NCBI GenBank assembly: GCA_017620205.1
Contig: JAFZQX010000038.1
Location: 1 to 55,132, forward strand
Direction: 5' to 3'
From: Clostridia bacterium
GTDB taxonomy: Bacteria > Bacillota > Clostridia > UMGS1883 > UMGS1540
Length of the DNA stretch: 55,132 bases
The first letter of the stretch is position 1. Every line of letters begins with the position of its first letter. The notes beneath the pieces were generated by a model that was given only the letters and a program-made list of their open reading frames with translations, ran no database searches and was not told where the DNA came from. Made by a program: the position numbers and the translations under genes. Shown one piece after another: positions 1 to 55,132 of the stretch.

Positions 1-258
1 TAATGGTGCGTCGACAGAGCAGCCACAGGTTTTTAGGATACAAATTATATTTTCAAGTTTCTCGCAATGCGATTTTAATTTATTGTAGTCGCCCCTGTTT
101 GGTGGTTTGTCTCCGGCACATGGTCTGAATTCATTAACCCAGTTGTACAATGTACTTCTCGCGACACCGGTAGATTTGTGAATAGAAGTAATAGAAACAC
201 CACTTTCATATTGTTTTATAATATTCGCTTTTTCCTCTTTTGAATATGATTTTTTCAT
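1..258 (-). CDS. IS3-family transposase OrfA (N-terminal part; runs off the window)
   Basis: The frame opens with ATG at 258 and stays open for 86 codons to the window edge. The product starts MKKSYSKEEKANIIKQYESG and continues with a helix-turn-helix (TGVARSTLYNWVNEF) followed by a helical segment with KLENIICILK. This is the layout of IS3-type OrfA, a DNA-binding protein that contacts the element ends and is joined to the DDE integrase OrfB by programmed frameshifting. An AGGAGG ribosome binding site lies just upstream of the ATG. OrfB is not in the window. I see no defect in the visible part, so the element may be intact beyond the edge. The family is assigned from the helix-turn-helix pattern, not from a database search. 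Confidence 0.8.
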   Translation of the reverse strand, partial: MKKSYSKEEKANIIKQYESGVSITSIHKSTGVARSTLYNWVNEFRPCAGDKPPNRGDYNKLKSHCEKLENIICILKTCGCSVDAPL

Positions 259-296
259 ATAAATAGAAACCTCCTTTTAAAGCTAAAACAGTCTTT

Positions 297-325
297 ATTG
301 TACCATAAATCGCCAAAATAAGCAA
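297..325 (-). promoter_or_regulatory. Promoter of the IS transposase gene
   Basis: Read on the minus strand, a TTGCTT -35 box (320-325) lies 17 bases from a TACAAT -10 box (297-302), about 40 bases upstream of the OrfA start codon. It lies inside the element, so it would move with it. Confidence 0.5.
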
Positions 326-341
326 AAATATCGCAATTTCA

Positions 342-400
342 GGGGGATCGTGGTGGAATTCAACTATGGGATAAAGGTCGAGCAGGAATACGTGAAATAA
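342..400 (+). pseudogene. 3' remnant of a gene cut by the IS
   Basis: After the presumed IS end a frame reads GIVVEFNYGIKVEQEYVK and stops at TAA (398-400). Five bases later a strong terminator begins. This is what the tail of a gene with its own terminator would look like after an IS has removed or displaced the rest. The 18 residues are too few to assign a family. Confidence 0.35.
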
Positions 401-404
401 GATG

Positions 405-448
405 AGCCTCAGCGGACGGTCATAGCGACCGGAAGCTGAGGCTTTTTT
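405..448 (+). terminator. Rho-independent terminator
   Basis: AGCCTCAGC (405-413) pairs with GCTGAGGCT (435-443), with a GC-rich inner region, followed by a run of six T. It probably belonged to the gene whose tail ends at 400. Confidence 0.8.
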
Positions 449-481
449 GCTTGGTTTTGCCGAACCACATAGATAGCGAAA

Positions 482-493
482 TTTGTATACAAA
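482..493. promoter_or_regulatory. Palindrome, candidate MarR operator
   Basis: TTTGTATACAAA is a perfect 12-base palindrome, 32 bases upstream of the -35 box of the marR operon. The half-site TTTGTAT recurs at 498-504, 16 bases further on. MarR proteins bind short palindromes near their own promoters, so this is a reasonable autoregulatory site, by inference. Confidence 0.4.
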
Positions 494-525
494 ACGGTTT
501 GTATTTTATTCTTCACAAAAAACAC

Positions 526-554
526 TTGACAAATTATGTCGGACGCGATATAAT
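526..554 (+). promoter_or_regulatory. Perfect consensus promoter of the marR redox operon
   Basis: TTGACA (526-531), a 17-base spacer and TATAAT (549-554) match the sigma-70/sigma-A consensus exactly. It lies 19 bases before the TTG start and rules out any start further upstream. A promoter this strong usually needs a repressor, which fits MarR being the first gene. Confidence 0.9.
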
Positions 555-572
555 ATTAAGCGAGGTGATTAT

Positions 573-1013
573 TTGGATAAGGAATACGAGCTTTTATTGC
601 TTAAAAATCAGGTCTGCTTTCCGACTTATGCCGTTGCGAATAAAATACTCAGACGATATCAACCGCTTTTGAAAGAGATAAACCTTACCTACACGCAGTA
701 TGTAACTATGATGGTCATGTGGGAAAAGGAGGTCGTCAATGAAAAAGACCTGGTAAAAGCGTTGTATCTGAAGGCAAACACGCTGACGGACCTGCTTCGG
801 AAATTAGAGAAAAAAGGTTATGTTCAAATAAGCAGAGATGAAAAAGACAAAAGAAATATAGTTATACGTCTTACCGATGAGGGGCGTAAACTTAAAGATG
901 CCGCCGTTGACGTTCCGAAAACGCTTATCGACGAGCATTGGCTGACCGATGAAGAAGTAAAAATTTATAAAGAACTACTATACAAATTATTGAAGGGAGA
1001 TTGGGAAAAATGA
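573..1013 (+). CDS. MarR-family winged-helix transcriptional regulator
   Basis: This 146-residue protein, near the usual MarR length, starts with TTG at 573, six bases after GAGGTG. Longer in-frame starts are rejected because they overlap the consensus promoter. A dimerisation helix region comes first, then the winged helix: [19 protein letters not shown] (recognition helix) and [18 protein letters not shown] (the wing, with the family's D-x-R/K signature). MarR repressors usually control adjacent genes in response to oxidants or phenolic ligands. Its stop overlaps the start of the next gene (ATGA), so it is cotranscribed with the metallo-beta-lactamase-rubredoxin, ferritin-like and small helix-turn-helix genes. 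It probably represses the operon in the absence of oxidative stress, which is inferred from the neighbours. I see no conserved cysteine pair that would identify a thiol sensor. Confidence 0.9.
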
Positions 1014-1951
1014 TAATTAAAGCAGTAAAATTCAGAAAAGACGGATTTTACACACAACCGTTCGCATTCGGCGGTGAAGAAGGAATGGAGAAATTTGACA
1101 AGAATATCAGATACAGAGGAAGCCTACAGAATTATCTGATTGATACAGGCAGTGAAGTGATACTTGTTGATACAGGCATACCCGCGGGAACGCCGGAAGA
1201 ACACCCGGATGAGAGCAGCCTCATGTATACGGGAAAAGACATTTGCAGTTATATGGAGGCTTTTAGGGCTTTGGGATATAAACCCGAACAGGTAACGAAG
1301 ATACTTTTAACTCATAAACACGCCGACCATTCAGGTGAACTTAAATCATTTCCGAATGCAAAAATCTATGTTAATGAGGATGAGTTATCCGCTGATGAAT
1401 TACAGGGGATTTCAAATATCGTTCCCGTGAAATTTACTGACGGAGCATACCATAATTTTCCCGCGTGTCAAAAAATCTGCAACGGTGTTTATTTTATCAA
1501 AGCGAAAGGACACACATACGGAAACAGCATTATAATTGCAGAAAACGAAGGTCTTTTCTATATGATGCACGGCGATATAACCTATGTAGACGAAGCACTT
1601 TACGAAAACAAATTGTCTGTTGTGTATGATGATAAAGATGCAGCTCGTGAAACGCTCGACCGAGTGCGTGAATTTATACGCAACAATCCGACAGTTTATC
1701 TTTCCACACATACGCCGCAAGGATATGAAAATCTGGAGGCAAAGCGTGTAATGGATTTGGATAATCCTGTAGATACAATATTGGCAGAGGTTGATTTTAC
1801 GGCACAAGAAGCTACAGGAAAATATGTCTGTTCCGTATGCGGATATGTATATGATCCTGCCGAGCATGACGGCGTAGCATTTGAAGATTTGCCGGACGAC
1901 TGGAAATGTCCAAGGTGCAAACAACCAAAAGAAAAATTCAATAAGGCTTAA
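1010..1951 (+). CDS. MBL-fold metallohydrolase fused to a C-terminal rubredoxin
   Basis: The 313-residue protein starts at ATG 1010, overlapping the marR stop, with GAAGGGAGA nine bases upstream; an in-frame TTG at 1001 has no ribosome binding site. Residues 1-245 are a metallo-beta-lactamase fold with the full zinc/iron ligand set: HKHADH at 102-107, His168, Asp189 and His234. Residues 270-313 are a rubredoxin with CSVCGY (Cys274, Cys277) and CPRC (Cys300, Cys303) that bind one iron. Flavodiiron proteins join an MBL diiron domain to flavodoxin and sometimes rubredoxin; here the MBL and rubredoxin are fused and a separate flavodoxin gene follows at 2735. The HxHxDH motif is of hydrolase type, not the HxExDH of classical flavodiiron proteins. 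A redox role in oxygen or peroxide defence is therefore likely but not proven, and the substrate is unknown. Confidence 0.85.
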
Positions 1952-2016
1952 TTTATTACAAGACCGTAACTGTCGGTAAAACAGTAAAAATATAAATATA
2001 ATTGGAGGAATTTAAA

Positions 2017-2466
2017 ATGAACAAGGTAGAACTTTTAAAGTATTTGGCAAAAGGTTAGTTTGGTAATTCACAGCAACATTCAATCCACGCACAGCTTCTT
2101 AAAGCACGCGGTTTGAATAAACTTGCTAATCTGATTATGGCTGAATCAGACGAGGAATGGAACGAAGCAAAAGAAGTTAATGCAAGACTCATTGAGCTTG
2201 GTGAAACACCTGCGGTGGAAATTGAGACATATCCAGTTATCACAGATGTTAAGGAAATGCTTGAATACGACTTAAAGGAAGCCGCTGAAGCACTTCCAAT
2301 GATTAGTAAATCTCTTGCGATGTTTGATGACGATTATGTAACAAAAGCAATGATTGAAAAGTTTATCATTGACGAACAGGATCATTATAACTGGGTAAAA
2401 GGTCACCTTTGCTTGATTGAACAAATCGGCATTGAAAACTATATGATTGAGATGCTTGGCGAATAA
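2017..2466 (+). pseudogene. Bacterioferritin-like gene with an in-frame TAG at codon 14
   Basis: An intact GGAGG site precedes ATG 2017. The frame has a TAG at 2056-2058 and then continues open to TAA at 2466, 149 positions in all. The product resembles the four-helix bacterioferritin/ferritin-like family: HAQLLKARGLNKLA, ESDEEWNEA, DVKEMLEYDL and DEQDHYNW. Aligned by eye with bacterioferritin, the TAG replaces the first ferroxidase glutamate (one base from GAG). Glu47, Glu120 and His123 are kept, the His54 equivalent is Glu50, and the Glu94 equivalent is unclear. Restart at TTG 2113 would lack helix A and has no ribosome binding site. It sits between the MBL-rubredoxin and a small regulator in an oxidative-stress operon, where an iron or peroxide role would fit. 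It may be a recent nonsense mutation, a sequencing error or recoding. Confidence 0.75.
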
Positions 2467-2487
2467 AATAAAAAAGGAGCAATCAAA

Positions 2488-2670
2488 ATGAACGAGAAGG
2501 AAAAGATCTTAGATGCAATGCGCAAAGCAGGAGAACCATTAAATGCAGGGAAAGTTGCAGAGCTTACAGGTCTCGACCGTAAGGTTGTTGATAAGGCTTT
2601 TGCGGAACTCAAAAAGGACGGAAGCATTGTTTCTCCTGTTCGTTGTAAATGGGAACCTGCAAATAAATAA
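2488..2670 (+). CDS. Small winged-helix/helix-turn-helix protein (60 aa)
   Basis: This gene begins 21 bases after the ferritin-like gene, with AAAGGAG nine bases before ATG 2488. The product is a compact winged helix: EKILDAMRKAG, then VAELTGLDRKVVDKAFAELK as the helix-turn-helix, then KKDGSIVSP as the wing. It has no ligand or dimerisation domain. Proteins of this size and pattern are found in clostridial redox operons, but no function is known to me. It is the last gene before an internal terminator. It could be a DNA-binding regulator or an anti-regulator working with the MarR protein, which is a guess from position. Confidence 0.75.
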   Translation: MNEKEKILDAMRKAGEPLNAGKVAELTGLDRKVVDKAFAELKKDGSIVSPVRCKWEPANK

Positions 2671-2676
2671 GTGATT

Positions 2677-2711
2677 CAGACCGTCTGATACTTGAAAGAC
2701 GGTCTGTTTTT
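2677..2711 (+). terminator. Intra-operon terminator
   Basis: CAGACCGTCT (2677-2686) pairs perfectly with AGACGGTCTG (2697-2706), followed by five T. It separates the first four genes from the flavodoxin gene, which starts only 23 bases later. Flavodoxin expression therefore depends on read-through or on a promoter I cannot see. Confidence 0.8.
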
Positions 2712-2734
2712 CATTATCAAATAAGGAGGCAATT

Positions 2735-3127
2735 ATGAATATAGCTGTCAGATACTATTCAAAAACAGGAAACACAAAAGCGGTTGCAGAAGCTATCGCA
2801 AGAGCAGTTAATGTAGAGGCTGTGTCGGTAGAAAAGCCCGAAGCACAAATAACCGAGCCTGTCGATGTGCTTTTTATAGGCGGAGCGTTATACGCTTACG
2901 GTCTTGACAAGCGCCTGAAAGACTACTTGAAAACCCTTAAAAAAGATAGCGTAAAAAAGGCTGTTGTTTTTTCGACTTCTTGGATTTCAAAGCATTCTGT
3001 GGAACTGATAAAAAAAGGATTGTCCGATAACGGCATTCCGGTAGAAACCGAATATTTTTATGTAAAAAACAGACCGACCGAGGCACAGGAAAAAGAAGCG
3101 GCGTTTTTTGCAAAAAGGTTTGTATAA
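2735..3127 (+). CDS. Flavodoxin-family FMN protein
   Basis: The 130-residue protein starts at ATG 2735 behind an AAGGAGG site. It has the FMN-phosphate loop of flavodoxins at the N-terminus (YYSKTGNTKAVAEAIA, residues 7-22), a second loop with FIGGALYAYG (about 49-58), and VVFSTSWISKHSVELIK near residue 90, where flavin-ring loops lie. It is slightly shorter than classical flavodoxins (about 140-150). Flavodoxins shuttle electrons between reductases and acceptors. With the upstream rubredoxin fusion it could supply electrons to a reductase that removes oxygen, peroxide or nitric oxide. An internal terminator precedes the gene and a strong terminator lies about 100 bases after it. Confidence 0.85.
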   Translation: MNIAVRYYSKTGNTKAVAEAIARAVNVEAVSVEKPEAQITEPVDVLFIGGALYAYGLDKRLKDYLKTLKKDSVKKAVVFSTSWISKHSVELIKKGLSDNGIPVETEYFYVKNRPTEAQEKEAAFFAKRFV

Positions 3128-3148
3128 ACTGCGCGCCCCTTACAGACA

Positions 3149-3214
3149 GGGCAAAATGGTGTACATTTTGAATTTCTTACCTTAAAATTACCCCTAAAAT
3201 GTACCTTTTTGCCC
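3149..3214. repeat. Imperfect inverted repeat after the flavodoxin gene
   Basis: GGGCAAAATGGTGTACATTTT (3149-3169, one base short of exact to its partner in two places) is matched in inverse by 3196-3214, AAAATGTACCTTTTTGCCC. About 18 pairs can form around a 26-base loop. It has no T-run, so it is not a typical terminator. It may be the footprint of a small mobile element or a structured 3' end. Confidence 0.45.
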
Positions 3215-3224
3215 GTGTTTGCCA

Positions 3225-3260
3225 TAACAAAAAGACAGGTTTCTGCCTGTCTTTTTGTTA
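3225..3260. terminator. Strong bidirectional terminator
   Basis: TAACAAAAAGACAGG (3225-3239) pairs perfectly over 15 bases with 3246-3260, six-base loop, with T-runs on both strands. It ends the redox operon on the plus strand. Confidence 0.85.
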
Positions 3261-3565
3261 TGTGTAAATCAACAAGGACTTGAACACCAAGGGGCTGCGA
3301 GCGTTTAGAAAACAGTTCTGTGAACTGTTTTTAGCGAAGCAGGTGCGAAGGCTCGTCGGAGCAAAGTTCGCTTTGTTCCGTTTTTCTAGAAGAAAAACAT
3401 CCACACGCTTCCTTCCTCCTCCTCTTTCGTAAAAAGTCGCGCAAATGACGGCTACTCGGTTGCAAGCGCCCTCGTGACGCCTTTGATTTGCTACCAACTT
3501 TTTACGATTAGCTTTCGGTACCCGAGCAGTAAAGCTGTAAAACAGCTTTGTCCTTTTTCCACTGC
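3261..3565. other. Hairpin-rich intergenic DNA without a supported gene
   Basis: Several hairpins follow one another: AAAACAGTTC/GAACTGTTTT (3309-3331, 3-base loop); a GGAGCAAAG/CTTTGTTCC hairpin (about 3359-3380); GTTTTTCT/AGAAGAAAAAC just after it; a longer-range CGTAAAAAGT (about 3428) with ACTTTTTACG (about 3498); and AAAGCTG/CAGCTTT near 3530-3548. A 108-codon minus-strand frame covers the area but has no convincing domain and follows the hairpins. A GGACTTGAACAC motif here recurs at 33099. It looks like a dispersed structured repeat. Confidence 0.5.
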
Positions 3566-3603
3566 CATCAAAAAAAGATACCAAAAGGTATCTTTTTTTG
3601 ATG
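3566..3603 (-). terminator. Terminator of the giant gene (bidirectional)
   Basis: A 17-base stem (3566-3582 with 3587-3603) has an AAAA loop and long A and T tracts on either side of GATACC/GGTATC. It begins nine bases beyond the giant gene's stop on the minus strand. Confidence 0.85.
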
Positions 3604-3612
3604 CTTTAACGT

Positions 3613-6600
3613 TTATTCACTTAAAATCCGGGATGGGCAAACGGGAGAAGGTGCATTCTTACCCCAGAGGAATACTTTGCAAGTATAATCCGGAATGCTG
3701 TTTTCAAAATTAAATGTAACAACACGTTTCTCACCGTTAACGAGATTTGAAATATATCCAATGGTTGTTTCAACGCACTTTGTTTCACCGCTGAAAAGAC
3801 TGCAAACAAGCATCATATTGTCCGCCGTATCGCACTTGTGGTTTTCAACGGTTACTTCAAGCTGTTTAGAATCAGTATCTTCAACTATTTCTACATTCAG
3901 TATTCTGATACCGCCGCTTGAAGGAAGAACGAACGGGGCTCTTTCGCCCAAACTGTTTTCAATATAAATGAATGTGTCGTCAAACGCCTCGCCGATCAAA
4001 ACGGCGTTATTCGTAATTTCTGTTCCGCCTGCAGGCTCTGTCCACGCGGTATATCCGTTGTCAAGGCTCAGGATATGGCTATCCTCATCATAGGAAACAC
4101 CTGCGGCAAACACATCTACCGTCTGTGTGCCGGAAGAATCTACGTTGACAGATCCCGAAGTGTCTTTATAGGAATCTCCTCCAAGAACGCTATAATCGTA
4201 AGTTCCGACGTTCTTTACAAAGAATACTTCGCCGTTTGTGTCGGTTGTCGCTGTTTCTCCGTCAAGCTCTACTGTAATACCGCTTACGGGGTTTCCTTCC
4301 ACATTAACAATTCTGAAACCAACCTGATATTCTATCAGGAGTTCTGCGTTGAACGGTTCGGCTGAGCCTTTTGTAAATGTGAAGGTGCCGCTTGCCGAGG
4401 TATAGCCTGCCAATGAAACGGTATAATCATATGTGCCGTAAGGTATCACTAATTCCGCCGCACCGTTTTCATCGGTTTGTGCAGACCATGTACCAAACGT
4501 TACCGCAGCGTCACTAAGAGGCTGGCCGTCACCACTTACAACAACTGTTAATACACCGAGTGCACGAAGATCAACGGTCTTTTTACGTGAGCCTACATCA
4601 AAGTTTGATGAACCGTTTTCTGCTAAATAGCCGTCCTTTGATACGTTGTATTCATATTCTCCCGGAGTAACATCAAACGAAGCCGTTCCGCCGTCAGATG
4701 TCATCACGCTTTCGCCGTTTAAGACAACCTGTGCGCCGACAACGGGCTCGCCGTCGTCTGTTACCACGATAACTGCCTTAATTATTCCTCCCCAAGCAGG
4801 AATTACAAACGGAGCACGCGCACCCGAACTGTTTTCGATATAGACTATCTTATCGTCAGTTAGTTTTCTTTCAACTGTTCCGCCGTCCGGTATCTCTGTT
4901 CCGCCGTTTGCCTCTGTCCATGCTGTGTAGCCTTCGTCAAGCGACAGAATTTCATTATTCTCATCAAAGGAAGCGCCTGCTGCATAAATTACGGCTGCCT
5001 GCGTATCAGAAGATGTAACGTCAACAGTTCCCGAGGTATCTTTGTAAGAAATTCCGCCGAGGATGGTGTAATCATAAGTTCCGACGTTCTTTACAAAGAA
5101 TACTTCGCCGTTTGTATCGGTCACAGCTGTTTCTCCGTCAAGTTCAACGCTGACTCCGCTGACAGGATTACCTTCAACGTTTGTTATTCTGAATCCTACC
5201 TGATACTCTATCAAAAGCTCGACATTAAGCGGCTGATCAGTATCTTTTGTAAATGTGAGTGTTCCGCCATCGCCTGTGTATCCTGCGGCTGTTACTGTAT
5301 AATCGTATGTGCCGTAAGGCATCAATACATCGGCAATACCGCTTTCATCACTCTGTGCAGTCCATGTGTCAAATGCCACGGTTGCGTTTTGGAGGGGCTG
5401 ACCGTCGCTTGTAACAACAACTCTCATAATGCCGCCTGCAAGAAGCTCTACGTTCTTTGTTCGTGTACTCATATCAAAGTTTGCCAAACCGCTTTCGGGT
5501 AAATAACCTTCCTTTGATACCGTGTACTCATATTCGCCCGGTTCAACGGAGAACGCAGCCTTGCCGTTATCGGCAGTTACAATGCTTTCATCATTTAGAG
5601 TTACCGATACGCCTTCAAGCGGCTGACCGTTCTCAGTAACAATGATTTGAACTTTAATTATTCCACCAAGTGAAGGAATAATGAACGGAGCACGTTTGCC
5701 CGCGCTGTTTTCGATATAGACAAGCTTATCGTCATTGAGTTCTCTTCCTACAACGTCGCCGTCCGAAATCTCCGTTCCGCCGTTTGCATCTGTCCATGCC
5801 GTATAGTCTTCGTCAAGCGTCAGGACTTCGGTATCCTCATCATAAGATGCGCCTTTAGCATACAGGACTATTATCTTTGCATCGGAAGAATTAACGCTTA
5901 CGTTCCCGGAGAAGTCTTTATACGAGCTTCCGCCGCTGATGTTACATTCGTATGTTCCGATGTTCTTTGAGAAGTAAACTTCACCGTGCGAGTCTGTTGT
6001 CGCCATAGCGCCATCAAGTTTAACATCTGCGCCGCTTACCGGCTTGTCAGCAACGTTTACAACTTTAATACGCACCTGTAATTCGGAGAATCTGTCAATA
6101 TTAAGTTCAATATTAAGAGGTTCTGTGGTATCTTCCGTAAACGTGATACTGCCGCTTGCGTTTTGATAACCTGCCGCAGACACCTTATAGTTATATGTGC
6201 CGTAAGGCATTCTAACTTCTGCAGTACCTGTCGAATCACTTACAGCGGAGTAAGCTCCGAATGTAACATTTGCCTTTGAAACAGGCTGACCGTTTGCGTT
6301 GACCAAAACTTTCACAACGCCGCCTGCTTTAAGTGAAACATTCTTGGTTCTCGATGATGCGCTAAAGCTTACCGAGCCGCTTTCGGAAATATATCCTTCC
6401 GTAGATACCGTGTATTGGTAATCGCCCGGTGCAACGGAGAACGACGCTGTTCCGTCGTCGGATGTCGTCATTGTCTCGCCACCCAAGGAAACAGTCGCTC
6501 CCGCAAGCGGGTTGCCGTCTGTTGTAACTGTGATTACGGACTGAACTTTTCCGCCTACGATTACCGTAAACGATTTGGTTTGAGTTCCTCCGCCGCTTAC

Positions 6601-9600
6601 AGCGGTTATCTGTACGGTATATGTTCCGTTTTCGATACTGCCCGAAACCGGAAATGCGCTGTATGAGCCGTCCGAAGTACGGGTAACATGCAGGCTTGTG
6701 CCGTCAACTGTAACAGTCGGAGTCTCCATGATCGGACTTTCGTTATCTGCTACGGTAAAGATAATCTCCGTAACCTCTCTTGAAAGCTGAATATCGGTCT
6801 GAGGTGTTATCATAGTGATTACGGGCGGGGTTTTGTCGTTTACGTCTGTTGTAACGAACACACGGTCGCTTTCAGCACTCAAAGAGCCGTTATCGCCTAT
6901 TGTTCTTACATATACGTAATACGAACCGCTGTTATCAGGTGTAACCAAAGCGGAGAACGTACCGTTTACACCTACAGATATCGTTCCTTTAGCTGTTCCT
7001 TCCTCTGTTTCGTCCGAAGCAAAGTAAAGTGCTACAGACGAATTCGGTTTTGCCGTGCCGCCTACCGAAACGAGACCGTCATCGGTTACACTTGCAGTAA
7101 GCGTTGCAGCCGGCGGAACAGATGTATCTATACGAACATTAACAGGAACAGTAAGTTCGTATATATCGCCGTTCAACGTCCAGCCAAGAGGTGTGAGGTC
7201 ATTCTCAAACCTGTCTGCAGAAACACTTATTATAACAGTTCCCGAATAGTCTCCGTCGGGAGTTTCCGCTTCAGGATAGTAGCCGAGGACGAGGCTCTTG
7301 CCTTCTCCTGCGTCAAGGTGGAATACGCCACTCTCTTCATAGCCCTTCAAATCAGTTATTTGCGGTGCGGGAATACTCTGACCCATACCGTTTTCAAGTG
7401 CCGTGACGCTGACAGTCACGTCAGCACCCTCGGTAAGACCTGTTTCGTAAACGGATACCGGGATAGAAGCCTTGATTCCGCTTACTGTTACATCGTTTTC
7501 AAGATGAGTGTATTCACCTGCCATAACGTTTGCATAAGGCATATCAAGACCGATAACCGTACCGAGGTCAGGTGATACAAGAGTGAGAAGGTCAAAGTCA
7601 AAGTCTTTGTCTCCGCTGTTTGTCACGGTTACGGTATATTCGCCGGAAGCATTCGGTATCAGGACAAAATCATTTGAGTTGATATGAGAAGATACCTGCT
7701 GTGTTCCTGCTCCTGCCACGGTCAGTGCCAAACTGTTCTCTCCCGACTGCGCTGCCGCAAATACATAGAGAAGATTTCCTTCAGCCACATTTAACGTAGC
7801 AGACTTGCTCTCACCCGCTTTAAGCGTTCCGCCAAGCGGCTGTTTTGCAACTGCATTATCTCTGATGTAATCAACAGTTTCCGTTGTTCCGACGTTGAAA
7901 TGCGTAATATACGGGCCAAAGGTCGGTGATATTGTCATCGTATCGGCTTCCGAAGCGGCAAACGTAAATACCGCCGTATAACCGCCCATATCACGAAGCA
8001 TATTTATCGGAACATAAATATCCGTTACAAATTGTCCCTCTTCACCGGGAGCAATAGTCTTTGTTCCCATATTAACTGTATTCACCATACCAAAGCTATC
8101 ATAAATCTCGACAGTCGGTGCAACAGTTACGCTGCCTGTATGGTTGTTGAGAACAGTCAATGCCGCCGTTGCGGTCTCAAATATTGTATCCTCTTCAACC
8201 GTAAGGTCTTGCATATCAACCGTGACAATCTCAATCGGCAATTCGGGATCGACCTTACGCCACTTCTCCATAGTGTCAAATACGCTGTAAAGATCGTTTG
8301 CAATATTTGCTTCCTTACTGAGCATCATATTTGTTGTCAGTGCCAAATCAGCTGTTGCTCTGGAAAGGTTATAAAGGTTTGCATTATCGAGCGTATCCAT
8401 AGCCGATGAATATACTGAAGTATCAAGGAGTTTTCCCGCAACGCCAACCATAGAGCCCACTGCCGCCGTAACAGGCGATCCGCTCAAGAATCCGATACTT
8501 GTGCCGATTACAGAAGTCGATGATTCCATAACCTTGAGAGCATTCAGAATATATCTGTCGGCAACATTGTTATAGCCTTCCGCAAGGAGCGTATCGACAA
8601 GCTGCTGTGCTTTATAAATCTCACCGAGCGTTGTCTCTTTAACGTTAAGATCAAGTCCCGCTCCCGAATATGTCCACAAGCTGCGGTAACGTCCGACGCG
8701 ACCCGAATCGATCAGATTGCCGTTCGGATATCTTACCATTGCAGAAATAGACGAATTCAGGTTTTTAACGTAATCGAGAAGCTGGGCCGACGGATAGTAG
8801 CCTGTCAGCTTTTGCGGATCCGTTTTATACTGCCTGAGCATGCTGATGATTTCACCAATGACAGAATCAATATCCCTCTGCATATAGTAAACATTTGTTT
8901 TGACTCCGCTTGATGAGATTCTCGCTGCCTCAACGTTCTGTCTGTAATCTGACAGTCCTGAAAGCATAAGCGATTCAAGGCTCTTATTAAACAGCGTCTC
9001 ATTGAGGAGTTCTCTCGTTGAAAGCTTTACAATTGCAGTTGCGATATACTGTCTCTTTTCGGCTTTTGTTCCACCTGTAGGGTATCCGCTTTCAAAGTCA
9101 CGGACGAACCAGCTGTATGCCGATGTTGCTCCTCCGAAGAACTCTGTCAGAATATTCTCTGCAACGTCTCCGTCGCTGCCGCCGTTTTCAAGTTTCTGAA
9201 TAACCTTGCCGGCTGTGCGAACTATATCAGGGGTGCTTTCCTGAACATTCTTCGAAGCAGAGTTGTCAACAATCTTGAAAAGACCGGAGAACCAAACTGC
9301 CGGGCGCATTGCCAAAGCCGTGATCTTCTCTTTAAGAACTTTTCTTCCGCTTCTGAGAGCATTTAGTCTTTCTTCGGCAGAAGCATTCACATCATATCCT
9401 ATATCGGTGAAGATTGAATTTGCGGCATTAACAAGTCCTGTCATTTCCGTTGCCAATCTTTCATCTTCTTTAAGGATACCGTCAATCTGCGAAGAACTTG
9501 TTTGAAGAATCTTAACCTGATTTTCAAAATCTTCAAGTCCCGCAAGCTGTGCAAGGCCTGCTGCAACAGCAGTAATTTGGGGTGACAACGCATTTTCAGC

Positions 9601-12600
9601 CGCCGCAACATAAGCCGCAACCTCAAGCCTTAACTGATCCTCAGTGTAGCCCGTCATGAGGTTACCCGTATTTGAAACTCCGGAAACAACACCTTCAAAG
9701 AGCTTGTTTCCGTCAGCTTCGAGGGCTTTGGCGTCCTTAATCAGTGCCGCCGCTTCTTCCATTTTAACTCTTGCAATCTTAGCCTGATCTGCACGCTCAG
9801 ATGTACTGTAAGTCTTGAGTGCATTATTGATTGCTGTAGATGCGTCTGCAAGGAGTACGGCTGCAGACTTGGTAAGTCTTACATACTCTGAAAAAGCAGT
9901 TCCCATATCTACTCTTGATTTAAGTGCCTCTGCTCTTGCCGCAGCGTCGTTATAAGTATCGTACCAATAGCCTATATCCTTCGGCAAAACATCAAGCGTC
10001 CAGTCAATATCTCTTGCCAGGTGATCCTGAAGCTCATAAAGCGCCCCGTCAAACCAGTCGTCAAGGAAACCGAGTGTTTCAACCTTCGAAGCGTCAAACT
10101 TGATGTTCTTAAAGTGATTTGTAACGGATTTCACCTTACCGGGAAGATCGTGCAGATCCTTAATAAGGCTTATAACTCCAACAAATCTCGCAAGCGTTTC
10201 AAAGCATTCTCCAACTTGAACTGCTACTTGCAGTGATTTCGAGTAGTCGTAGAAATCAGCAAGCGAACGTCCGAGTTCCGAAGCCGTCTTGTCTGTGAGA
10301 ATATTTAAGTTATTGGATAAATAACCAAGTTCTTCAATTATTGCATCGATATCATCAAGCGTGCTCTGACTTCTCATAGCTTCCATCTTCATCGGTGCCA
10401 TAACGATTCCAAGACCCGTATCCGATTTAATCGGAAGCGACGGAAGTGCCGCGAGCTTGCCAAGAGATATCTTTTGAGAATCGGTAAGCGGTGAAATTGC
10501 CGCCAGGTCGTATGTGATTACAGCCGTGTCGCCCGGATGCAATATACTTATTTCCACTCTGTCAAACCCTGCCGAAACGCCTCTTTGTACTATGCCTCTT
10601 GTGCTTGTAACTCCTACGACCTTCATATCAAATCCGGCATTCGGAATTGAAGGAGCGCCGAGAGTGACATTCTTTGCATCGCCTTTGCCGAGGTTTGTAA
10701 CTGTGGTTGTAAGAGCGTAATCACCGTCACCCTTATCCTTTAAGTCATAGCTTAAATAAAGTTTTGGCTGTTCACGAACTTCATACTCCATAGTTGCGCT
10801 GGAAAAACTGTGTTCAACGCCGCCGAGCATGAATGTTCCTTCTATTCTTGCGTAAACCTTATTGAGATTTCTTGTGTCCTTGAGATACTCTGACAGCGTC
10901 TCATCAAAAGCGGAAAGGCTCTCAAAGTCACGCATGAGATTATCAAGGCGGAAGCTGTATTCGATAACCGCTTCTTCGTCTGTATCCAAAGTTCCGCTTA
11001 TCACACCGCCGTCTTCGTGAAGATTCTCACTATCAACATAAACGTTGACATTCGGGAACAGTACCGTTCCGCCGGGCTGAAGATTTCCGCTTTCATCATA
11101 CGGTGCGTCTGTCAGTACAAGTTTCACCTGCAGATTCTGCATCCGGTACTGAATCGACGGGTTTTTAAGCTTCATACTGAGCGTTGTAACCTGGCCCTCA
11201 TAACCTGCGTCACCGGAAAAACCAAGGTCGATTGAAACATCGTCCGTATCATCGGGTACATTCGGTGTATTAACCTGAAGGTCATGGAGGAAGCCTGTGC
11301 TGTAATGCATATCGCCTACTCTTCCCGATGCCGGTTTAAACGCAGGCGAAACAGCTACTTTCTGCTCAAGATCGGGATAAATGTCGAAGAAATCTACATA
11401 CTGCTGTCCCTTATAGTTGCCGTCTTCATCGTATAACGAGTCAGGCTCCCCTGCCATTACATAGTAATCCGGAGGAATATAGTGGATTCTTACAGGAACT
11501 TTGGTCTCTACTATTTCGTCCGTATCCGTGCGAACACCGCTTGCCAGAATTGTAAAGTCAAAGCTGTACGGTGTGTTGCCGTAGAACAGAGGTACTCTGT
11601 CGGACGGAGCTGCATTTGCCTGATAGATACCTGTATTTGTTGTCTTATCAAAGCTCAGTTCTTTTATAAGATCTGTGCACGACGGGTCATTTGCCGCTAT
11701 ATATGCATCGACCATTTCTCTTGTTACGTTTTCAGGGAAGGAAACACTATACTGACCTTCGTTTTCCGTCTCGCTCACCGTTGCCGTAACAAAGAACCTT
11801 TCGATATCCAAATTCCAAACAACGTCAAATACCTCTCCCTCATGCAATTTACTCATCTTCTTAACAGGCGTCATTGTATCGCCGTTACTAAAGAAAATTG
11901 CACCGTCGGGAATACGGCTGTCTGCGTCTGTTACTCTTACGGTAATGCTGTCTATATCTGCGCCGCTGTCTTCGGGATTCATAAACGAAAGTCTGCTCAG
12001 CAGTTTACCACTCTGGTAATAGAACTCTTTTTCGTCCGCCATAAAGTTCGGAGCGAGCTGAGGTTCGCCGCTTTGAGCAAGCATTCCTGCCTTAAATACC
12101 ACATTGTTATAGTTGGGTGATGCGGCAGAACTGTTTCTCACTTCGTTCAATGTGCTTTCATCTACGCTGAATGAGAAGAGCTGTCTTTGCAGTTTCACTA
12201 TTCTCGGTATTCTGTCAATAACCGCAGCTACTTCAACGGTCGTTTCGAGCGTACTGTGGGAGTCTGCGGAAACTTTCAGATTGTAATTTCCTGCAGGAAT
12301 ATTCTCAAATGCCGCCTCGCCGAGAGGAGCTTCGTCGCCGTCGCCCGTAATTGCATCAAAGCGTACGGGATCAAGACTCTCATCAAGTCCGATAAGCGTC
12401 ACTTTTGCTCCCGAAAGGAGTGTATTATCCTGATTTCTTACTTCAAATACCGTTGTACCTATCTGACCTGCGCCAACAGAAACCTTAATCGGAACGATTA
12501 TCGGTTCCGAAAGCGAAGTTGATGTGATTATAACTTCCCCGTCATAAACTCCCGTTAAGCAGTAATCCGTAGGAGAAGCGTTTACAACGATTGAAAGCGA

Positions 12601-15600
12601 ACCTTCGGGGTCTCTGATCGAGTAGCCTCTGTTTACAGGCTTGATAACCGCTTCGGGGTTAACGTTCTGCAGGTAAACAAACGGCAGATTTGTTGTTGCG
12701 TTTACACCTGTTATGTCAGACGTTCCGATGTTCGTCAGGCGGATGACAGATGATGCCGTTTCACCCTGACGGAGCGACATCGTAATACTTGATGTCGTAA
12801 GAGAATTATTCTCTGCCTCTGTATTGCCTATAACATTAACGCGTGCAACAGCTACTGCTTTTTCACACATAACAGTAATTTCTTTGGTGCTTTCGCCGAC
12901 AGCGACCGTCACATTATGCTCGCCGGGAGCAAGGTCAGAAGATGCTGTAAAGCGGATAACAAGCGACGAACCGCTTGATGCCGAAAGCATACCTTCGGGT
13001 GCTGTCAAAATCTCATACGAAAGTCCTGCCGGCATATTGGAAACAGTAATTTCTTCAGCCGCAACACCTGTAACACCGAGATTGTTTATATATCCGCTGA
13101 GGTCGGCATTATAACCCTGTATAATTGTCAGACGGTCGGGAACATCAACGCTTACCCCGTCAACGTAAAACGCAACACGCTCAGATTTTCTCACAACATC
13201 GTCGTAAGTTGCCTCTGCACGAAGCGCAAATGAACCGCCAACACCGTCGGGAAGCTCAATTTCCGTGTCAAAGCTTCCGTTTTCGTTTGTAATAGCCGTA
13301 AATCTGAATATATCACTTCCGACAGCAGTAATCGTAACGGGAACGCCTGTATATCCAATGCCTTCCGTTGTCCTTACTGCACCGGATACCGGTATAATTT
13401 GACCCATATTGTAGCTTACAGAATCCTCGTTATTAATAGTCACTCTGAAATCATCTGCAACACTGAATAAGGATTCAAAAGTTCCTGAAATGCCGTCCTT
13501 AACTGCGCTAAATGTTATCGAATAAGCGCCTGTCTGTGAAAGTTCGATCTCTGCAAGGTATTCTCCCTTGGAAGCATCGTATGTCATCTCAACAGGAGTG
13601 CTGTCGCCGTCTTTTGTAATTACAGCAGTAAAGCTGTCTGCGCATATTGGCAAATACGAAGCGGAACTGAGCACAGCAGCTGCCGAAACTTCCGCTTTAT
13701 CACCAACGCAGTAGGAAGCAGCGTCCGTACCGCCGGTAATGATAAGTCCGGGTAAAATACTGATTGCAGAAATCTTGCTTGCAAGATTTCTGTCAGTGAG
13801 CACAAGCTTTGATTCGGAATCAGCATATGCACGGAGAGTGCAATTTCCGCTCATCTCTGCTGTCCAATTGATTGTAACCTGTGCCGTTTCACCTGCCGCA
13901 AGCGGTCCGCAATCTGCTGTTCCCACTCGGCTGTTCCCTACATAGAGCGATACGGTAAACGTATCGTAAATTTCACGTTCTCCGCTATTTAATACGGTTA
14001 CGGTCGTTGTTGCATTATCACCGTATTTTTGCGCGCCGCTTGTCGTCATATCTGTAATCTCGATGCGTGCACTGCTTACTTTAAGCGGAGCATCGAAAAT
14101 CATCAAGCCGCTGTTATTCGTTTCAGAGCTTTCTGAAAGCACTTCGCCCGAATCTGCAACAGCAGTAATATTTGTTACGGAAACCGACGGGTCTTTCCAT
14201 AAGAAGCTTACAAGCGTACTCTCTCCTGCGGAAACAGCAGGTGTTTCTGCGCTTCCGATATAGCGGCTGTTTGCATAGAACGCCGTTCTTGTCGGAATTA
14301 CTGCGCTGCCGTTTCCTGTGTTCTTTAAGCTTGCATAAACGATGATATTCTGACCGGGAGCAAGCGTGGTTGCGCTGACGCTTGTGCTGACTTCTTCAAC
14401 CTCAAGGTCAGGATAGCGGACGCCTATTTCAAGAAGCTCTGCTGTATCGGAGTTATTTGCTTCATCAAGTTCAACTACTGCCGAAACAGGACCGTCAGCG
14501 GAAAGCGTAATATTGTGATTACCGCTGTATTCGGGCTTCCATGTAAAGCTTATATTTTCGCTCGCGTTTGCTTCAAGTCCTTCAATCATACGTGACTGAA
14601 TAAGTTTATCATTATCGTACAGAAGAACCTTAAACTTCGACGCTGAAGCCGAGCCTTTGTTTCGTACTGCTGCGGTAACTGTTACCGGCGAGCCCCAATC
14701 TATTTCGGAACCGCTTGTGAGATTTACATTAAAGTTTGTAACTTCTATGTCAGCAAAATCCGTTGCGTTACCGCAAAGAACACTATCGAAACGATTGTTG
14801 TCATAGTTTACTTCTCTGATGTTTCTGCCGATATCGTTTACAACCGCACTGAACTTCTGCGGTCCGACCTGTGCCTCAAAGTCCATCGTTACAGACGTAA
14901 CTTCTCCAACATCAAGATCGCCTCTGATTTCCTTGAAGCCTATATACTTGTCATTAAGATAGAAGCCTACGAGGTAATATGCGTCGTCACCTGTCGGGGT
15001 CAGTCCGCCTGTATTCGGAAGTGTACCGTTCTGGATGTTTACAGTTGCGGTAACCGTCTCCCCTGCCTCGGGATTTGCGCTCGAAAATTCTATGCCTGTA
15101 ATAAACAAATCAGGACAATCTGCATTTACAGTAACCTGTATCTCAGAGAAATAATTGAACTCCGTCATAGAGGAGGCAATTATTTCATCTGTCACCTTAT
15201 CACGAAGATACGGTTCTGTCGATGAAAGGTTGTTATCTGATACATAAAGACTCGCTCTGTAAGTGCCTGCGTGTCTGTAAACGTGTGTCGGAGTCGGTCC
15301 GAAACCGCTTTCTCCGTCACCGAAATCCCATACGAAACTTGCAATATAGCCGTCCTTATCATAGGACCTGCTTCCGTCAAAGCGGACAGGTTTTTCCATT
15401 ACGGCATCAACTATATCCGATCCCGCATGACTGTACGGCGGATTGTTTATTGTAGCTGTACTCTTGAGAGAATTTATAAGTTTTCCGCCCTTTTCGTGGA
15501 GTTCGGCCTCAATAGTGTATTCTTCGCCCAATAATGGCGTCCAACCCGAACAATAAATATCACGCACAGCATAAGGCTGAATATTATCAAAGGCAATTTC

Positions 15601-18600
15601 AGCACTTCTGTATTCAGGTGTTTCGCTGCCGGGAGCAGTTGCCGTAAATACGAGATAACCGGAAAGCGTTTCTTTACCTCGGTTATCGACTACCGCGCGC
15701 AGTCTAATATCGTTATCGCCTGCATCGGGATAGATACCCGTATCGTAGAACGCCTCTTTCTTAATATACCAACCCGTTGTGCCTTTTCCGAGCTGGACAG
15801 CGCCCGGATCGTCCGATTCTGCCTGAGTATAGACAAATCTCGAATAATCAACAGAACTTATGAATGCCGAGCTTCCGAATTCTACGATATAGTATGTATT
15901 CGGATACGTCTTATTAAGGTTACTATCGTATTGAACCGGTATTTCGCCGATTAAGTAAATATATCCGTAATCCTTCCAGAAATTACCGTGGGACAAGATA
16001 ACCGGATCAGAGCCGTCAGAGTAAAGGCTCATCTTAACAGCCGAAACATTTCCGCAGCCCTCGGGCTCAGGTATCATAATAACCTGATAACGTGCGTCAA
16101 TATTTGCGGACGGTGCAGCAGCCATTACGGTCATAGAATTACCGTCATAATCCGATGTCACCCTTACGCTATCGGGAACATAGATGGGAATACGCAGTCC
16201 TGTGTTAAGGTTGAGGAGGTAGTCGCAGAATCCTGTGTCGCCTTCGTTGATAAGCGCAAGACCGCCTTCACCTTCAGTTTCTTCGAGTACTCCGTCTTTG
16301 CCGATAATGCTCGTATTTGCTGCAACAATCAAAGGATTGAGCTGCACGCCCTTATAGTCTTTGTGTGTAAGGGTTGCCTTAAACTCTCTGAATTCACCCT
16401 CATACGGTTCTCCGTCTGTAAAAGGCATATTCCAGCGTACTATCCAGTATCCGCTGACCTTTCCGGGAACTATATCCCACTCGCCCGTTTCTTCGTTAAA
16501 GACACGTGATGCGGCAGGAACGTTTCCGAACGAAAGCTTGAATTCACTTCCCGTACTGCTTCCGAACGAGCTGCCGAGAATTTCAAAATCGGTTATAAGT
16601 CCGCTCTGGATACTCTCAACCTTGAGCTGACCGGAGTTAATATTGAGATTCTGTGCTTCGCCGTAACCGTAGTTTTCTACCGTTACGCCGAGACGGAACG
16701 GCGTATTGGACAGAATATCGTGCGGAACAAAGTAATTAAGCGTAAGCTTTGGCTGAGGAAGTATCGTAATAGGTACGCCCTCTGTCTCTGTTTGTACGAG
16801 TTTCCCGTTAACATAATACGAAACAAGTGCCGACGCATAATATGTGCGTCCTTCTTTCGTCGTTCCGCCCAAATCGCTGCCCGGAATAATCTGCCACGTT
16901 GCAGTAAGCGCAGAACCCGAAGGAAGGCTGCCGTTGCCGTCAACATCGGATATTCCGCTGATTCCCGTGGCGATTATAAAGTTCTTATTGCTAACGTCTA
17001 CCCCATTCTCGTCCTTAACATATACATCAACTCTGAGGTTGTTGAGTGCATATTCAGGATAGCCGTTTGTTACTTTAAGTGTTGCGTCAAACGCTTGACG
17101 TTCAAGCGTAGCCGTCTGGTTAAGGCTGAGTTTTACGATTTCGTAAGCCGATGAGCCTTCCTGTGCCAGTTCTTTTTCCTTGTCAATGCCTTCGGGAGCA
17201 ATATAGCGAATCTCCTCCATCTGGCCTTCGGGAAGCTGAATTGTTTCTTCCTGTACCTTGTTTCCGTTTTCAGGTAAACGTACTTCCAAAGTTACAGGTG
17301 TTGCACTCGGATTATACATCGGCAGCGCGCCCGTTATCATCGGTGCAGGGTCAACAGGAAGTCCTGTATCCGGATCAAAAGATACATAAGAGCCTTCAAG
17401 TTTTATATAGTTTTTAGCAAGACCTGCGGCATTTGTTCCGTAAGGAAGGTTATAAACGCCGGGCTGAACCAAAAGCTTAATTCTCGCACTGCTCTGAGCA
17501 GCAATTTCACCAATATATCCGCCACCGACAATGCTGATTCCCATGTCGGACGATTTTTCTCTTACGATAGACGCAACAACATCTGTTATTGCCACAAGAC
17601 CTGTGTTTACAATATTTGCCTCAACATATACAGGCTCTGTCACGTTCTTTGGAATGTTAACCCAAGGCGGGTTGAATCCAAATGACGGCGACGGAATATG
17701 TGCACCAAATGTAAGTTCGAGTTTAATCTCATACTCGTCGACAATCGTAGTAGGAACAACTGTCCATTCAATCTGAACGGGCAGATTCTTCATAACGATA
17801 TCTGTAAACGGTGCGCCGGATGACGGCATAATCTCGCATTCGCCGACGTATTTCTCACGTCCCGTTGCGGTTATAACCATATCATAAACACCGAGAGGTT
17901 TATCGAAAAACTGTGCTATACCGTTTTCGTCCGAACGCGCGGCAAAGTTTGCGTAATATGTCTGCTCAACACCGCCTGCAACACTTACGTATTCGTCCTT
18001 TGAAATAAGCGTTACGGTTGCATTTGATACCAAACTGCCGACATCATCTGTGATTCGGAGCGATATACCGCCCGTTTTAACAGCGGTAATTTCTGCACTC
18101 AATCCCACATTTGCATAGAACTTACCTGTTCTGTCACTTACAACAAGAGTATCCTGATACTGACCGAGTGCCAGAGATTCGCCGGGAGCAAACGTCACGG
18201 TAAACGTTGTGCTTTCGTTCGGGAGAAGTGTGGTCTTTCCGATATTTCCGGCAGATACCCAAGGAATACCTGCGGGAGTTGTAACCTTGAGACCGCTTAG
18301 TGTTCCTTTACCCTTATTAGTTACCGTCACAACTCTCGAAGTTACGTCTCCGGGGTTCATGCCAACCGAAACACTCTTTGAATCCGTAACAGGAATCGGG
18401 TTTGCAGGTATAAGATTCAAGTGAACCTGCGTCTTGCAGAACGCGCCCTGATCTGTAGTAAACGTGATCTCAAAATCAGCCGTTTCGGAGCAACCGAGCG
18501 TTGCTGAAACGTTCATCTGAACAGAGGTGGTCGCACCCTGTGCCAAAGTTCTTGCCAAAGACGAGTTATCAAGCGTTGCAGTAACGCCATAACCTGATTT

Positions 18601-21600
18601 TTGAACTATTGACGCAGTAAGTCCCGTAAGCGGCGCACCGTCACTGCTCTTCGGCGACGGATTACGTACGGTTATCTCTTTCGAAAACTGCGAATTCTCT
18701 GTTGCAACCAATTTCAGCGTTGAAGGCGTGGAAACAAGACCCCAAACCTGAACAGAGGTTGCGGCACCTGTACCCATCATCTTTCCGTAGCCGAACGCAT
18801 TAATCGACCACTCGCCCGCTTCTCCTGTAAACGGTGTGAAAATACTGCTGTATGCTCCGTTCTCATCGGTTTCGACAAAGACAATTTCTTCTGCCTGATA
18901 CTTCATAAGAATTTCTTTGCCGTTGGCATCTGTGCTCTTGATAGGCTCCTTAAGAGCAGGCAAAAGCTGATAATCAAGTACGACTCTTTCACCTGCGACA
19001 GGAGTTCCGTCAGAATAACGGAAAGTACCGCTTACATAAATGCTCTCGCCAAGCTGATAGGTTTCTTTATTGGTTTCTATCGTGACATTTCCGTCACGTA
19101 CTATTTTAATATTTGTAGTCGGTGCAATAATAGTGTCTGCGCCGCTTGAACCTGTAAAATCAAGCTGATATGTGCCTGTTTGCATATCGCTTCCGAGGGG
19201 CACATCAACCGTGTAAAGTCCGGTTATATAATCATAACGCATTGCACCACTGCGGTCTCCGGCAATCTCACCGTCGCGGCTGACAGAGTAATAAACAGCT
19301 CCGTCGTCGTCAGGTGTAACGGGAACGGTGAGGTTTGAAGAATGTCTTAAATCTGCCGTCAACGTAATCTTTTCTTCGGACGTTGAATAAAGAACTGCCA
19401 TGAAGTCCGCGTCCTGATCTTTTTCGTTGGGATATGTTGTCATAACGAGTGCTTCGCTGACGTTGATAACAGACGACCAAGTCCTCGATGTGCCTTCCGC
19501 AGGCGCATCCATCTTGAGTTCGCCGTAGCTGTCGGCAACAATCTTTACTGTATGCGCTCCGCCCACCTTCGGCGTCCAGCTGATAACAACAGGAACTGTG
19601 CTGAAGCCTCTGATTCCGTCAACAGCCGCACCGCCGACAGCTTTACCGTCAACATACAGTCCAACGTTAAAACGTTTGAATGCAGTTGCAACATTATTAT
19701 TTGTGATATATACAAGGAAGCTTACAGGTTTTCCTGCTTCAACCTTAATCGGTGAGTAGTTGACATTTGAAACACAGACATTAGGATATATAATCGAAAG
19801 TCTGGGGATCTTTATGTCCTTTCTTACTACTGTTTCAGGATCTGTTACGCTGTGCTGGGGATCGACGATAACGCCAAGCTGGTGGTCACCTTCAATTGCA
19901 GACCATTTAGCTTGAACTTCCAAAACTTCGCCGCCGCCGATTCCTTCAACAGTTACCGTACGGAAAATTCTGCCGTCCATCGTAAACGACACACGGAAGT
20001 TATCCGTTACGCTCACAGAACTGAGGTTTGTAATCTTTGCCGTGAAGAGGAGCGATGTTCCGTCAGTGAGCGTAGTTTCCGTCGGTTTCCAAGTAACCTC
20101 TGTCACTTCAAGTTCGGGATAATATACGCTGAATTCGTCAGTTATAATACTGCAGCTGTTATTCTCAACATCAGCCTCGATAAGGCAGGGATTGAGGTCG
20201 TCCGCCTTTACCTCGACTTTATGAACACCTACTGTCGGTACAGTATTGAAACTCAAAGTAGTCGAAGCACCTGCCGCAAGCACGGGAACAGTCTGTCTTC
20301 CGCTGAATTCATCGTCAATATAAAGCGATACCGTGAAGTTTGCGGCTTCAGCAGTTCCGATATTGGAAATATCGGCACGATAAACAAACGGTGCCTGCGT
20401 ATCAAATACACTTCCTTCAGGATTCCAGTATATGTTTGTCACCGCAACGTCTGCAAAGCTGAGCTGCTGACTGCTCAAAACTTCGCTCTTAATATTATTT
20501 GCCTTACTTGTTTCCGCAAGGTTATTGAGTATATCGTTTGCAACGACCTTTACAATATGTGTACCTGCCGTCGCCTGATAGGTAAAGCTTACTTCGGTTG
20601 TCTTGCCGCAGGCAAGGCTGATTCCGTCCTCACCGGCTTCTGTCTTTGAATAACCCATATAGCGGTTGTCGATATAGAAACCTGTGAGGAATCCAAGCGT
20701 CGCATCTCCAAGTCCTTTATTTCCTACGGTCGCCGAAATTGTGACCATATCTCCCTCTTCGGGGTCTGACGGTGTCCAGCGAATCGACTCAACAAAGAGG
20801 TCGGGTCTTCTGTCGCCGACTGTAATTACCTGCGAAACTTCTGTCTTTGCTCCGAGGTCGTCAGTAACGGTAAGAGATACGGTGTATTTGCCCGGCATAG
20901 CATAAGTTACCGAACTTGTTGCATACTCGCCCTTCTTGCCGTTTCCAAAGTCCCATCTGTACTGAACGATTGAGCCGTCAGGGTCAGAAGAACCGTTTGC
21001 GCTGAACGAAAGCGGTGCTCCCGAATCATAATTGCCTTCTTCAGAAAGCTCGGGCATAACGATATTTGCTGCAGGCGGAATATTAACTTTAATTTCACTG
21101 CCTGTAAAGCTGTTATTTTCATCAGCCGCATCTGTGTTCTGAACGGTTGTTACAACGGCTCTGATATCAATTCTATCGGGAAGGTCGGACGGAGCGTCCC
21201 AATTTATATATACTTCGCCGCCCGTATTTGCCGATAGCCTTGTCGTTGTGCTGCCAATAACCGTTTCGCCGTAATAGAATGTTACAACGCCGTCTGCCGC
21301 AGCACTGCCGTTATTTCGGAGGCTTGCCCTTATGGTATTTGTTCTGCCTGCCGCAACCGTTGCAGGAACAGCATAAACAGAGTATACGCCAAGATCGCTG
21401 ACAGCTGTCGGAACAGCGCTTTGTCTCCTTGAAGGCTCGCTCTCATTTCCGGCATTGTCAACGGTTACAATATAGTAATAATAAGCCGTTCCGTCTGCAA
21501 GACCCGTATCGGTGTAAGCGGGACTTAGTACAGACGCTACCGGCACGCAGTTTTCAGGACCTGCTTCCGGGTCATCTGAACGCAATACCTTATAGTATGC

Positions 21601-24600
21601 GACATCTGCTCCGCCGCCCGTCCAGGAAAGGTTAATAGTCTGACCTACGTGCGGATCGGAAACCGTCAGCTCGGGCTGAGGCGGCGGTGTGGAATCCTTG
21701 AAGTAAGTCTTAACCTGAACAGTAGGCTCGCTGCCCATATTTCTTACAACTGCCTTGACAGCATAATTGCCCTGTTCCCAAGCAGAAGTATCAATGGTGT
21801 TTTTCACAACGAAAAGCTCTGTGCCGAGAATATCGCTTTCAGAAGTATTCACAAGCTGTCTGCCGAGGTCTGATACATCGATTGTAGTAACACTTTCATA
21901 AACCGCATCGGACGGAACTGTCAGTGCACTCGAAGTACCTATATATGCTTTCCATATCTCAACTGTGCTGAGCGCGACATTATCAGCAATCTGAAGTTCC
22001 ATATTGAGACCCGCGTTAAATCTGCTTCCTTGTGCAGGGTTCATAGCCATAATTACAGGCAGAGAAGTTTCCGGTTCGGGACGCGTCTTTACGCCCGGCG
22101 GCAATATGCCGTCGCTGTAATCCTCAGTGGTAGGTCCGATTTTGCCGAGGTCGTTTTCCATAGCGACCTTGTAGAAGTATTGGTTGACGGGATTAAGCAC
22201 CTGATCAACATACACGTTAGCGGTCGTATGTGCCAATAATTCATAGTCGCCGTCATTTACCTTGCGATACAGCACATAACTTGCCGCGTCGTTTCCCGGT
22301 GCAGGCTTCCAGCTTACAATCATCTTCCATTCACCCGAATCCACACGGAAGCCCTCGGGTGCTGTCGGAGGATCGTTTGCAACATTTATTCTCGTTTCCG
22401 ATGTTGACATGTTTCCTGCGCTGTCGGTAACTGTTAAAAGTAATGCGTACAGACCGTCGGGGAATTTTGCTTCGGGTCCGTTTTCAGTTCCGAAAACGGC
22501 AAGTGTATTCCAGTCAACAGCCTTGATATTTCCGATCATATCCTGGTTTGCGAGTTCATCCCACGTTCCTGATGAAAGGACGTACCACGGAGCGTCTGTG
22601 CCGTCAACGGGAACAACTGCGCCTGTGATCTCGTCTAAAGTAAGACGTCTGTACTCAATTACATAAGACGCAATTTTTGTATTATCCGTAGCGTCAATAG
22701 TGAGGGTTGCGTCTGCTCTTGCAACGTCTCCGCCGCCGAATGTATTAACTATGGGAGTGGTGGTGTCGCTGCCCGGGATACAACTTTCGATATTCGAATA
22801 GAGGCTCTCATTTCCAAGGTCATCAACCGCACTTACACAATAACTGCCCTCAGCGCTTGTGTTATAAACGAATACAGAAGCGGTTGTTTCACCGATAAGA
22901 CGGTATTCGCCGTCCGCAGATGTATATTCATAGACATTGTATTTCAAAAGGTCTCTCGGAACAGAAGTCATTGTCCATTTGAGTGTTACAGAAAGCTCAC
23001 TCTCGGAAATAGTAAGTACCGGAGCAACCGGAGCCGCATTATCAATCTGATAGCTTACTTCGGCATCGGAGAAGTTGCCCGCAGCGTCGTATGCTCTCGC
23101 TTTAAAGGAAAGTGTTCCTTCTTTTGTATATTCTGTTGTATTAACGGAAACCGCGCCTGTCTGGGAAGTGCCGATTTTTACTTCTTCCGCACCTGATTTG
23201 AGGAAAAAGTCAACATGGTCAACACCAACATTATCTGTAACGGCTGCTGCAAGCGAAATCGTTCCTGCAAGTCTTGTGCCTTCAGGAATGATAAACCCTG
23301 TAATCTGAGGTAAAGTGGTATCTGCCTGCGGCGATACGCGGCTTGCAAGCGTTACGGCAGAGCCTTCGGTCTCCGCTTCGCTGACGCAAGTAACCTGATA
23401 AAGGTAAGTTTCACTATTATTCACGTCAAGGTCGGTAAACGATGTCAAAGTAGTAGATGAAATAAATACAAATCCACCGTCACCGCTCTTGCGATATATG
23501 TTATAGCGTGCAACTCTGACATTTTGGTCAGCAGGTTCATGCCACGACAGTTCAATTCTCATCTGTCCTGCGACAGCCGTCAGATCTTCGGGTGAGCCCG
23601 GTGCTTCCGAACTTATGGTCAAAGATTTTGTCATAGGAACAGAAAGCCTTCCTGCGCTGTCAACAGCCTGAACGAAAAGCGTATATTTACCGTCTGCAAG
23701 AGATGATGTATCAAACGAAGCATTTACTGTCGCTTTTTTCTCGTTTGTGTTCAGCTGCGTTTGGGTTATAGTTACATACGTTGAATCTGCGGCATCTGCA
23801 TGCTTATATTTGAATGCAACGCTGCCAAGACGCAAATCATCGGAAACCTCCGCAACCATAAGAATCTCGGCACCCGTTCTCTGGAATGTGAAAACTTCTA
23901 TTTCGGGGTCAACCAAATCCGGGTCAGGACGGTTCACGGTAGATTCACTGTGCAGTCCCTCGTTTCCGTAACGGTCAACAGCCGCAACAGTATATGTATA
24001 TATTCTGCCGGTGTCGCCCGTCATCTGAACGGTTTTGTCTTTATAGCTCAAGCCGTAAACTCTGTCGGCTACAAGCTGTTCTGCCTCAGTTCCCTCTGCC
24101 CTGTATACTCTGTAATAAGATGCGTTTTCAACAGATTCCCAGGAAAGATTTATTTCCATAACTCCGGGAACAGATACAGGAGCCGGAGGAGCCGCAAGCA
24201 TGTTCGGCGTACAGGTGAAATCTGCCGTTGCTTCAGCGGAAGAATTACCGCCAACAAGTTTTATCGTATGGTTTCCTGCCCCGGTCGCCTTTACATAACT
24301 CCAATCAGTTGAAACAGCTCCGTCGTCATCTGCGTATGTCCACAAGACGTAATCGTCAAAATCGTCAATGTAAGCGACAACCGACTCACCGCCGCGGAAG
24401 CCCTGTGCCGTAATATGGATAATGCTTCCGGGTTTAACGCCGTCATTGGGAGTTAAAATCATACTTGTAGTGTAGCTGCCTTTAGAAGACGCAGCCCCGG
24501 CCGTATCATCAAGACTGCTTCTGTTGTAAACGTCATCGACAGCTACAATCTTATAGGTATATTCAACGCCGTCAAGTGTTGAATAGTCAACCCAGCTTAC

Positions 24601-27600
24601 AACGTTGCCTGACGTGATTTTGAGCGGTGACAAGTAGTTTCTCAGTTCAAAATCACCGTCAGCTTTTCTGTAAACATAATAGTATGTTAAATCATTATCG
24701 GGATTGCGGTCCCATGTAAGTCTGATACCGCCGGCAGCGGGATACGCCGTAAGACCCGTTACAGTCGTTACATACGAATCAAGCTGACGTGTAATCTCAT
24801 AAGCATCGGATTCGTTGCCTGCAATATCAGAAATATAAACTCTTATGGTATAAGTGCCGTTATAATTTGAATCATACGCTCTGACAGCGCCGTAGGAATA
24901 AGATCCAAACGGGATAAATGCGCCTTCGGCTCCCGCGTTGATTTCGGCTCTTGCCGAGCTCCAATCAAGCTCTGCATTATCTGTTGCGTCAATCCACAAA
25001 TAAATATCTTTGCCAAGCTTTGCATCATCGGGGCTGACGCTTGTAATCACAGGTTTCTCCTCGTCCAAAATCGGAGTAGCGCTGCCCTCAATCCATGCAC
25101 TTTCATTTCCAGCTACATCGGCAGATGTTACTCTGACATAGTACAAGGCATTTGCGTCGAGCCTTCTTATAGTAGCGGTCTTTGTTCCGTCACTTGCATA
25201 AACGTAGGTATATTTATAATTTGCAAAGTCTTCGTCTTTCGAGTAGTAAACTATGTATTTATCAGCAACTTCGCCTGCCGCATCAGGTGTCCAGCTCCAG
25301 CTTACAATAAGACTGTTGGCTGACCCCACGGCATTGAGGGCCGTTACGGGCGCAGGCGGTGTGTTATCAACATAGAATCTTCGTTCGAGACTGCCTGTGT
25401 TGCCCGAACTGTCTGTAGCGGTAAATCTAAAGGTATAGATTCCATCGGCAAAAGCTGTAGTATTAACCTTCATAGCCGCCTTATATTCAGTATTTCCGCT
25501 ATAACTTCCGTTATAGACAGGAACGGAAGAACCGACAATAAATGCTTCACCGTTTTCAGGTATAGCCGTAATCTCAATAGCACTGATTTGCTGGTCGTCT
25601 GTAGCATATACGGAAAACTCGTTTTCGTTACCTTTTACCGTAGGAAGATATTCACTGCCCAAACGGATGCTATTTCCTGTATTTGCGTAAGCATATGAAA
25701 CTACAGGTGCGTCAACACCGCCGGCAAGCTGTGCTGTTCTTACCGCCGAGCCATCACCCTCGTTTCCGAGCCTATCGGTTGCAGTTACGATGTAGTCATA
25801 ACGAACACCGACAATAATAGGACAATCCTCATTCCTCATGTCGTGCGTCCAAGTTGTTATTTTGCTTTCGAGCTGTGCAAGCTTAATATACTCATCTGTA
25901 TTTTCGCCTTTGCAGTAAACAGAATACGAAACAACGTCCTCGTCCTCGGGAGCTTCCCAGCTCAAAACAATATTCTGTTTTCTTGCAAAAAGCGTAACAG
26001 ACGGTGCCGCAGGCGGAGTAGTGTCAATTCGGATATAGCAAATTGCCGTTCTTCCGCTTGAGGTATCGTTTGCGATAAGTCTGTATCTGCCGTCGGCAAA
26101 ACCTTCCGGAACAGTGAATGTGCCAACGATTTCGCCGTTTTCATCAACACTTGCACCGGAAGTCAAAAGCTCACTTTCAAAATAGAGATCATAAAGACCT
26201 AACGGTGTAAAGTTTACGCCTTCAAACCCAAGAGTATCACCGGCTTTTCCTTCGGCTGCTCCACCGGTTGCAGAAATTATCGGTCCTGTCTCCCTTACGT
26301 TTACGACAGCAGATGCACTTTTAAAGCTTTCACGTCCGAAAACATTTACTGTATGTTCGCCTGCAAGAGTTGAAACAGGAAGTGTATATACAACACTGAG
26401 ATTGCCGTCTGCGCCTGTTGTATAGCTTTCCAAACCGTCGTTGATTACTCTGTTATCAAAGTAAAACGAAAGTGCCTCATACGGCATAAAGTTTGCGGCG
26501 CTTATTGTTATTGCGGCACTCTCTTCCTGCATAGTTGCCTGAACGCTTGCCGAGGTTGACGTTACGGCGATGTTTGCTGTTTGCGTAACAGCAATTTTGC
26601 CAAACGCAAACGTAACCTGATAACTTCCTGAAGGCAGATTGCTCGGAATATTATAGGTAGTTGTCACCTGACCGCCGTTTTCGTTCAATATGCCGACGGT
26701 TTTTCCGTCTATTGCAATACGAACAGATTCACCGTTCAATAATCCTGAAGCTCCAAGTGTTATGGTTTCTCCGGCAGAAGCCGTCTGGGGATAAACCAAT
26801 GTAACAGACGGTGAAGAAATATTCACGGTGCTTGTAAGTAACATGCCCGATGTTGCTTCGTAAACCGCAAGGCTGTGTTCACCTGTCGCAATGTTTGCGG
26901 GAACAGCGTATGTTAGCGCAGCCGTGCCGTTTTGGGCAACGGTTGCCTGGGTTTCGGAATTATTACCGTCAAATCTGAGCTGTAAGGTTGCTCCCGGCAT
27001 ATGTCCCGTTACACTTACCGTAAGTGTTTCTCCTGCCGCAGGTGATTGCGGAGATACAGTTATTTGAGGCTCAAATCCTGTAACAGGAACAGACACTGTC
27101 CCCCATTTTTGAGATGATTTGCCTCTTGCAGTAACCGAAATATTTCCGGTATATCCGCTTGGTATAGAGAGAGCGATTGTCGCTCTGCCTAAATTATCAG
27201 CGGTAACCGCTGTCTCTGAAATATTATTTCTGTATATATCTGCATTTTCTTCTGCGTCAAGTCCCGTAACCGTTATATTTACGGTGCTGCCGCTGCGGAT
27301 ATTGCCTTCGTATGAGAGACTGAGGTCGCCGCCCTGCTCTGCTGCAATTCCGTAAAATGCGACTCTATGGCTTGCTGCGCCTGTTGCCGTAAATGTATAA
27401 CTGCCGTTTGCGGGAGAATAGTCAAGCGAATTGACTGTATAAGATGCATTGCCGTTTGCATCAGCGGATGCACTGCCTGTAATAACATCATTTATGCTGA
27501 ACGCAATACTCTCTCCCGGTTTAAATCCGCCGGCATACATAGTAATCGGCTGATAAAGAACAGGCTGACCCGAAAGAATAATGGTTTGCGCGGTAGAGTT

Positions 27601-30600
27601 AAATACAATGCTTCCTGATGCAACCATTCCGCTCTCATCGCCACGAAGCTCAATGCCGTGCCTGCCGGACTCTGCGGAATAGTCAAAGCTATAATTAAAT
27701 GATACGGGATTATTGTATTGTGTTGCGGAGGATTTATATACTCCGTCCACATACAGTTTTACTGTCTCATAATACTTAAAACCTGTTCCTTCTACAGTAA
27801 AGGAATCAAATCCAACGCTTTCTTTGGAAATAGAAATATCCGGGAATGTCTTTTCAAGAGGAACGGTAATTGAAGTCTCTTTTCCCGATGTTGAATGAAC
27901 CGCGGTAACCAAAACCGTTCCAACGTCCCCGGAAACCTCAGGTATGCGGACATAGAAGGAATGTTCGTCTTCATAATAATACCTGTAGTCGCTGCCGACC
28001 GCCTCGCCGTTTATGTATAAATCTGCGTTTCCTGTTTCAAAGCCTGCCGCGTAGAAATAGACATATTCGCCCGGAGTGGGTCTTTCTTTTGCGCATCTTA
28101 ACTGAACCTGCGGCGAATCCACCGTAAGCGTCGCTACTGCTGTCAGCCCTGAATCGGGCTCTACAGCTCTTAAAACATATACCCCGGGTTCAGGATTATC
28201 AAAGCTCGACAGGGTGTAGTCTTCCCCGTCGTAGTCGTCATATGTTGAGAAGTATGTATAAGGAATACCCGATGTGCCGTTCTCTGCAGGGTCAATATAT
28301 AGGTAAACCGCCTTATTTGCCGGGAAACCGTCAAGTCTTACATTAAAACTGTCGTTGGCTGAAACCGTCGCAGGCGTCAAAATCACCGAAGGAGAAAGGT
28401 CCGTTACGGTAAAACGTATCTGTGCAACGGCATTGCTTGATTCTCCGACCGCTCTTATTGTATGAACGCCTCTCAAAGAAAGGTCTGCACTCATTGTTAC
28501 GGTTCTCTCTTGCGAAGGGTCAGCGGAGTAACCGTAAGTAAAAGAAGATTCGTTCCGGTCAAGATAAAACTCTACATACTCGCTTTCTCTGAATCCGCTG
28601 AATGCAATCTCAATGCTGTCTCCAAGGTGCGGGTTTTCATTAACGAGTCTGATCTGCGGATTGTACTTGCCTACCGTACCGCTGACAGGCAAAGACTGAC
28701 CTACGTTGCCTGCCCTGTCAATCGCTTCTACTTTAAACCAATAGGTTTCTCCCGGTGTCAGATAACTGTAGGACGGATATGTAAACGAGCGTTCCGTCAA
28801 AAGCTCATAATAGCTGTTTAAACGGCTGTAATCACCGTCCTCGCTATTGGAATAATATACATTATATCCTTCTACGTCAGAATCAGCGGAAGCTGTCCAG
28901 CGCAAGTCAATTTTGCCCGGAACAGACGAAGTGGTGAGCGTCGGCGCCGCGGGAGCCGTTGTATCTTTTATAAAATGTAACGACGTATCATTAGCATGAC
29001 CGAAACAGTCTGTTGCAACAACTCTTAATGTATAAGCACCGTCACTTAGTGCCAAAAACTCCGCTTCGGAAATGTTACAGTAATACCCTCTGTGGCTTGG
29101 TTCATAAATCCACGGACTGTTTTCGGGGGTATATTCCGTTCCATCAGAGGCTGTAATGGTTTCGTAAACTGAAACTACCGCAGTTTCATCATTACAGTAA
29201 ATACTAAAACCGTTATAGTTCTTATACTGACCTTCTTCAACATTACTGAAAGTCACTGTCGGCGCCGCAGTGTCCGCAACAGGCGTAAACGGGCCGATTA
29301 TGCGCATCTCGCTTTCCACACCACGTGCATCTCTTACGCTTATTCCGTAATAGTACGTTCCCGATGCGCTTTCTTCGGTGTAGAAATAATCTGAATATTG
29401 ATAGTTATAAGTATAAAGCTCGTTTATAAGGTTATCGTGAAGTGTGCCGGGCGTAGTTGCACGGTAAATCAAGAAGCGGTTATTATAGTCGTAATCCCCT
29501 TCTCTTGAAAACTGTAAGTTCACACAGCTTACGCCTGCTTCACCAGTGAATGTATCCACGGGAGCGCAGGGCGCATTATTAACTTTAAACGCCGGAGAGT
29601 ATGTTGAATCATACTCTGCGGTCAGCTCCTCATACGCTGCGCTTGCGTTGCCTGCTCTGTCATAAGCAACAGGCAAAAGTCTGACATTTACAGGACCTTC
29701 GGCAGAGCCCGCAACAGTCGTGGTATCCCAAACATAGTTCTCGCCCTGTGCAACACTGCCGAGTTTATTAAATACGCCGCCATCTACGGAAAGATAAATA
29801 TCAGTATGGTCTATCCCGCTGCCGTAATCATATATATTTCTCGCCTGAAGAGAAACCGTATCGTTTAAAACTGTCGAGCCGTAGAGGTAGGTACTCTTTT
29901 CAGGAATGTAGAAACGCCAGTATCCATCCAATACGGGCGGATTTGCATCGATTTCGTAGTATTCATTGACAGTATCACTTTGCGCACCGCCGATGATAGC
30001 ATAAGCGTAAATATATGTATAGCCGTCAATAGAAATAGGTGCGGTATATTGTGTAAAGCCGCCGTAACTGTAGGTACTGTAATATATTTCAGCATTCGGG
30101 TCGGGATGGCTCAAAACCAATTCGAAAGGAGCGTTATACATACCGCCCTCAACAGAGAACGTAGGCGCTTCCAAGCCTTTCGTAATAGTTAACTGATAAG
30201 ACTGGCTTGAACTGTACCCGCTTTGGTCACAGCCGAGAACCAATCTGTATGTACCCGGATTAAGAACATGCTGAATCGTAATTGATTCATTTCCTGCATC
30301 ACCTTCGACAACCGAAGCGAGCTCATTGTTTTGCGAATCGTAAAGATATGCCGGAAAACTGTAGTGATAATACCAACCCCAGTAAAGATCCGGGCGCTCT
30401 ACGGCTATCTTGTAATTGCCCGCCTCACGAACATCCAAGGTATATTCTTCATCGTGACCGCCGATGATATATCCGTCAGACGTAATTTCCGATGACTGGT
30501 TAACCGTAAGAGTCTTTGGGGTCGCAATAACATAGGCTCTCGATGCAGTCTGGGAATAAACGTCATTTTCGCTGTCGTATGCACAGAGTTCTATATAGAA

Positions 30601-32451
30601 ATCGTGGTCAACAGTCAAACTCAATGTGTTTCCGCTTGTCGTAATTACGCCATCAGCGCCGATTGATATATTTCCGCCATATTTGTTAAGGCGGTAGCAA
30701 ATATTCGTACCCGGCTTCGATGTAACGGTTACGGTCTGCGGGGACTCCCATTGAACCGGATTCCAAATGCCGTTACTGTTACCGTCGTCAGGACTGAATA
30801 CCGGAACGGGCGGCGGAGGTGTTCCTATCGAGAAACTGATATTATCGCTCCAGCCGTGAACACCGCCTTTGGTTATCGGAACATAGAACAAATTGAAGTA
30901 AGTGTCGTTTTCACCCGTTACAACAAACGGCTGGGTATAAAGAGTACCGTTTGATACAATATCCTGCCATGTGTAACGGTGCCATTCGCCGTTATCCTGT
31001 TCCAGAATGTAATAAATATTAAGGTCGGGATCTTCAGAAGTAAATCCTACAGTGCCGCCGCTTTCGACAACATTGTCGGTGTCCATAACAGTACAATATA
31101 CCTCTGCTATATTGGGATAATAATTCTGGAAAATCGTTTTACTCTTGAGTGCGCCGCCTTCCGTGTCCTTCTGCGCATAAGCGGTAACACCACAATCACC
31201 GTTTATAACTGTCGGATTCTGCGGATCATATACGCTATACTCCCATGAACTTTCTCCATGGTGCTCTGTGTAGTCATTTACATAATAATAAACATCGCTG
31301 CCTTCGGGAATATCAGTAAACCCGAGGTCAAAGGATTCTGTGAATTCTTCTTCGGTTACGGTAAATGCCGGCGGGTCAATCGTTTTATAAACGTTTGACG
31401 AAACCGTAGCTGTGGCATCCTCAATCTGTCCTTCTTCTTCATCGTAAAGATAGACATAAATTCCGTCAAAATTAACTGTATATGTGCCGGCTTCGGATAA
31501 ATCAAAGCAAACGTTCCAACTGTCTGTGGGATTGTATTCGTCATTATAGCAGTATTCCTCGCCAAGGTAATTACCTTCATCATCGGTTACAGAACAGGAA
31601 AAACCAAATTCAGAACCCGATACAGTAACGATGGAAAGCGCATAACTGCCGGCAGAAAAACCTTCTTCGGGAATTGTAAAACTCAACTGTCTGTCCGTTC
31701 CGTTCTGAAGTTCTATCTGCGTTCTTTCGCCGTTGGGCTGTGTTACATATAAAATAACGGGGTCATTTGTCCTACGGGAGTTCGATTTTTTACCTGTCTG
31801 CGCAGATTCAGGCTCGGAATTGGTGTTTATAACCTCATCTGTTTCAGAATCATCTTTATTTTCGGAGGTTATATCTTCGTCAATATCATTTCTTTCATTT
31901 TCTTCAAGTATTATATTGTTTTCGGGGTTTATATCTTCATCAGAATCCTGATTGTAATTATCATCGGAATCTGTTTCATCACCTATCTCCGGATTGTAAT
32001 TATCATCGGAATCTGTTTCATCACCTGTCTCCGGATCAGAACTATCATCAAAGATTGTGGCTTCTGCTGTTTTCTGACCGTTACTCACATCATATATTAC
32101 CGGCTCAACGGCAACAGTGCCCGCATTATATCTTGCAGCAGTAGTTTTTGGCACGGCTTCGCCGCCATTAACTGCCTGAGCAGATACAACGCCTTCTGTT
32201 TCCGCGCCCGCATTTGTTTCAGAAACCGTCTCTATATCTTTTTGTGAGCTCTCATTATTTTTGGGCGCAACAAAGTTATCCTCCATATTTGATGCAGGAT
32301 AATAAAGAGTTGCGATTTGCTCGCTTTTGGGTGTGACGGACGTTTGCGTCGCAAGAACGCTATCGACAGAAGAAACTCCAATCACGCCGAAGCACACGGA
32401 AAAAGCCATACACATCGCAAATATTTTTTGTTGTAAGCCTTTTCGTCTCAC
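3613..32451 (-). CDS. Giant secreted multidomain surface protein (9,612 aa)
   Basis: One uninterrupted frame with a GTG start at 32451 (GGAGAGG seven bases upstream) and a TAA stop. Approximate map: signal peptide 1-35; acidic D/E/N-rich linker 130-226; chitobiase-C-like and prepeptidase-C-like beta domains to about 850; FN3 and Ig-like domains near 960-1260; ten Ig-like repeats of about 85 residues 1265-2140; alternating FN3 and Ig-like modules 2148-3680; CARDB (PDLFVESIRW, PELEVTEVTW) and PKD (RWDFGNGKKGEY) modules 3686-4330; macroglobulin-, Hydin- and carboxypeptidase-regulatory-like parts 4460-4900; unassigned beta-rich part to 5670; second PKD (SFVWDFGDGESG) and CARDB block 5671-6230; more beta domains; a helical segment 7360-8065; three 292-298-residue repeats 8636-9515; and a C-terminal domain ending VFLWGKNAP. 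No SLH, LPxTG or dockerin is visible, so how it is retained is unclear. The role is probably adhesive or structural. It is monocistronic. Confidence 0.9.
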   Translation of the reverse strand: MRRKGLQQKIFAMCMAFSVCFGVIGVSSVDSVLATQTSVTPKSEQIATLYYPASNMEDNFVAPKNNESSQKDIETVSETNAGAETEGVVSAQAVNGGEAVPKTTAARYNAGTVAVEPVIYDVSNGQKTAEATIFDDSSDPETGDETDSDDNYNPEIGDETDSDDNYNQDSDEDINPENNIILEENERNDIDEDITSENKDDSETDEVINTNSEPESAQTGKKSNSRRTNDPVILYVTQPNGERTQIELQNGTDRQLSFTIPEEGFSAGSYALSIVTVSGSEFGFSCSVTDDEGNYLGEEYCYNDEYNPTDSWNVCFDLSEAGTYTVNFDGIYVYLYDEEEGQIEDATATVSSNVYKTIDPPAFTVTEEEFTESFDLGFTDIPEGSDVYYYVNDYTEHHGESSWEYSVYDPQNPTVINGDCGVTAYAQKDTEGGALKSKTIFQNYYPNIAEVYCTVMDTDNVVESGGTVGFTSEDPDLNIYYILEQDNGEWHRYTWQDIVSNGTLYTQPFVVTGENDTYFNLFYVPITKGGVHGWSDNISFSIGTPPPPVPVFSPDDGNSNGIWNPVQWESPQTVTVTSKPGTNICYRLNKYGGNISIGADGVITTSGNTLSLTVDHDFYIELCAYDSENDVYSQTASRAYVIATPKTLTVNQSSEITSDGYIIGGHDEEYTLDVREAGNYKIAVERPDLYWGWYYHYSFPAYLYDSQNNELASVVEGDAGNESITIQHVLNPGTYRLVLGCDQSGYSSSQSYQLTITKGLEAPTFSVEGGMYNAPFELVLSHPDPNAEIYYSTYSYGGFTQYTAPISIDGYTYIYAYAIIGGAQSDTVNEYYEIDANPPVLDGYWRFYIPEKSTYLYGSTVLNDTVSLQARNIYDYGSGIDHTDIYLSVDGGVFNKLGSVAQGENYVWDTTTVAGSAEGPVNVRLLPVAYDRAGNASAAYEELTAEYDSTYSPAFKVNNAPCAPVDTFTGEAGVSCVNLQFSREGDYDYNNRFLIYRATTPGTLHDNLINELYTYNYQYSDYFYTEESASGTYYYGISVRDARGVESEMRIIGPFTPVADTAAPTVTFSNVEEGQYKNYNGFSIYCNDETAVVSVYETITASDGTEYTPENSPWIYEPSHRGYYCNISEAEFLALSDGAYTLRVVATDCFGHANDTSLHFIKDTTAPAAPTLTTSSVPGKIDLRWTASADSDVEGYNVYYSNSEDGDYSRLNSYYELLTERSFTYPSYSYLTPGETYWFKVEAIDRAGNVGQSLPVSGTVGKYNPQIRLVNENPHLGDSIEIAFSGFRESEYVEFYLDRNESSFTYGYSADPSQERTVTMSADLSLRGVHTIRAVGESSNAVAQIRFTVTDLSPSVILTPATVSANDSFNVRLDGFPANKAVYLYIDPAENGTSGIPYTYFSTYDDYDGEDYTLSSFDNPEPGVYVLRAVEPDSGLTAVATLTVDSPQVQLRCAKERPTPGEYVYFYAAGFETGNADLYINGEAVGSDYRYYYEDEHSFYVRIPEVSGDVGTVLVTAVHSTSGKETSITVPLEKTFPDISISKESVGFDSFTVEGTGFKYYETVKLYVDGVYKSSATQYNNPVSFNYSFDYSAESGRHGIELRGDESGMVASGSIVFNSTAQTIILSGQPVLYQPITMYAGGFKPGESIAFSINDVITGSASADANGNASYTVNSLDYSPANGSYTFTATGAASHRVAFYGIAAEQGGDLSLSYEGNIRSGSTVNITVTGLDAEENADIYRNNISETAVTADNLGRATIALSIPSGYTGNISVTARGKSSQKWGTVSVPVTGFEPQITVSPQSPAAGETLTVSVTGHMPGATLQLRFDGNNSETQATVAQNGTAALTYAVPANIATGEHSLAVYEATSGMLLTSTVNISSPSVTLVYPQTASAGETITLGASGLLNGESVRIAIDGKTVGILNENGGQVTTTYNIPSNLPSGSYQVTFAFGKIAVTQTANIAVTSTSASVQATMQEESAAITISAANFMPYEALSFYFDNRVINDGLESYTTGADGNLSVVYTLPVSTLAGEHTVNVFGRESFKSASAVVNVRETGPIISATGGAAEGKAGDTLGFEGVNFTPLGLYDLYFESELLTSGASVDENGEIVGTFTVPEGFADGRYRLIANDTSSGRTAICYIRIDTTPPAAPSVTLFARKQNIVLSWEAPEDEDVVSYSVYCKGENTDEYIKLAQLESKITTWTHDMRNEDCPIIVGVRYDYIVTATDRLGNEGDGSAVRTAQLAGGVDAPVVSYAYANTGNSIRLGSEYLPTVKGNENEFSVYATDDQQISAIEITAIPENGEAFIVGSSVPVYNGSYSGNTEYKAAMKVNTTAFADGIYTFRFTATDSSGNTGSLERRFYVDNTPPAPVTALNAVGSANSLIVSWSWTPDAAGEVADKYIVYYSKDEDFANYKYTYVYASDGTKTATIRRLDANALYYVRVTSADVAGNESAWIEGSATPILDEEKPVITSVSPDDAKLGKDIYLWIDATDNAELDWSSARAEINAGAEGAFIPFGSYSYGAVRAYDSNYNGTYTIRVYISDIAGNESDAYEITRQLDSYVTTVTGLTAYPAAGGIRLTWDRNPDNDLTYYYVYRKADGDFELRNYLSPLKITSGNVVSWVDYSTLDGVEYTYKIVAVDDVYNRSSLDDTAGAASSKGSYTTSMILTPNDGVKPGSIIHITAQGFRGGESVVAYIDDFDDYVLWTYADDDGAVSTDWSYVKATGAGNHTIKLVGGNSSAEATADFTCTPNMLAAPPAPVSVPGVMEINLSWESVENASYYRVYRAEGTEAEQLVADRVYGLSYKDKTVQMTGDTGRIYTYTVAAVDRYGNEGLHSESTVNRPDPDLVDPEIEVFTFQRTGAEILMVAEVSDDLRLGSVAFKYKHADAADSTYVTITQTQLNTNEKKATVNASFDTSSLADGKYTLFVQAVDSAGRLSVPMTKSLTISSEAPGSPEDLTAVAGQMRIELSWHEPADQNVRVARYNIYRKSGDGGFVFISSTTLTSFTDLDVNNSETYLYQVTCVSEAETEGSAVTLASRVSPQADTTLPQITGFIIPEGTRLAGTISLAAAVTDNVGVDHVDFFLKSGAEEVKIGTSQTGAVSVNTTEYTKEGTLSFKARAYDAAGNFSDAEVSYQIDNAAPVAPVLTISESELSVTLKWTMTSVPRDLLKYNVYEYTSADGEYRLIGETTASVFVYNTSAEGSYCVSAVDDLGNESLYSNIESCIPGSDTTTPIVNTFGGGDVARADATLTIDATDNTKIASYVIEYRRLTLDEITGAVVPVDGTDAPWYVLSSGTWDELANQDMIGNIKAVDWNTLAVFGTENGPEAKFPDGLYALLLTVTDSAGNMSTSETRINVANDPPTAPEGFRVDSGEWKMIVSWKPAPGNDAASYVLYRKVNDGDYELLAHTTANVYVDQVLNPVNQYFYKVAMENDLGKIGPTTEDYSDGILPPGVKTRPEPETSLPVIMAMNPAQGSRFNAGLNMELQIADNVALSTVEIWKAYIGTSSALTVPSDAVYESVTTIDVSDLGRQLVNTSESDILGTELFVVKNTIDTSAWEQGNYAVKAVVRNMGSEPTVQVKTYFKDSTPPPQPELTVSDPHVGQTINLSWTGGGADVAYYKVLRSDDPEAGPENCVPVASVLSPAYTDTGLADGTAYYYYIVTVDNAGNESEPSRRQSAVPTAVSDLGVYSVYAVPATVAAGRTNTIRASLRNNGSAAADGVVTFYYGETVIGSTTTRLSANTGGEVYINWDAPSDLPDRIDIRAVVTTVQNTDAADENNSFTGSEIKVNIPPAANIVMPELSEEGNYDSGAPLSFSANGSSDPDGSIVQYRWDFGNGKKGEYATSSVTYAMPGKYTVSLTVTDDLGAKTEVSQVITVGDRRPDLFVESIRWTPSDPEEGDMVTISATVGNKGLGDATLGFLTGFYIDNRYMGYSKTEAGEDGISLACGKTTEVSFTYQATAGTHIVKVVANDILNNLAETSKANNIKSEVLSSQQLSFADVAVTNIYWNPEGSVFDTQAPFVYRADISNIGTAEAANFTVSLYIDDEFSGRQTVPVLAAGASTTLSFNTVPTVGVHKVEVKADDLNPCLIEADVENNSCSIITDEFSVYYPELEVTEVTWKPTETTLTDGTSLLFTAKITNLSSVSVTDNFRVSFTMDGRIFRTVTVEGIGGGEVLEVQAKWSAIEGDHQLGVIVDPQHSVTDPETVVRKDIKIPRLSIIYPNVCVSNVNYSPIKVEAGKPVSFLVYITNNNVATAFKRFNVGLYVDGKAVGGAAVDGIRGFSTVPVVISWTPKVGGAHTVKIVADSYGELKMDAPAEGTSRTWSSVINVSEALVMTTYPNEKDQDADFMAVLYSTSEEKITLTADLRHSSNLTVPVTPDDDGAVYYSVSRDGEIAGDRSGAMRYDYITGLYTVDVPLGSDMQTGTYQLDFTGSSGADTIIAPTTNIKIVRDGNVTIETNKETYQLGESIYVSGTFRYSDGTPVAGERVVLDYQLLPALKEPIKSTDANGKEILMKYQAEEIVFVETDENGAYSSIFTPFTGEAGEWSINAFGYGKMMGTGAATSVQVWGLVSTPSTLKLVATENSQFSKEITVRNPSPKSSDGAPLTGLTASIVQKSGYGVTATLDNSSLARTLAQGATTSVQMNVSATLGCSETADFEITFTTDQGAFCKTQVHLNLIPANPIPVTDSKSVSVGMNPGDVTSRVVTVTNKGKGTLSGLKVTTPAGIPWVSAGNIGKTTLLPNESTTFTVTFAPGESLALGQYQDTLVVSDRTGKFYANVGLSAEITAVKTGGISLRITDDVGSLVSNATVTLISKDEYVSVAGGVEQTYYANFAARSDENGIAQFFDKPLGVYDMVITATGREKYVGECEIMPSSGAPFTDIVMKNLPVQIEWTVVPTTIVDEYEIKLELTFGAHIPSPSFGFNPPWVNIPKNVTEPVYVEANIVNTGLVAITDVVASIVREKSSDMGISIVGGGYIGEIAAQSSARIKLLVQPGVYNLPYGTNAAGLAKNYIKLEGSYVSFDPDTGLPVDPAPMITGALPMYNPSATPVTLEVRLPENGNKVQEETIQLPEGQMEEIRYIAPEGIDKEKELAQEGSSAYEIVKLSLNQTATLERQAFDATLKVTNGYPEYALNNLRVDVYVKDENGVDVSNKNFIIATGISGISDVDGNGSLPSGSALTATWQIIPGSDLGGTTKEGRTYYASALVSYYVNGKLVQTETEGVPITILPQPKLTLNYFVPHDILSNTPFRLGVTVENYGYGEAQNLNINSGQLKVESIQSGLITDFEILGSSFGSSTGSEFKLSFGNVPAASRVFNEETGEWDIVPGKVSGYWIVRWNMPFTDGEPYEGEFREFKATLTHKDYKGVQLNPLIVAANTSIIGKDGVLEETEGEGGLALINEGDTGFCDYLLNLNTGLRIPIYVPDSVRVTSDYDGNSMTVMAAAPSANIDARYQVIMIPEPEGCGNVSAVKMSLYSDGSDPVILSHGNFWKDYGYIYLIGEIPVQYDSNLNKTYPNTYYIVEFGSSAFISSVDYSRFVYTQAESDDPGAVQLGKGTTGWYIKKEAFYDTGIYPDAGDNDIRLRAVVDNRGKETLSGYLVFTATAPGSETPEYRSAEIAFDNIQPYAVRDIYCSGWTPLLGEEYTIEAELHEKGGKLINSLKSTATINNPPYSHAGSDIVDAVMEKPVRFDGSRSYDKDGYIASFVWDFGDGESGFGPTPTHVYRHAGTYRASLYVSDNNLSSTEPYLRDKVTDEIIASSMTEFNYFSEIQVTVNADCPDLFITGIEFSSANPEAGETVTATVNIQNGTLPNTGGLTPTGDDAYYLVGFYLNDKYIGFKEIRGDLDVGEVTSVTMDFEAQVGPQKFSAVVNDIGRNIREVNYDNNRFDSVLCGNATDFADIEVTNFNVNLTSGSEIDWGSPVTVTAAVRNKGSASASKFKVLLYDNDKLIQSRMIEGLEANASENISFTWKPEYSGNHNITLSADGPVSAVVELDEANNSDTAELLEIGVRYPDLEVEEVSTSVSATTLAPGQNIIVYASLKNTGNGSAVIPTRTAFYANSRYIGSAETPAVSAGESTLVSFLWKDPSVSVTNITAVADSGEVLSESSETNNSGLMIFDAPLKVSSARIEITDMTTSGAQKYGDNATTTVTVLNSGEREIYDTFTVSLYVGNSRVGTADCGPLAAGETAQVTINWTAEMSGNCTLRAYADSESKLVLTDRNLASKISAISILPGLIITGGTDAASYCVGDKAEVSAAAVLSSASYLPICADSFTAVITKDGDSTPVEMTYDASKGEYLAEIELSQTGAYSITFSAVKDGISGTFESLFSVADDFRVTINNEDSVSYNMGQIIPVSGAVRTTEGIGYTGVPVTITAVGSDIFRFTAITNENGSFDTEIELPDGVGGSFALRAEATYDDVVRKSERVAFYVDGVSVDVPDRLTIIQGYNADLSGYINNLGVTGVAAEEITVSNMPAGLSYEILTAPEGMLSASSGSSLVIRFTASSDLAPGEHNVTVAVGESTKEITVMCEKAVAVARVNVIGNTEAENNSLTTSSITMSLRQGETASSVIRLTNIGTSDITGVNATTNLPFVYLQNVNPEAVIKPVNRGYSIRDPEGSLSIVVNASPTDYCLTGVYDGEVIITSTSLSEPIIVPIKVSVGAGQIGTTVFEVRNQDNTLLSGAKVTLIGLDESLDPVRFDAITGDGDEAPLGEAAFENIPAGNYNLKVSADSHSTLETTVEVAAVIDRIPRIVKLQRQLFSFSVDESTLNEVRNSSAASPNYNNVVFKAGMLAQSGEPQLAPNFMADEKEFYYQSGKLLSRLSFMNPEDSGADIDSITVRVTDADSRIPDGAIFFSNGDTMTPVKKMSKLHEGEVFDVVWNLDIERFFVTATVSETENEGQYSVSFPENVTREMVDAYIAANDPSCTDLIKELSFDKTTNTGIYQANAAPSDRVPLFYGNTPYSFDFTILASGVRTDTDEIVETKVPVRIHYIPPDYYVMAGEPDSLYDEDGNYKGQQYVDFFDIYPDLEQKVAVSPAFKPASGRVGDMHYSTGFLHDLQVNTPNVPDDTDDVSIDLGFSGDAGYEGQVTTLSMKLKNPSIQYRMQNLQVKLVLTDAPYDESGNLQPGGTVLFPNVNVYVDSENLHEDGGVISGTLDTDEEAVIEYSFRLDNLMRDFESLSAFDETLSEYLKDTRNLNKVYARIEGTFMLGGVEHSFSSATMEYEVREQPKLYLSYDLKDKGDGDYALTTTVTNLGKGDAKNVTLGAPSIPNAGFDMKVVGVTSTRGIVQRGVSAGFDRVEISILHPGDTAVITYDLAAISPLTDSQKISLGKLAALPSLPIKSDTGLGIVMAPMKMEAMRSQSTLDDIDAIIEELGYLSNNLNILTDKTASELGRSLADFYDYSKSLQVAVQVGECFETLARFVGVISLIKDLHDLPGKVKSVTNHFKNIKFDASKVETLGFLDDWFDGALYELQDHLARDIDWTLDVLPKDIGYWYDTYNDAAARAEALKSRVDMGTAFSEYVRLTKSAAVLLADASTAINNALKTYSTSERADQAKIARVKMEEAAALIKDAKALEADGNKLFEGVVSGVSNTGNLMTGYTEDQLRLEVAAYVAAAENALSPQITAVAAGLAQLAGLEDFENQVKILQTSSSQIDGILKEDERLATEMTGLVNAANSIFTDIGYDVNASAEERLNALRSGRKVLKEKITALAMRPAVWFSGLFKIVDNSASKNVQESTPDIVRTAGKVIQKLENGGSDGDVAENILTEFFGGATSAYSWFVRDFESGYPTGGTKAEKRQYIATAIVKLSTRELLNETLFNKSLESLMLSGLSDYRQNVEAARISSSGVKTNVYYMQRDIDSVIGEIISMLRQYKTDPQKLTGYYPSAQLLDYVKNLNSSISAMVRYPNGNLIDSGRVGRYRSLWTYSGAGLDLNVKETTLGEIYKAQQLVDTLLAEGYNNVADRYILNALKVMESSTSVIGTSIGFLSGSPVTAAVGSMVGVAGKLLDTSVYSSAMDTLDNANLYNLSRATADLALTTNMMLSKEANIANDLYSVFDTMEKWRKVDPELPIEIVTVDMQDLTVEEDTIFETATAALTVLNNHTGSVTVAPTVEIYDSFGMVNTVNMGTKTIAPGEEGQFVTDIYVPINMLRDMGGYTAVFTFAASEADTMTISPTFGPYITHFNVGTTETVDYIRDNAVAKQPLGGTLKAGESKSATLNVAEGNLLYVFAAAQSGENSLALTVAGAGTQQVSSHINSNDFVLIPNASGEYTVTVTNSGDKDFDFDLLTLVSPDLGTVIGLDMPYANVMAGEYTHLENDVTVSGIKASIPVSVYETGLTEGADVTVSVTALENGMGQSIPAPQITDLKGYEESGVFHLDAGEGKSLVLGYYPEAETPDGDYSGTVIISVSADRFENDLTPLGWTLNGDIYELTVPVNVRIDTSVPPAATLTASVTDDGLVSVGGTAKPNSSVALYFASDETEEGTAKGTISVGVNGTFSALVTPDNSGSYYVYVRTIGDNGSLSAESDRVFVTTDVNDKTPPVITMITPQTDIQLSREVTEIIFTVADNESPIMETPTVTVDGTSLHVTRTSDGSYSAFPVSGSIENGTYTVQITAVSGGGTQTKSFTVIVGGKVQSVITVTTDGNPLAGATVSLGGETMTTSDDGTASFSVAPGDYQYTVSTEGYISESGSVSFSASSRTKNVSLKAGGVVKVLVNANGQPVSKANVTFGAYSAVSDSTGTAEVRMPYGTYNYKVSAAGYQNASGSITFTEDTTEPLNIELNIDRFSELQVRIKVVNVADKPVSGADVKLDGAMATTDSHGEVYFSKNIGTYECNISGGSSYKDFSGNVSVNSSDAKIIVLYAKGASYDEDTEVLTLDEDYTAWTDANGGTEISDGDVVGRELNDDKLVYIENSAGKRAPFIIPSLGGIIKVQIIVTENGQPLEGVSVTLNDESIVTADNGKAAFSVEPGEYEYTVSKEGYLPESGLANFDMSTRTKNVELLAGGIMRVVVTSDGQPLQNATVAFDTWTAQSDESGIADVLMPYGTYDYTVTAAGYTGDGGTLTFTKDTDQPLNVELLIEYQVGFRITNVEGNPVSGVSVELDGETAVTDTNGEVFFVKNVGTYDYTILGGISYKDTSGTVDVTSSDTQAAVIYAAGASFDENNEILSLDEGYTAWTEANGGTEIPDGGTVERKLTDDKIVYIENSSGARAPFVIPAWGGIIKAVIVVTDDGEPVVGAQVVLNGESVMTSDGGTASFDVTPGEYEYNVSKDGYLAENGSSNFDVGSRKKTVDLRALGVLTVVVSGDGQPLSDAAVTFGTWSAQTDENGAAELVIPYGTYDYTVSLAGYTSASGTFTFTKGSAEPFNAELLIEYQVGFRIVNVEGNPVSGITVELDGETATTDTNGEVFFVKNVGTYDYSVLGGDSYKDTSGSVNVDSSGTQTVDVFAAGVSYDEDSHILSLDNGYTAWTEPAGGTEITNNAVLIGEAFDDTFIYIENSLGERAPFVLPSSGGIRILNVEIVEDTDSKQLEVTVENHKCDTADNMMLVCSLFSGETKCVETTIGYISNLVNGEKRVVTFNFENSIPDYTCKVFLWGKNAPSPVCPSRILSE
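3905..6545 (-). repeat. Three tandem 292-298-residue repeats at the C-terminus of the giant protein
   Basis: The block boundaries recur 876 bases apart between copies 2 and 3 (TTAATTATTCC at 5654 and 4778) and about 894 bases apart between copies 1 and 2. Each copy holds three carboxypeptidase-regulatory/PEGA-like beta domains (GQPL..V.L..., AGYTSASG, VGTYDYT) and ends with a YIENS.G.RAPF(V/I)(I/L)P strand. The high similarity between copies suggests recent internal duplication. Confidence 0.85.
8257..10362 (-). other. Helical insert within the giant protein (about residues 7360-8065)
   Basis: Around 700 residues with heptad-like, Ala/Leu/Lys/Glu-rich sequence (LDDIDAIIEELGYLSNNL, KIARVKMEEAAALIKDAKAL, EIYKAQQLVDTLLAEGYNNV), in contrast to the beta-sandwich modules on both sides. 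A glycine/alanine-rich hydrophobic stretch (SPVTAAVGSMVGVAGKLL) lies near its end. I do not recognise a family. Confidence 0.6.
31950..32033 (-). repeat. 42-bp tandem duplication in the acidic linker
   Basis: Two adjacent 42-base copies (31950-31991 and 31992-32033) differ by one base and encode the 14-residue unit NPEIGDETDSDDNY and its near copy. It is in frame, so unit number could change without breaking the gene. Confidence 0.9.
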
Positions 32452-32477
32452 AATAAAACCTCTCCGTGGTTTTTATT
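32452..32477 (-). promoter_or_regulatory. Leader hairpin that covers the giant gene's ribosome binding site
   Basis: On the minus strand AATAAAAACC pairs with GGTTTTATT directly before the GTG start, about nine pairs with one bulged A. The Shine-Dalgarno GGAGAGG (32459-32465) is in the loop and lower stem. The pairing would reduce translation of a very costly protein unless opened. Further upstream in the leader, GCAAAGG (32498-32504) and GGTTACCG (32478-32485) are visible; see findings. Confidence 0.55.
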
Positions 32478-32601
32478 CGGTAACCTGCCGCAGACCGCCT
32501 TTGCTGCATTAAAACGGAACTGTGACAGTATTTGAGTTTTACCTACTCTCTCCATAAAATATCGTATCAATTTATAATTATTTAGAGTAATACCCAATAT
32601 A

Positions 32602-32630
32602 ACTTTACCAAAAATAATTTTTAATGTCAA
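32602..32630 (-). promoter_or_regulatory. Probable promoter of the giant gene
   Basis: TTGACA (32625-32630, minus strand) lies 17 bases from TAAAGT (32602-32607), in very A+T-rich DNA. The -10 box is weak (4 of 6). The predicted leader is about 145 bases. Confidence 0.55.
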
Positions 32631-32674
32631 TATATAAAAAATATTTGTCGATATTGAACAAAAAACCGTATTAA

Positions 32675-33028
32675 TTATATTAAATTACACCAAAAGCCTT
32701 CACTCAACCTATGCAGCGGCGTTAGGAAAACAACAGGCTTGGATGGATATTTGTTTAACAGCAGACTTATTAAAGCATCGCAGGCACCGCAAAATGTGTC
32801 GGGTTCGGTGTCTGTAATTTCACCGAAGGGAGCATCTCCGTGCCCAAAATCGTTAGTACCGCCAAAAACAACTACCGCGTCAACATCGGTTTTCATCTCT
32901 TTTGCTCTCATTATGAAATCCAGATCATATCTCGGCTCATTTGACTGTTTTGTCTGCGGTGCTATTCCGGTGCCGCTTACGCCGTAATTTATGACTCCGG
33001 CGCCGGTACGCCCAATCTCATTCCCTGT
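32675..33028 (-). pseudogene. SGNH/GDSL-type esterase remnant
   Basis: An open frame of 117 codons lacks a start with a ribosome binding site at its beginning and preserves only the middle of an SGNH hydrolase: GVINYGVSGTGI (block II region), VVVFGGTNDFGHGDAPFG (block III, with the Gly and Asn of the oxyanion hole) and a PVVFLTPLHR strand. Block I with the catalytic serine (GDS) and block V (DxxH) are absent. After LHRLSEG it runs into A+T-rich DNA that abuts the giant gene's promoter. SGNH enzymes of this type deacetylate polysaccharides, so an intact copy would have fitted the surrounding glycan theme. It is best read as a gene truncated at both ends. Confidence 0.75.
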
Positions 33029-33231
33029 TCAAGCGTACCGCCATTCACGCAAAAAGCAAGGCAGACCACAAGGTTTGGCTTTCTTTTTTGTTTTCTGAGG
33101 GACTTGAACACTCAGAGGGCGCGCTCCGAAAACAGGGCTTTGGACAATTTGCCCAAAACCGGCATATGGTTTTCTACATCGACGGCCGGCAAAAACTGAT
33201 ATTTTTATATGTAAAAAGCGGAAATATATGA
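33029..33231. other. Intergenic region with imperfect hairpins
   Basis: No gene is supported. An imperfect stem ending in a T-rich tract spans about 33051-33090. A TCTGAG/CTCAGA hairpin (33094-33116) encloses GGACTTGAACA, the motif also seen at 3275-3286. It is probably a relative of the hairpin-rich repeat at 3261-3565. Confidence 0.4.
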
Positions 33232-33237
33232 TATAAT
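33232..33237 (+). promoter_or_regulatory. -10 box upstream of the SLH-CotH gene
   Basis: A perfect TATAAT lies 58 bases before the start codon. No good -35 box is found 17 bases upstream, so the promoter may need an activator or be weak. Confidence 0.4.
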
Positions 33238-33295
33238 TTCATTAATAGACATAAGTGAAAATAAAGCCGATAAATCAGGGAGGAATACTGATATC

Positions 33296-35725
33296 ATGAG
33301 GAAATCATATAAATTCATATGTTTTATTGTTGCCATAGCTCTTTTTATACCGAAAGTGTCTGTTGCTTCCGGAGCAAAGGGAAGCTTTGATAATTTCAAG
33401 GAAAACAATAATGTCGAAACTGCTTTTGCGGATGTCGCAGCAGAAAAGTGGTACGCGCAGGATATTGCGGAGGTCTGCAGTTACGGGATAATGAAAGGTG
33501 TGTCGGAAACGGGGTTTGCTCCGGAGGAGCCTATAAGCATCGCGTCATGCGTAGCTATAGCGTCAAGGCTGAGCAGCATATACTATGGCGGCGGAGATAT
33601 ATCATATGCGGGAGAAAATTGGTATGATGGATATGTGCGCTATGCAATTGATAAAGGAATCATTTCCGGGAAGCCTGAGGATTACGGCGCATATGCGACG
33701 CGTGCCGTTTTTATGGAACTGCTTTCAAACGCGCTGCCGGAGGAATGCTTTAAAAAAATAAATAATATAGAAGAAGACGCGATTCCCGATGTGAGAGAAA
33801 ACAGCGGGTTTGGCAAGAGTATATACAAGCTGTACCGCGCCGGCATAGTCATAGGGAGAGACGATGTTCACAGGGCGTTTCCCGATGAGTACATAAAACG
33901 CGCGGAGGCGGCTCCGGTGCTTATGCGTATGATAAAGCCGCAGAAGCGGCAAAGTGTAAAAATGAATAATCATATCACGGTATACGGTCCCGAAGGAGAG
34001 GAAATGTCTGTAAGCGTTGACAAATACGCCGGATTTGAAGCTTTGGGCTGGAGTATACACAAGGATACGGCACTTTATGCGCCTGACGGTAATACAATAA
34101 CTGTCCCGACGGCGGAGAAAAAGAAATGGCTTGATGTGGGCTGGTATGATTATCCTGTCTTAACTGTGTATGCGCCGGACGGAAGGTCGGAGGTAATACT
34201 TCAGAGTGAGAAAGAAGCATGGCTTGCTGCAGGCTGGTATGAATATCCTGTCATAACGGTATATGCCGCCGACGGACGTTCGGAGGTAATACTCCGGGAC
34301 GAAAAAGATGCTTGGCTTGGGGTTGGATGGTATGATTATCCTGTCTTAACTGTGTATGCGGCAGACGGAAGGTCGGCGGTCATACTTCAGAGTGAAAAGG
34401 ACGCTTGGCTTGATGTCGGTTGGTACGGCAGCCCGTTTATTCCTCTTCCGGGCGTACTTGCCGCTAAGGGATATACGACGGATCTGCCTGTGATCAGCAT
34501 AGGAACGGGCGGAAAATCGATATCGTCAAAAACAGATTATGTGCCGTGCATAGTGAATACATTTAACGTTGAAAGCGATCTGGCTTTGAATGACGCCGCA
34601 GGCGGTATACGCATACGCGGCAACTCGTCACGTGCGGCAAATCCGCCTCCGTACCGGATAAAGCTTGACACAAAGGCGAACTTGCTTGGGCTAAATAACG
34701 GCGCAAAGGCAAAAAGCTGGGTGCTTTTGAATTACCCGGACGGCGCGGTGGAAAGTATAAAAAACGATATAGCTTTCCGCCTGGGACGTTATCTTCTTGA
34801 ACCGGAGGGCGGCTACTGTACGGACGCGCGCTTTGTCCATCTGTATATAAACACGGGCTTTTGCGGCACATATCTCCTGTGCGAGCAAACGCAGGTAAAT
34901 AAGCACAGAGTAGATGTAAACGAGCCGGAAAACGGATACACGGGTACTGATGTGGGATATCTTGTGGAGATAGATAACTATTCCGAGCCACCGTATTTCA
35001 GAGTTGATTACGAAAAGGCATACGCCTCCGACATATCGCAAAAAAGCAGAACGTTCCGTTCAGCGTCGTATTCTATAAAAAGCGACGTGTACAGTCAGGA
35101 GCAAAAGGATTTTATAGCAAACTATGTGCGCGGCGTTTTTAAAATCATATATTATGCGTGCGAAGAGAACGTATATCTTAAATTTGATGAGAACTATAAC
35201 GTAGTTTACGCAGAATTTGGTGACGCGTGGGAGACCGTGGCAAATGTTATCGATATTGATTCGTTCGTAGATATGTACATTCTTTATGAGCTAATGCACG
35301 ATAACGATGTCGGCGAGGGCAGCTTCTTCATGTGCGTTGACTTCTCTGAAGGCAGCAAGCATAAAAAGCTTACGCTTACGGCGCCGTGGGATTTCAACTG
35401 GACATGCTTTGGCAGCGCGACAGGGCAGCTTTATGCGAGCACCTTCTGTACGGACAGCTTTATGAGAACATACGGCGACCGTTCAAATCCGTGGTTCATA
35501 GTTTTGTATAAGCAATGGTGGTTCAGGGAGCTTGTAAGAACAAAATGGACAGAGGCAGGCGGCAGTGCGGGGATAGACGGCTGTATAAACGAAGAGACGC
35601 AAATGCTTGATAAATACAGGGCGGATATAAACCGAAGAATGGACAGCGCCGTTGAGCGCGGTAAGGTTTATCTCAACTGGATACATAACCGCGCAGTATG
35701 GCTGGACAGCCTTTGGCTGAAATAA
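33296..35725 (+). CDS. SLH-anchored surface protein with W-repeats and a CotH kinase-like domain
   Basis: The 809-residue protein starts at ATG 33296 with GGGAGGA 11 bases upstream. Order: signal peptide 1-25; three SLH repeats about 44-212, which bind pyruvylated cell-wall polymer (for example YKLYRAGIVIG, IKRAEAAPVLMRM); five repeats of about 31-32 residues, 225-380, built on TVYAPDGRSEVILQSEKEAW and ending GWYDYPV; CotH-like domain about 398-809 with GGIRIRGNSSR, KSWVLLNYPDG and APWDFNWTCFG, the last corresponding to the metal-binding Asp of the CotH fold. CotH proteins are atypical secreted kinases, first described in Bacillus spore coats, and occur in many surface proteins of fibre degraders. 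Its SLH block resembles those of the genes at 51370 and 53169. It is the only large plus-strand gene here. Kinase activity is inferred from family only. Confidence 0.85.
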   Translation: MRKSYKFICFIVAIALFIPKVSVASGAKGSFDNFKENNNVETAFADVAAEKWYAQDIAEVCSYGIMKGVSETGFAPEEPISIASCVAIASRLSSIYYGGGDISYAGENWYDGYVRYAIDKGIISGKPEDYGAYATRAVFMELLSNALPEECFKKINNIEEDAIPDVRENSGFGKSIYKLYRAGIVIGRDDVHRAFPDEYIKRAEAAPVLMRMIKPQKRQSVKMNNHITVYGPEGEEMSVSVDKYAGFEALGWSIHKDTALYAPDGNTITVPTAEKKKWLDVGWYDYPVLTVYAPDGRSEVILQSEKEAWLAAGWYEYPVITVYAADGRSEVILRDEKDAWLGVGWYDYPVLTVYAADGRSAVILQSEKDAWLDVGWYGSPFIPLPGVLAAKGYTTDLPVISIGTGGKSISSKTDYVPCIVNTFNVESDLALNDAAGGIRIRGNSSRAANPPPYRIKLDTKANLLGLNNGAKAKSWVLLNYPDGAVESIKNDIAFRLGRYLLEPEGGYCTDARFVHLYINTGFCGTYLLCEQTQVNKHRVDVNEPENGYTGTDVGYLVEIDNYSEPPYFRVDYEKAYASDISQKSRTFRSASYSIKSDVYSQEQKDFIANYVRGVFKIIYYACEENVYLKFDENYNVVYAEFGDAWETVANVIDIDSFVDMYILYELMHDNDVGEGSFFMCVDFSEGSKHKKLTLTAPWDFNWTCFGSATGQLYASTFCTDSFMRTYGDRSNPWFIVLYKQWWFRELVRTKWTEAGGSAGIDGCINEETQMLDKYRADINRRMDSAVERGKVYLNWIHNRAVWLDSLWLK

Positions 35726-35784
35726 TTAAAAAAGGGGCGGCCGGGATGCCGATTGAAAAACAAAGCAGACGCCGCGCGAAAATC

Positions 35785-35813
35785 TTGCTTTTATTTAAAA
35801 TATATGATATTAT
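35785..35813 (+). promoter_or_regulatory. Promoter of the TIGR04076 gene
   Basis: TTGCTT (35785-35790), 17 bases, TATTAT (35808-35813), 52 bases before the start codon. Confidence 0.5.
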
Positions 35814-35865
35814 AAATATATATCTTTATTGGTTTGAAGCTTTAGAATTTAAAGGACGATGATAG

Positions 35866-36168
35866 ATGAAAAAAGTTAAGATAACCGTTATGCGTATGGT
35901 ATGTCACAAGGATCTGATAGCGGAATACGAAAACCCTATAGAGCATGCCTGCGATATGAAAATAGGGCTTGAATTTATCTCGGAAGGCGCGCAAATACCC
36001 GAAGGGTTTTGCGGGAGCGCGTGGGAGGCCGTATCTCCGTTTGTTATGGCGCTGTCGTGCGGTGCACAGGATTTTTATGACGGGTGGATGAAAAACAAAA
36101 AATCCGCAATGATCTCATGCAACGACGGGTTCCGCCCCGTGTCTTTCTTGCTTGAGACAATAGATTAA
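35866..36168 (+). CDS. TIGR04076-family protein (100 aa)
   Basis: Starts at ATG 35866, behind a moderate AAAGGA site. The layout matches small proteins of the TIGR04076 group: KKVKITVMRM at the start, then PEGFCGSAWEAVSPFVMALS, then AMISCNDGFRPVSFLLE. Cys at 36, 50 and 61 and the CNDG motif (about 85-88) are of the type conserved in the group, but no function is known for it. The gene has its own promoter and a shared bidirectional terminator, so it is monocistronic. Family naming comes from pattern memory, without a search. Confidence 0.7.
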   Translation: MKKVKITVMRMVCHKDLIAEYENPIEHACDMKIGLEFISEGAQIPEGFCGSAWEAVSPFVMALSCGAQDFYDGWMKNKKSAMISCNDGFRPVSFLLETID

Positions 36169-36177
36169 GATAAAATA

Positions 36178-36216
36178 AAAAAAGATTAAGAAAACGATGT
36201 TTTCTTAATCTTTTTT
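36178..36216. terminator. Bidirectional terminator between convergent genes
   Basis: An 18-base perfect stem (36178-36195 with 36199-36216), loop GAT, A-run on one side and T-run on the other. It serves both the plus-strand gene ending at 36168 and the minus-strand gene ending at 36239. Confidence 0.9.
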
Positions 36217-36238
36217 GATGTTTCGATTCTTTCCTGAA

Positions 36239-36478
36239 TTATTTCTTGAAAATTCCCTTTATTTCATCAAGAATACCGCTGCCGACAGCGCCGGAAACCG
36301 CGTCTACAATGCTCTTTGCGGCATCGTCAGGGATATTAAGTTTTGATGTAAGGCCTTCAACAACGCCGTCAATTTCGCCGCCTTTAAGCTTTGACTCAAC
36401 AAAGGATATTGCCTGGTTTATAATATCCTCACTGAGTCCTGTCTTTTTAACCAATTCAACAATCATTTCTTTGTTCAT
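36239..36478 (-). CDS. Small helical protein of unknown function (79 aa)
   Basis: ATG 36478 follows a GAGAGGAG site and a good promoter. The product begins MNKEMIVELVKKTGLSEDII and is predicted to be mostly helical, with a second helical hairpin (NIPDDAAKSIVDAVSGAVGSG) and a lysine-rich end (GIFKK). It has no signal peptide, cysteine or recognised motif. It lies alone between a terminator and the tandem repeat. I do not recognise the family, but the promoter, ribosome binding site and terminator all support a real gene. Confidence 0.75.
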   Translation of the reverse strand: MNKEMIVELVKKTGLSEDIINQAISFVESKLKGGEIDGVVEGLTSKLNIPDDAAKSIVDAVSGAVGSGILDEIKGIFKK

Positions 36479-36508
36479 AACAAAACTCCTCTCATTTTTT
36501 CTTATTAT

Positions 36509-36537
36509 ATTTTAACATTTTTCACATAATACGTCAA
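36509..36537 (-). promoter_or_regulatory. Promoter of the 79-aa gene
   Basis: On the minus strand, TTGACG (36532-36537), 17 bases, TAAAAT (36509-36514). Confidence 0.7.
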
Positions 36538-36565
36538 GATTTTCTAAATCAAAAAGCCTGTGCGG

Positions 36566-37004
36566 TTTTGGCAAGCCCAAGGCGCAGTTAAATTGTGCAG
36601 ACCGTTCAAATGGAGCCCGAAGCTGTATGTGTATACTGCGAGAGGTGACATTTGGGCGGAGCAAAAAGACTTAATATCAAAAGGAACCCGCTGCTGCAGG
36701 TTCCTTCATTTAGTATTATTAAAATTTCAGCGCATAAATAATCCGATAATTATTCTTGTTTTTTTGCGTTCTGCGCGATTTTGGCAAGCCCAAGGCGCAG
36801 TTAAATTGTGCAGACCGTTCAAATGGAGCCCGAAGCTGTATGTGTATACTGCGAGAGGTGATATTTGGGCGGAGCAAAAAGACTTAATATCAAAAGGAAC
36901 CCGCTGCTGCAGGTTCCTTCATTTAGTATTATTTAAAATTTCAGCGCATAAATAATCCGATAATTATTCTTGTTTTTTTGCGTTCTGCGCGATTTTGGCA
37001 AGCC
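36566..37004. repeat. 213-bp tandem duplication of a structured intergenic element
   Basis: Copies at 36566-36778 and 36779-36992 are nearly identical, with a third start of 12 bases (36993-37004). Each contains potential helices (GCGCA/TGTGC; GTTCAAATG with CATTTGGGC enclosing about 36 bases; GTAT/ATAC) and a hairpin AAGGAACC/GGTTCCTT (36681-36706 and 36894-36919) that could act as a terminator for the sugar operon on the minus strand. A plus-strand 131-codon frame spans it only because the repeat unit is open; it has no ribosome binding site and no known domain. Confidence 0.8.
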
Positions 37005-37008
37005 GCAA

Positions 37009-38157
37009 TTAGTCTATTACGACTTTTTCTCCCGTCTCGCATGATTTTTTAGCCATTAGACAGAGAAGCGCGCTCTGTATACCTTCGTCGAGATAAGATT
37101 TATCCGTCTCACCTCTGAGCATTTCGAGGAACATCGTTGCAAGTTTGTTATCTCCGCCGAAGTGTGCAGCGCCGGCTTTTGTGTACTTATAGTTATCAAC
37201 TCTCGGACTGTCATGACGGTATACGTTTATTTCATTATCATACCAATCAAATTCAAGTGTGCCCTTGTAGCCGTAGAATCTTGCGCCGCGGCGGCGTGCT
37301 TTATGTCTTGCGAAGAAGTTCTGGCTATAGTTTGCAACTACGCCGTTTTTATATGTAACAACAGCGTTGCCGCAATCCTGGTTGCCCGTATCTTCTGCGA
37401 AGCAGCACCAATCGCCGATTATATCGTCATGGTATACATTTTTGATAACATAAGGACTTTCGGGACAAGTTTTGTTCTCGGGACAGTCTTTACATTTAAG
37501 TCCCGCGGGCTTGTCGCCTTTGAAGATTTTTTTGATTTCTGTAGCGTATACTTCTTTTGCGGTATCGCCCAGAATATAGTTGATATAGTCAAAGTCGTGC
37601 GTTGCCTTCTGGAGCCACAGACCGCCTGTTATGCCGTCGTCTCTGTACCAGTCATGGAAATAAACTCTGCCGTAAGGCACATCGTTATGCGCTTCAACCT
37701 GGATAACTTCGCCTATTTCGCCTTTATCGATAAGGTCTTTTACCTTAACTGCTATTTCGGAGAAACGAAGCGGGAAGGAAACAACAACTTTATGATTATA
37801 CTTGCGTGAAGCTTCTCTGAGTTTTTCAATTTCTTCGATTGATGTTGAAACGGGCTTTTCAAGATAAAGAGTTAAGCCTTTATCCAAAACCTTTATAGCA
37901 AGGTCGGTATGCGTATTGCAGCGCGTGCCGATAACAACGCCGTCAAGCTCTTCTTTTTCGAGCATTTCGTCTGCGTCTGTATAAACCTTTATATCCTTTG
38001 TAAAATACTCGGGTTTTTCCTCTATTTTCTTTTTAATTCCTTCAACATCAATATCGGTAACCGCCGATATGATTATCTCATCTGATACTGCAAAAAATGA
38101 CGGAACAACCATGTTATATATTCTTGTTCCGAGACCTATAACACCAATCTTAAACAT
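37009..38157 (-). CDS. Gfo/Idh/MocA-family NAD(P)-dependent oxidoreductase
   Basis: 382 residues, starting at ATG 38157 behind AAAAGGGAGA. The N-terminal Rossmann fold has GVIGLGTR at 5-12, the family EKP motif is at 100-102 (LYLEKPVS), and the catalytic His/Asp region is KATHDFDYI (184-192). A cysteine group CKDCPENKTC (222-231) plus CC near 251 may be structural or bind a metal; it is unusual for the superfamily and found in a subgroup. Members oxidise or reduce sugars, inositols or glycosides at a secondary hydroxyl using a nucleotide. It is the last gene of the operon, 26 bases after the GH109-like gene, and the tandem repeat begins immediately after its stop. The substrate cannot be read from sequence. 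Confidence 0.85.
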   Translation of the reverse strand: MFKIGVIGLGTRIYNMVVPSFFAVSDEIIISAVTDIDVEGIKKKIEEKPEYFTKDIKVYTDADEMLEKEELDGVVIGTRCNTHTDLAIKVLDKGLTLYLEKPVSTSIEEIEKLREASRKYNHKVVVSFPLRFSEIAVKVKDLIDKGEIGEVIQVEAHNDVPYGRVYFHDWYRDDGITGGLWLQKATHDFDYINYILGDTAKEVYATEIKKIFKGDKPAGLKCKDCPENKTCPESPYVIKNVYHDDIIGDWCCFAEDTGNQDCGNAVVTYKNGVVANYSQNFFARHKARRRGARFYGYKGTLEFDWYDNEINVYRHDSPRVDNYKYTKAGAAHFGGDNKLATMFLEMLRGETDKSYLDEGIQSALLCLMAKKSCETGEKVVID

Positions 38158-38183
38158 TTTAAATTCTCCCTTTTAAATATTTA

Positions 38184-39440
38184 TTAGTAAATTTTAACAC
38201 TCGTGTCTACACACACCTTGTCGAGACAGTATTTACATTCAACAATGGGCTCACGGTTTGTCCATTTACCCTTTGTAAAGTCAGGAACGGGAACAGGAGC
38301 ACCGCCCATTGCAATGGATGCTTCGGTAAGAGGTCCTATTGACAGCCAAAGAGCCGTATCATAAACGTCAATAGGTGTGTTTGTGCCGTTTTTAACAGCT
38401 TCAACAAACGCTCTTGCAACGAGCCAGTCTATACCCTCGTGACCTTCTTTTTCACCCAATTTGCGGTATTCCGTGTGAAGCGGATGGTCAAATCTTTCCA
38501 TAAATTTATCCATGTTGCCCTTAACTTTATCTTCCTGATCCATGCCGGGGAAATTCATGAAGTTTGCATCTTCAAACATATTGCCCCTTGTTCCGCGAAC
38601 GTTGAAGTTACGCGAATAGAAGCCTCTCGGAAGTGTTGTGTCGAGACAAAGATGAATTGTTTCGCCGCCGGCGCACTTGATATTTGTGCTTACCATGTCG
38701 CTCTGGTAATAGTGCGTCTGAGCATAGGGGCTGTCCGCGCCCAAATTATCAACGATATACTGCTTGATGCCGCGGCCCTTTGAGCCCATGGAACTTAAAG
38801 TGAGCATCTTGTTGCCTCTGTTGAGCTTCAAAACCTTTGAAATGGGACCGAGTTCATGTGTTGCATACTGGTCGCAGTTACGGAGGGCATATTCATGCAG
38901 TCTGTAGTGACGGCCAACTTCCTTATCTCTGAAAAGCTCACCGTTTAAGAGATAGTGACCGTAAGCGCCTTCACAGTGAACAATCTCACCGAAAAGACCC
39001 TGCTCGGACATGTTATATGCCATCATTTCACGTCTGCCGTAGCAGCAGTTTTCAAGCATCATGCAGGGTATGCCGGTTTCCTCATATGCTCTGACAAGGT
39101 CATGGCACTCCTGGATATCATAAGCGCTGCCAACTTCAATACCAACGTATTTGCCTGCGCGCATTGCGCGGATAGCTTTCTCAACTCTGTCAAGCCAGGG
39201 CGTCATTATTATAATAGCATCTATCTCGGGATCGTCAAGCAAATCCTGATACTCTGTCGTAAACTTGCAGTTTTTATGACCGATTTCATCGAGAAGCTCT
39301 TTTGCCTCTGCCAGGATGGGTTCGTAGTTATCGCAAAGCGCAACAATTTCTACGTCTTCCATATGGCCGTAGCCTTCTTCTATAGTATATCTGCCACGTC
39401 TGCCAAAACCAACCCAGCCAACTTTGATTTTATCTTTCAT
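38184..39440 (-). CDS. GH109-like NAD-dependent glycosidase of the Gfo/Idh/MocA fold
   Basis: 418 residues from ATG 39440. After the Rossmann fold (GWVGFGRRGR) it keeps the signatures of GH109 alpha-N-acetylgalactosaminidases: IEVGSA (near 101, replacing EKP), CMMLENCCYGR (126-136), YATHELGP (192-199, catalytic His region), LKLNRGNKML (204-213), then EGIDWLVARAFVEAV, VYDTALWLSIGPLTE and PVPDFTKGKW. GH109 enzymes cleave glycosides by a transient oxidation at C3 with tightly bound NAD. Known members are often exported; this one has no signal peptide, so it would act on imported sugars. Residues outside the motif differ from the characterised N-acetylgalactosaminidases, so another glycoside is possible. 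It sits between two oxidoreductases in the operon (42 and 26 bases). Confidence 0.75.
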   Translation of the reverse strand: MKDKIKVGWVGFGRRGRYTIEEGYGHMEDVEIVALCDNYEPILAEAKELLDEIGHKNCKFTTEYQDLLDDPEIDAIIIMTPWLDRVEKAIRAMRAGKYVGIEVGSAYDIQECHDLVRAYEETGIPCMMLENCCYGRREMMAYNMSEQGLFGEIVHCEGAYGHYLLNGELFRDKEVGRHYRLHEYALRNCDQYATHELGPISKVLKLNRGNKMLTLSSMGSKGRGIKQYIVDNLGADSPYAQTHYYQSDMVSTNIKCAGGETIHLCLDTTLPRGFYSRNFNVRGTRGNMFEDANFMNFPGMDQEDKVKGNMDKFMERFDHPLHTEYRKLGEKEGHEGIDWLVARAFVEAVKNGTNTPIDVYDTALWLSIGPLTEASIAMGGAPVPVPDFTKGKWTNREPIVECKYCLDKVCVDTSVKIY

Positions 39441-39482
39441 AATAGAGAATACCTTTCTTTTTTTATACTATCTCTCTAAGTC

Positions 39483-40472
39483 TTATTTGTTTGCTTTTTC
39501 TATCTGTTCGAGCGCAAGCTCAACGCTTCTTGCGCCTTCTTTAAGCGGAGCTATATTCTCGCCTGCAGGATTTTCAAGATATTCAAGGAAATATTTGAGC
39601 TCGTTATAGTAGCCGCCGAGGTCTGAAATATTGCCGCTGCCTGCTTTAAGTGTGCAGGCGCTCTCTATTACGGGGCTGAACGCTTCGCCGTCTGCGGGGA
39701 AAATTGTAACGGTGCCGCCTTCAAACAAAACGGTTGCTTTTTCAAACTGAACACGGAAGCCTGCCGTGAAGGGGAAGCATGCGGGGAAATCCCATGAAGC
39801 TTCTGCAGTTAAAATTGCATCGTCATATTTATATATTGTCATGATATATTCGTTAAGGCCGGGTTTTTCTTCAATACCAACGGCTTTAACCTCTTTGGGC
39901 TCACCCATGAGGTAACGCATATAATCTGTATCATGAATATGCAAATCAAGCGCCATACCGCCGCTCTTTTCGGGAGTGTGGAGCCAGTTGTCCCATGCCC
40001 AGTCGGGACGGGGTGAAAGACGTTTGAAGGAAGCGTTTAAAAGCTTGCCGTATTCGCCTTTTTCTTTAAAGTCTTTAAGCCAAACATACTGATCCCAGAA
40101 TCTTATAACCTGACCAACCTGAGCCTTTTTGCCTGTCTTTGCCTGAACCTCAAGAAGTTTTTCAGCCTCTTCTTTTGTTCTGCAGAGAGGTTTTTCAACA
40201 AAAACGTCAAAACCTTTTTCCATTGCATCAATTGCAAATTCTGCGTGAAGATATGTCGGGAGACATATATCAACAAAATCTACATCTGCTTTTGCAATTA
40301 AATCCTTGCCGTCTGCATATATATCTGAATTAAAGAGCGAAGCGAGCTCTTCTGCCTTTTCGCGTCTTACATCCGCAACCGCAACGATTTTTACTTTGTC
40401 TTCCAAAGCTTTGTAACAGTTAGCATGCATGGTTCCCATGAAACCGCAGCCGATTAAACCTACTTTTAACAT
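39483..40472 (-). CDS. Gfo/Idh/MocA-family oxidoreductase (inositol 2-dehydrogenase-like)
   Basis: 329 residues from ATG 40472, with a GGAGG site that overlaps the end of the upstream gene (spacing 2 bases). It has a Rossmann motif GLIGCGFMG (5-13), EKP at 93-95 and the catalytic region GGMALDLHIHD (171-181). It is the canonical size and order for myo-inositol/scyllo-inositol or sugar 3-dehydrogenases. Tight coupling with the TIM-barrel gene indicates consecutive steps: oxidation to a keto sugar followed by isomerisation or cleavage. No signal peptide, so cytoplasmic. The substrate is unknown. Confidence 0.85.
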   Translation of the reverse strand: MLKVGLIGCGFMGTMHANCYKALEDKVKIVAVADVRREKAEELASLFNSDIYADGKDLIAKADVDFVDICLPTYLHAEFAIDAMEKGFDVFVEKPLCRTKEEAEKLLEVQAKTGKKAQVGQVIRFWDQYVWLKDFKEKGEYGKLLNASFKRLSPRPDWAWDNWLHTPEKSGGMALDLHIHDTDYMRYLMGEPKEVKAVGIEEKPGLNEYIMTIYKYDDAILTAEASWDFPACFPFTAGFRVQFEKATVLFEGGTVTIFPADGEAFSPVIESACTLKAGSGNISDLGGYYNELKYFLEYLENPAGENIAPLKEGARSVELALEQIEKANK

Positions 40473-40474
40473 TG

Positions 40475-41314
40475 TTATTTCCTCCCTAAAATCTTGTCCA
40501 TAGCTAAAGACGTATTATAAATAATTGTTTCCGGATAGAGCGTATACGCAGGTATCATTTCACCTGTTACCCAGCCGTCATAACCGATTTCATCAAACGC
40601 TTTTTTAACAGCGATATAGTCAACGTCGCCTGCGAGCAAATCAACAAAGCCGTCAAGCGTTCCGACATTCTTTCTGAAATCCTTGAAGTGAACCTTTTTA
40701 ATTCTCTTATTGAGAATTTTGATCCACTGTTCCGGATAACCGGAGTATAAAACGTTGCCAACGTCAAAATACGAGCAAACATAGGGCGAGCCTACTTTAT
40801 CTATAAGGTCGCGCATCTCAAGCGGAGATAAAAGGAACTTGTTCCAAACGTTTTCTATGCAAAGCTCAACGCCGAATTTTTCCGCTACGGGTTTGAGCTC
40901 CGTTAATGCTGCGAGACATCTGTCATACGCAACATCGTAATCAACAACTCCAAGGTTTGGCATAAAATCAACGCCTACAGAGCCCGGAACTACAAGAATG
41001 CTCTGACAGCCGAGCCATGAAGCAACCTCAAGCTGTTTCTTTGTGATTTCAATTGCGTTTCTTCTTGTCTGTTCGCTGTCAGCTGTATAGTTTTCATCCC
41101 AATACTTACCGCTGGCAAGACTGTAAAGCTCGATACCGCATTTATCGGCAAGCGCTTTTATTCTGTCCGCGTCTTCCTTTGTTGTGTCCATGTTTACAAA
41201 GCCGCCGTCGTCAAGAGCGAGTTCAACGCCGTCAAACCCTGCGTCTTTTGCGATTTTGAAAACCTTTTCGAGATCTGTTTCGGTGAAAGACCAAATACTG
41301 ATACCCTTTTTCAT
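40475..41314 (-). CDS. Sugar isomerase/epimerase-like TIM-barrel protein (AP endonuclease 2 superfamily)
   Basis: 279 residues from ATG 41314, with AGGAGG eight bases upstream. The metal-binding quartet of xylose-isomerase-like epimerases is visible: Glu154 (CIENVWN), Asp184 (YFDVGN), His209 (KKVHFKD) and Glu252 (VTGEMIP). Known relatives interconvert keto-sugars (tagatose/psicose 3-epimerase, hydroxypyruvate isomerase, inosose isomerase) or cleave 3-keto-glycosides. It is the first gene of the operon, followed by three oxidoreductase-fold genes, and lies next to the AraC regulator. Assignment to this superfamily is firm; the substrate is not. Confidence 0.85.
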   Translation of the reverse strand: MKKGISIWSFTETDLEKVFKIAKDAGFDGVELALDDGGFVNMDTTKEDADRIKALADKCGIELYSLASGKYWDENYTADSEQTRRNAIEITKKQLEVASWLGCQSILVVPGSVGVDFMPNLGVVDYDVAYDRCLAALTELKPVAEKFGVELCIENVWNKFLLSPLEMRDLIDKVGSPYVCSYFDVGNVLYSGYPEQWIKILNKRIKKVHFKDFRKNVGTLDGFVDLLAGDVDYIAVKKAFDEIGYDGWVTGEMIPAYTLYPETIIYNTSLAMDKILGRK

Positions 41315-41346
41315 ATAAAAACCTCCTAAAGTAATCTTACAAGGTC

Positions 41347-41375
41347 ATTATACGACACAAAAACGTATAAGTAAA
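41347..41375 (-). promoter_or_regulatory. Promoter of the sugar operon with a weak -35 box
   Basis: On the minus strand, TTTACT (41370-41375), 17 bases, TATAAT (41347-41352), 33 bases before the start codon. A perfect -10 with a poor -35 fits activation by the adjacent AraC protein. Confidence 0.6.
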
Positions 41376-41403
41376 TGTAAAAAACTGTTCTAAATATGTA
41401 AAA
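41375..41403. promoter_or_regulatory. Direct repeat, candidate AraC-type binding site
   Basis: ATGTAAAA occurs at 41375-41382 and again at 41396-41403, 21 bases apart, the two-helical-turn spacing typical for AraC half-sites. It lies just upstream of the -35 box and inside the araC terminator. Confidence 0.35.
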
Positions 41404-41425
41404 TTGTATACTTAGAACAGTTTTT
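41380..41425 (-). terminator. Terminator of the araC gene
   Basis: AAAAACTGTTCTAA (41380-41393) pairs perfectly with TTAGAACAGTTTTT (41412-41425); 18-base loop, T-run on both strands. It lies directly after the AraC stop. Confidence 0.75.
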
Positions 41426-41432
41426 CTTAAAA

Positions 41433-42314
41433 TTAATTGATTTTTACCGATTTTTTATACTCGCTCGGGCTCATTCCCGTAACTCTCCTGAACACCTTTG
41501 AGAAATAAAGGGGATCTCTGAAACAGAGCTTTTCCGCTATCTGAGCGAAGTTGTGCTGTCTTTCGCGGATAAGTTTTTTTGCCTCGTTTATTTTTACCTT
41601 ATTTATATATTCGTTTATCGTATAGCCGAAATTTTTCAGGAATATTTTTGAAAGATACGCTTTTGAATACTTCATTTCCTTACAAAAATCGTTTACTTTA
41701 ATATCGCTGTATGCCGTTTCATCAAGCTTTTGCTTCATTCTGTTTGCAATATCTTCTATCATAAGATCCTGCGTTACAAAGACATTGCTTTCGCCGGCGG
41801 AGGTTTCGTATCTCAAAAGCAAAATTAGAAGCTGCTCCAGATACGTTCTTACCATCTGCTGACCGCCCGTGATACTGTTTTTGCGCAGGTTAAGCTTTCT
41901 GAGATCGGGGTTGTTAAACGGCAGATCAAATGTTTTTTGTCCTTCATCTATTATATTTGATATGATCGGTCTCAGTTTAAGAGGAATACGGATTTGTTTG
42001 TTTCTGAAAAATCTCATGGCGTCCGAGTTGCATACAAAGCTTATGACAAAAATATTTGGAGCCGTGACACCGTCAGCTTTGTGACAATGAAACTCATTGG
42101 GCTTGTGAAAACAGCACTCGCCCTGAGAAAGCGTAAATTCTTTTTTGTTTGCCGTAACACGTATAAATCCCTTATCAACATATATTATTTCCCAAAAATC
42201 ATGACTTTCGCCTTCGAAAGCATAGTTTTTGTCAAACTCAAAATAATGAATAGTGACAATTTTGGGAATATTAATTGTATTTTCGATTTTATGTTTGATA
42301 TAGTTGTTTTTCAT
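41433..42314 (-). CDS. AraC-family transcriptional regulator
   Basis: 293 residues from ATG 42314, with CGGAGG six bases upstream. The N-terminal part, to about 120, is a cupin-like ligand-binding domain (ESHDFWEIIYVDKG, TLSQGECCFHKPNEFH). The C-terminal part, about 195-290, carries the two helix-turn-helix motifs: VNDFCKEMKYSKAYLSKIF and AEKLCFRDPLYFSKVFRR, ending in the family signature VTGMSPSEYK. Such regulators bind sugars and usually activate adjacent catabolic operons. The gene is 17 bases after the C39-like peptidase gene and therefore probably cotranscribed with it; a terminator separates it from the sugar operon, which it likely controls. Confidence 0.9.
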   Translation of the reverse strand: MKNNYIKHKIENTINIPKIVTIHYFEFDKNYAFEGESHDFWEIIYVDKGFIRVTANKKEFTLSQGECCFHKPNEFHCHKADGVTAPNIFVISFVCNSDAMRFFRNKQIRIPLKLRPIISNIIDEGQKTFDLPFNNPDLRKLNLRKNSITGGQQMVRTYLEQLLILLLRYETSAGESNVFVTQDLMIEDIANRMKQKLDETAYSDIKVNDFCKEMKYSKAYLSKIFLKNFGYTINEYINKVKINEAKKLIRERQHNFAQIAEKLCFRDPLYFSKVFRRVTGMSPSEYKKSVKIN

Positions 42315-42331
42315 GTTTTCCTCCGCTTTTA

Positions 42332-42958
42332 TCAGCTGTCAAATTTCACTTTTGAAAAGCTTGCAATATTAATACGGTCATAATCTATGTAAGTATTTTT
42401 ATCCGTCCAGCCGTCATATACTTTTATAAACCTTTTTTTCTTTTTAAAACGGCCGGTGCCTTTTGAAAACTCATTATATCCGACAACCGATACGGTATGG
42501 TCTCTGTAATAGCCAAACGCTATGTTTAAGATAAGCGGCCTGCCTGCGTCAATCTGTTCTTTAACCGTTTTAAAATTCCAGATATACGTGCTTTTCCCTT
42601 TCCCGCTGTATCCGTATTTAGTAAGCATATAGTTTAATATGTTATTTATCTTTACGGGATTTGTACCCTTTTCCATGTCATAACCGAATATGGCGGCTAT
42701 TGATTTTATGTCATTATAAAGCTTTTTATTCCCGGGGATTTGGTCTTTGCCTTCGTTGTCTCTGTAAAACGCAAGAATTCTCGTCATTGCGACTATGCTG
42801 CAGTTGCATGCCGCCTTTTCCATGTCTTTCATAAGAAAGGTCTGGATCTTCGGTTCGACGGTTCCGCTTTCGCTTTCCGTATATCCTGCCCCGTAATTTT
42901 CTCTTATATATTCTTTTAAATCAACAATTGCCGACTGTTTCCGGTGTTTTCCGAACAT
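42332..42958 (-). CDS. C39-like cysteine peptidase domain protein without signal peptide
   Basis: The chosen start is ATG 42958 (208 residues), seven bases after AAGGTGG; an in-frame upstream extension overlaps the promoter and is rejected. Residues 51-58 (CNCSIVAM) match the C39/papain-like nucleophile motif C-x-x-[ST]-x-x-A-M; His154 (YRDHTVSVVGYNE) and Asp182 (VYDGWTDKN) complete the expected Cys-His-Asp triad. C39 domains mature or degrade peptides, often fused to exporters; this one is free and lacks a secretion signal, so it would be cytoplasmic or leave by another route. The AraC gene follows 17 bases later. It may process a peptide rather than glycan, and could also be a non-peptidase transglutaminase-like enzyme. 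Confidence 0.65.
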   Translation of the reverse strand: MFGKHRKQSAIVDLKEYIRENYGAGYTESESGTVEPKIQTFLMKDMEKAACNCSIVAMTRILAFYRDNEGKDQIPGNKKLYNDIKSIAAIFGYDMEKGTNPVKINNILNYMLTKYGYSGKGKSTYIWNFKTVKEQIDAGRPLILNIAFGYYRDHTVSVVGYNEFSKGTGRFKKKKRFIKVYDGWTDKNTYIDYDRINIASFSKVKFDS

Positions 42959-42986
42959 ATAACCACCTTCTGCTTTGTATAATATA

Positions 42987-43015
42987 AGTTTATAACAATA
43001 CATGTAAAAAGTCAA
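42987..43015 (-). promoter_or_regulatory. Promoter of the C39-like/AraC operon
   Basis: On the minus strand, TTGACT (43010-43015), 17 bases, TAAACT (42987-42992). Confidence 0.55.
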
Positions 43016-43087
43016 GTGAAATTTGTTATTTTTTTCTTGTAAATTTTACTTTTTTACATAAAAAGCCGGCCCACGCACGTTGCGCGC

Positions 43088-43330
43088 TGTTTCCTATGTT
43101 ATAAAAAAGCGTTATAAACGCTTCAACCCACTGTCCCACATTCTTGGGGGCAAAGCAGTACGCTTTTTTGAAACAAGCAAAGCTGCGCACGTTTGCGCGC
43201 TGTTTCCTATGTTATAAAAAAGCGTATAAACGCTTCAACCCACTGTCCCCCATTCTTGGGGCAAAGCAGTACGCTTTTTTGAAACAAGCAAAGCTGCGCA
43301 CGTTTGCGCGCTGTTTCCTATGTTATAAAA
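43088..43330. repeat. Tandem repeat of about 112 bp in noncoding DNA
   Basis: Copies at 43088-43200 (113 bases) and 43201-43311 (111 bases) and the start of a third (43312-43330). Each contains AAGCGTT/AACGCTT-type and GCGCACG-TTT-GCGCGC hairpins and a T-run after GTACGC. No credible gene lies in 43016-43422; the short frames seen are repeated only because the unit is. Confidence 0.85.
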
Positions 43331-43371
43331 CAGGCCGCGGCAAAACTGTTTGTTTTGCCGCGGCCTGTTTT
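43327..43371. terminator. Very strong terminator after the YjbQ gene
   Basis: A stem of 18 perfect pairs (43329-43346 with 43352-43369), extendable to 20, encloses a 5-base loop; GCCGCGGC core, with T-run and A-run outside. Confidence 0.9.
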
Positions 43372-43422
43372 TTAAAACACATTATTATTCCGTGCGCCGC
43401 CCTTTAATGCGGTTTGGCGGAA

Positions 43423-43839
43423 TTATTCACCTATTATTTTAACCATAACCCTTTTTTGTCTCATGCCGTCAAACTCATAATAGAATATCTGCTCCCATGT
43501 TCCGAAATCAAGTTTGCCGTCCGTAATTGCCACAACGGTTTCTCTGCCCATTATGGTTCTTTTCAGATGCGCGTCCGCATTATCCTCAAAGCCGTTGTGC
43601 GCATACTGATCATAAGGTTTTTCCGGCGCAATACCTTCCAGCCAGCGCTCATAGTCGCTGTGAAGGCCGCTTTCGTCATCGTTTATAAAAACGCTGGCGG
43701 TTATGTTCATGGCGTTAACCAATACAAGACCTTCCTTTATACCACTCTCGCGCACGGCTTCGGCAACGTCGCCCGTGATATTAACTATTGCGCGCCTCGT
43801 GGGCAGATTAAAATAAAGTATTTTTCTGTATGATTTCAT
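43423..43839 (-). CDS. YjbQ/UPF0047-family protein (secondary thiamine-phosphate synthase-like)
   Basis: The start is ATG 43839 (138 residues), six bases after AAGGAG; an upstream in-frame extension runs through the promoter. Motifs of the family are clear: [17 protein letters not shown] (38-54), [13 protein letters not shown] (86-98; metal-ligand His) and [15 protein letters not shown] (111-125). Family members adopt a small metal-binding fold; some complement loss of thiamine-phosphate synthase weakly, but the physiological role is uncertain. It is monocistronic, with a promoter and terminators on both sides, and seems unrelated to its neighbours. No thiamine genes are in the window. Confidence 0.9.
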
Positions 43840-43872
43840 TTTTTTCTCCTTAAACGGTTTTTCTTTTAAATA

Positions 43873-43901
43873 AGTATAACACCAATAGTTTTTGTTGTCA
43901 A
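43873..43901 (-). promoter_or_regulatory. Promoter of the YjbQ gene
   Basis: On the minus strand, TTGACA (43896-43901), 17 bases, TATACT (43873-43878). The -35 box is nine bases from the terminator of the upstream gene. Confidence 0.8.
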
Positions 43902-43910
43902 CGCAAAAAA

Positions 43911-43933
43911 ACGGCGGCAATAATTGCCGCCGT
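43911..43933 (-). terminator. Terminator of the triple-LamG gene
   Basis: ACGGCGGCAA (43911-43920) pairs with TTGCCGCCGT (43924-43933), with an A-run upstream on the plus strand that reads as a T-run on the minus strand. Confidence 0.85.
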
Positions 43934-43944
43934 CTTTGAATATT

Positions 43945-46900
43945 TTAATATCCACCCTTTTCAATGCCTGCCACTTTCTGAATAGGTGCCATCTTATCGG
44001 CAAACCATGTGAATACTCTTATTTTGTCTGTGTTGTCTTTAAGCGTGTAGTTTATTACGTTTCCTTCTATTTCACCGCTGTTTTTGAATGTGATGTCTAT
44101 AAGGTTGCCGCACTCGTCGTATGCGCCTACAAAAATTCTGAAATCGGGTTCAATGTTTTCTTTTATACCGATTTTGATTGTTTCGCCCGCGAATACGGGT
44201 TCGGTGGGGCTGTCAAGCCTGTTTACAATTGTGCCGTCGGTTTTCTTAAACGAAACCTTGTTTACTGCAACATTATCATTTAAAGCATTGTCAATATATT
44301 TATCTTTTTCAAGATTATAGAGCTCTGTTACAGAATCTTTCGGGAACGCGCCCCGGTAAATCTTAAAGTCTGAGATGCTCATATCGTCGGGAACGTAGTT
44401 GCTGTTTTGGTCGCCGCCGATTCTGAAAGCAGGAGTGTACATTTCCATGTTTTCAAGATCTGTGGGAACAACCATTTCTGCTTCCTTCTTTAATGCGCCG
44501 TCTACGTATGTTTTAACAATCTTTTTGCCGTCTTCGTTAAATCTCGGAATTGACATTACAACATGATGCCATTCGTGAGAAGTAGCTATAGCGTATGTTC
44601 CGCTATTAGGTTCATATTTTTCGTTCCAGGTGGGAGCACCGTCTGCCTCATAATGCGTCTGGAACACGCGGGCTCTGAGGTATCCGGGTATACCGGTTTT
44701 GAACTCTTTTTCGCCTGTAGGCTTGTTGTCAGCGCCAAGAACATCTACTTCTCCATCGTAAGTATACTTAACTTCATACTGCACAGGCTGAACATACTGT
44801 GACTTTGCAGTCTGTCTTATACCTCTGTCAATGTTTACCCAGAACGAAACGGTTATGGAATCGTTTTCAAACGCTTCATCTGTTATTTTGAAGTGATGCT
44901 CCATACCGATGTTTTTGCCTGCCTCATCAAATTCACCTCTGTCATGCGTTAAGAGGATATAATCGCCAACCTTTTGGAGGTTCTTATCATAAAGCGTCTG
45001 TTTGTTTATAGAAATATTATAATTATCCGCTTCAACGCTGTGAATATCAAACTGGGCCGTCTCACTTGTACCTTCATTTGTAATGCCGGAGCCGCCTTCG
45101 AGTGAATAGCCGAAGTTATCGAGACCGAACCGGACGAGTATGGGGCTCTTTGTGGGGCCTGCGTCTTCGTCTGTTATAAAGCTTTCATCAACAGTATATT
45201 TGCTCTTTGTCGCTTCATAAACGGATTCAATCTCCGTGCCTGTCATTTCGCCTTCGTAAACCGTGATATCGCCGAGAGATATATCTGTAGGCCAGTTATA
45301 GCCCGCTCTCTTAGGTAAGTATTCACCGCCGAAGCAAAGTCTTACTTTCGAAAGGTTGCCTTCGGGTTTTTCTACCGTAGTTGAACCTAAGTATTTACCG
45401 TTTACGTATACCTTCATTGTTTTTGTGCCGTTTGTGTCATACTTCGGGTTTGTAACGGTATAAAGCGCCCATTTGTCTGCGGCGTCTTCCGTAACATCTC
45501 CGTAAATGGGACTCTGAGCATGACCGACAAGCTTTAAATTACCGGAAGTTGTCGGAGCCTGGTCAAGAGTAAAGAGATGCGATGAGGTTGATCCGTAAGT
45601 TACGTTGTAGTCAAGGATATTGTATTCCTGACCACCTTTGTTAACGGGAACATACTTAGCCCAGAAGGAAATTGTGTTTGCCGTCTCTTCAAGGCCGTTT
45701 TCAATAATAATACTATGGCTGTTTTTGTCATAGCAATTATCGGGAACAATAGTTCTGTGAATATACGCAGTATCGCTGCCGTTTACGCTGCGGAGAGTTT
45801 CTTTTTTCAAAGTAAGATATCTCCAGTTATTTGGGCTGCCATCAGTATTATCATTATTAGCCGACATTTTAACAACTGTTGTATCTTTAAGAGAGCCGGT
45901 ATTAACAATGCCGCCTATAGAAGTATTAACCGTATCGGGGTTTGACTCGGTATCTTCAACATATGTTGACATGTCGAGATTTATAAGCGCGTTGCCCGCG
46001 TAAGGATCTACAACGGGATCGTCACCGCCGGGGCCGGGCGTCGGGGGTGCTATAGGATCTGTATCTTCAACGGGAGCTATAGCCGTGTTTTCATTGTATG
46101 TATCTTTTTCTGCATTATAAAGATTTTCAATGTCTTCTGCAAACATTGCTTCATCATATACCTGGATTTCGCCGAAGTATATGTCCATCGGCCAGAATGT
46201 TTTTGCACCGCTTTCTTTGTCCGGATTTACCGAGCCGATGAAGTAATCGCCGCCGAAGCAAAGCTTAGCTTCTTTTACTTCACCTTCCGGCTGTTCAACC
46301 GTCTGATACGCAACTTCATTTCCGTTTACGTAAACTCTCATTTTCTTAGCGTAAGAGTCCGTTGTGGAATTGTATTCATATTCGGGGTTTGTAATAACAA
46401 ACTGTGCCCACTTGCCCGCAGCGTCGGCTGTGATGTCGGCGCGCATAGAGCTTACTTCGTCTTTTTTGCCGCAAATCTTGAAAGCTGCATTTTGCGCCGT
46501 ATCGCTTACGGAATTTGAATTGAGCTCCATGAGCGTCATGGGTGTCTCAGCTGTTCCGTCATCATATACCGCAAAGTACTGGAGTAAGCCGATTATATTC
46601 TGACCTAAGTACGGAGTATATTTAGCCCAGAATACGATTGTATTATTGCCTTCTTCAAGCGCGGACTCATCAATAACGCGGAATCTGTTTTTATCGTCGC
46701 AGGCTTTTTGATTCTGCGTCATGTGAAGGAAAGGTACGTTTCCGCCGTCCATGTTTGTAAACGTGCCTTTATTCAGCACCATGCTGTTCCAGCCGCCGCC
46801 ATAATACTGCGAAGACATGGTAACTTTTGTTGACTCATTAAGCGAGCCGTTGTTTGTAATACTGCCTATGCTTGTTGTAGCCGTATAGGGGTCTGTGGTT

Positions 46901-47049
46901 GTGTCCTTAACATATGTAGAATAGTCAAGGTCTACGAGTTTTTCAGGATCTGCGTATGCCACAAGGCTTGCGGGTATAACCGTCGCAAGCATAAGTATGG
47001 CAACAAACAGAGCCAGAAACATTCTGCACTGTTTTCTCATCTTTTTCAT
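43945..47049 (-). CDS. Secreted protein with three LamG-like jelly-roll domains
   Basis: 1,034 residues from ATG 47049 (AAGGAG very close upstream; a second ATG four codons in is also possible). A signal peptide (about 1-33, hydrophobic LALFVAILMLATVIPASLV) precedes three concanavalin/LamG-type domains: about 37-318, 355-650 and 665-945. Each repeats the order I/VDLD.S.Y..., EE..NTI.FWAKY, KWA.F.ITNP.Y, K.YVNG and I.FG.I.VY. A proline/glycine linker (IAPPTPGPGG) joins the first two. The last 85 residues form a C-terminal beta domain (GETIKIGIKEN, VFTWFADKMAP) shared with the next gene and the giant protein. LamG folds bind glycans or proteins; no catalytic domain is seen. It is probably a glycan-binding partner of the esterase next door, though it has its own promoter. 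Confidence 0.8.
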   Translation of the reverse strand: MKKMRKQCRMFLALFVAILMLATVIPASLVAYADPEKLVDLDYSTYVKDTTTDPYTATTSIGSITNNGSLNESTKVTMSSQYYGGGWNSMVLNKGTFTNMDGGNVPFLHMTQNQKACDDKNRFRVIDESALEEGNNTIVFWAKYTPYLGQNIIGLLQYFAVYDDGTAETPMTLMELNSNSVSDTAQNAAFKICGKKDEVSSMRADITADAAGKWAQFVITNPEYEYNSTTDSYAKKMRVYVNGNEVAYQTVEQPEGEVKEAKLCFGGDYFIGSVNPDKESGAKTFWPMDIYFGEIQVYDEAMFAEDIENLYNAEKDTYNENTAIAPVEDTDPIAPPTPGPGGDDPVVDPYAGNALINLDMSTYVEDTESNPDTVNTSIGGIVNTGSLKDTTVVKMSANNDNTDGSPNNWRYLTLKKETLRSVNGSDTAYIHRTIVPDNCYDKNSHSIIIENGLEETANTISFWAKYVPVNKGGQEYNILDYNVTYGSTSSHLFTLDQAPTTSGNLKLVGHAQSPIYGDVTEDAADKWALYTVTNPKYDTNGTKTMKVYVNGKYLGSTTVEKPEGNLSKVRLCFGGEYLPKRAGYNWPTDISLGDITVYEGEMTGTEIESVYEATKSKYTVDESFITDEDAGPTKSPILVRFGLDNFGYSLEGGSGITNEGTSETAQFDIHSVEADNYNISINKQTLYDKNLQKVGDYILLTHDRGEFDEAGKNIGMEHHFKITDEAFENDSITVSFWVNIDRGIRQTAKSQYVQPVQYEVKYTYDGEVDVLGADNKPTGEKEFKTGIPGYLRARVFQTHYEADGAPTWNEKYEPNSGTYAIATSHEWHHVVMSIPRFNEDGKKIVKTYVDGALKKEAEMVVPTDLENMEMYTPAFRIGGDQNSNYVPDDMSISDFKIYRGAFPKDSVTELYNLEKDKYIDNALNDNVAVNKVSFKKTDGTIVNRLDSPTEPVFAGETIKIGIKENIEPDFRIFVGAYDECGNLIDITFKNSGEIEGNVINYTLKDNTDKIRVFTWFADKMAPIQKVAGIEKGGY

Positions 47050-47188
47050 ACTCTCCTTATGTTTTTTTCCGGTTTTTGCGAAAAGCCGTAAAACTTTGTA
47101 TTGTTAGATAGGTGCAGGCACCAAGACGCATATCCCTAAAGCGACCCGATGCTTTAAATACTGTTCGTAAAAACAAACAATAAACACT
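47050..47188 (-). promoter_or_regulatory. Long leader of the triple-LamG gene
   Basis: About 140 bases lie between the -10 box and the start codon. The leader can fold: AAAGC/GCTTT around eight bases (about 47140-47157) and GGTGC/GCACC (about 47112-47123). I could not match it to a known riboswitch class. Other genes here have leaders of 20-60 bases, so the length is unusual. Confidence 0.4.
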
Positions 47189-47195
47189 TATAGTT

Positions 47196-47224
47196 AATAT
47201 ATCACTTTTTTACATGTTTGTCAA
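47196..47224 (-). promoter_or_regulatory. Promoter of the triple-LamG gene
   Basis: On the minus strand, TTGACA (47219-47224), 17 bases, TATATT (47196-47201). The remaining 47225-47331 shows nothing else I can support. Confidence 0.7.
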
Positions 47225-47331
47225 TGGATTTGCAACCGGCGCAATACCGCAAAACCGCCAATTTACCGATAAACAAAGGGATTTTTCACCATGTAGAAAA
47301 TCAGCCCCGTAATTTGGTTATTTTCCACAAA

Positions 47332-47362
47332 AAAAAGCAGCGGCAATTTGCCGCTGCTTTTT
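47332..47362 (-). terminator. Terminator of the esterase-LamG gene
   Basis: AAAAAGCAGCGGCAA (47332-47346) pairs with TTGCCGCTGCTTTTT (47348-47362); at least 13 pairs once a minimal loop is allowed. Confidence 0.9.
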
Positions 47363-47372
47363 GATGCAATGT

Positions 47373-50300
47373 TTATTTTATAAGCGTTTTAGCTTTCTGA
47401 ACCGACTGTCCGAGGCCCTTCCATGTGTAAACAATAAGTTTTCCGGCGCCTGCGGGCACAGATATATTAAAGCTGCCTTCGCCGTTTGCAAAAGCGGCGC
47501 CCGTTTCTAAAAGCTTGCCGTTTGCGTCATATACCGCCGCAAATACGGTTACGCCCGTTTCGGTATTTTCGTCAAAATCTATTGTAACGGTATCGCCGGC
47601 GTTTACATTTTCAATGCTGTTTATTACATTTCCCGCGGCGTTTTTAACAGTAATTCCGTTATAAACCGCGTTATCGTAAACGCTTCTTTCTCTCTCGTAT
47701 ATGGATGTAACGCCTGCAGATGAGAGAGCGCCCGAATAAACCTTAACGTCCGCAAAGCTTATGTCGCCAGCTATATACTGACCTACTTCTGTGCAGCCGA
47801 GACCTATCCACGCCTCAGAAATCGTGTGACCGCCGAGGCTTAAATCTTCGGTTGCCTTCAGCCCGCCGTCAACATAAACGAGAGCCGTTGTCACGCCGCC
47901 CGTAAACTTCGGAATTGTCATAACAACATGGTGCCACTGTCTTGAATTATCTATTTCAAAAGTATTTACAACCCAGTTGTCGCTCCATATATATCCTTCT
48001 TCGTCAGTTTCAAGCGACGCCTGCCATACTCTGGCTCTTGAGTTTGTGCCGTCCGCCTGGTTTCTATATGTTCCGTCGTCGCGCTTTACGTTAAACTGCG
48101 CTATCGGGCAGTAAGCTCTTTCGGGAGGCTGTTTTGATATGGGGTCTACGTTTGTCCAGAACGAAAGCGATATATCCTGCGACTTAAACGCGTCAGCCGT
48201 AATGGTTATGTTTTTAGTGTTTGTTACGGCTTCGGGATTTGGGTTGCTGTGGCTTATTCTCATAACCTTCTTTGAAGGCGACAAATCGTTTTTGTCATAG
48301 AGATAGTCCGTTGTAAGCGCAACGGTGTCTGTAGAATGCGCGTTTATCGCGGCGCTTTTAAGCGTGCCTGCGTTAACTATTCCCGACGCGCCCGTTTTGC
48401 TGCCGGGTGCAAAGTCCGAAAGGTCTAAATCAATAAGCACTTCACCTTCGTCAACCGGAGCCGTCAAAACAACGAGCGTTGCAGTGAGTTCGAGCTCTTT
48501 ATATCCGTCTTTTGTAAGCGTTGCGGTTATGGGATATACCCCGCATTCCGTTGCTCCAGTAAAAGGAGCGCCGCCGCATTTATAAGTGATATTTACGTCT
48601 TCAGTTGCATTTTCGCCGGCAGTAACTTCTATGTTATGGCTTTCGCCGTCAAAAAATACGTTTTTGCTCTCAAACGAATAACCCTTTATTGTCTGAAGCT
48701 GTACGCCGCTGCCGTTAAATCTGTAAAACCGGTCATTGTAAAGGTCTGAAACTTCATCTGCCGTGAGCGCGCCCGCCGTGACTTTAATGTCACCCAGGGA
48801 CACGTCCTTCGGATAATATATAGTATGTTTCCCGTCGCCGTCGCCCGCGAAAAAGAGCTGCGCGTTTACAAGCGTACCTTCAGGTCTTTCTATTGTCTTT
48901 GAAATTATCTCTTCGCCGTTTACATAGACCTTAAGCGTTTTTGAGCCGTCCTCGTACATGGGGTTTACTATTGTATAAAACGCCCATTCGCCGTCCGCAT
49001 CGCTGAGGTCCGCGCCGTTTGTGCTCCAATCGTCATAAATCTTGAAAGTCGAAGAATTGTCCGTTGTCAGTTTTAAAAGCTTATAGTCGTCCGCGTTATA
49101 TGTAACTCTGTAATGCAAAAGGCTTCTTCTCTCTTTTGGGGAAGGTCCTGTTTTCATCCAGAACGAAATTGTGTTTGACTGCGTTTCAAGAACCTGATCT
49201 TCTATAAAACGCCTGTTGTTATCCGCCTGCTCAAGCTCATCGTTTTGAGAATAATGCAGATAATATGTTGTGCCGCCCGCCCCGTTTGTAAGTGACTCTT
49301 TCACTAGGCTCTGATTTGTATATGTGCTTGTACGGTCGCTCATAACAACTCTTGTTTTGTCGCCGCGCGCGCCGACGTTTATTACGTTTCCTATTGAGTT
49401 TGTTGAATCGTTTGCGTTTGTCGTTTTATCACTCTGATAGCCGGACATATCAAGGTCGATCAAAGTAGTGCCGTCATCGTAAAGCGGCACTTCCGGCTCG
49501 GGGAATTCACTTGAAGGATCGTCTTCTACGGAGCCTTCGTATTTTGGTTTTTCACCCATGTAAACCTTATATACCTGCGAGGGGTTAAGTTCACCGTTAT
49601 ATACTTCTACATCGTTAAACGAAATATAGTCGGGATAGTAAATCGCATGGTTTCCTTCGCCTTCGCCCGCAAAGTAAAGCTTCGCCGTTTGAAGCGTGCC
49701 CGTTGCCTTCTTTATCTTTCTGCTGAAGCGCACCGTTCCGTTTACATATACTTTAACGAGCTTTGAGCCGTCTGCGTATGCGGCGCTTGTAATTGCGTAA
49801 TGCGCCCACTGTCTGTTTGCCTCGGCGTTTATGTCCTCATTGGCGTCCTTGTCCCAGCCGTTGCAAACAGAGAGCGACTTTGTTGAAGATTCCGTACAAA
49901 GTCTTACTATATCTGTTTTGTTGCCGCTTGTGTCATACGCGGCAAGGTTTACTATAGACCTTCTCTCATTCTGCGGTTTAACCTTTGCCCAGAACGAGAT
50001 TGTATTTGCCTGTGAGTCAAGTATTTTGTCTTCTATATATCTTTCTCCGTTATTATCCTGAACCATGTCGGAGTTTTTGGAGAAATTCAGATATGAAACC
50101 GTTTCGTTCTCCGCTGTCGTAAACGTCTTCTTGTCAAGACTTTGGTTATGAGCCGTTGTATATGACGAGAAAACCGTCTTTGTACTGTTGCCGCGCGAGC
50201 CGTTATTTTGTACGCCGCCTATATTGCCTGACGAAGCGGGGTTTGTTGTTGTATCCTTTTCATAGCCTTCAAAGTCAAGGTCAATAAGCTTTGAAGGGAT

Positions 50301-51257
50301 TGAAACTTTATCCCAGTCGACCTCCTCCGCTCCGAGTGGACGCGTCTCGGGATCGTATACGGGACAGTTTGCTTCCATCTGCTCAAACGTTGGAATATCT
50401 CCCGTGTTCAGCTTATACAAATATGCGAAAATTTCTTTTTGGAAAAGCGGCCACCAATGTATGCCCCAACTTTTGGGACACTCAATTGTTGTTATAAGAC
50501 CTTCCTTGTTGTTGCCCGTGCTTTCAATCGCTTCTTTGGCGCGCAGGGCGTTTGTTTTATAGTTTGTCTCATTAGGGTCATTGCCTATTTCGCCGAGACC
50601 CCATGTCATAAGAACGAAAGCGTCCTCATCCTTAGAGAGATAGATGTCACTTGCGTGATTATAAAGTCCCCAGTTGCCTTCGCCGAGATAATAGCTGGCG
50701 GAAGGACTTAAGCAGCCAATGTATTTAAGCTGCTCGCTGTACATTGTGCCTGCATAAAGCGCCGTCATACCGCCCATTGAGTAACCCGCCATGGCAATTT
50801 CTTTTGACGTATCAATTTTCGGTGAAAATGTGCCGTTTTGGATTTTTGTAAGCAATGTCGGCAGCTGCTGGCGCACATAGTTTTCAAAATCAATAGCGTC
50901 CGGCAGTTCTGTTTTGCCCATGTTTTCCCTTTCAATATCGGGGAAGATTACCACCATAGGCTCAAATGTGCCCGCCTTAACCCAGTTGCTTATAAACTCG
51001 GGCGCGTGCTGTCTCATGGAGTTTACGTTTCCTCTGCCGTGAACAAGGATAAAAGCGCGGTATTTGCCTTCTGCTTTCGGGACCATATAGTACCCCTTGT
51101 TTCTCGGCCCGAAGTTATACGGTGTTACGTAGTAGTCATACGGGTCTTCATCCGCGGCCGCCGTCAAAAAAGACGCGGGCAAAAGCGTTACAAGCATTAC
51201 AAACGCCGCCAAAACCGCGATTAAAGACAAAAGTTTTCTGTTTTTTTTGAGTTTCAT
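47373..51257 (-). CDS. Secreted esterase (alpha/beta hydrolase) with three LamG-like domains
   Basis: 1,294 residues. ATG 51257 is preferred because GGGAGAG is seven bases upstream, but only one base from the in-frame ATG 51263. Signal peptide about 1-34. The esterase D/feruloyl-esterase-like domain (about 40-290) has the nucleophile elbow GYSMGG (Ser160) and His267 (SWGIHWW), with FILVHGRG near 69-76 as oxyanion-loop region. Three LamG-like domains follow (about 322-575, 595-845, 930-1190), with an Ig/MBG-like module before the last (KGYSFESKNVFFDGESHNI), and a C-terminal beta domain ending VYTWKGLGQSVQ. Relatives remove acyl or feruloyl groups from plant polysaccharides; the acid residue of the triad is not clear to me. 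The LamG parts probably bind the substrate. Confidence 0.85.
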   Translation of the reverse strand: MKLKKNRKLLSLIAVLAAFVMLVTLLPASFLTAAADEDPYDYYVTPYNFGPRNKGYYMVPKAEGKYRAFILVHGRGNVNSMRQHAPEFISNWVKAGTFEPMVVIFPDIERENMGKTELPDAIDFENYVRQQLPTLLTKIQNGTFSPKIDTSKEIAMAGYSMGGMTALYAGTMYSEQLKYIGCLSPSASYYLGEGNWGLYNHASDIYLSKDEDAFVLMTWGLGEIGNDPNETNYKTNALRAKEAIESTGNNKEGLITTIECPKSWGIHWWPLFQKEIFAYLYKLNTGDIPTFEQMEANCPVYDPETRPLGAEEVDWDKVSIPSKLIDLDFEGYEKDTTTNPASSGNIGGVQNNGSRGNSTKTVFSSYTTAHNQSLDKKTFTTAENETVSYLNFSKNSDMVQDNNGERYIEDKILDSQANTISFWAKVKPQNERRSIVNLAAYDTSGNKTDIVRLCTESSTKSLSVCNGWDKDANEDINAEANRQWAHYAITSAAYADGSKLVKVYVNGTVRFSRKIKKATGTLQTAKLYFAGEGEGNHAIYYPDYISFNDVEVYNGELNPSQVYKVYMGEKPKYEGSVEDDPSSEFPEPEVPLYDDGTTLIDLDMSGYQSDKTTNANDSTNSIGNVINVGARGDKTRVVMSDRTSTYTNQSLVKESLTNGAGGTTYYLHYSQNDELEQADNNRRFIEDQVLETQSNTISFWMKTGPSPKERRSLLHYRVTYNADDYKLLKLTTDNSSTFKIYDDWSTNGADLSDADGEWAFYTIVNPMYEDGSKTLKVYVNGEEIISKTIERPEGTLVNAQLFFAGDGDGKHTIYYPKDVSLGDIKVTAGALTADEVSDLYNDRFYRFNGSGVQLQTIKGYSFESKNVFFDGESHNIEVTAGENATEDVNITYKCGGAPFTGATECGVYPITATLTKDGYKELELTATLVVLTAPVDEGEVLIDLDLSDFAPGSKTGASGIVNAGTLKSAAINAHSTDTVALTTDYLYDKNDLSPSKKVMRISHSNPNPEAVTNTKNITITADAFKSQDISLSFWTNVDPISKQPPERAYCPIAQFNVKRDDGTYRNQADGTNSRARVWQASLETDEEGYIWSDNWVVNTFEIDNSRQWHHVVMTIPKFTGGVTTALVYVDGGLKATEDLSLGGHTISEAWIGLGCTEVGQYIAGDISFADVKVYSGALSSAGVTSIYERERSVYDNAVYNGITVKNAAGNVINSIENVNAGDTVTIDFDENTETGVTVFAAVYDANGKLLETGAAFANGEGSFNISVPAGAGKLIVYTWKGLGQSVQKAKTLIK

Positions 51258-51294
51258 ATTCATACTCTCCCTTCATATTTTTCCCTATAAATTT

Positions 51295-51324
51295 ATTATA
51301 CTACCTCTGTTTTTCCGTTGTCAA
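51295..51324 (-). promoter_or_regulatory. Promoter of the esterase-LamG gene
   Basis: On the minus strand, TTGACA (51319-51324), 18 bases, TATAAT (51295-51300). Confidence 0.85.
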
Positions 51325-51328
51325 CACA

Positions 51329-51360
51329 AAAAAGCCGCGGCAAAATTGCCGCGGCTTTTT
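51329..51360 (-). terminator. Terminator of the SLH-EF-Tu gene pair
   Basis: AAAAAGCCGCGGCAA (51329-51343) pairs perfectly with 51346-51360. It ends transcription of the two genes upstream and is four bases from the next gene's -35 box. Confidence 0.9.
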
Positions 51361-51369
51361 AAAGTTAAA

Positions 51370-53124
51370 TTATTCTTCTTCGCCAAACCAATCAGCGGGA
51401 ACTACCTGTGTTATTTCAAACGTTGCAATAGTTCTGCCGCCTTCGCGCAAAGCGCCTTCCTGGCCGAGATACATGAAACGGAATACATCGTCAAATGCCA
51501 TCTCTATCCATACGTCTTCGTATGTTTCGCCGGGCACGAGATCCTCGCTTTCCCAACAGTCCTCTTCTTCGTTATACACGTCATTATATACTACACATGT
51601 ACTGTCCGTGGAGCCTATATAGCACTGCGGCTTGTATGAGCCGTCGCCCGCCATTTTATTCGTTCTGCCGCCTTCTTCTTTTGTAAGTACTTTTACTTTT
51701 GCATAGAAAGCATTTGCCGACGTAAGGTCTACATTGTCGCTGATAAGAGCTTCGCCGCGATTTATATTTGCTCTTGCCGCTTCACTTGTTTCGCCGAGAC
51801 CGGAAAGCAGTATACCTACGTTATCGCCTTTCTCCGCTTCGTCCATCATTTTCCTAAACATTTCAATGCCTTCAACGTCAACATCTACATAGCTGCCGTC
51901 AAGTTTTGCGAGTCTTATGGTATCTCCGACAGTCACTTTGCCGTTTTCAACACGTCCCGTTGCAATAAGACCGCGGCCCTCAATCCAGAAAATGTCTTCA
52001 ACGTACATAAGGAAATCGTCACTTGAAAGGTCGTTTACTGCGCCGGAGCCTACATATGTAAGCCTGAATTCCGCCGTTGCCTGATTACCGTCCGCGTCTG
52101 TTACGATGCAGTAAATTACCGGGAACGCCGCTATGGCTTTGTTGCCGTCCGCATAAAACGTCATAGCTCCCGCCTCGTTATCGTAATCTACAACATTAAA
52201 GCCAGCATCTATTGCTGCCTGGTCGTCTATCTCAGCGTACCATGTTGATTTATGAACATTGATTCTTCTGCCTTTCCATTCGTATGTATAAGGCGCCTTT
52301 CCGCCTTCAACTACTGCCTGAAGCGTATAATCGATACCGGGCTCAACTTCTACCGTTTCGGGGTCAGCCGTAACTACAAGTTCTTCCTCTTCGTCATCGC
52401 CTTTTTCGGGGTCTTTTTCGGGATCTTTATCTTTGTCAGTATCTTTATCCTTGTCGTTATCTTTATCGGAATCCTTGCCTGCATTTTCGGGGTCGCCCAT
52501 TGTAAACTCTTTGCGCGCGTCATCGTTCATCATACGCGTAAGTATTGCCGCAACCTCACTGCGCTTAATATTTGCGGCGGGATTGCAGTTATGGTCTTTA
52601 TCAACACCCGTTAAGATACCTGCGCGGTAGAGCTTATAAACGGCGTCATAGTATTCCGCGCTTGATTTAACGTCCGGAATAGAGCCGTCTTCTATGTAGT
52701 TTATCGGTTTTAATGCTTCTTCGGGAAGGCTGTTTGCGAAAATTTCCATGTAGCCCGCGCGTGTTGCGAGTTTATCCCAGCTGTAACCCTTTTTGATAAT
52801 ACCGTTGTCGTTACAGTATTCAACGTAAGAATCATACCAGGGGTCGCCCGAAACTTTAAGCGTAACTTTGCCTTCTACGTAGTACTGGTTCATGCATGCC
52901 GCAAGCTTTACGGCTTCCGCATAAGTCATGTTGTCATCGGGCATAAACATATCTTCCGTTTTGCCGTTTATAAGGCCCATCATCCATGCGCTGTCAACGT
53001 CATCGTAAAACCAGTCCGTTTTTTTAACGTCCTTAAACGGAAGATCTGCCCTCGCCATAACCGGCATCACCATAACGCTTGCCAAAAGGCACACTGCAAG
53101 CACTAATCCTAATAGTTTTTTCAT
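51370..53124 (-). CDS. SLH surface protein carrying EF-Tu domains 2 and 3 (copy B)
   Basis: 584 residues from ATG 53124, with AAGGAGGA upstream. Order: signal peptide 1-26; three SLH repeats about 28-205 (YKLYRAGILTGVDKDH, IKRSEVAAILTRMM); a charged linker of Lys/Asp/Glu repeats 213-248; an Ig/PKD-like domain 249-360 (YTYEWKG); EF-Tu domain 2 at 370-462 (FLMYVEDIFWIEGRG, IATGRVENGKVTVGD, IEMFRKMMDEA, GDNVGILLSGL); and EF-Tu domain 3 at 472-575 (KEEGGR, YKPQCYIGSTD, LREGGRTIATFEI). The GTPase domain (GHVDHGKT, NKxD) is absent, so it is not a translation factor. SLH repeats would hold it on the cell wall. It lies 44 bases after copy A, and I see no good promoter in between, so they are probably cotranscribed. 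Function is unknown. Confidence 0.9.
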   Translation of the reverse strand: MKKLLGLVLAVCLLASVMVMPVMARADLPFKDVKKTDWFYDDVDSAWMMGLINGKTEDMFMPDDNMTYAEAVKLAACMNQYYVEGKVTLKVSGDPWYDSYVEYCNDNGIIKKGYSWDKLATRAGYMEIFANSLPEEALKPINYIEDGSIPDVKSSAEYYDAVYKLYRAGILTGVDKDHNCNPAANIKRSEVAAILTRMMNDDARKEFTMGDPENAGKDSDKDNDKDKDTDKDKDPEKDPEKGDDEEEELVVTADPETVEVEPGIDYTLQAVVEGGKAPYTYEWKGRRINVHKSTWYAEIDDQAAIDAGFNVVDYDNEAGAMTFYADGNKAIAAFPVIYCIVTDADGNQATAEFRLTYVGSGAVNDLSSDDFLMYVEDIFWIEGRGLIATGRVENGKVTVGDTIRLAKLDGSYVDVDVEGIEMFRKMMDEAEKGDNVGILLSGLGETSEAARANINRGEALISDNVDLTSANAFYAKVKVLTKEEGGRTNKMAGDGSYKPQCYIGSTDSTCVVYNDVYNEEEDCWESEDLVPGETYEDVWIEMAFDDVFRFMYLGQEGALREGGRTIATFEITQVVPADWFGEEE

Positions 53125-53168
53125 AAAAAATATCCTCCTTCTCGCGGCTTTGCCGCATTATATTATAA

Positions 53169-54896
53169 TCATCCAACTCCGGCGAAAACTTCAATTATTT
53201 CAAATTCTGCAATCGTTCTGCCGCCTTCGCGGAGATAGCCTATTTTGCCGGGATACGCGAACACGGAATCGTTTGTAAGAGTAAGCCAAACGCTTTCGTA
53301 TGTCTCGCTGGGCTGAAGCTCTGTTTCTATCCACGCATCGCCCTCTTCGTCATACTCTTCGTATTCAACCGACGCGGTGTAATCGCACGTGCCTATATAA
53401 AGCTGCGGCATATATGTGCCGTCGCCGGAAAATCCCGTGCTTCTGCCGCCTTCTTCTTTTGAATATACTCTGAGATTTACAACCATACTCTGTACGCCCG
53501 TAAGACCCGCGTTATCGCTAACCAGCGCGTTGCCGCGCTCTATATTTGCTTTTGCCTCTTCGTTTGTATCTCCGAGGCCCGATATAAGCAAGCCTACGTT
53601 ATCGCCAACGTCTGCTTCGTCCATCATTTTCTTAAACATTTCAATGCCTTCGACCGTTACTTTCTTTTCGCTGCCGTCGGCTCTTAATAGTTTTATTTTG
53701 TCGCCCTTATAAACCTTTCCGTTTTCAACTCTGCCCGTTGCAACAAGGCCGCGGTCTTCTATCCAGAAAATGTCTTCAACATACATGAGAAAATCATTTT
53801 TTGCAAGGTCGTTTAAAGAGCCTCCTCCCATGTACTCAAGCTCAAAGGTAACCAAAACTTCAGCGCCTTCATCGTCGGTGACTCTGCAGCAGATTTCGGG
53901 ATATGCTTTTACGGCATTGCCGCCGTCAACATTGAAGGTAAAGCTGCCGTCATCGCCGTAATCCACGGAATGGAAACCGACATCAACCGCTTCCTGAGTT
54001 TCAAAGTCCAGGGTCTCTGTGCTCTTGCCGGCTTTGCGGCACGCATACCATTCATATGTATAAGGCTCTTTGCCGCCGGAAGCCTTAACTTTTATTGTAA
54101 CTTCCTCGTTACCCGGAGGCACCTGTACTGTGTTGCTAAAAGCGGTAGTTACCGTAAGAGGTTTTTCGCTTTGAGTATAACTTACCGTTGTGTTGTTGTC
54201 AGCGTCGTCATGGTCGCCTTTTTCTTCGTATTTGTCTTTTACTTTTTCTATATCTTTATACTCGCCCATTGTAAACTCCTGTCGGTAGCTTACATCCATC
54301 ATACGCGTAATAATAGCCGCAACCTCACAGCGCTTAATGTTAGCTTCGGGGCTGCAGTTATGCTCTTTATCTACGCCCGTTAAAATTCCCGCGCGGTAGA
54401 GCTTATAAACGGCGTCATAGTATTCCGCGCTTGATTTAACGTCCGGAACAGAGCCGTCTTCTATATAGTTTATCTCTTTAAAAGCTTCATCGGGCAGGCT
54501 GTTTGCGAAAATTTCAATATAGCCTGCTCTTGTTGCGTTTTTATCCCAACTGTAGCCTTTTTTGATTATACCGTTGTCGTTGCAGTATTCAACATAAGTA
54601 TCATACCAAGGGTCGCCTGAAGGCTTTAAAGTTACCTTGTCTTCGTTATACAGCTGGTTCATGCAAGCCGCAAGTTTAACGGCTTCCGCATATGTAAGAT
54701 AATCGTCCGGCATAAAAAGGCCGTCCGCTTTACCGTCTATAAGACCCATGCTGTGCGAATACTCAACTACCTCGTAAAACCATGTGTCATAGCCCGCGTC
54801 TGAAAAAGACGGCGTAGGTTTCATAGCCGAAACCTGCAGCGCAAAAACGCCGATTGCCATACAAAGCGCAAGCGATATACATAGTATTTTCTTCAT
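53169..54896 (-). CDS. SLH surface protein carrying EF-Tu domains 2 and 3 (copy A)
   Basis: 575 residues from ATG 54896, with AAGGAGG nine bases upstream. It has the same architecture as its neighbour: signal peptide 1-24; three SLH repeats about 29-205; short linker; Ig/PKD-like domain about 245-357 (YTYEWYACR); EF-Tu domain 2 at 367-460 (FLMYVEDIFWIEDRG, VATGRVENGKVYKGDK, IEMFKKMMDEADVGDNVG); and EF-Tu domain 3 at 469-571 (YSKEEGGRSTGF, YMPQLYIGTCDYT, LREGGRTIAEFEI). The SLH halves of the two proteins are very alike, also at DNA level, while the linker lacks the long Lys/Asp run of copy B. This is the first gene of the pair, under a strong promoter next to an IS end. EF-Tu itself is a known moonlighting adhesin; here a domain 2-3 module is exported by design. 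Confidence 0.9.
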   Translation of the reverse strand: MKKILCISLALCMAIGVFALQVSAMKPTPSFSDAGYDTWFYEVVEYSHSMGLIDGKADGLFMPDDYLTYAEAVKLAACMNQLYNEDKVTLKPSGDPWYDTYVEYCNDNGIIKKGYSWDKNATRAGYIEIFANSLPDEAFKEINYIEDGSVPDVKSSAEYYDAVYKLYRAGILTGVDKEHNCSPEANIKRCEVAAIITRMMDVSYRQEFTMGEYKDIEKVKDKYEEKGDHDDADNNTTVSYTQSEKPLTVTTAFSNTVQVPPGNEEVTIKVKASGGKEPYTYEWYACRKAGKSTETLDFETQEAVDVGFHSVDYGDDGSFTFNVDGGNAVKAYPEICCRVTDDEGAEVLVTFELEYMGGGSLNDLAKNDFLMYVEDIFWIEDRGLVATGRVENGKVYKGDKIKLLRADGSEKKVTVEGIEMFKKMMDEADVGDNVGLLISGLGDTNEEAKANIERGNALVSDNAGLTGVQSMVVNLRVYSKEEGGRSTGFSGDGTYMPQLYIGTCDYTASVEYEEYDEEGDAWIETELQPSETYESVWLTLTNDSVFAYPGKIGYLREGGRTIAEFEIIEVFAGVG

Positions 54897-54934
54897 GTTT
54901 GCTGCCTCCTTGTTGTGTTTTAAAATACTCTATA

Positions 54935-54963
54935 ATTTTATCATTTTTTATGTTTTTTGTCAA
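54935..54963 (-). promoter_or_regulatory. Promoter of the SLH-EF-Tu gene pair
   Basis: On the minus strand, TTGACA (54958-54963), 17 bases, TAAAAT (54935-54940); the start codon follows about 40 bases later. It lies 29 bases inside the IS insertion point and is intact. Confidence 0.85.
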
Positions 54964-54974
54964 TACACAAAAGG

Positions 54975-54992
54975 CGCGGCAAAATTGCCGCG
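54975..54992. terminator. Terminator hairpin truncated by an IS
   Basis: CGCGGCAA (54975-54982) pairs with TTGCCGCG (54985-54992). By comparison with the intact copy at 51329-51360, the right arm and T-run should continue, but at 54993 unrelated sequence begins. Confidence 0.7.
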
Positions 54993-55132
54993 TGTAGGTT
55001 TGTCAATGATGTGTTACAAAATTTCTAAAACACTTCGCCATTATCAAGGAAAGCTTTTATGTAATCGGCAGGAGCTTTCCAGTTGAGAGGACGCATAGGA
55101 AACTTGTTATAGTTATAGTTGTGTACCTTTAA
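54993..55132 (-). mobile_element. 3' end of a second insertion sequence, cut by the window edge
   Basis: From 54993 the sequence begins TGTAGGTTTGTCAATGATGT, a plausible terminal inverted repeat, followed 32 bases later by the stop of a transposase gene. The end differs from that of the IS at 1-341, so the two are different elements. The other end and the target duplication are outside the window. Confidence 0.65.
55025..55132 (-). CDS. Transposase C-terminus (IS3/IS481-like; partial)
   Basis: Thirty-five codons enter from the window edge and stop at TAG (55025-55027). The residues include HNYNYNKFPMRPLNWKAP followed by ADYIKAFL. An asparagine/tyrosine-rich segment followed by [RP]-x-x-L-N-W-K-x-P is typical of the C-terminal end of IS3- and IS481-type DDE integrases, after the last catalytic Glu. 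The body of the gene is outside the window, so completeness cannot be judged. Confidence 0.7.
   Translation of the reverse strand, partial: LKVHNYNYNKFPMRPLNWKAPADYIKAFLDNGEVF

Follow-up and report, generated by a model that had tools for sequence, protein, structure and literature searches.

The analysed stretch of DNA, referred to below as the window, comprises 55,132 nucleotides and represents one entire contig (C41) of a 2.34 Mb Clostridia bacterium genome assembled in 46 contigs. Close to one end of the window, on the reverse strand, two open reading frames are arranged in the same direction: P2 (53169–54896, 575 residues), the first gene of the pair, and P1 (51370–53124, 584 residues), the second. 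Both frames are intact, they are separated by 44 bases, and an AGGAGG-type ribosome site is found at each. The encoded proteins start with a putative signal peptide followed by three SLH repeats and an Ig-like domain, and their C-terminal halves match domains 2 and 3 of elongation factor Tu (D2 and D3). In P1, the SLH repeats span residues 29–210, an acidic linker residues 211–248, the Ig-like domain residues 249–357, D2 residues 370–460 and D3 residues 466–577; in P2, D2 and D3 cover about residues 366–456 and 465–571, respectively. The D2 cores are encoded at 51787–52020 (P1) and 53565–53798 (P2), both on the reverse strand.

A near-consensus extended −10 promoter (TTGACA-17-TAAAAT with TG before the −10; 54935–54963, reverse strand), assigned by consensus match only, precedes AAGGAGG and the start codon (ATG) of P2. 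The gene upstream is set apart from P2 and P1 by its own terminator-like hairpin (54975–54992, reverse strand), and on this upstream side 236 bases lie between P2 and the contig end. Just 3′ of P1, a GC-rich terminator-like hairpin, AAAAAGCCGCGGCAATTTTGCCGCGGCTTTTTT (51325–51360, reverse strand), was read directly from the sequence and would close the operon. It is followed by the promoter of the next gene, which matches the consensus at 12 of 12 positions (51324–51295) and precedes an esterase-laminin G protein. Because of the promoter in front of P2, the flanking terminator-like hairpins and the separate promoter of the next gene, the P2-P1 pair looks like a self-contained two-gene operon.

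The neighbouring genes provide no functional link to this operon. Directly downstream, two large exported laminin-G proteins, one of them with an N-terminal esterase, are encoded at 43945–51263 (reverse strand). The window further contains a single unbroken frame of 9612 residues (3613–32451, reverse strand) with repeated CARDB, fn3, PKD, Big and carboxypeptidase-regulatory-like domains, corresponding to a giant surface protein, and a CotH kinase domain fused to SLH repeats (33296–35725, forward strand), the product being a CotH-like protein anchored at the surface. A cluster at 37009–42314 (reverse strand), possibly a glycan-use operon, encodes an AraC regulator, a xylose-isomerase-like TIM barrel and three GFO/IDH/MocA-type proteins, one of which has a GH109 C-terminal domain. 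At 1001–1951 (forward strand) a metallo-β-lactamase-fold domain carries a C-terminal rubredoxin, adjoined by a MarR-type regulator at 483–1013.

Three SLH repeats are recognized by Pfam in each protein (6e-17 and 1.9e-14), as is GTP_EFTU_D2, which exceeds the cut-off in both (7e-13 and 7.2e-14). GTP_EFTU_D3 lies above the cut-off in P1 (5.5e-9) and below it in P2 (3.3e-5; 24.6 bits versus a cut-off of 27). NCBIfam EF-Tu models align across the entire C-terminal half (1e-35 and 1e-32), and the best sequence matches in the PDB are EF-Tu (2e-28). No match to the GTPase domain was obtained in either protein with Pfam or NCBIfam, and both fall short of the NCBIfam cut-offs for full-protein EF-Tu by hundreds of bits. 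Since the GTPase domain is absent, P1 and P2 are not EF-Tu themselves; their domain matches identify them as SLH surface proteins that contain EF-Tu domains and whose architecture is new. This is the domain order given in a preliminary description of the locus, with which the Pfam, NCBIfam and PDB matches agree; the signal peptides of P1 and P2 were read by eye, and the Ig-like domain, which remains under the Pfam cut-offs, is based on a profile built from the family and a predicted β-sandwich. The EF-Tu motifs listed in the same description are present in both proteins apart from GRG, which is found only in P1 and reads DRG in P2.

Overall, P1 and P2 are 59% identical. Identity differs between the domains, with 77% in the SLH repeats, 74% in D2, 50% in D3 and 44% in the Ig-like domain, so that D2 is about as conserved as the SLH region and far above the Ig-like domain or D3. 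The ordinary tuf gene of the same genome is a separate frame of 404 residues on another contig (C13), about 42% identical to P1 and P2 over D2-D3. A chimera produced in assembly from an SLH gene and tuf, the artefact considered in the preliminary description, is ruled out: the two paralogues differ at 41% of positions, tuf is located elsewhere, and homologues occur in many assemblies and in the isolate Ructibacterium gallinarum. Together with the low dN/dS (see below), this makes it exceedingly improbable that P1 and P2 are either such a chimera or a decaying pseudogene fusion.

The N-termini of P1 and P2 display the n-, h- and c-regions typical of signal peptides. Besides the three SLH repeats per protein, the genome provides another feature of SLH-anchored proteins, the wall-polymer pyruvyl transferase CsaB (245 bits versus a cut-off of 213), and it encodes 110 SLH repeats in total. 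Owing to the putative signal peptide, the number of SLH repeats and CsaB, a surface location is likely, and we infer export, anchoring and an adhesive or ligand-binding function for both proteins.

An AlphaFold2 model of P1, built with an alignment of 25 family members, has a mean pLDDT of 82.6, with most of D2 and D3 at 85–95. All top matches of this model in Foldseek are EF-Tu, and superposition with EF-Tu using VIA-align (Z 22.5, 2.7 Å over 190 residues) places both predicted barrels in the EF-Tu arrangement. The tandem of domain 2 and domain 3 barrels found in EF-Tu is hence seen in the sequence matches of P1 and P2 as well as in the P1 model. Superposition on EF-Tu had been proposed as a check of the domain assignment, and it yielded the expected double β-barrel. 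In the predicted model of a relative with D2 only (L048), D2 likewise adopts the EF-Tu domain 2 barrel (Z 15.2, 1.8 Å over 88 residues), and the SLH part resembles the SLH trimer of Bacillus anthracis Sap (Z 17.6, 3.1 Å over 166 residues).

Relatives were sought in 84,980 named species and in a class sample comprising 391 genomes, and then by scans of individual families. In gut and rumen Clostridia, this revealed 52 distinct exported D2 domains, seven with D3 and 45 with D2 only. The D2-D3 set consists of P1, P2, a homologue in R. gallinarum DSM 107454, a near-identical copy in genome G053, one protein of RGIG1656 and two tandem genes of SIG622. In the commonest layout, SLH-Ig-D2, D2 is C-terminal; many other proteins carry additional Ig domains after D2. 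Relatives are often tandem paralogues, and an intact SLH-EF-Tu homologue is present in the cultured isolate R. gallinarum. Of six D2-only proteins compared with Pfam, four scored above the D2 cut-off and two slightly under it. The stated sources of the relatives are largely gut samples of ruminants and other herbivores. Distribution is patchy: in three families, 5 of 38, 2 of 16 and 2 of 4 genomes match at 1e-60, not every match holding D2. Among the matches listed for a phylum-wide genome sample searched with the exported-D2 profile, no exported D2 occurred outside the genome of the window, nearly all other frames being close to tuf in length, and the 20 matches listed from a plasmid collection were ordinary tuf only. 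Judged by the species, class-sample and family scans, the architecture of P1 and P2 is that of a family of gut Clostridia and not peculiar to one genome, recurring in about 50 distinct open reading frames. In the open literature (subscription journals lay outside the scope) no description of SLH repeats combined with EF-Tu domains was found, and a survey of translational GTPases (PMC4342817) makes no mention of S-layer, signal peptide or extracellular. The proposal that EF-Tu D2-D3 was captured, exported and anchored at the surface appears well supported by the domain matches, the P1 model and the recurrence in relatives.

Several relatives differ in divergence from domain to domain. The proteins L040 and L067 are 99% identical in D2 and 75% in the Ig domain, and synonymous divergence between L011 and L056 is far lower in D2 than in SLH. 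Among these proteins and L050, it looks as if D2 had been exchanged between paralogues, giving rise to domain mosaicism. D2-only relatives (L049, positions 4575–6410; A4 consensus) often contain an HEH...CxxC...H..C..C stretch ahead of the SLH repeats; although the protein is exported, this stretch resembles a metal-binding ribbon. The gene copies of G053 (L042) and R. gallinarum (L072), genomes with different family codes, are 97% identical and embedded in 11.6 kb of flank with 99.2% identity. At first sight this resembled transfer between families, but in view of the flank match, misassignment or contamination is just as possible.

In a maximum-likelihood tree of D2-D3, a branch with 100/98 support separates the seven exported sequences from 20 tuf sequences. 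A single clade of all 52 D2 domains has the higher likelihood and could not be rejected (p-AU 0.57), the 76 aligned columns resolving little. The simplest history suggested by these trees is a single capture of D2-D3 from tuf, after which most lines lost D3. The median dN/dS of D2 is 0.17 over 116 pairs, compared with 0.21 for the P1/P2 pair and 0.19 for SLH. Given this median, D2 is under purifying selection.

According to the preliminary description, residues lining the aminoacyl pocket of EF-Tu look retained. With the pocket contacts given in PMC4329189 and PMC4236685, expressed in E. coli numbering, this holds for P1 and P2, in which 85% of the pocket residues are kept versus 48% of the other tuf-conserved positions (permutation p=0.009), and for the four D2-D3 lineages (72% versus 52%, p=0.045), although a test with few lineages and without burial control is suggestive only. 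Another version of the contact list gave the same direction (83% versus 59%, p=0.059). Kept in both proteins are E215, D216, F218, I220, T228, G257, E259, N273, G275 and L277, and D3 of both retains the equivalents of R318, Q329, T338 and E378. In EF-Tu, residues of the aminoacyl pocket also face the GTPase domain (PMC4329189); because this domain is absent from P1 and P2, retention of the pocket would not be owed to that interface. Preferential retention suggests a more specific function than that of a passive spacer, at least in the P1/P2 subfamily. In the 45 D2-only sequences, however, the pocket is eroded and no preference is seen (29% versus 36%).

These data bear on the idea that D2-D3 binds aminoacyl-tRNA or nucleic acid outside the cell. 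The conserved pocket and the D3 residues named above would fit such a binder. However, the net charge of D2-D3 is −23 and −21 in the two proteins (pI about 4.2), whereas tuf has a median of −3 (range −6 to 0). Moreover, the acceptor-stem arginine (E. coli 283) is replaced by Glu or Asp in P1 and P2 and lost throughout the D2-D3 class, and the GTPase domain that would hold the 5′ end is missing. The acidic charge, the missing arginine and the decay of the pocket in the D2-only relatives render binding of tRNA or nucleic acid, as once proposed, very unlikely.

Thiopeptide antibiotics occupy the aminoacyl/A76 pocket in EF-Tu, and EF-Tu bound to GE2270A or thiomuracin is among the top structural matches of the predicted fold. 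The pocket might serve as an extracellular site for a small aminoacyl- or peptide-like ligand, such as aminoacyl esters of wall polymers or thiopeptide antibiotics. All ten listed D2 residues are kept in the absence of the GTPase partner, and the homologous barrel of IF2 alone holds all determinants for binding the fMet-CCA end (PMC4236685). Against this stand the small number of lineages, the uncontrolled burial and the erosion in D2-only relatives, and such a ligand site is a tentative possibility of rather low probability. Slightly less probable still is its fullest form, in which the aminoacyl-ester pocket of EF-Tu would have been moved outside the cell and kept under selection as an S-layer ligand site for wall-polymer aminoacyl esters, peptides or antibiotics directed at EF-Tu, with its coupling to GTP and tRNA lost.

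With reasonable probability, the exported EF-Tu double barrel is reused as an extracellular stalk or spacer, or as a ligand-binding module of the adhesin type, within S-layer proteins. P2 and P1 would be exported by the Sec pathway as S-layer-type proteins, their three SLH repeats docking on pyruvylated secondary cell-wall polymer. The acidic linker and the Ig-like domain would form a stalk, which presents a distal double β-barrel descended from EF-Tu domains 2 and 3. This half presumably stems from a single capture event in gut Clostridia, with a tuf gene as the source, and since the GTPase domain was left out, neither a nucleotide switch nor a role in translation would be expected. The barrel may then have been exapted as a stable extracellular module and shuffled among Ig repeats like other surface domains, most descendants dropping D3. 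On the cell surface, the module would most likely act as a spacer or in ligand binding of the adhesin type, and the former aminoacyl/A76 pocket of the D2-D3 class may continue to serve a small or peptide-like ligand other than tRNA.

An alternative, a host-matrix adhesin representing a hard-wired form of moonlighting EF-Tu that binds fibronectin, plasminogen or mucin, would be compatible with the fibronectin-binding regions of Mycoplasma pneumoniae EF-Tu, located at the D1/D2 junction and in most of D3 (PMC5593925), and with the animal gut as the main stated source of D2-positive relatives. However, D3 is the less conserved half and absent from most relatives, and the genome collection is itself biased to gut metagenomes, which leaves this role improbable. 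A role as decoy for EF-Tu-targeting toxins, phages or antibiotics is highly improbable: in the crystal structure with the CdiA toxin of E. coli NC101 (5i4q), EF-Tu is represented by domains 2 and 3 only, so that D2-D3 alone can bind such a ligand, but CdiA belongs to a system of Gram-negative bacteria, the surroundings of the operon showed no link to toxins or defence, and the D2-only relatives are far diverged from tuf.

Surface EF-Tu is commonly attributed to moonlighting or lysis. In the present family, a dedicated EF-Tu fragment, apparently exported and anchored, is under purifying selection and spread through gut Clostridia, which clearly exemplifies how a core module of translation has been redeployed as a component of surface proteins. 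Whether EF-Tu domains perform useful work outside the cell becomes a question directly testable in cultured R. gallinarum. Compared with tuf-encoded EF-Tu, P1 and P2 share homology over D2-D3 (1e-35), the order and packing of the barrels (Z 22.5) and most pocket residues, but they lack the GTPase domain, are fused to a putative signal peptide, SLH repeats and an Ig-like domain, and differ in the acidic module without the acceptor-stem arginine and in the loss of D3 from most relatives. With SLH S-layer and S-layer-associated proteins such as Sap of B. anthracis they have in common three SLH repeats, probably a signal peptide, the occurrence of CsaB in the genome and a modular Ig-type outer part, which in P1 and P2, however, holds a translation-factor barrel and not only adhesive, enzymatic or crystal-forming domains. 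Like the surface-moonlighting EF-Tu of Mycoplasma and Staphylococcus, they would present an EF-Tu structure outside the cell. However, in moonlighting it is the complete cytosolic EF-Tu, devoid of an export signal, that is involved (PMC5593925), whereas P1 and P2 are products of genes separate from tuf, with a putative signal peptide and an anchor of their own and with D2-D3 only.
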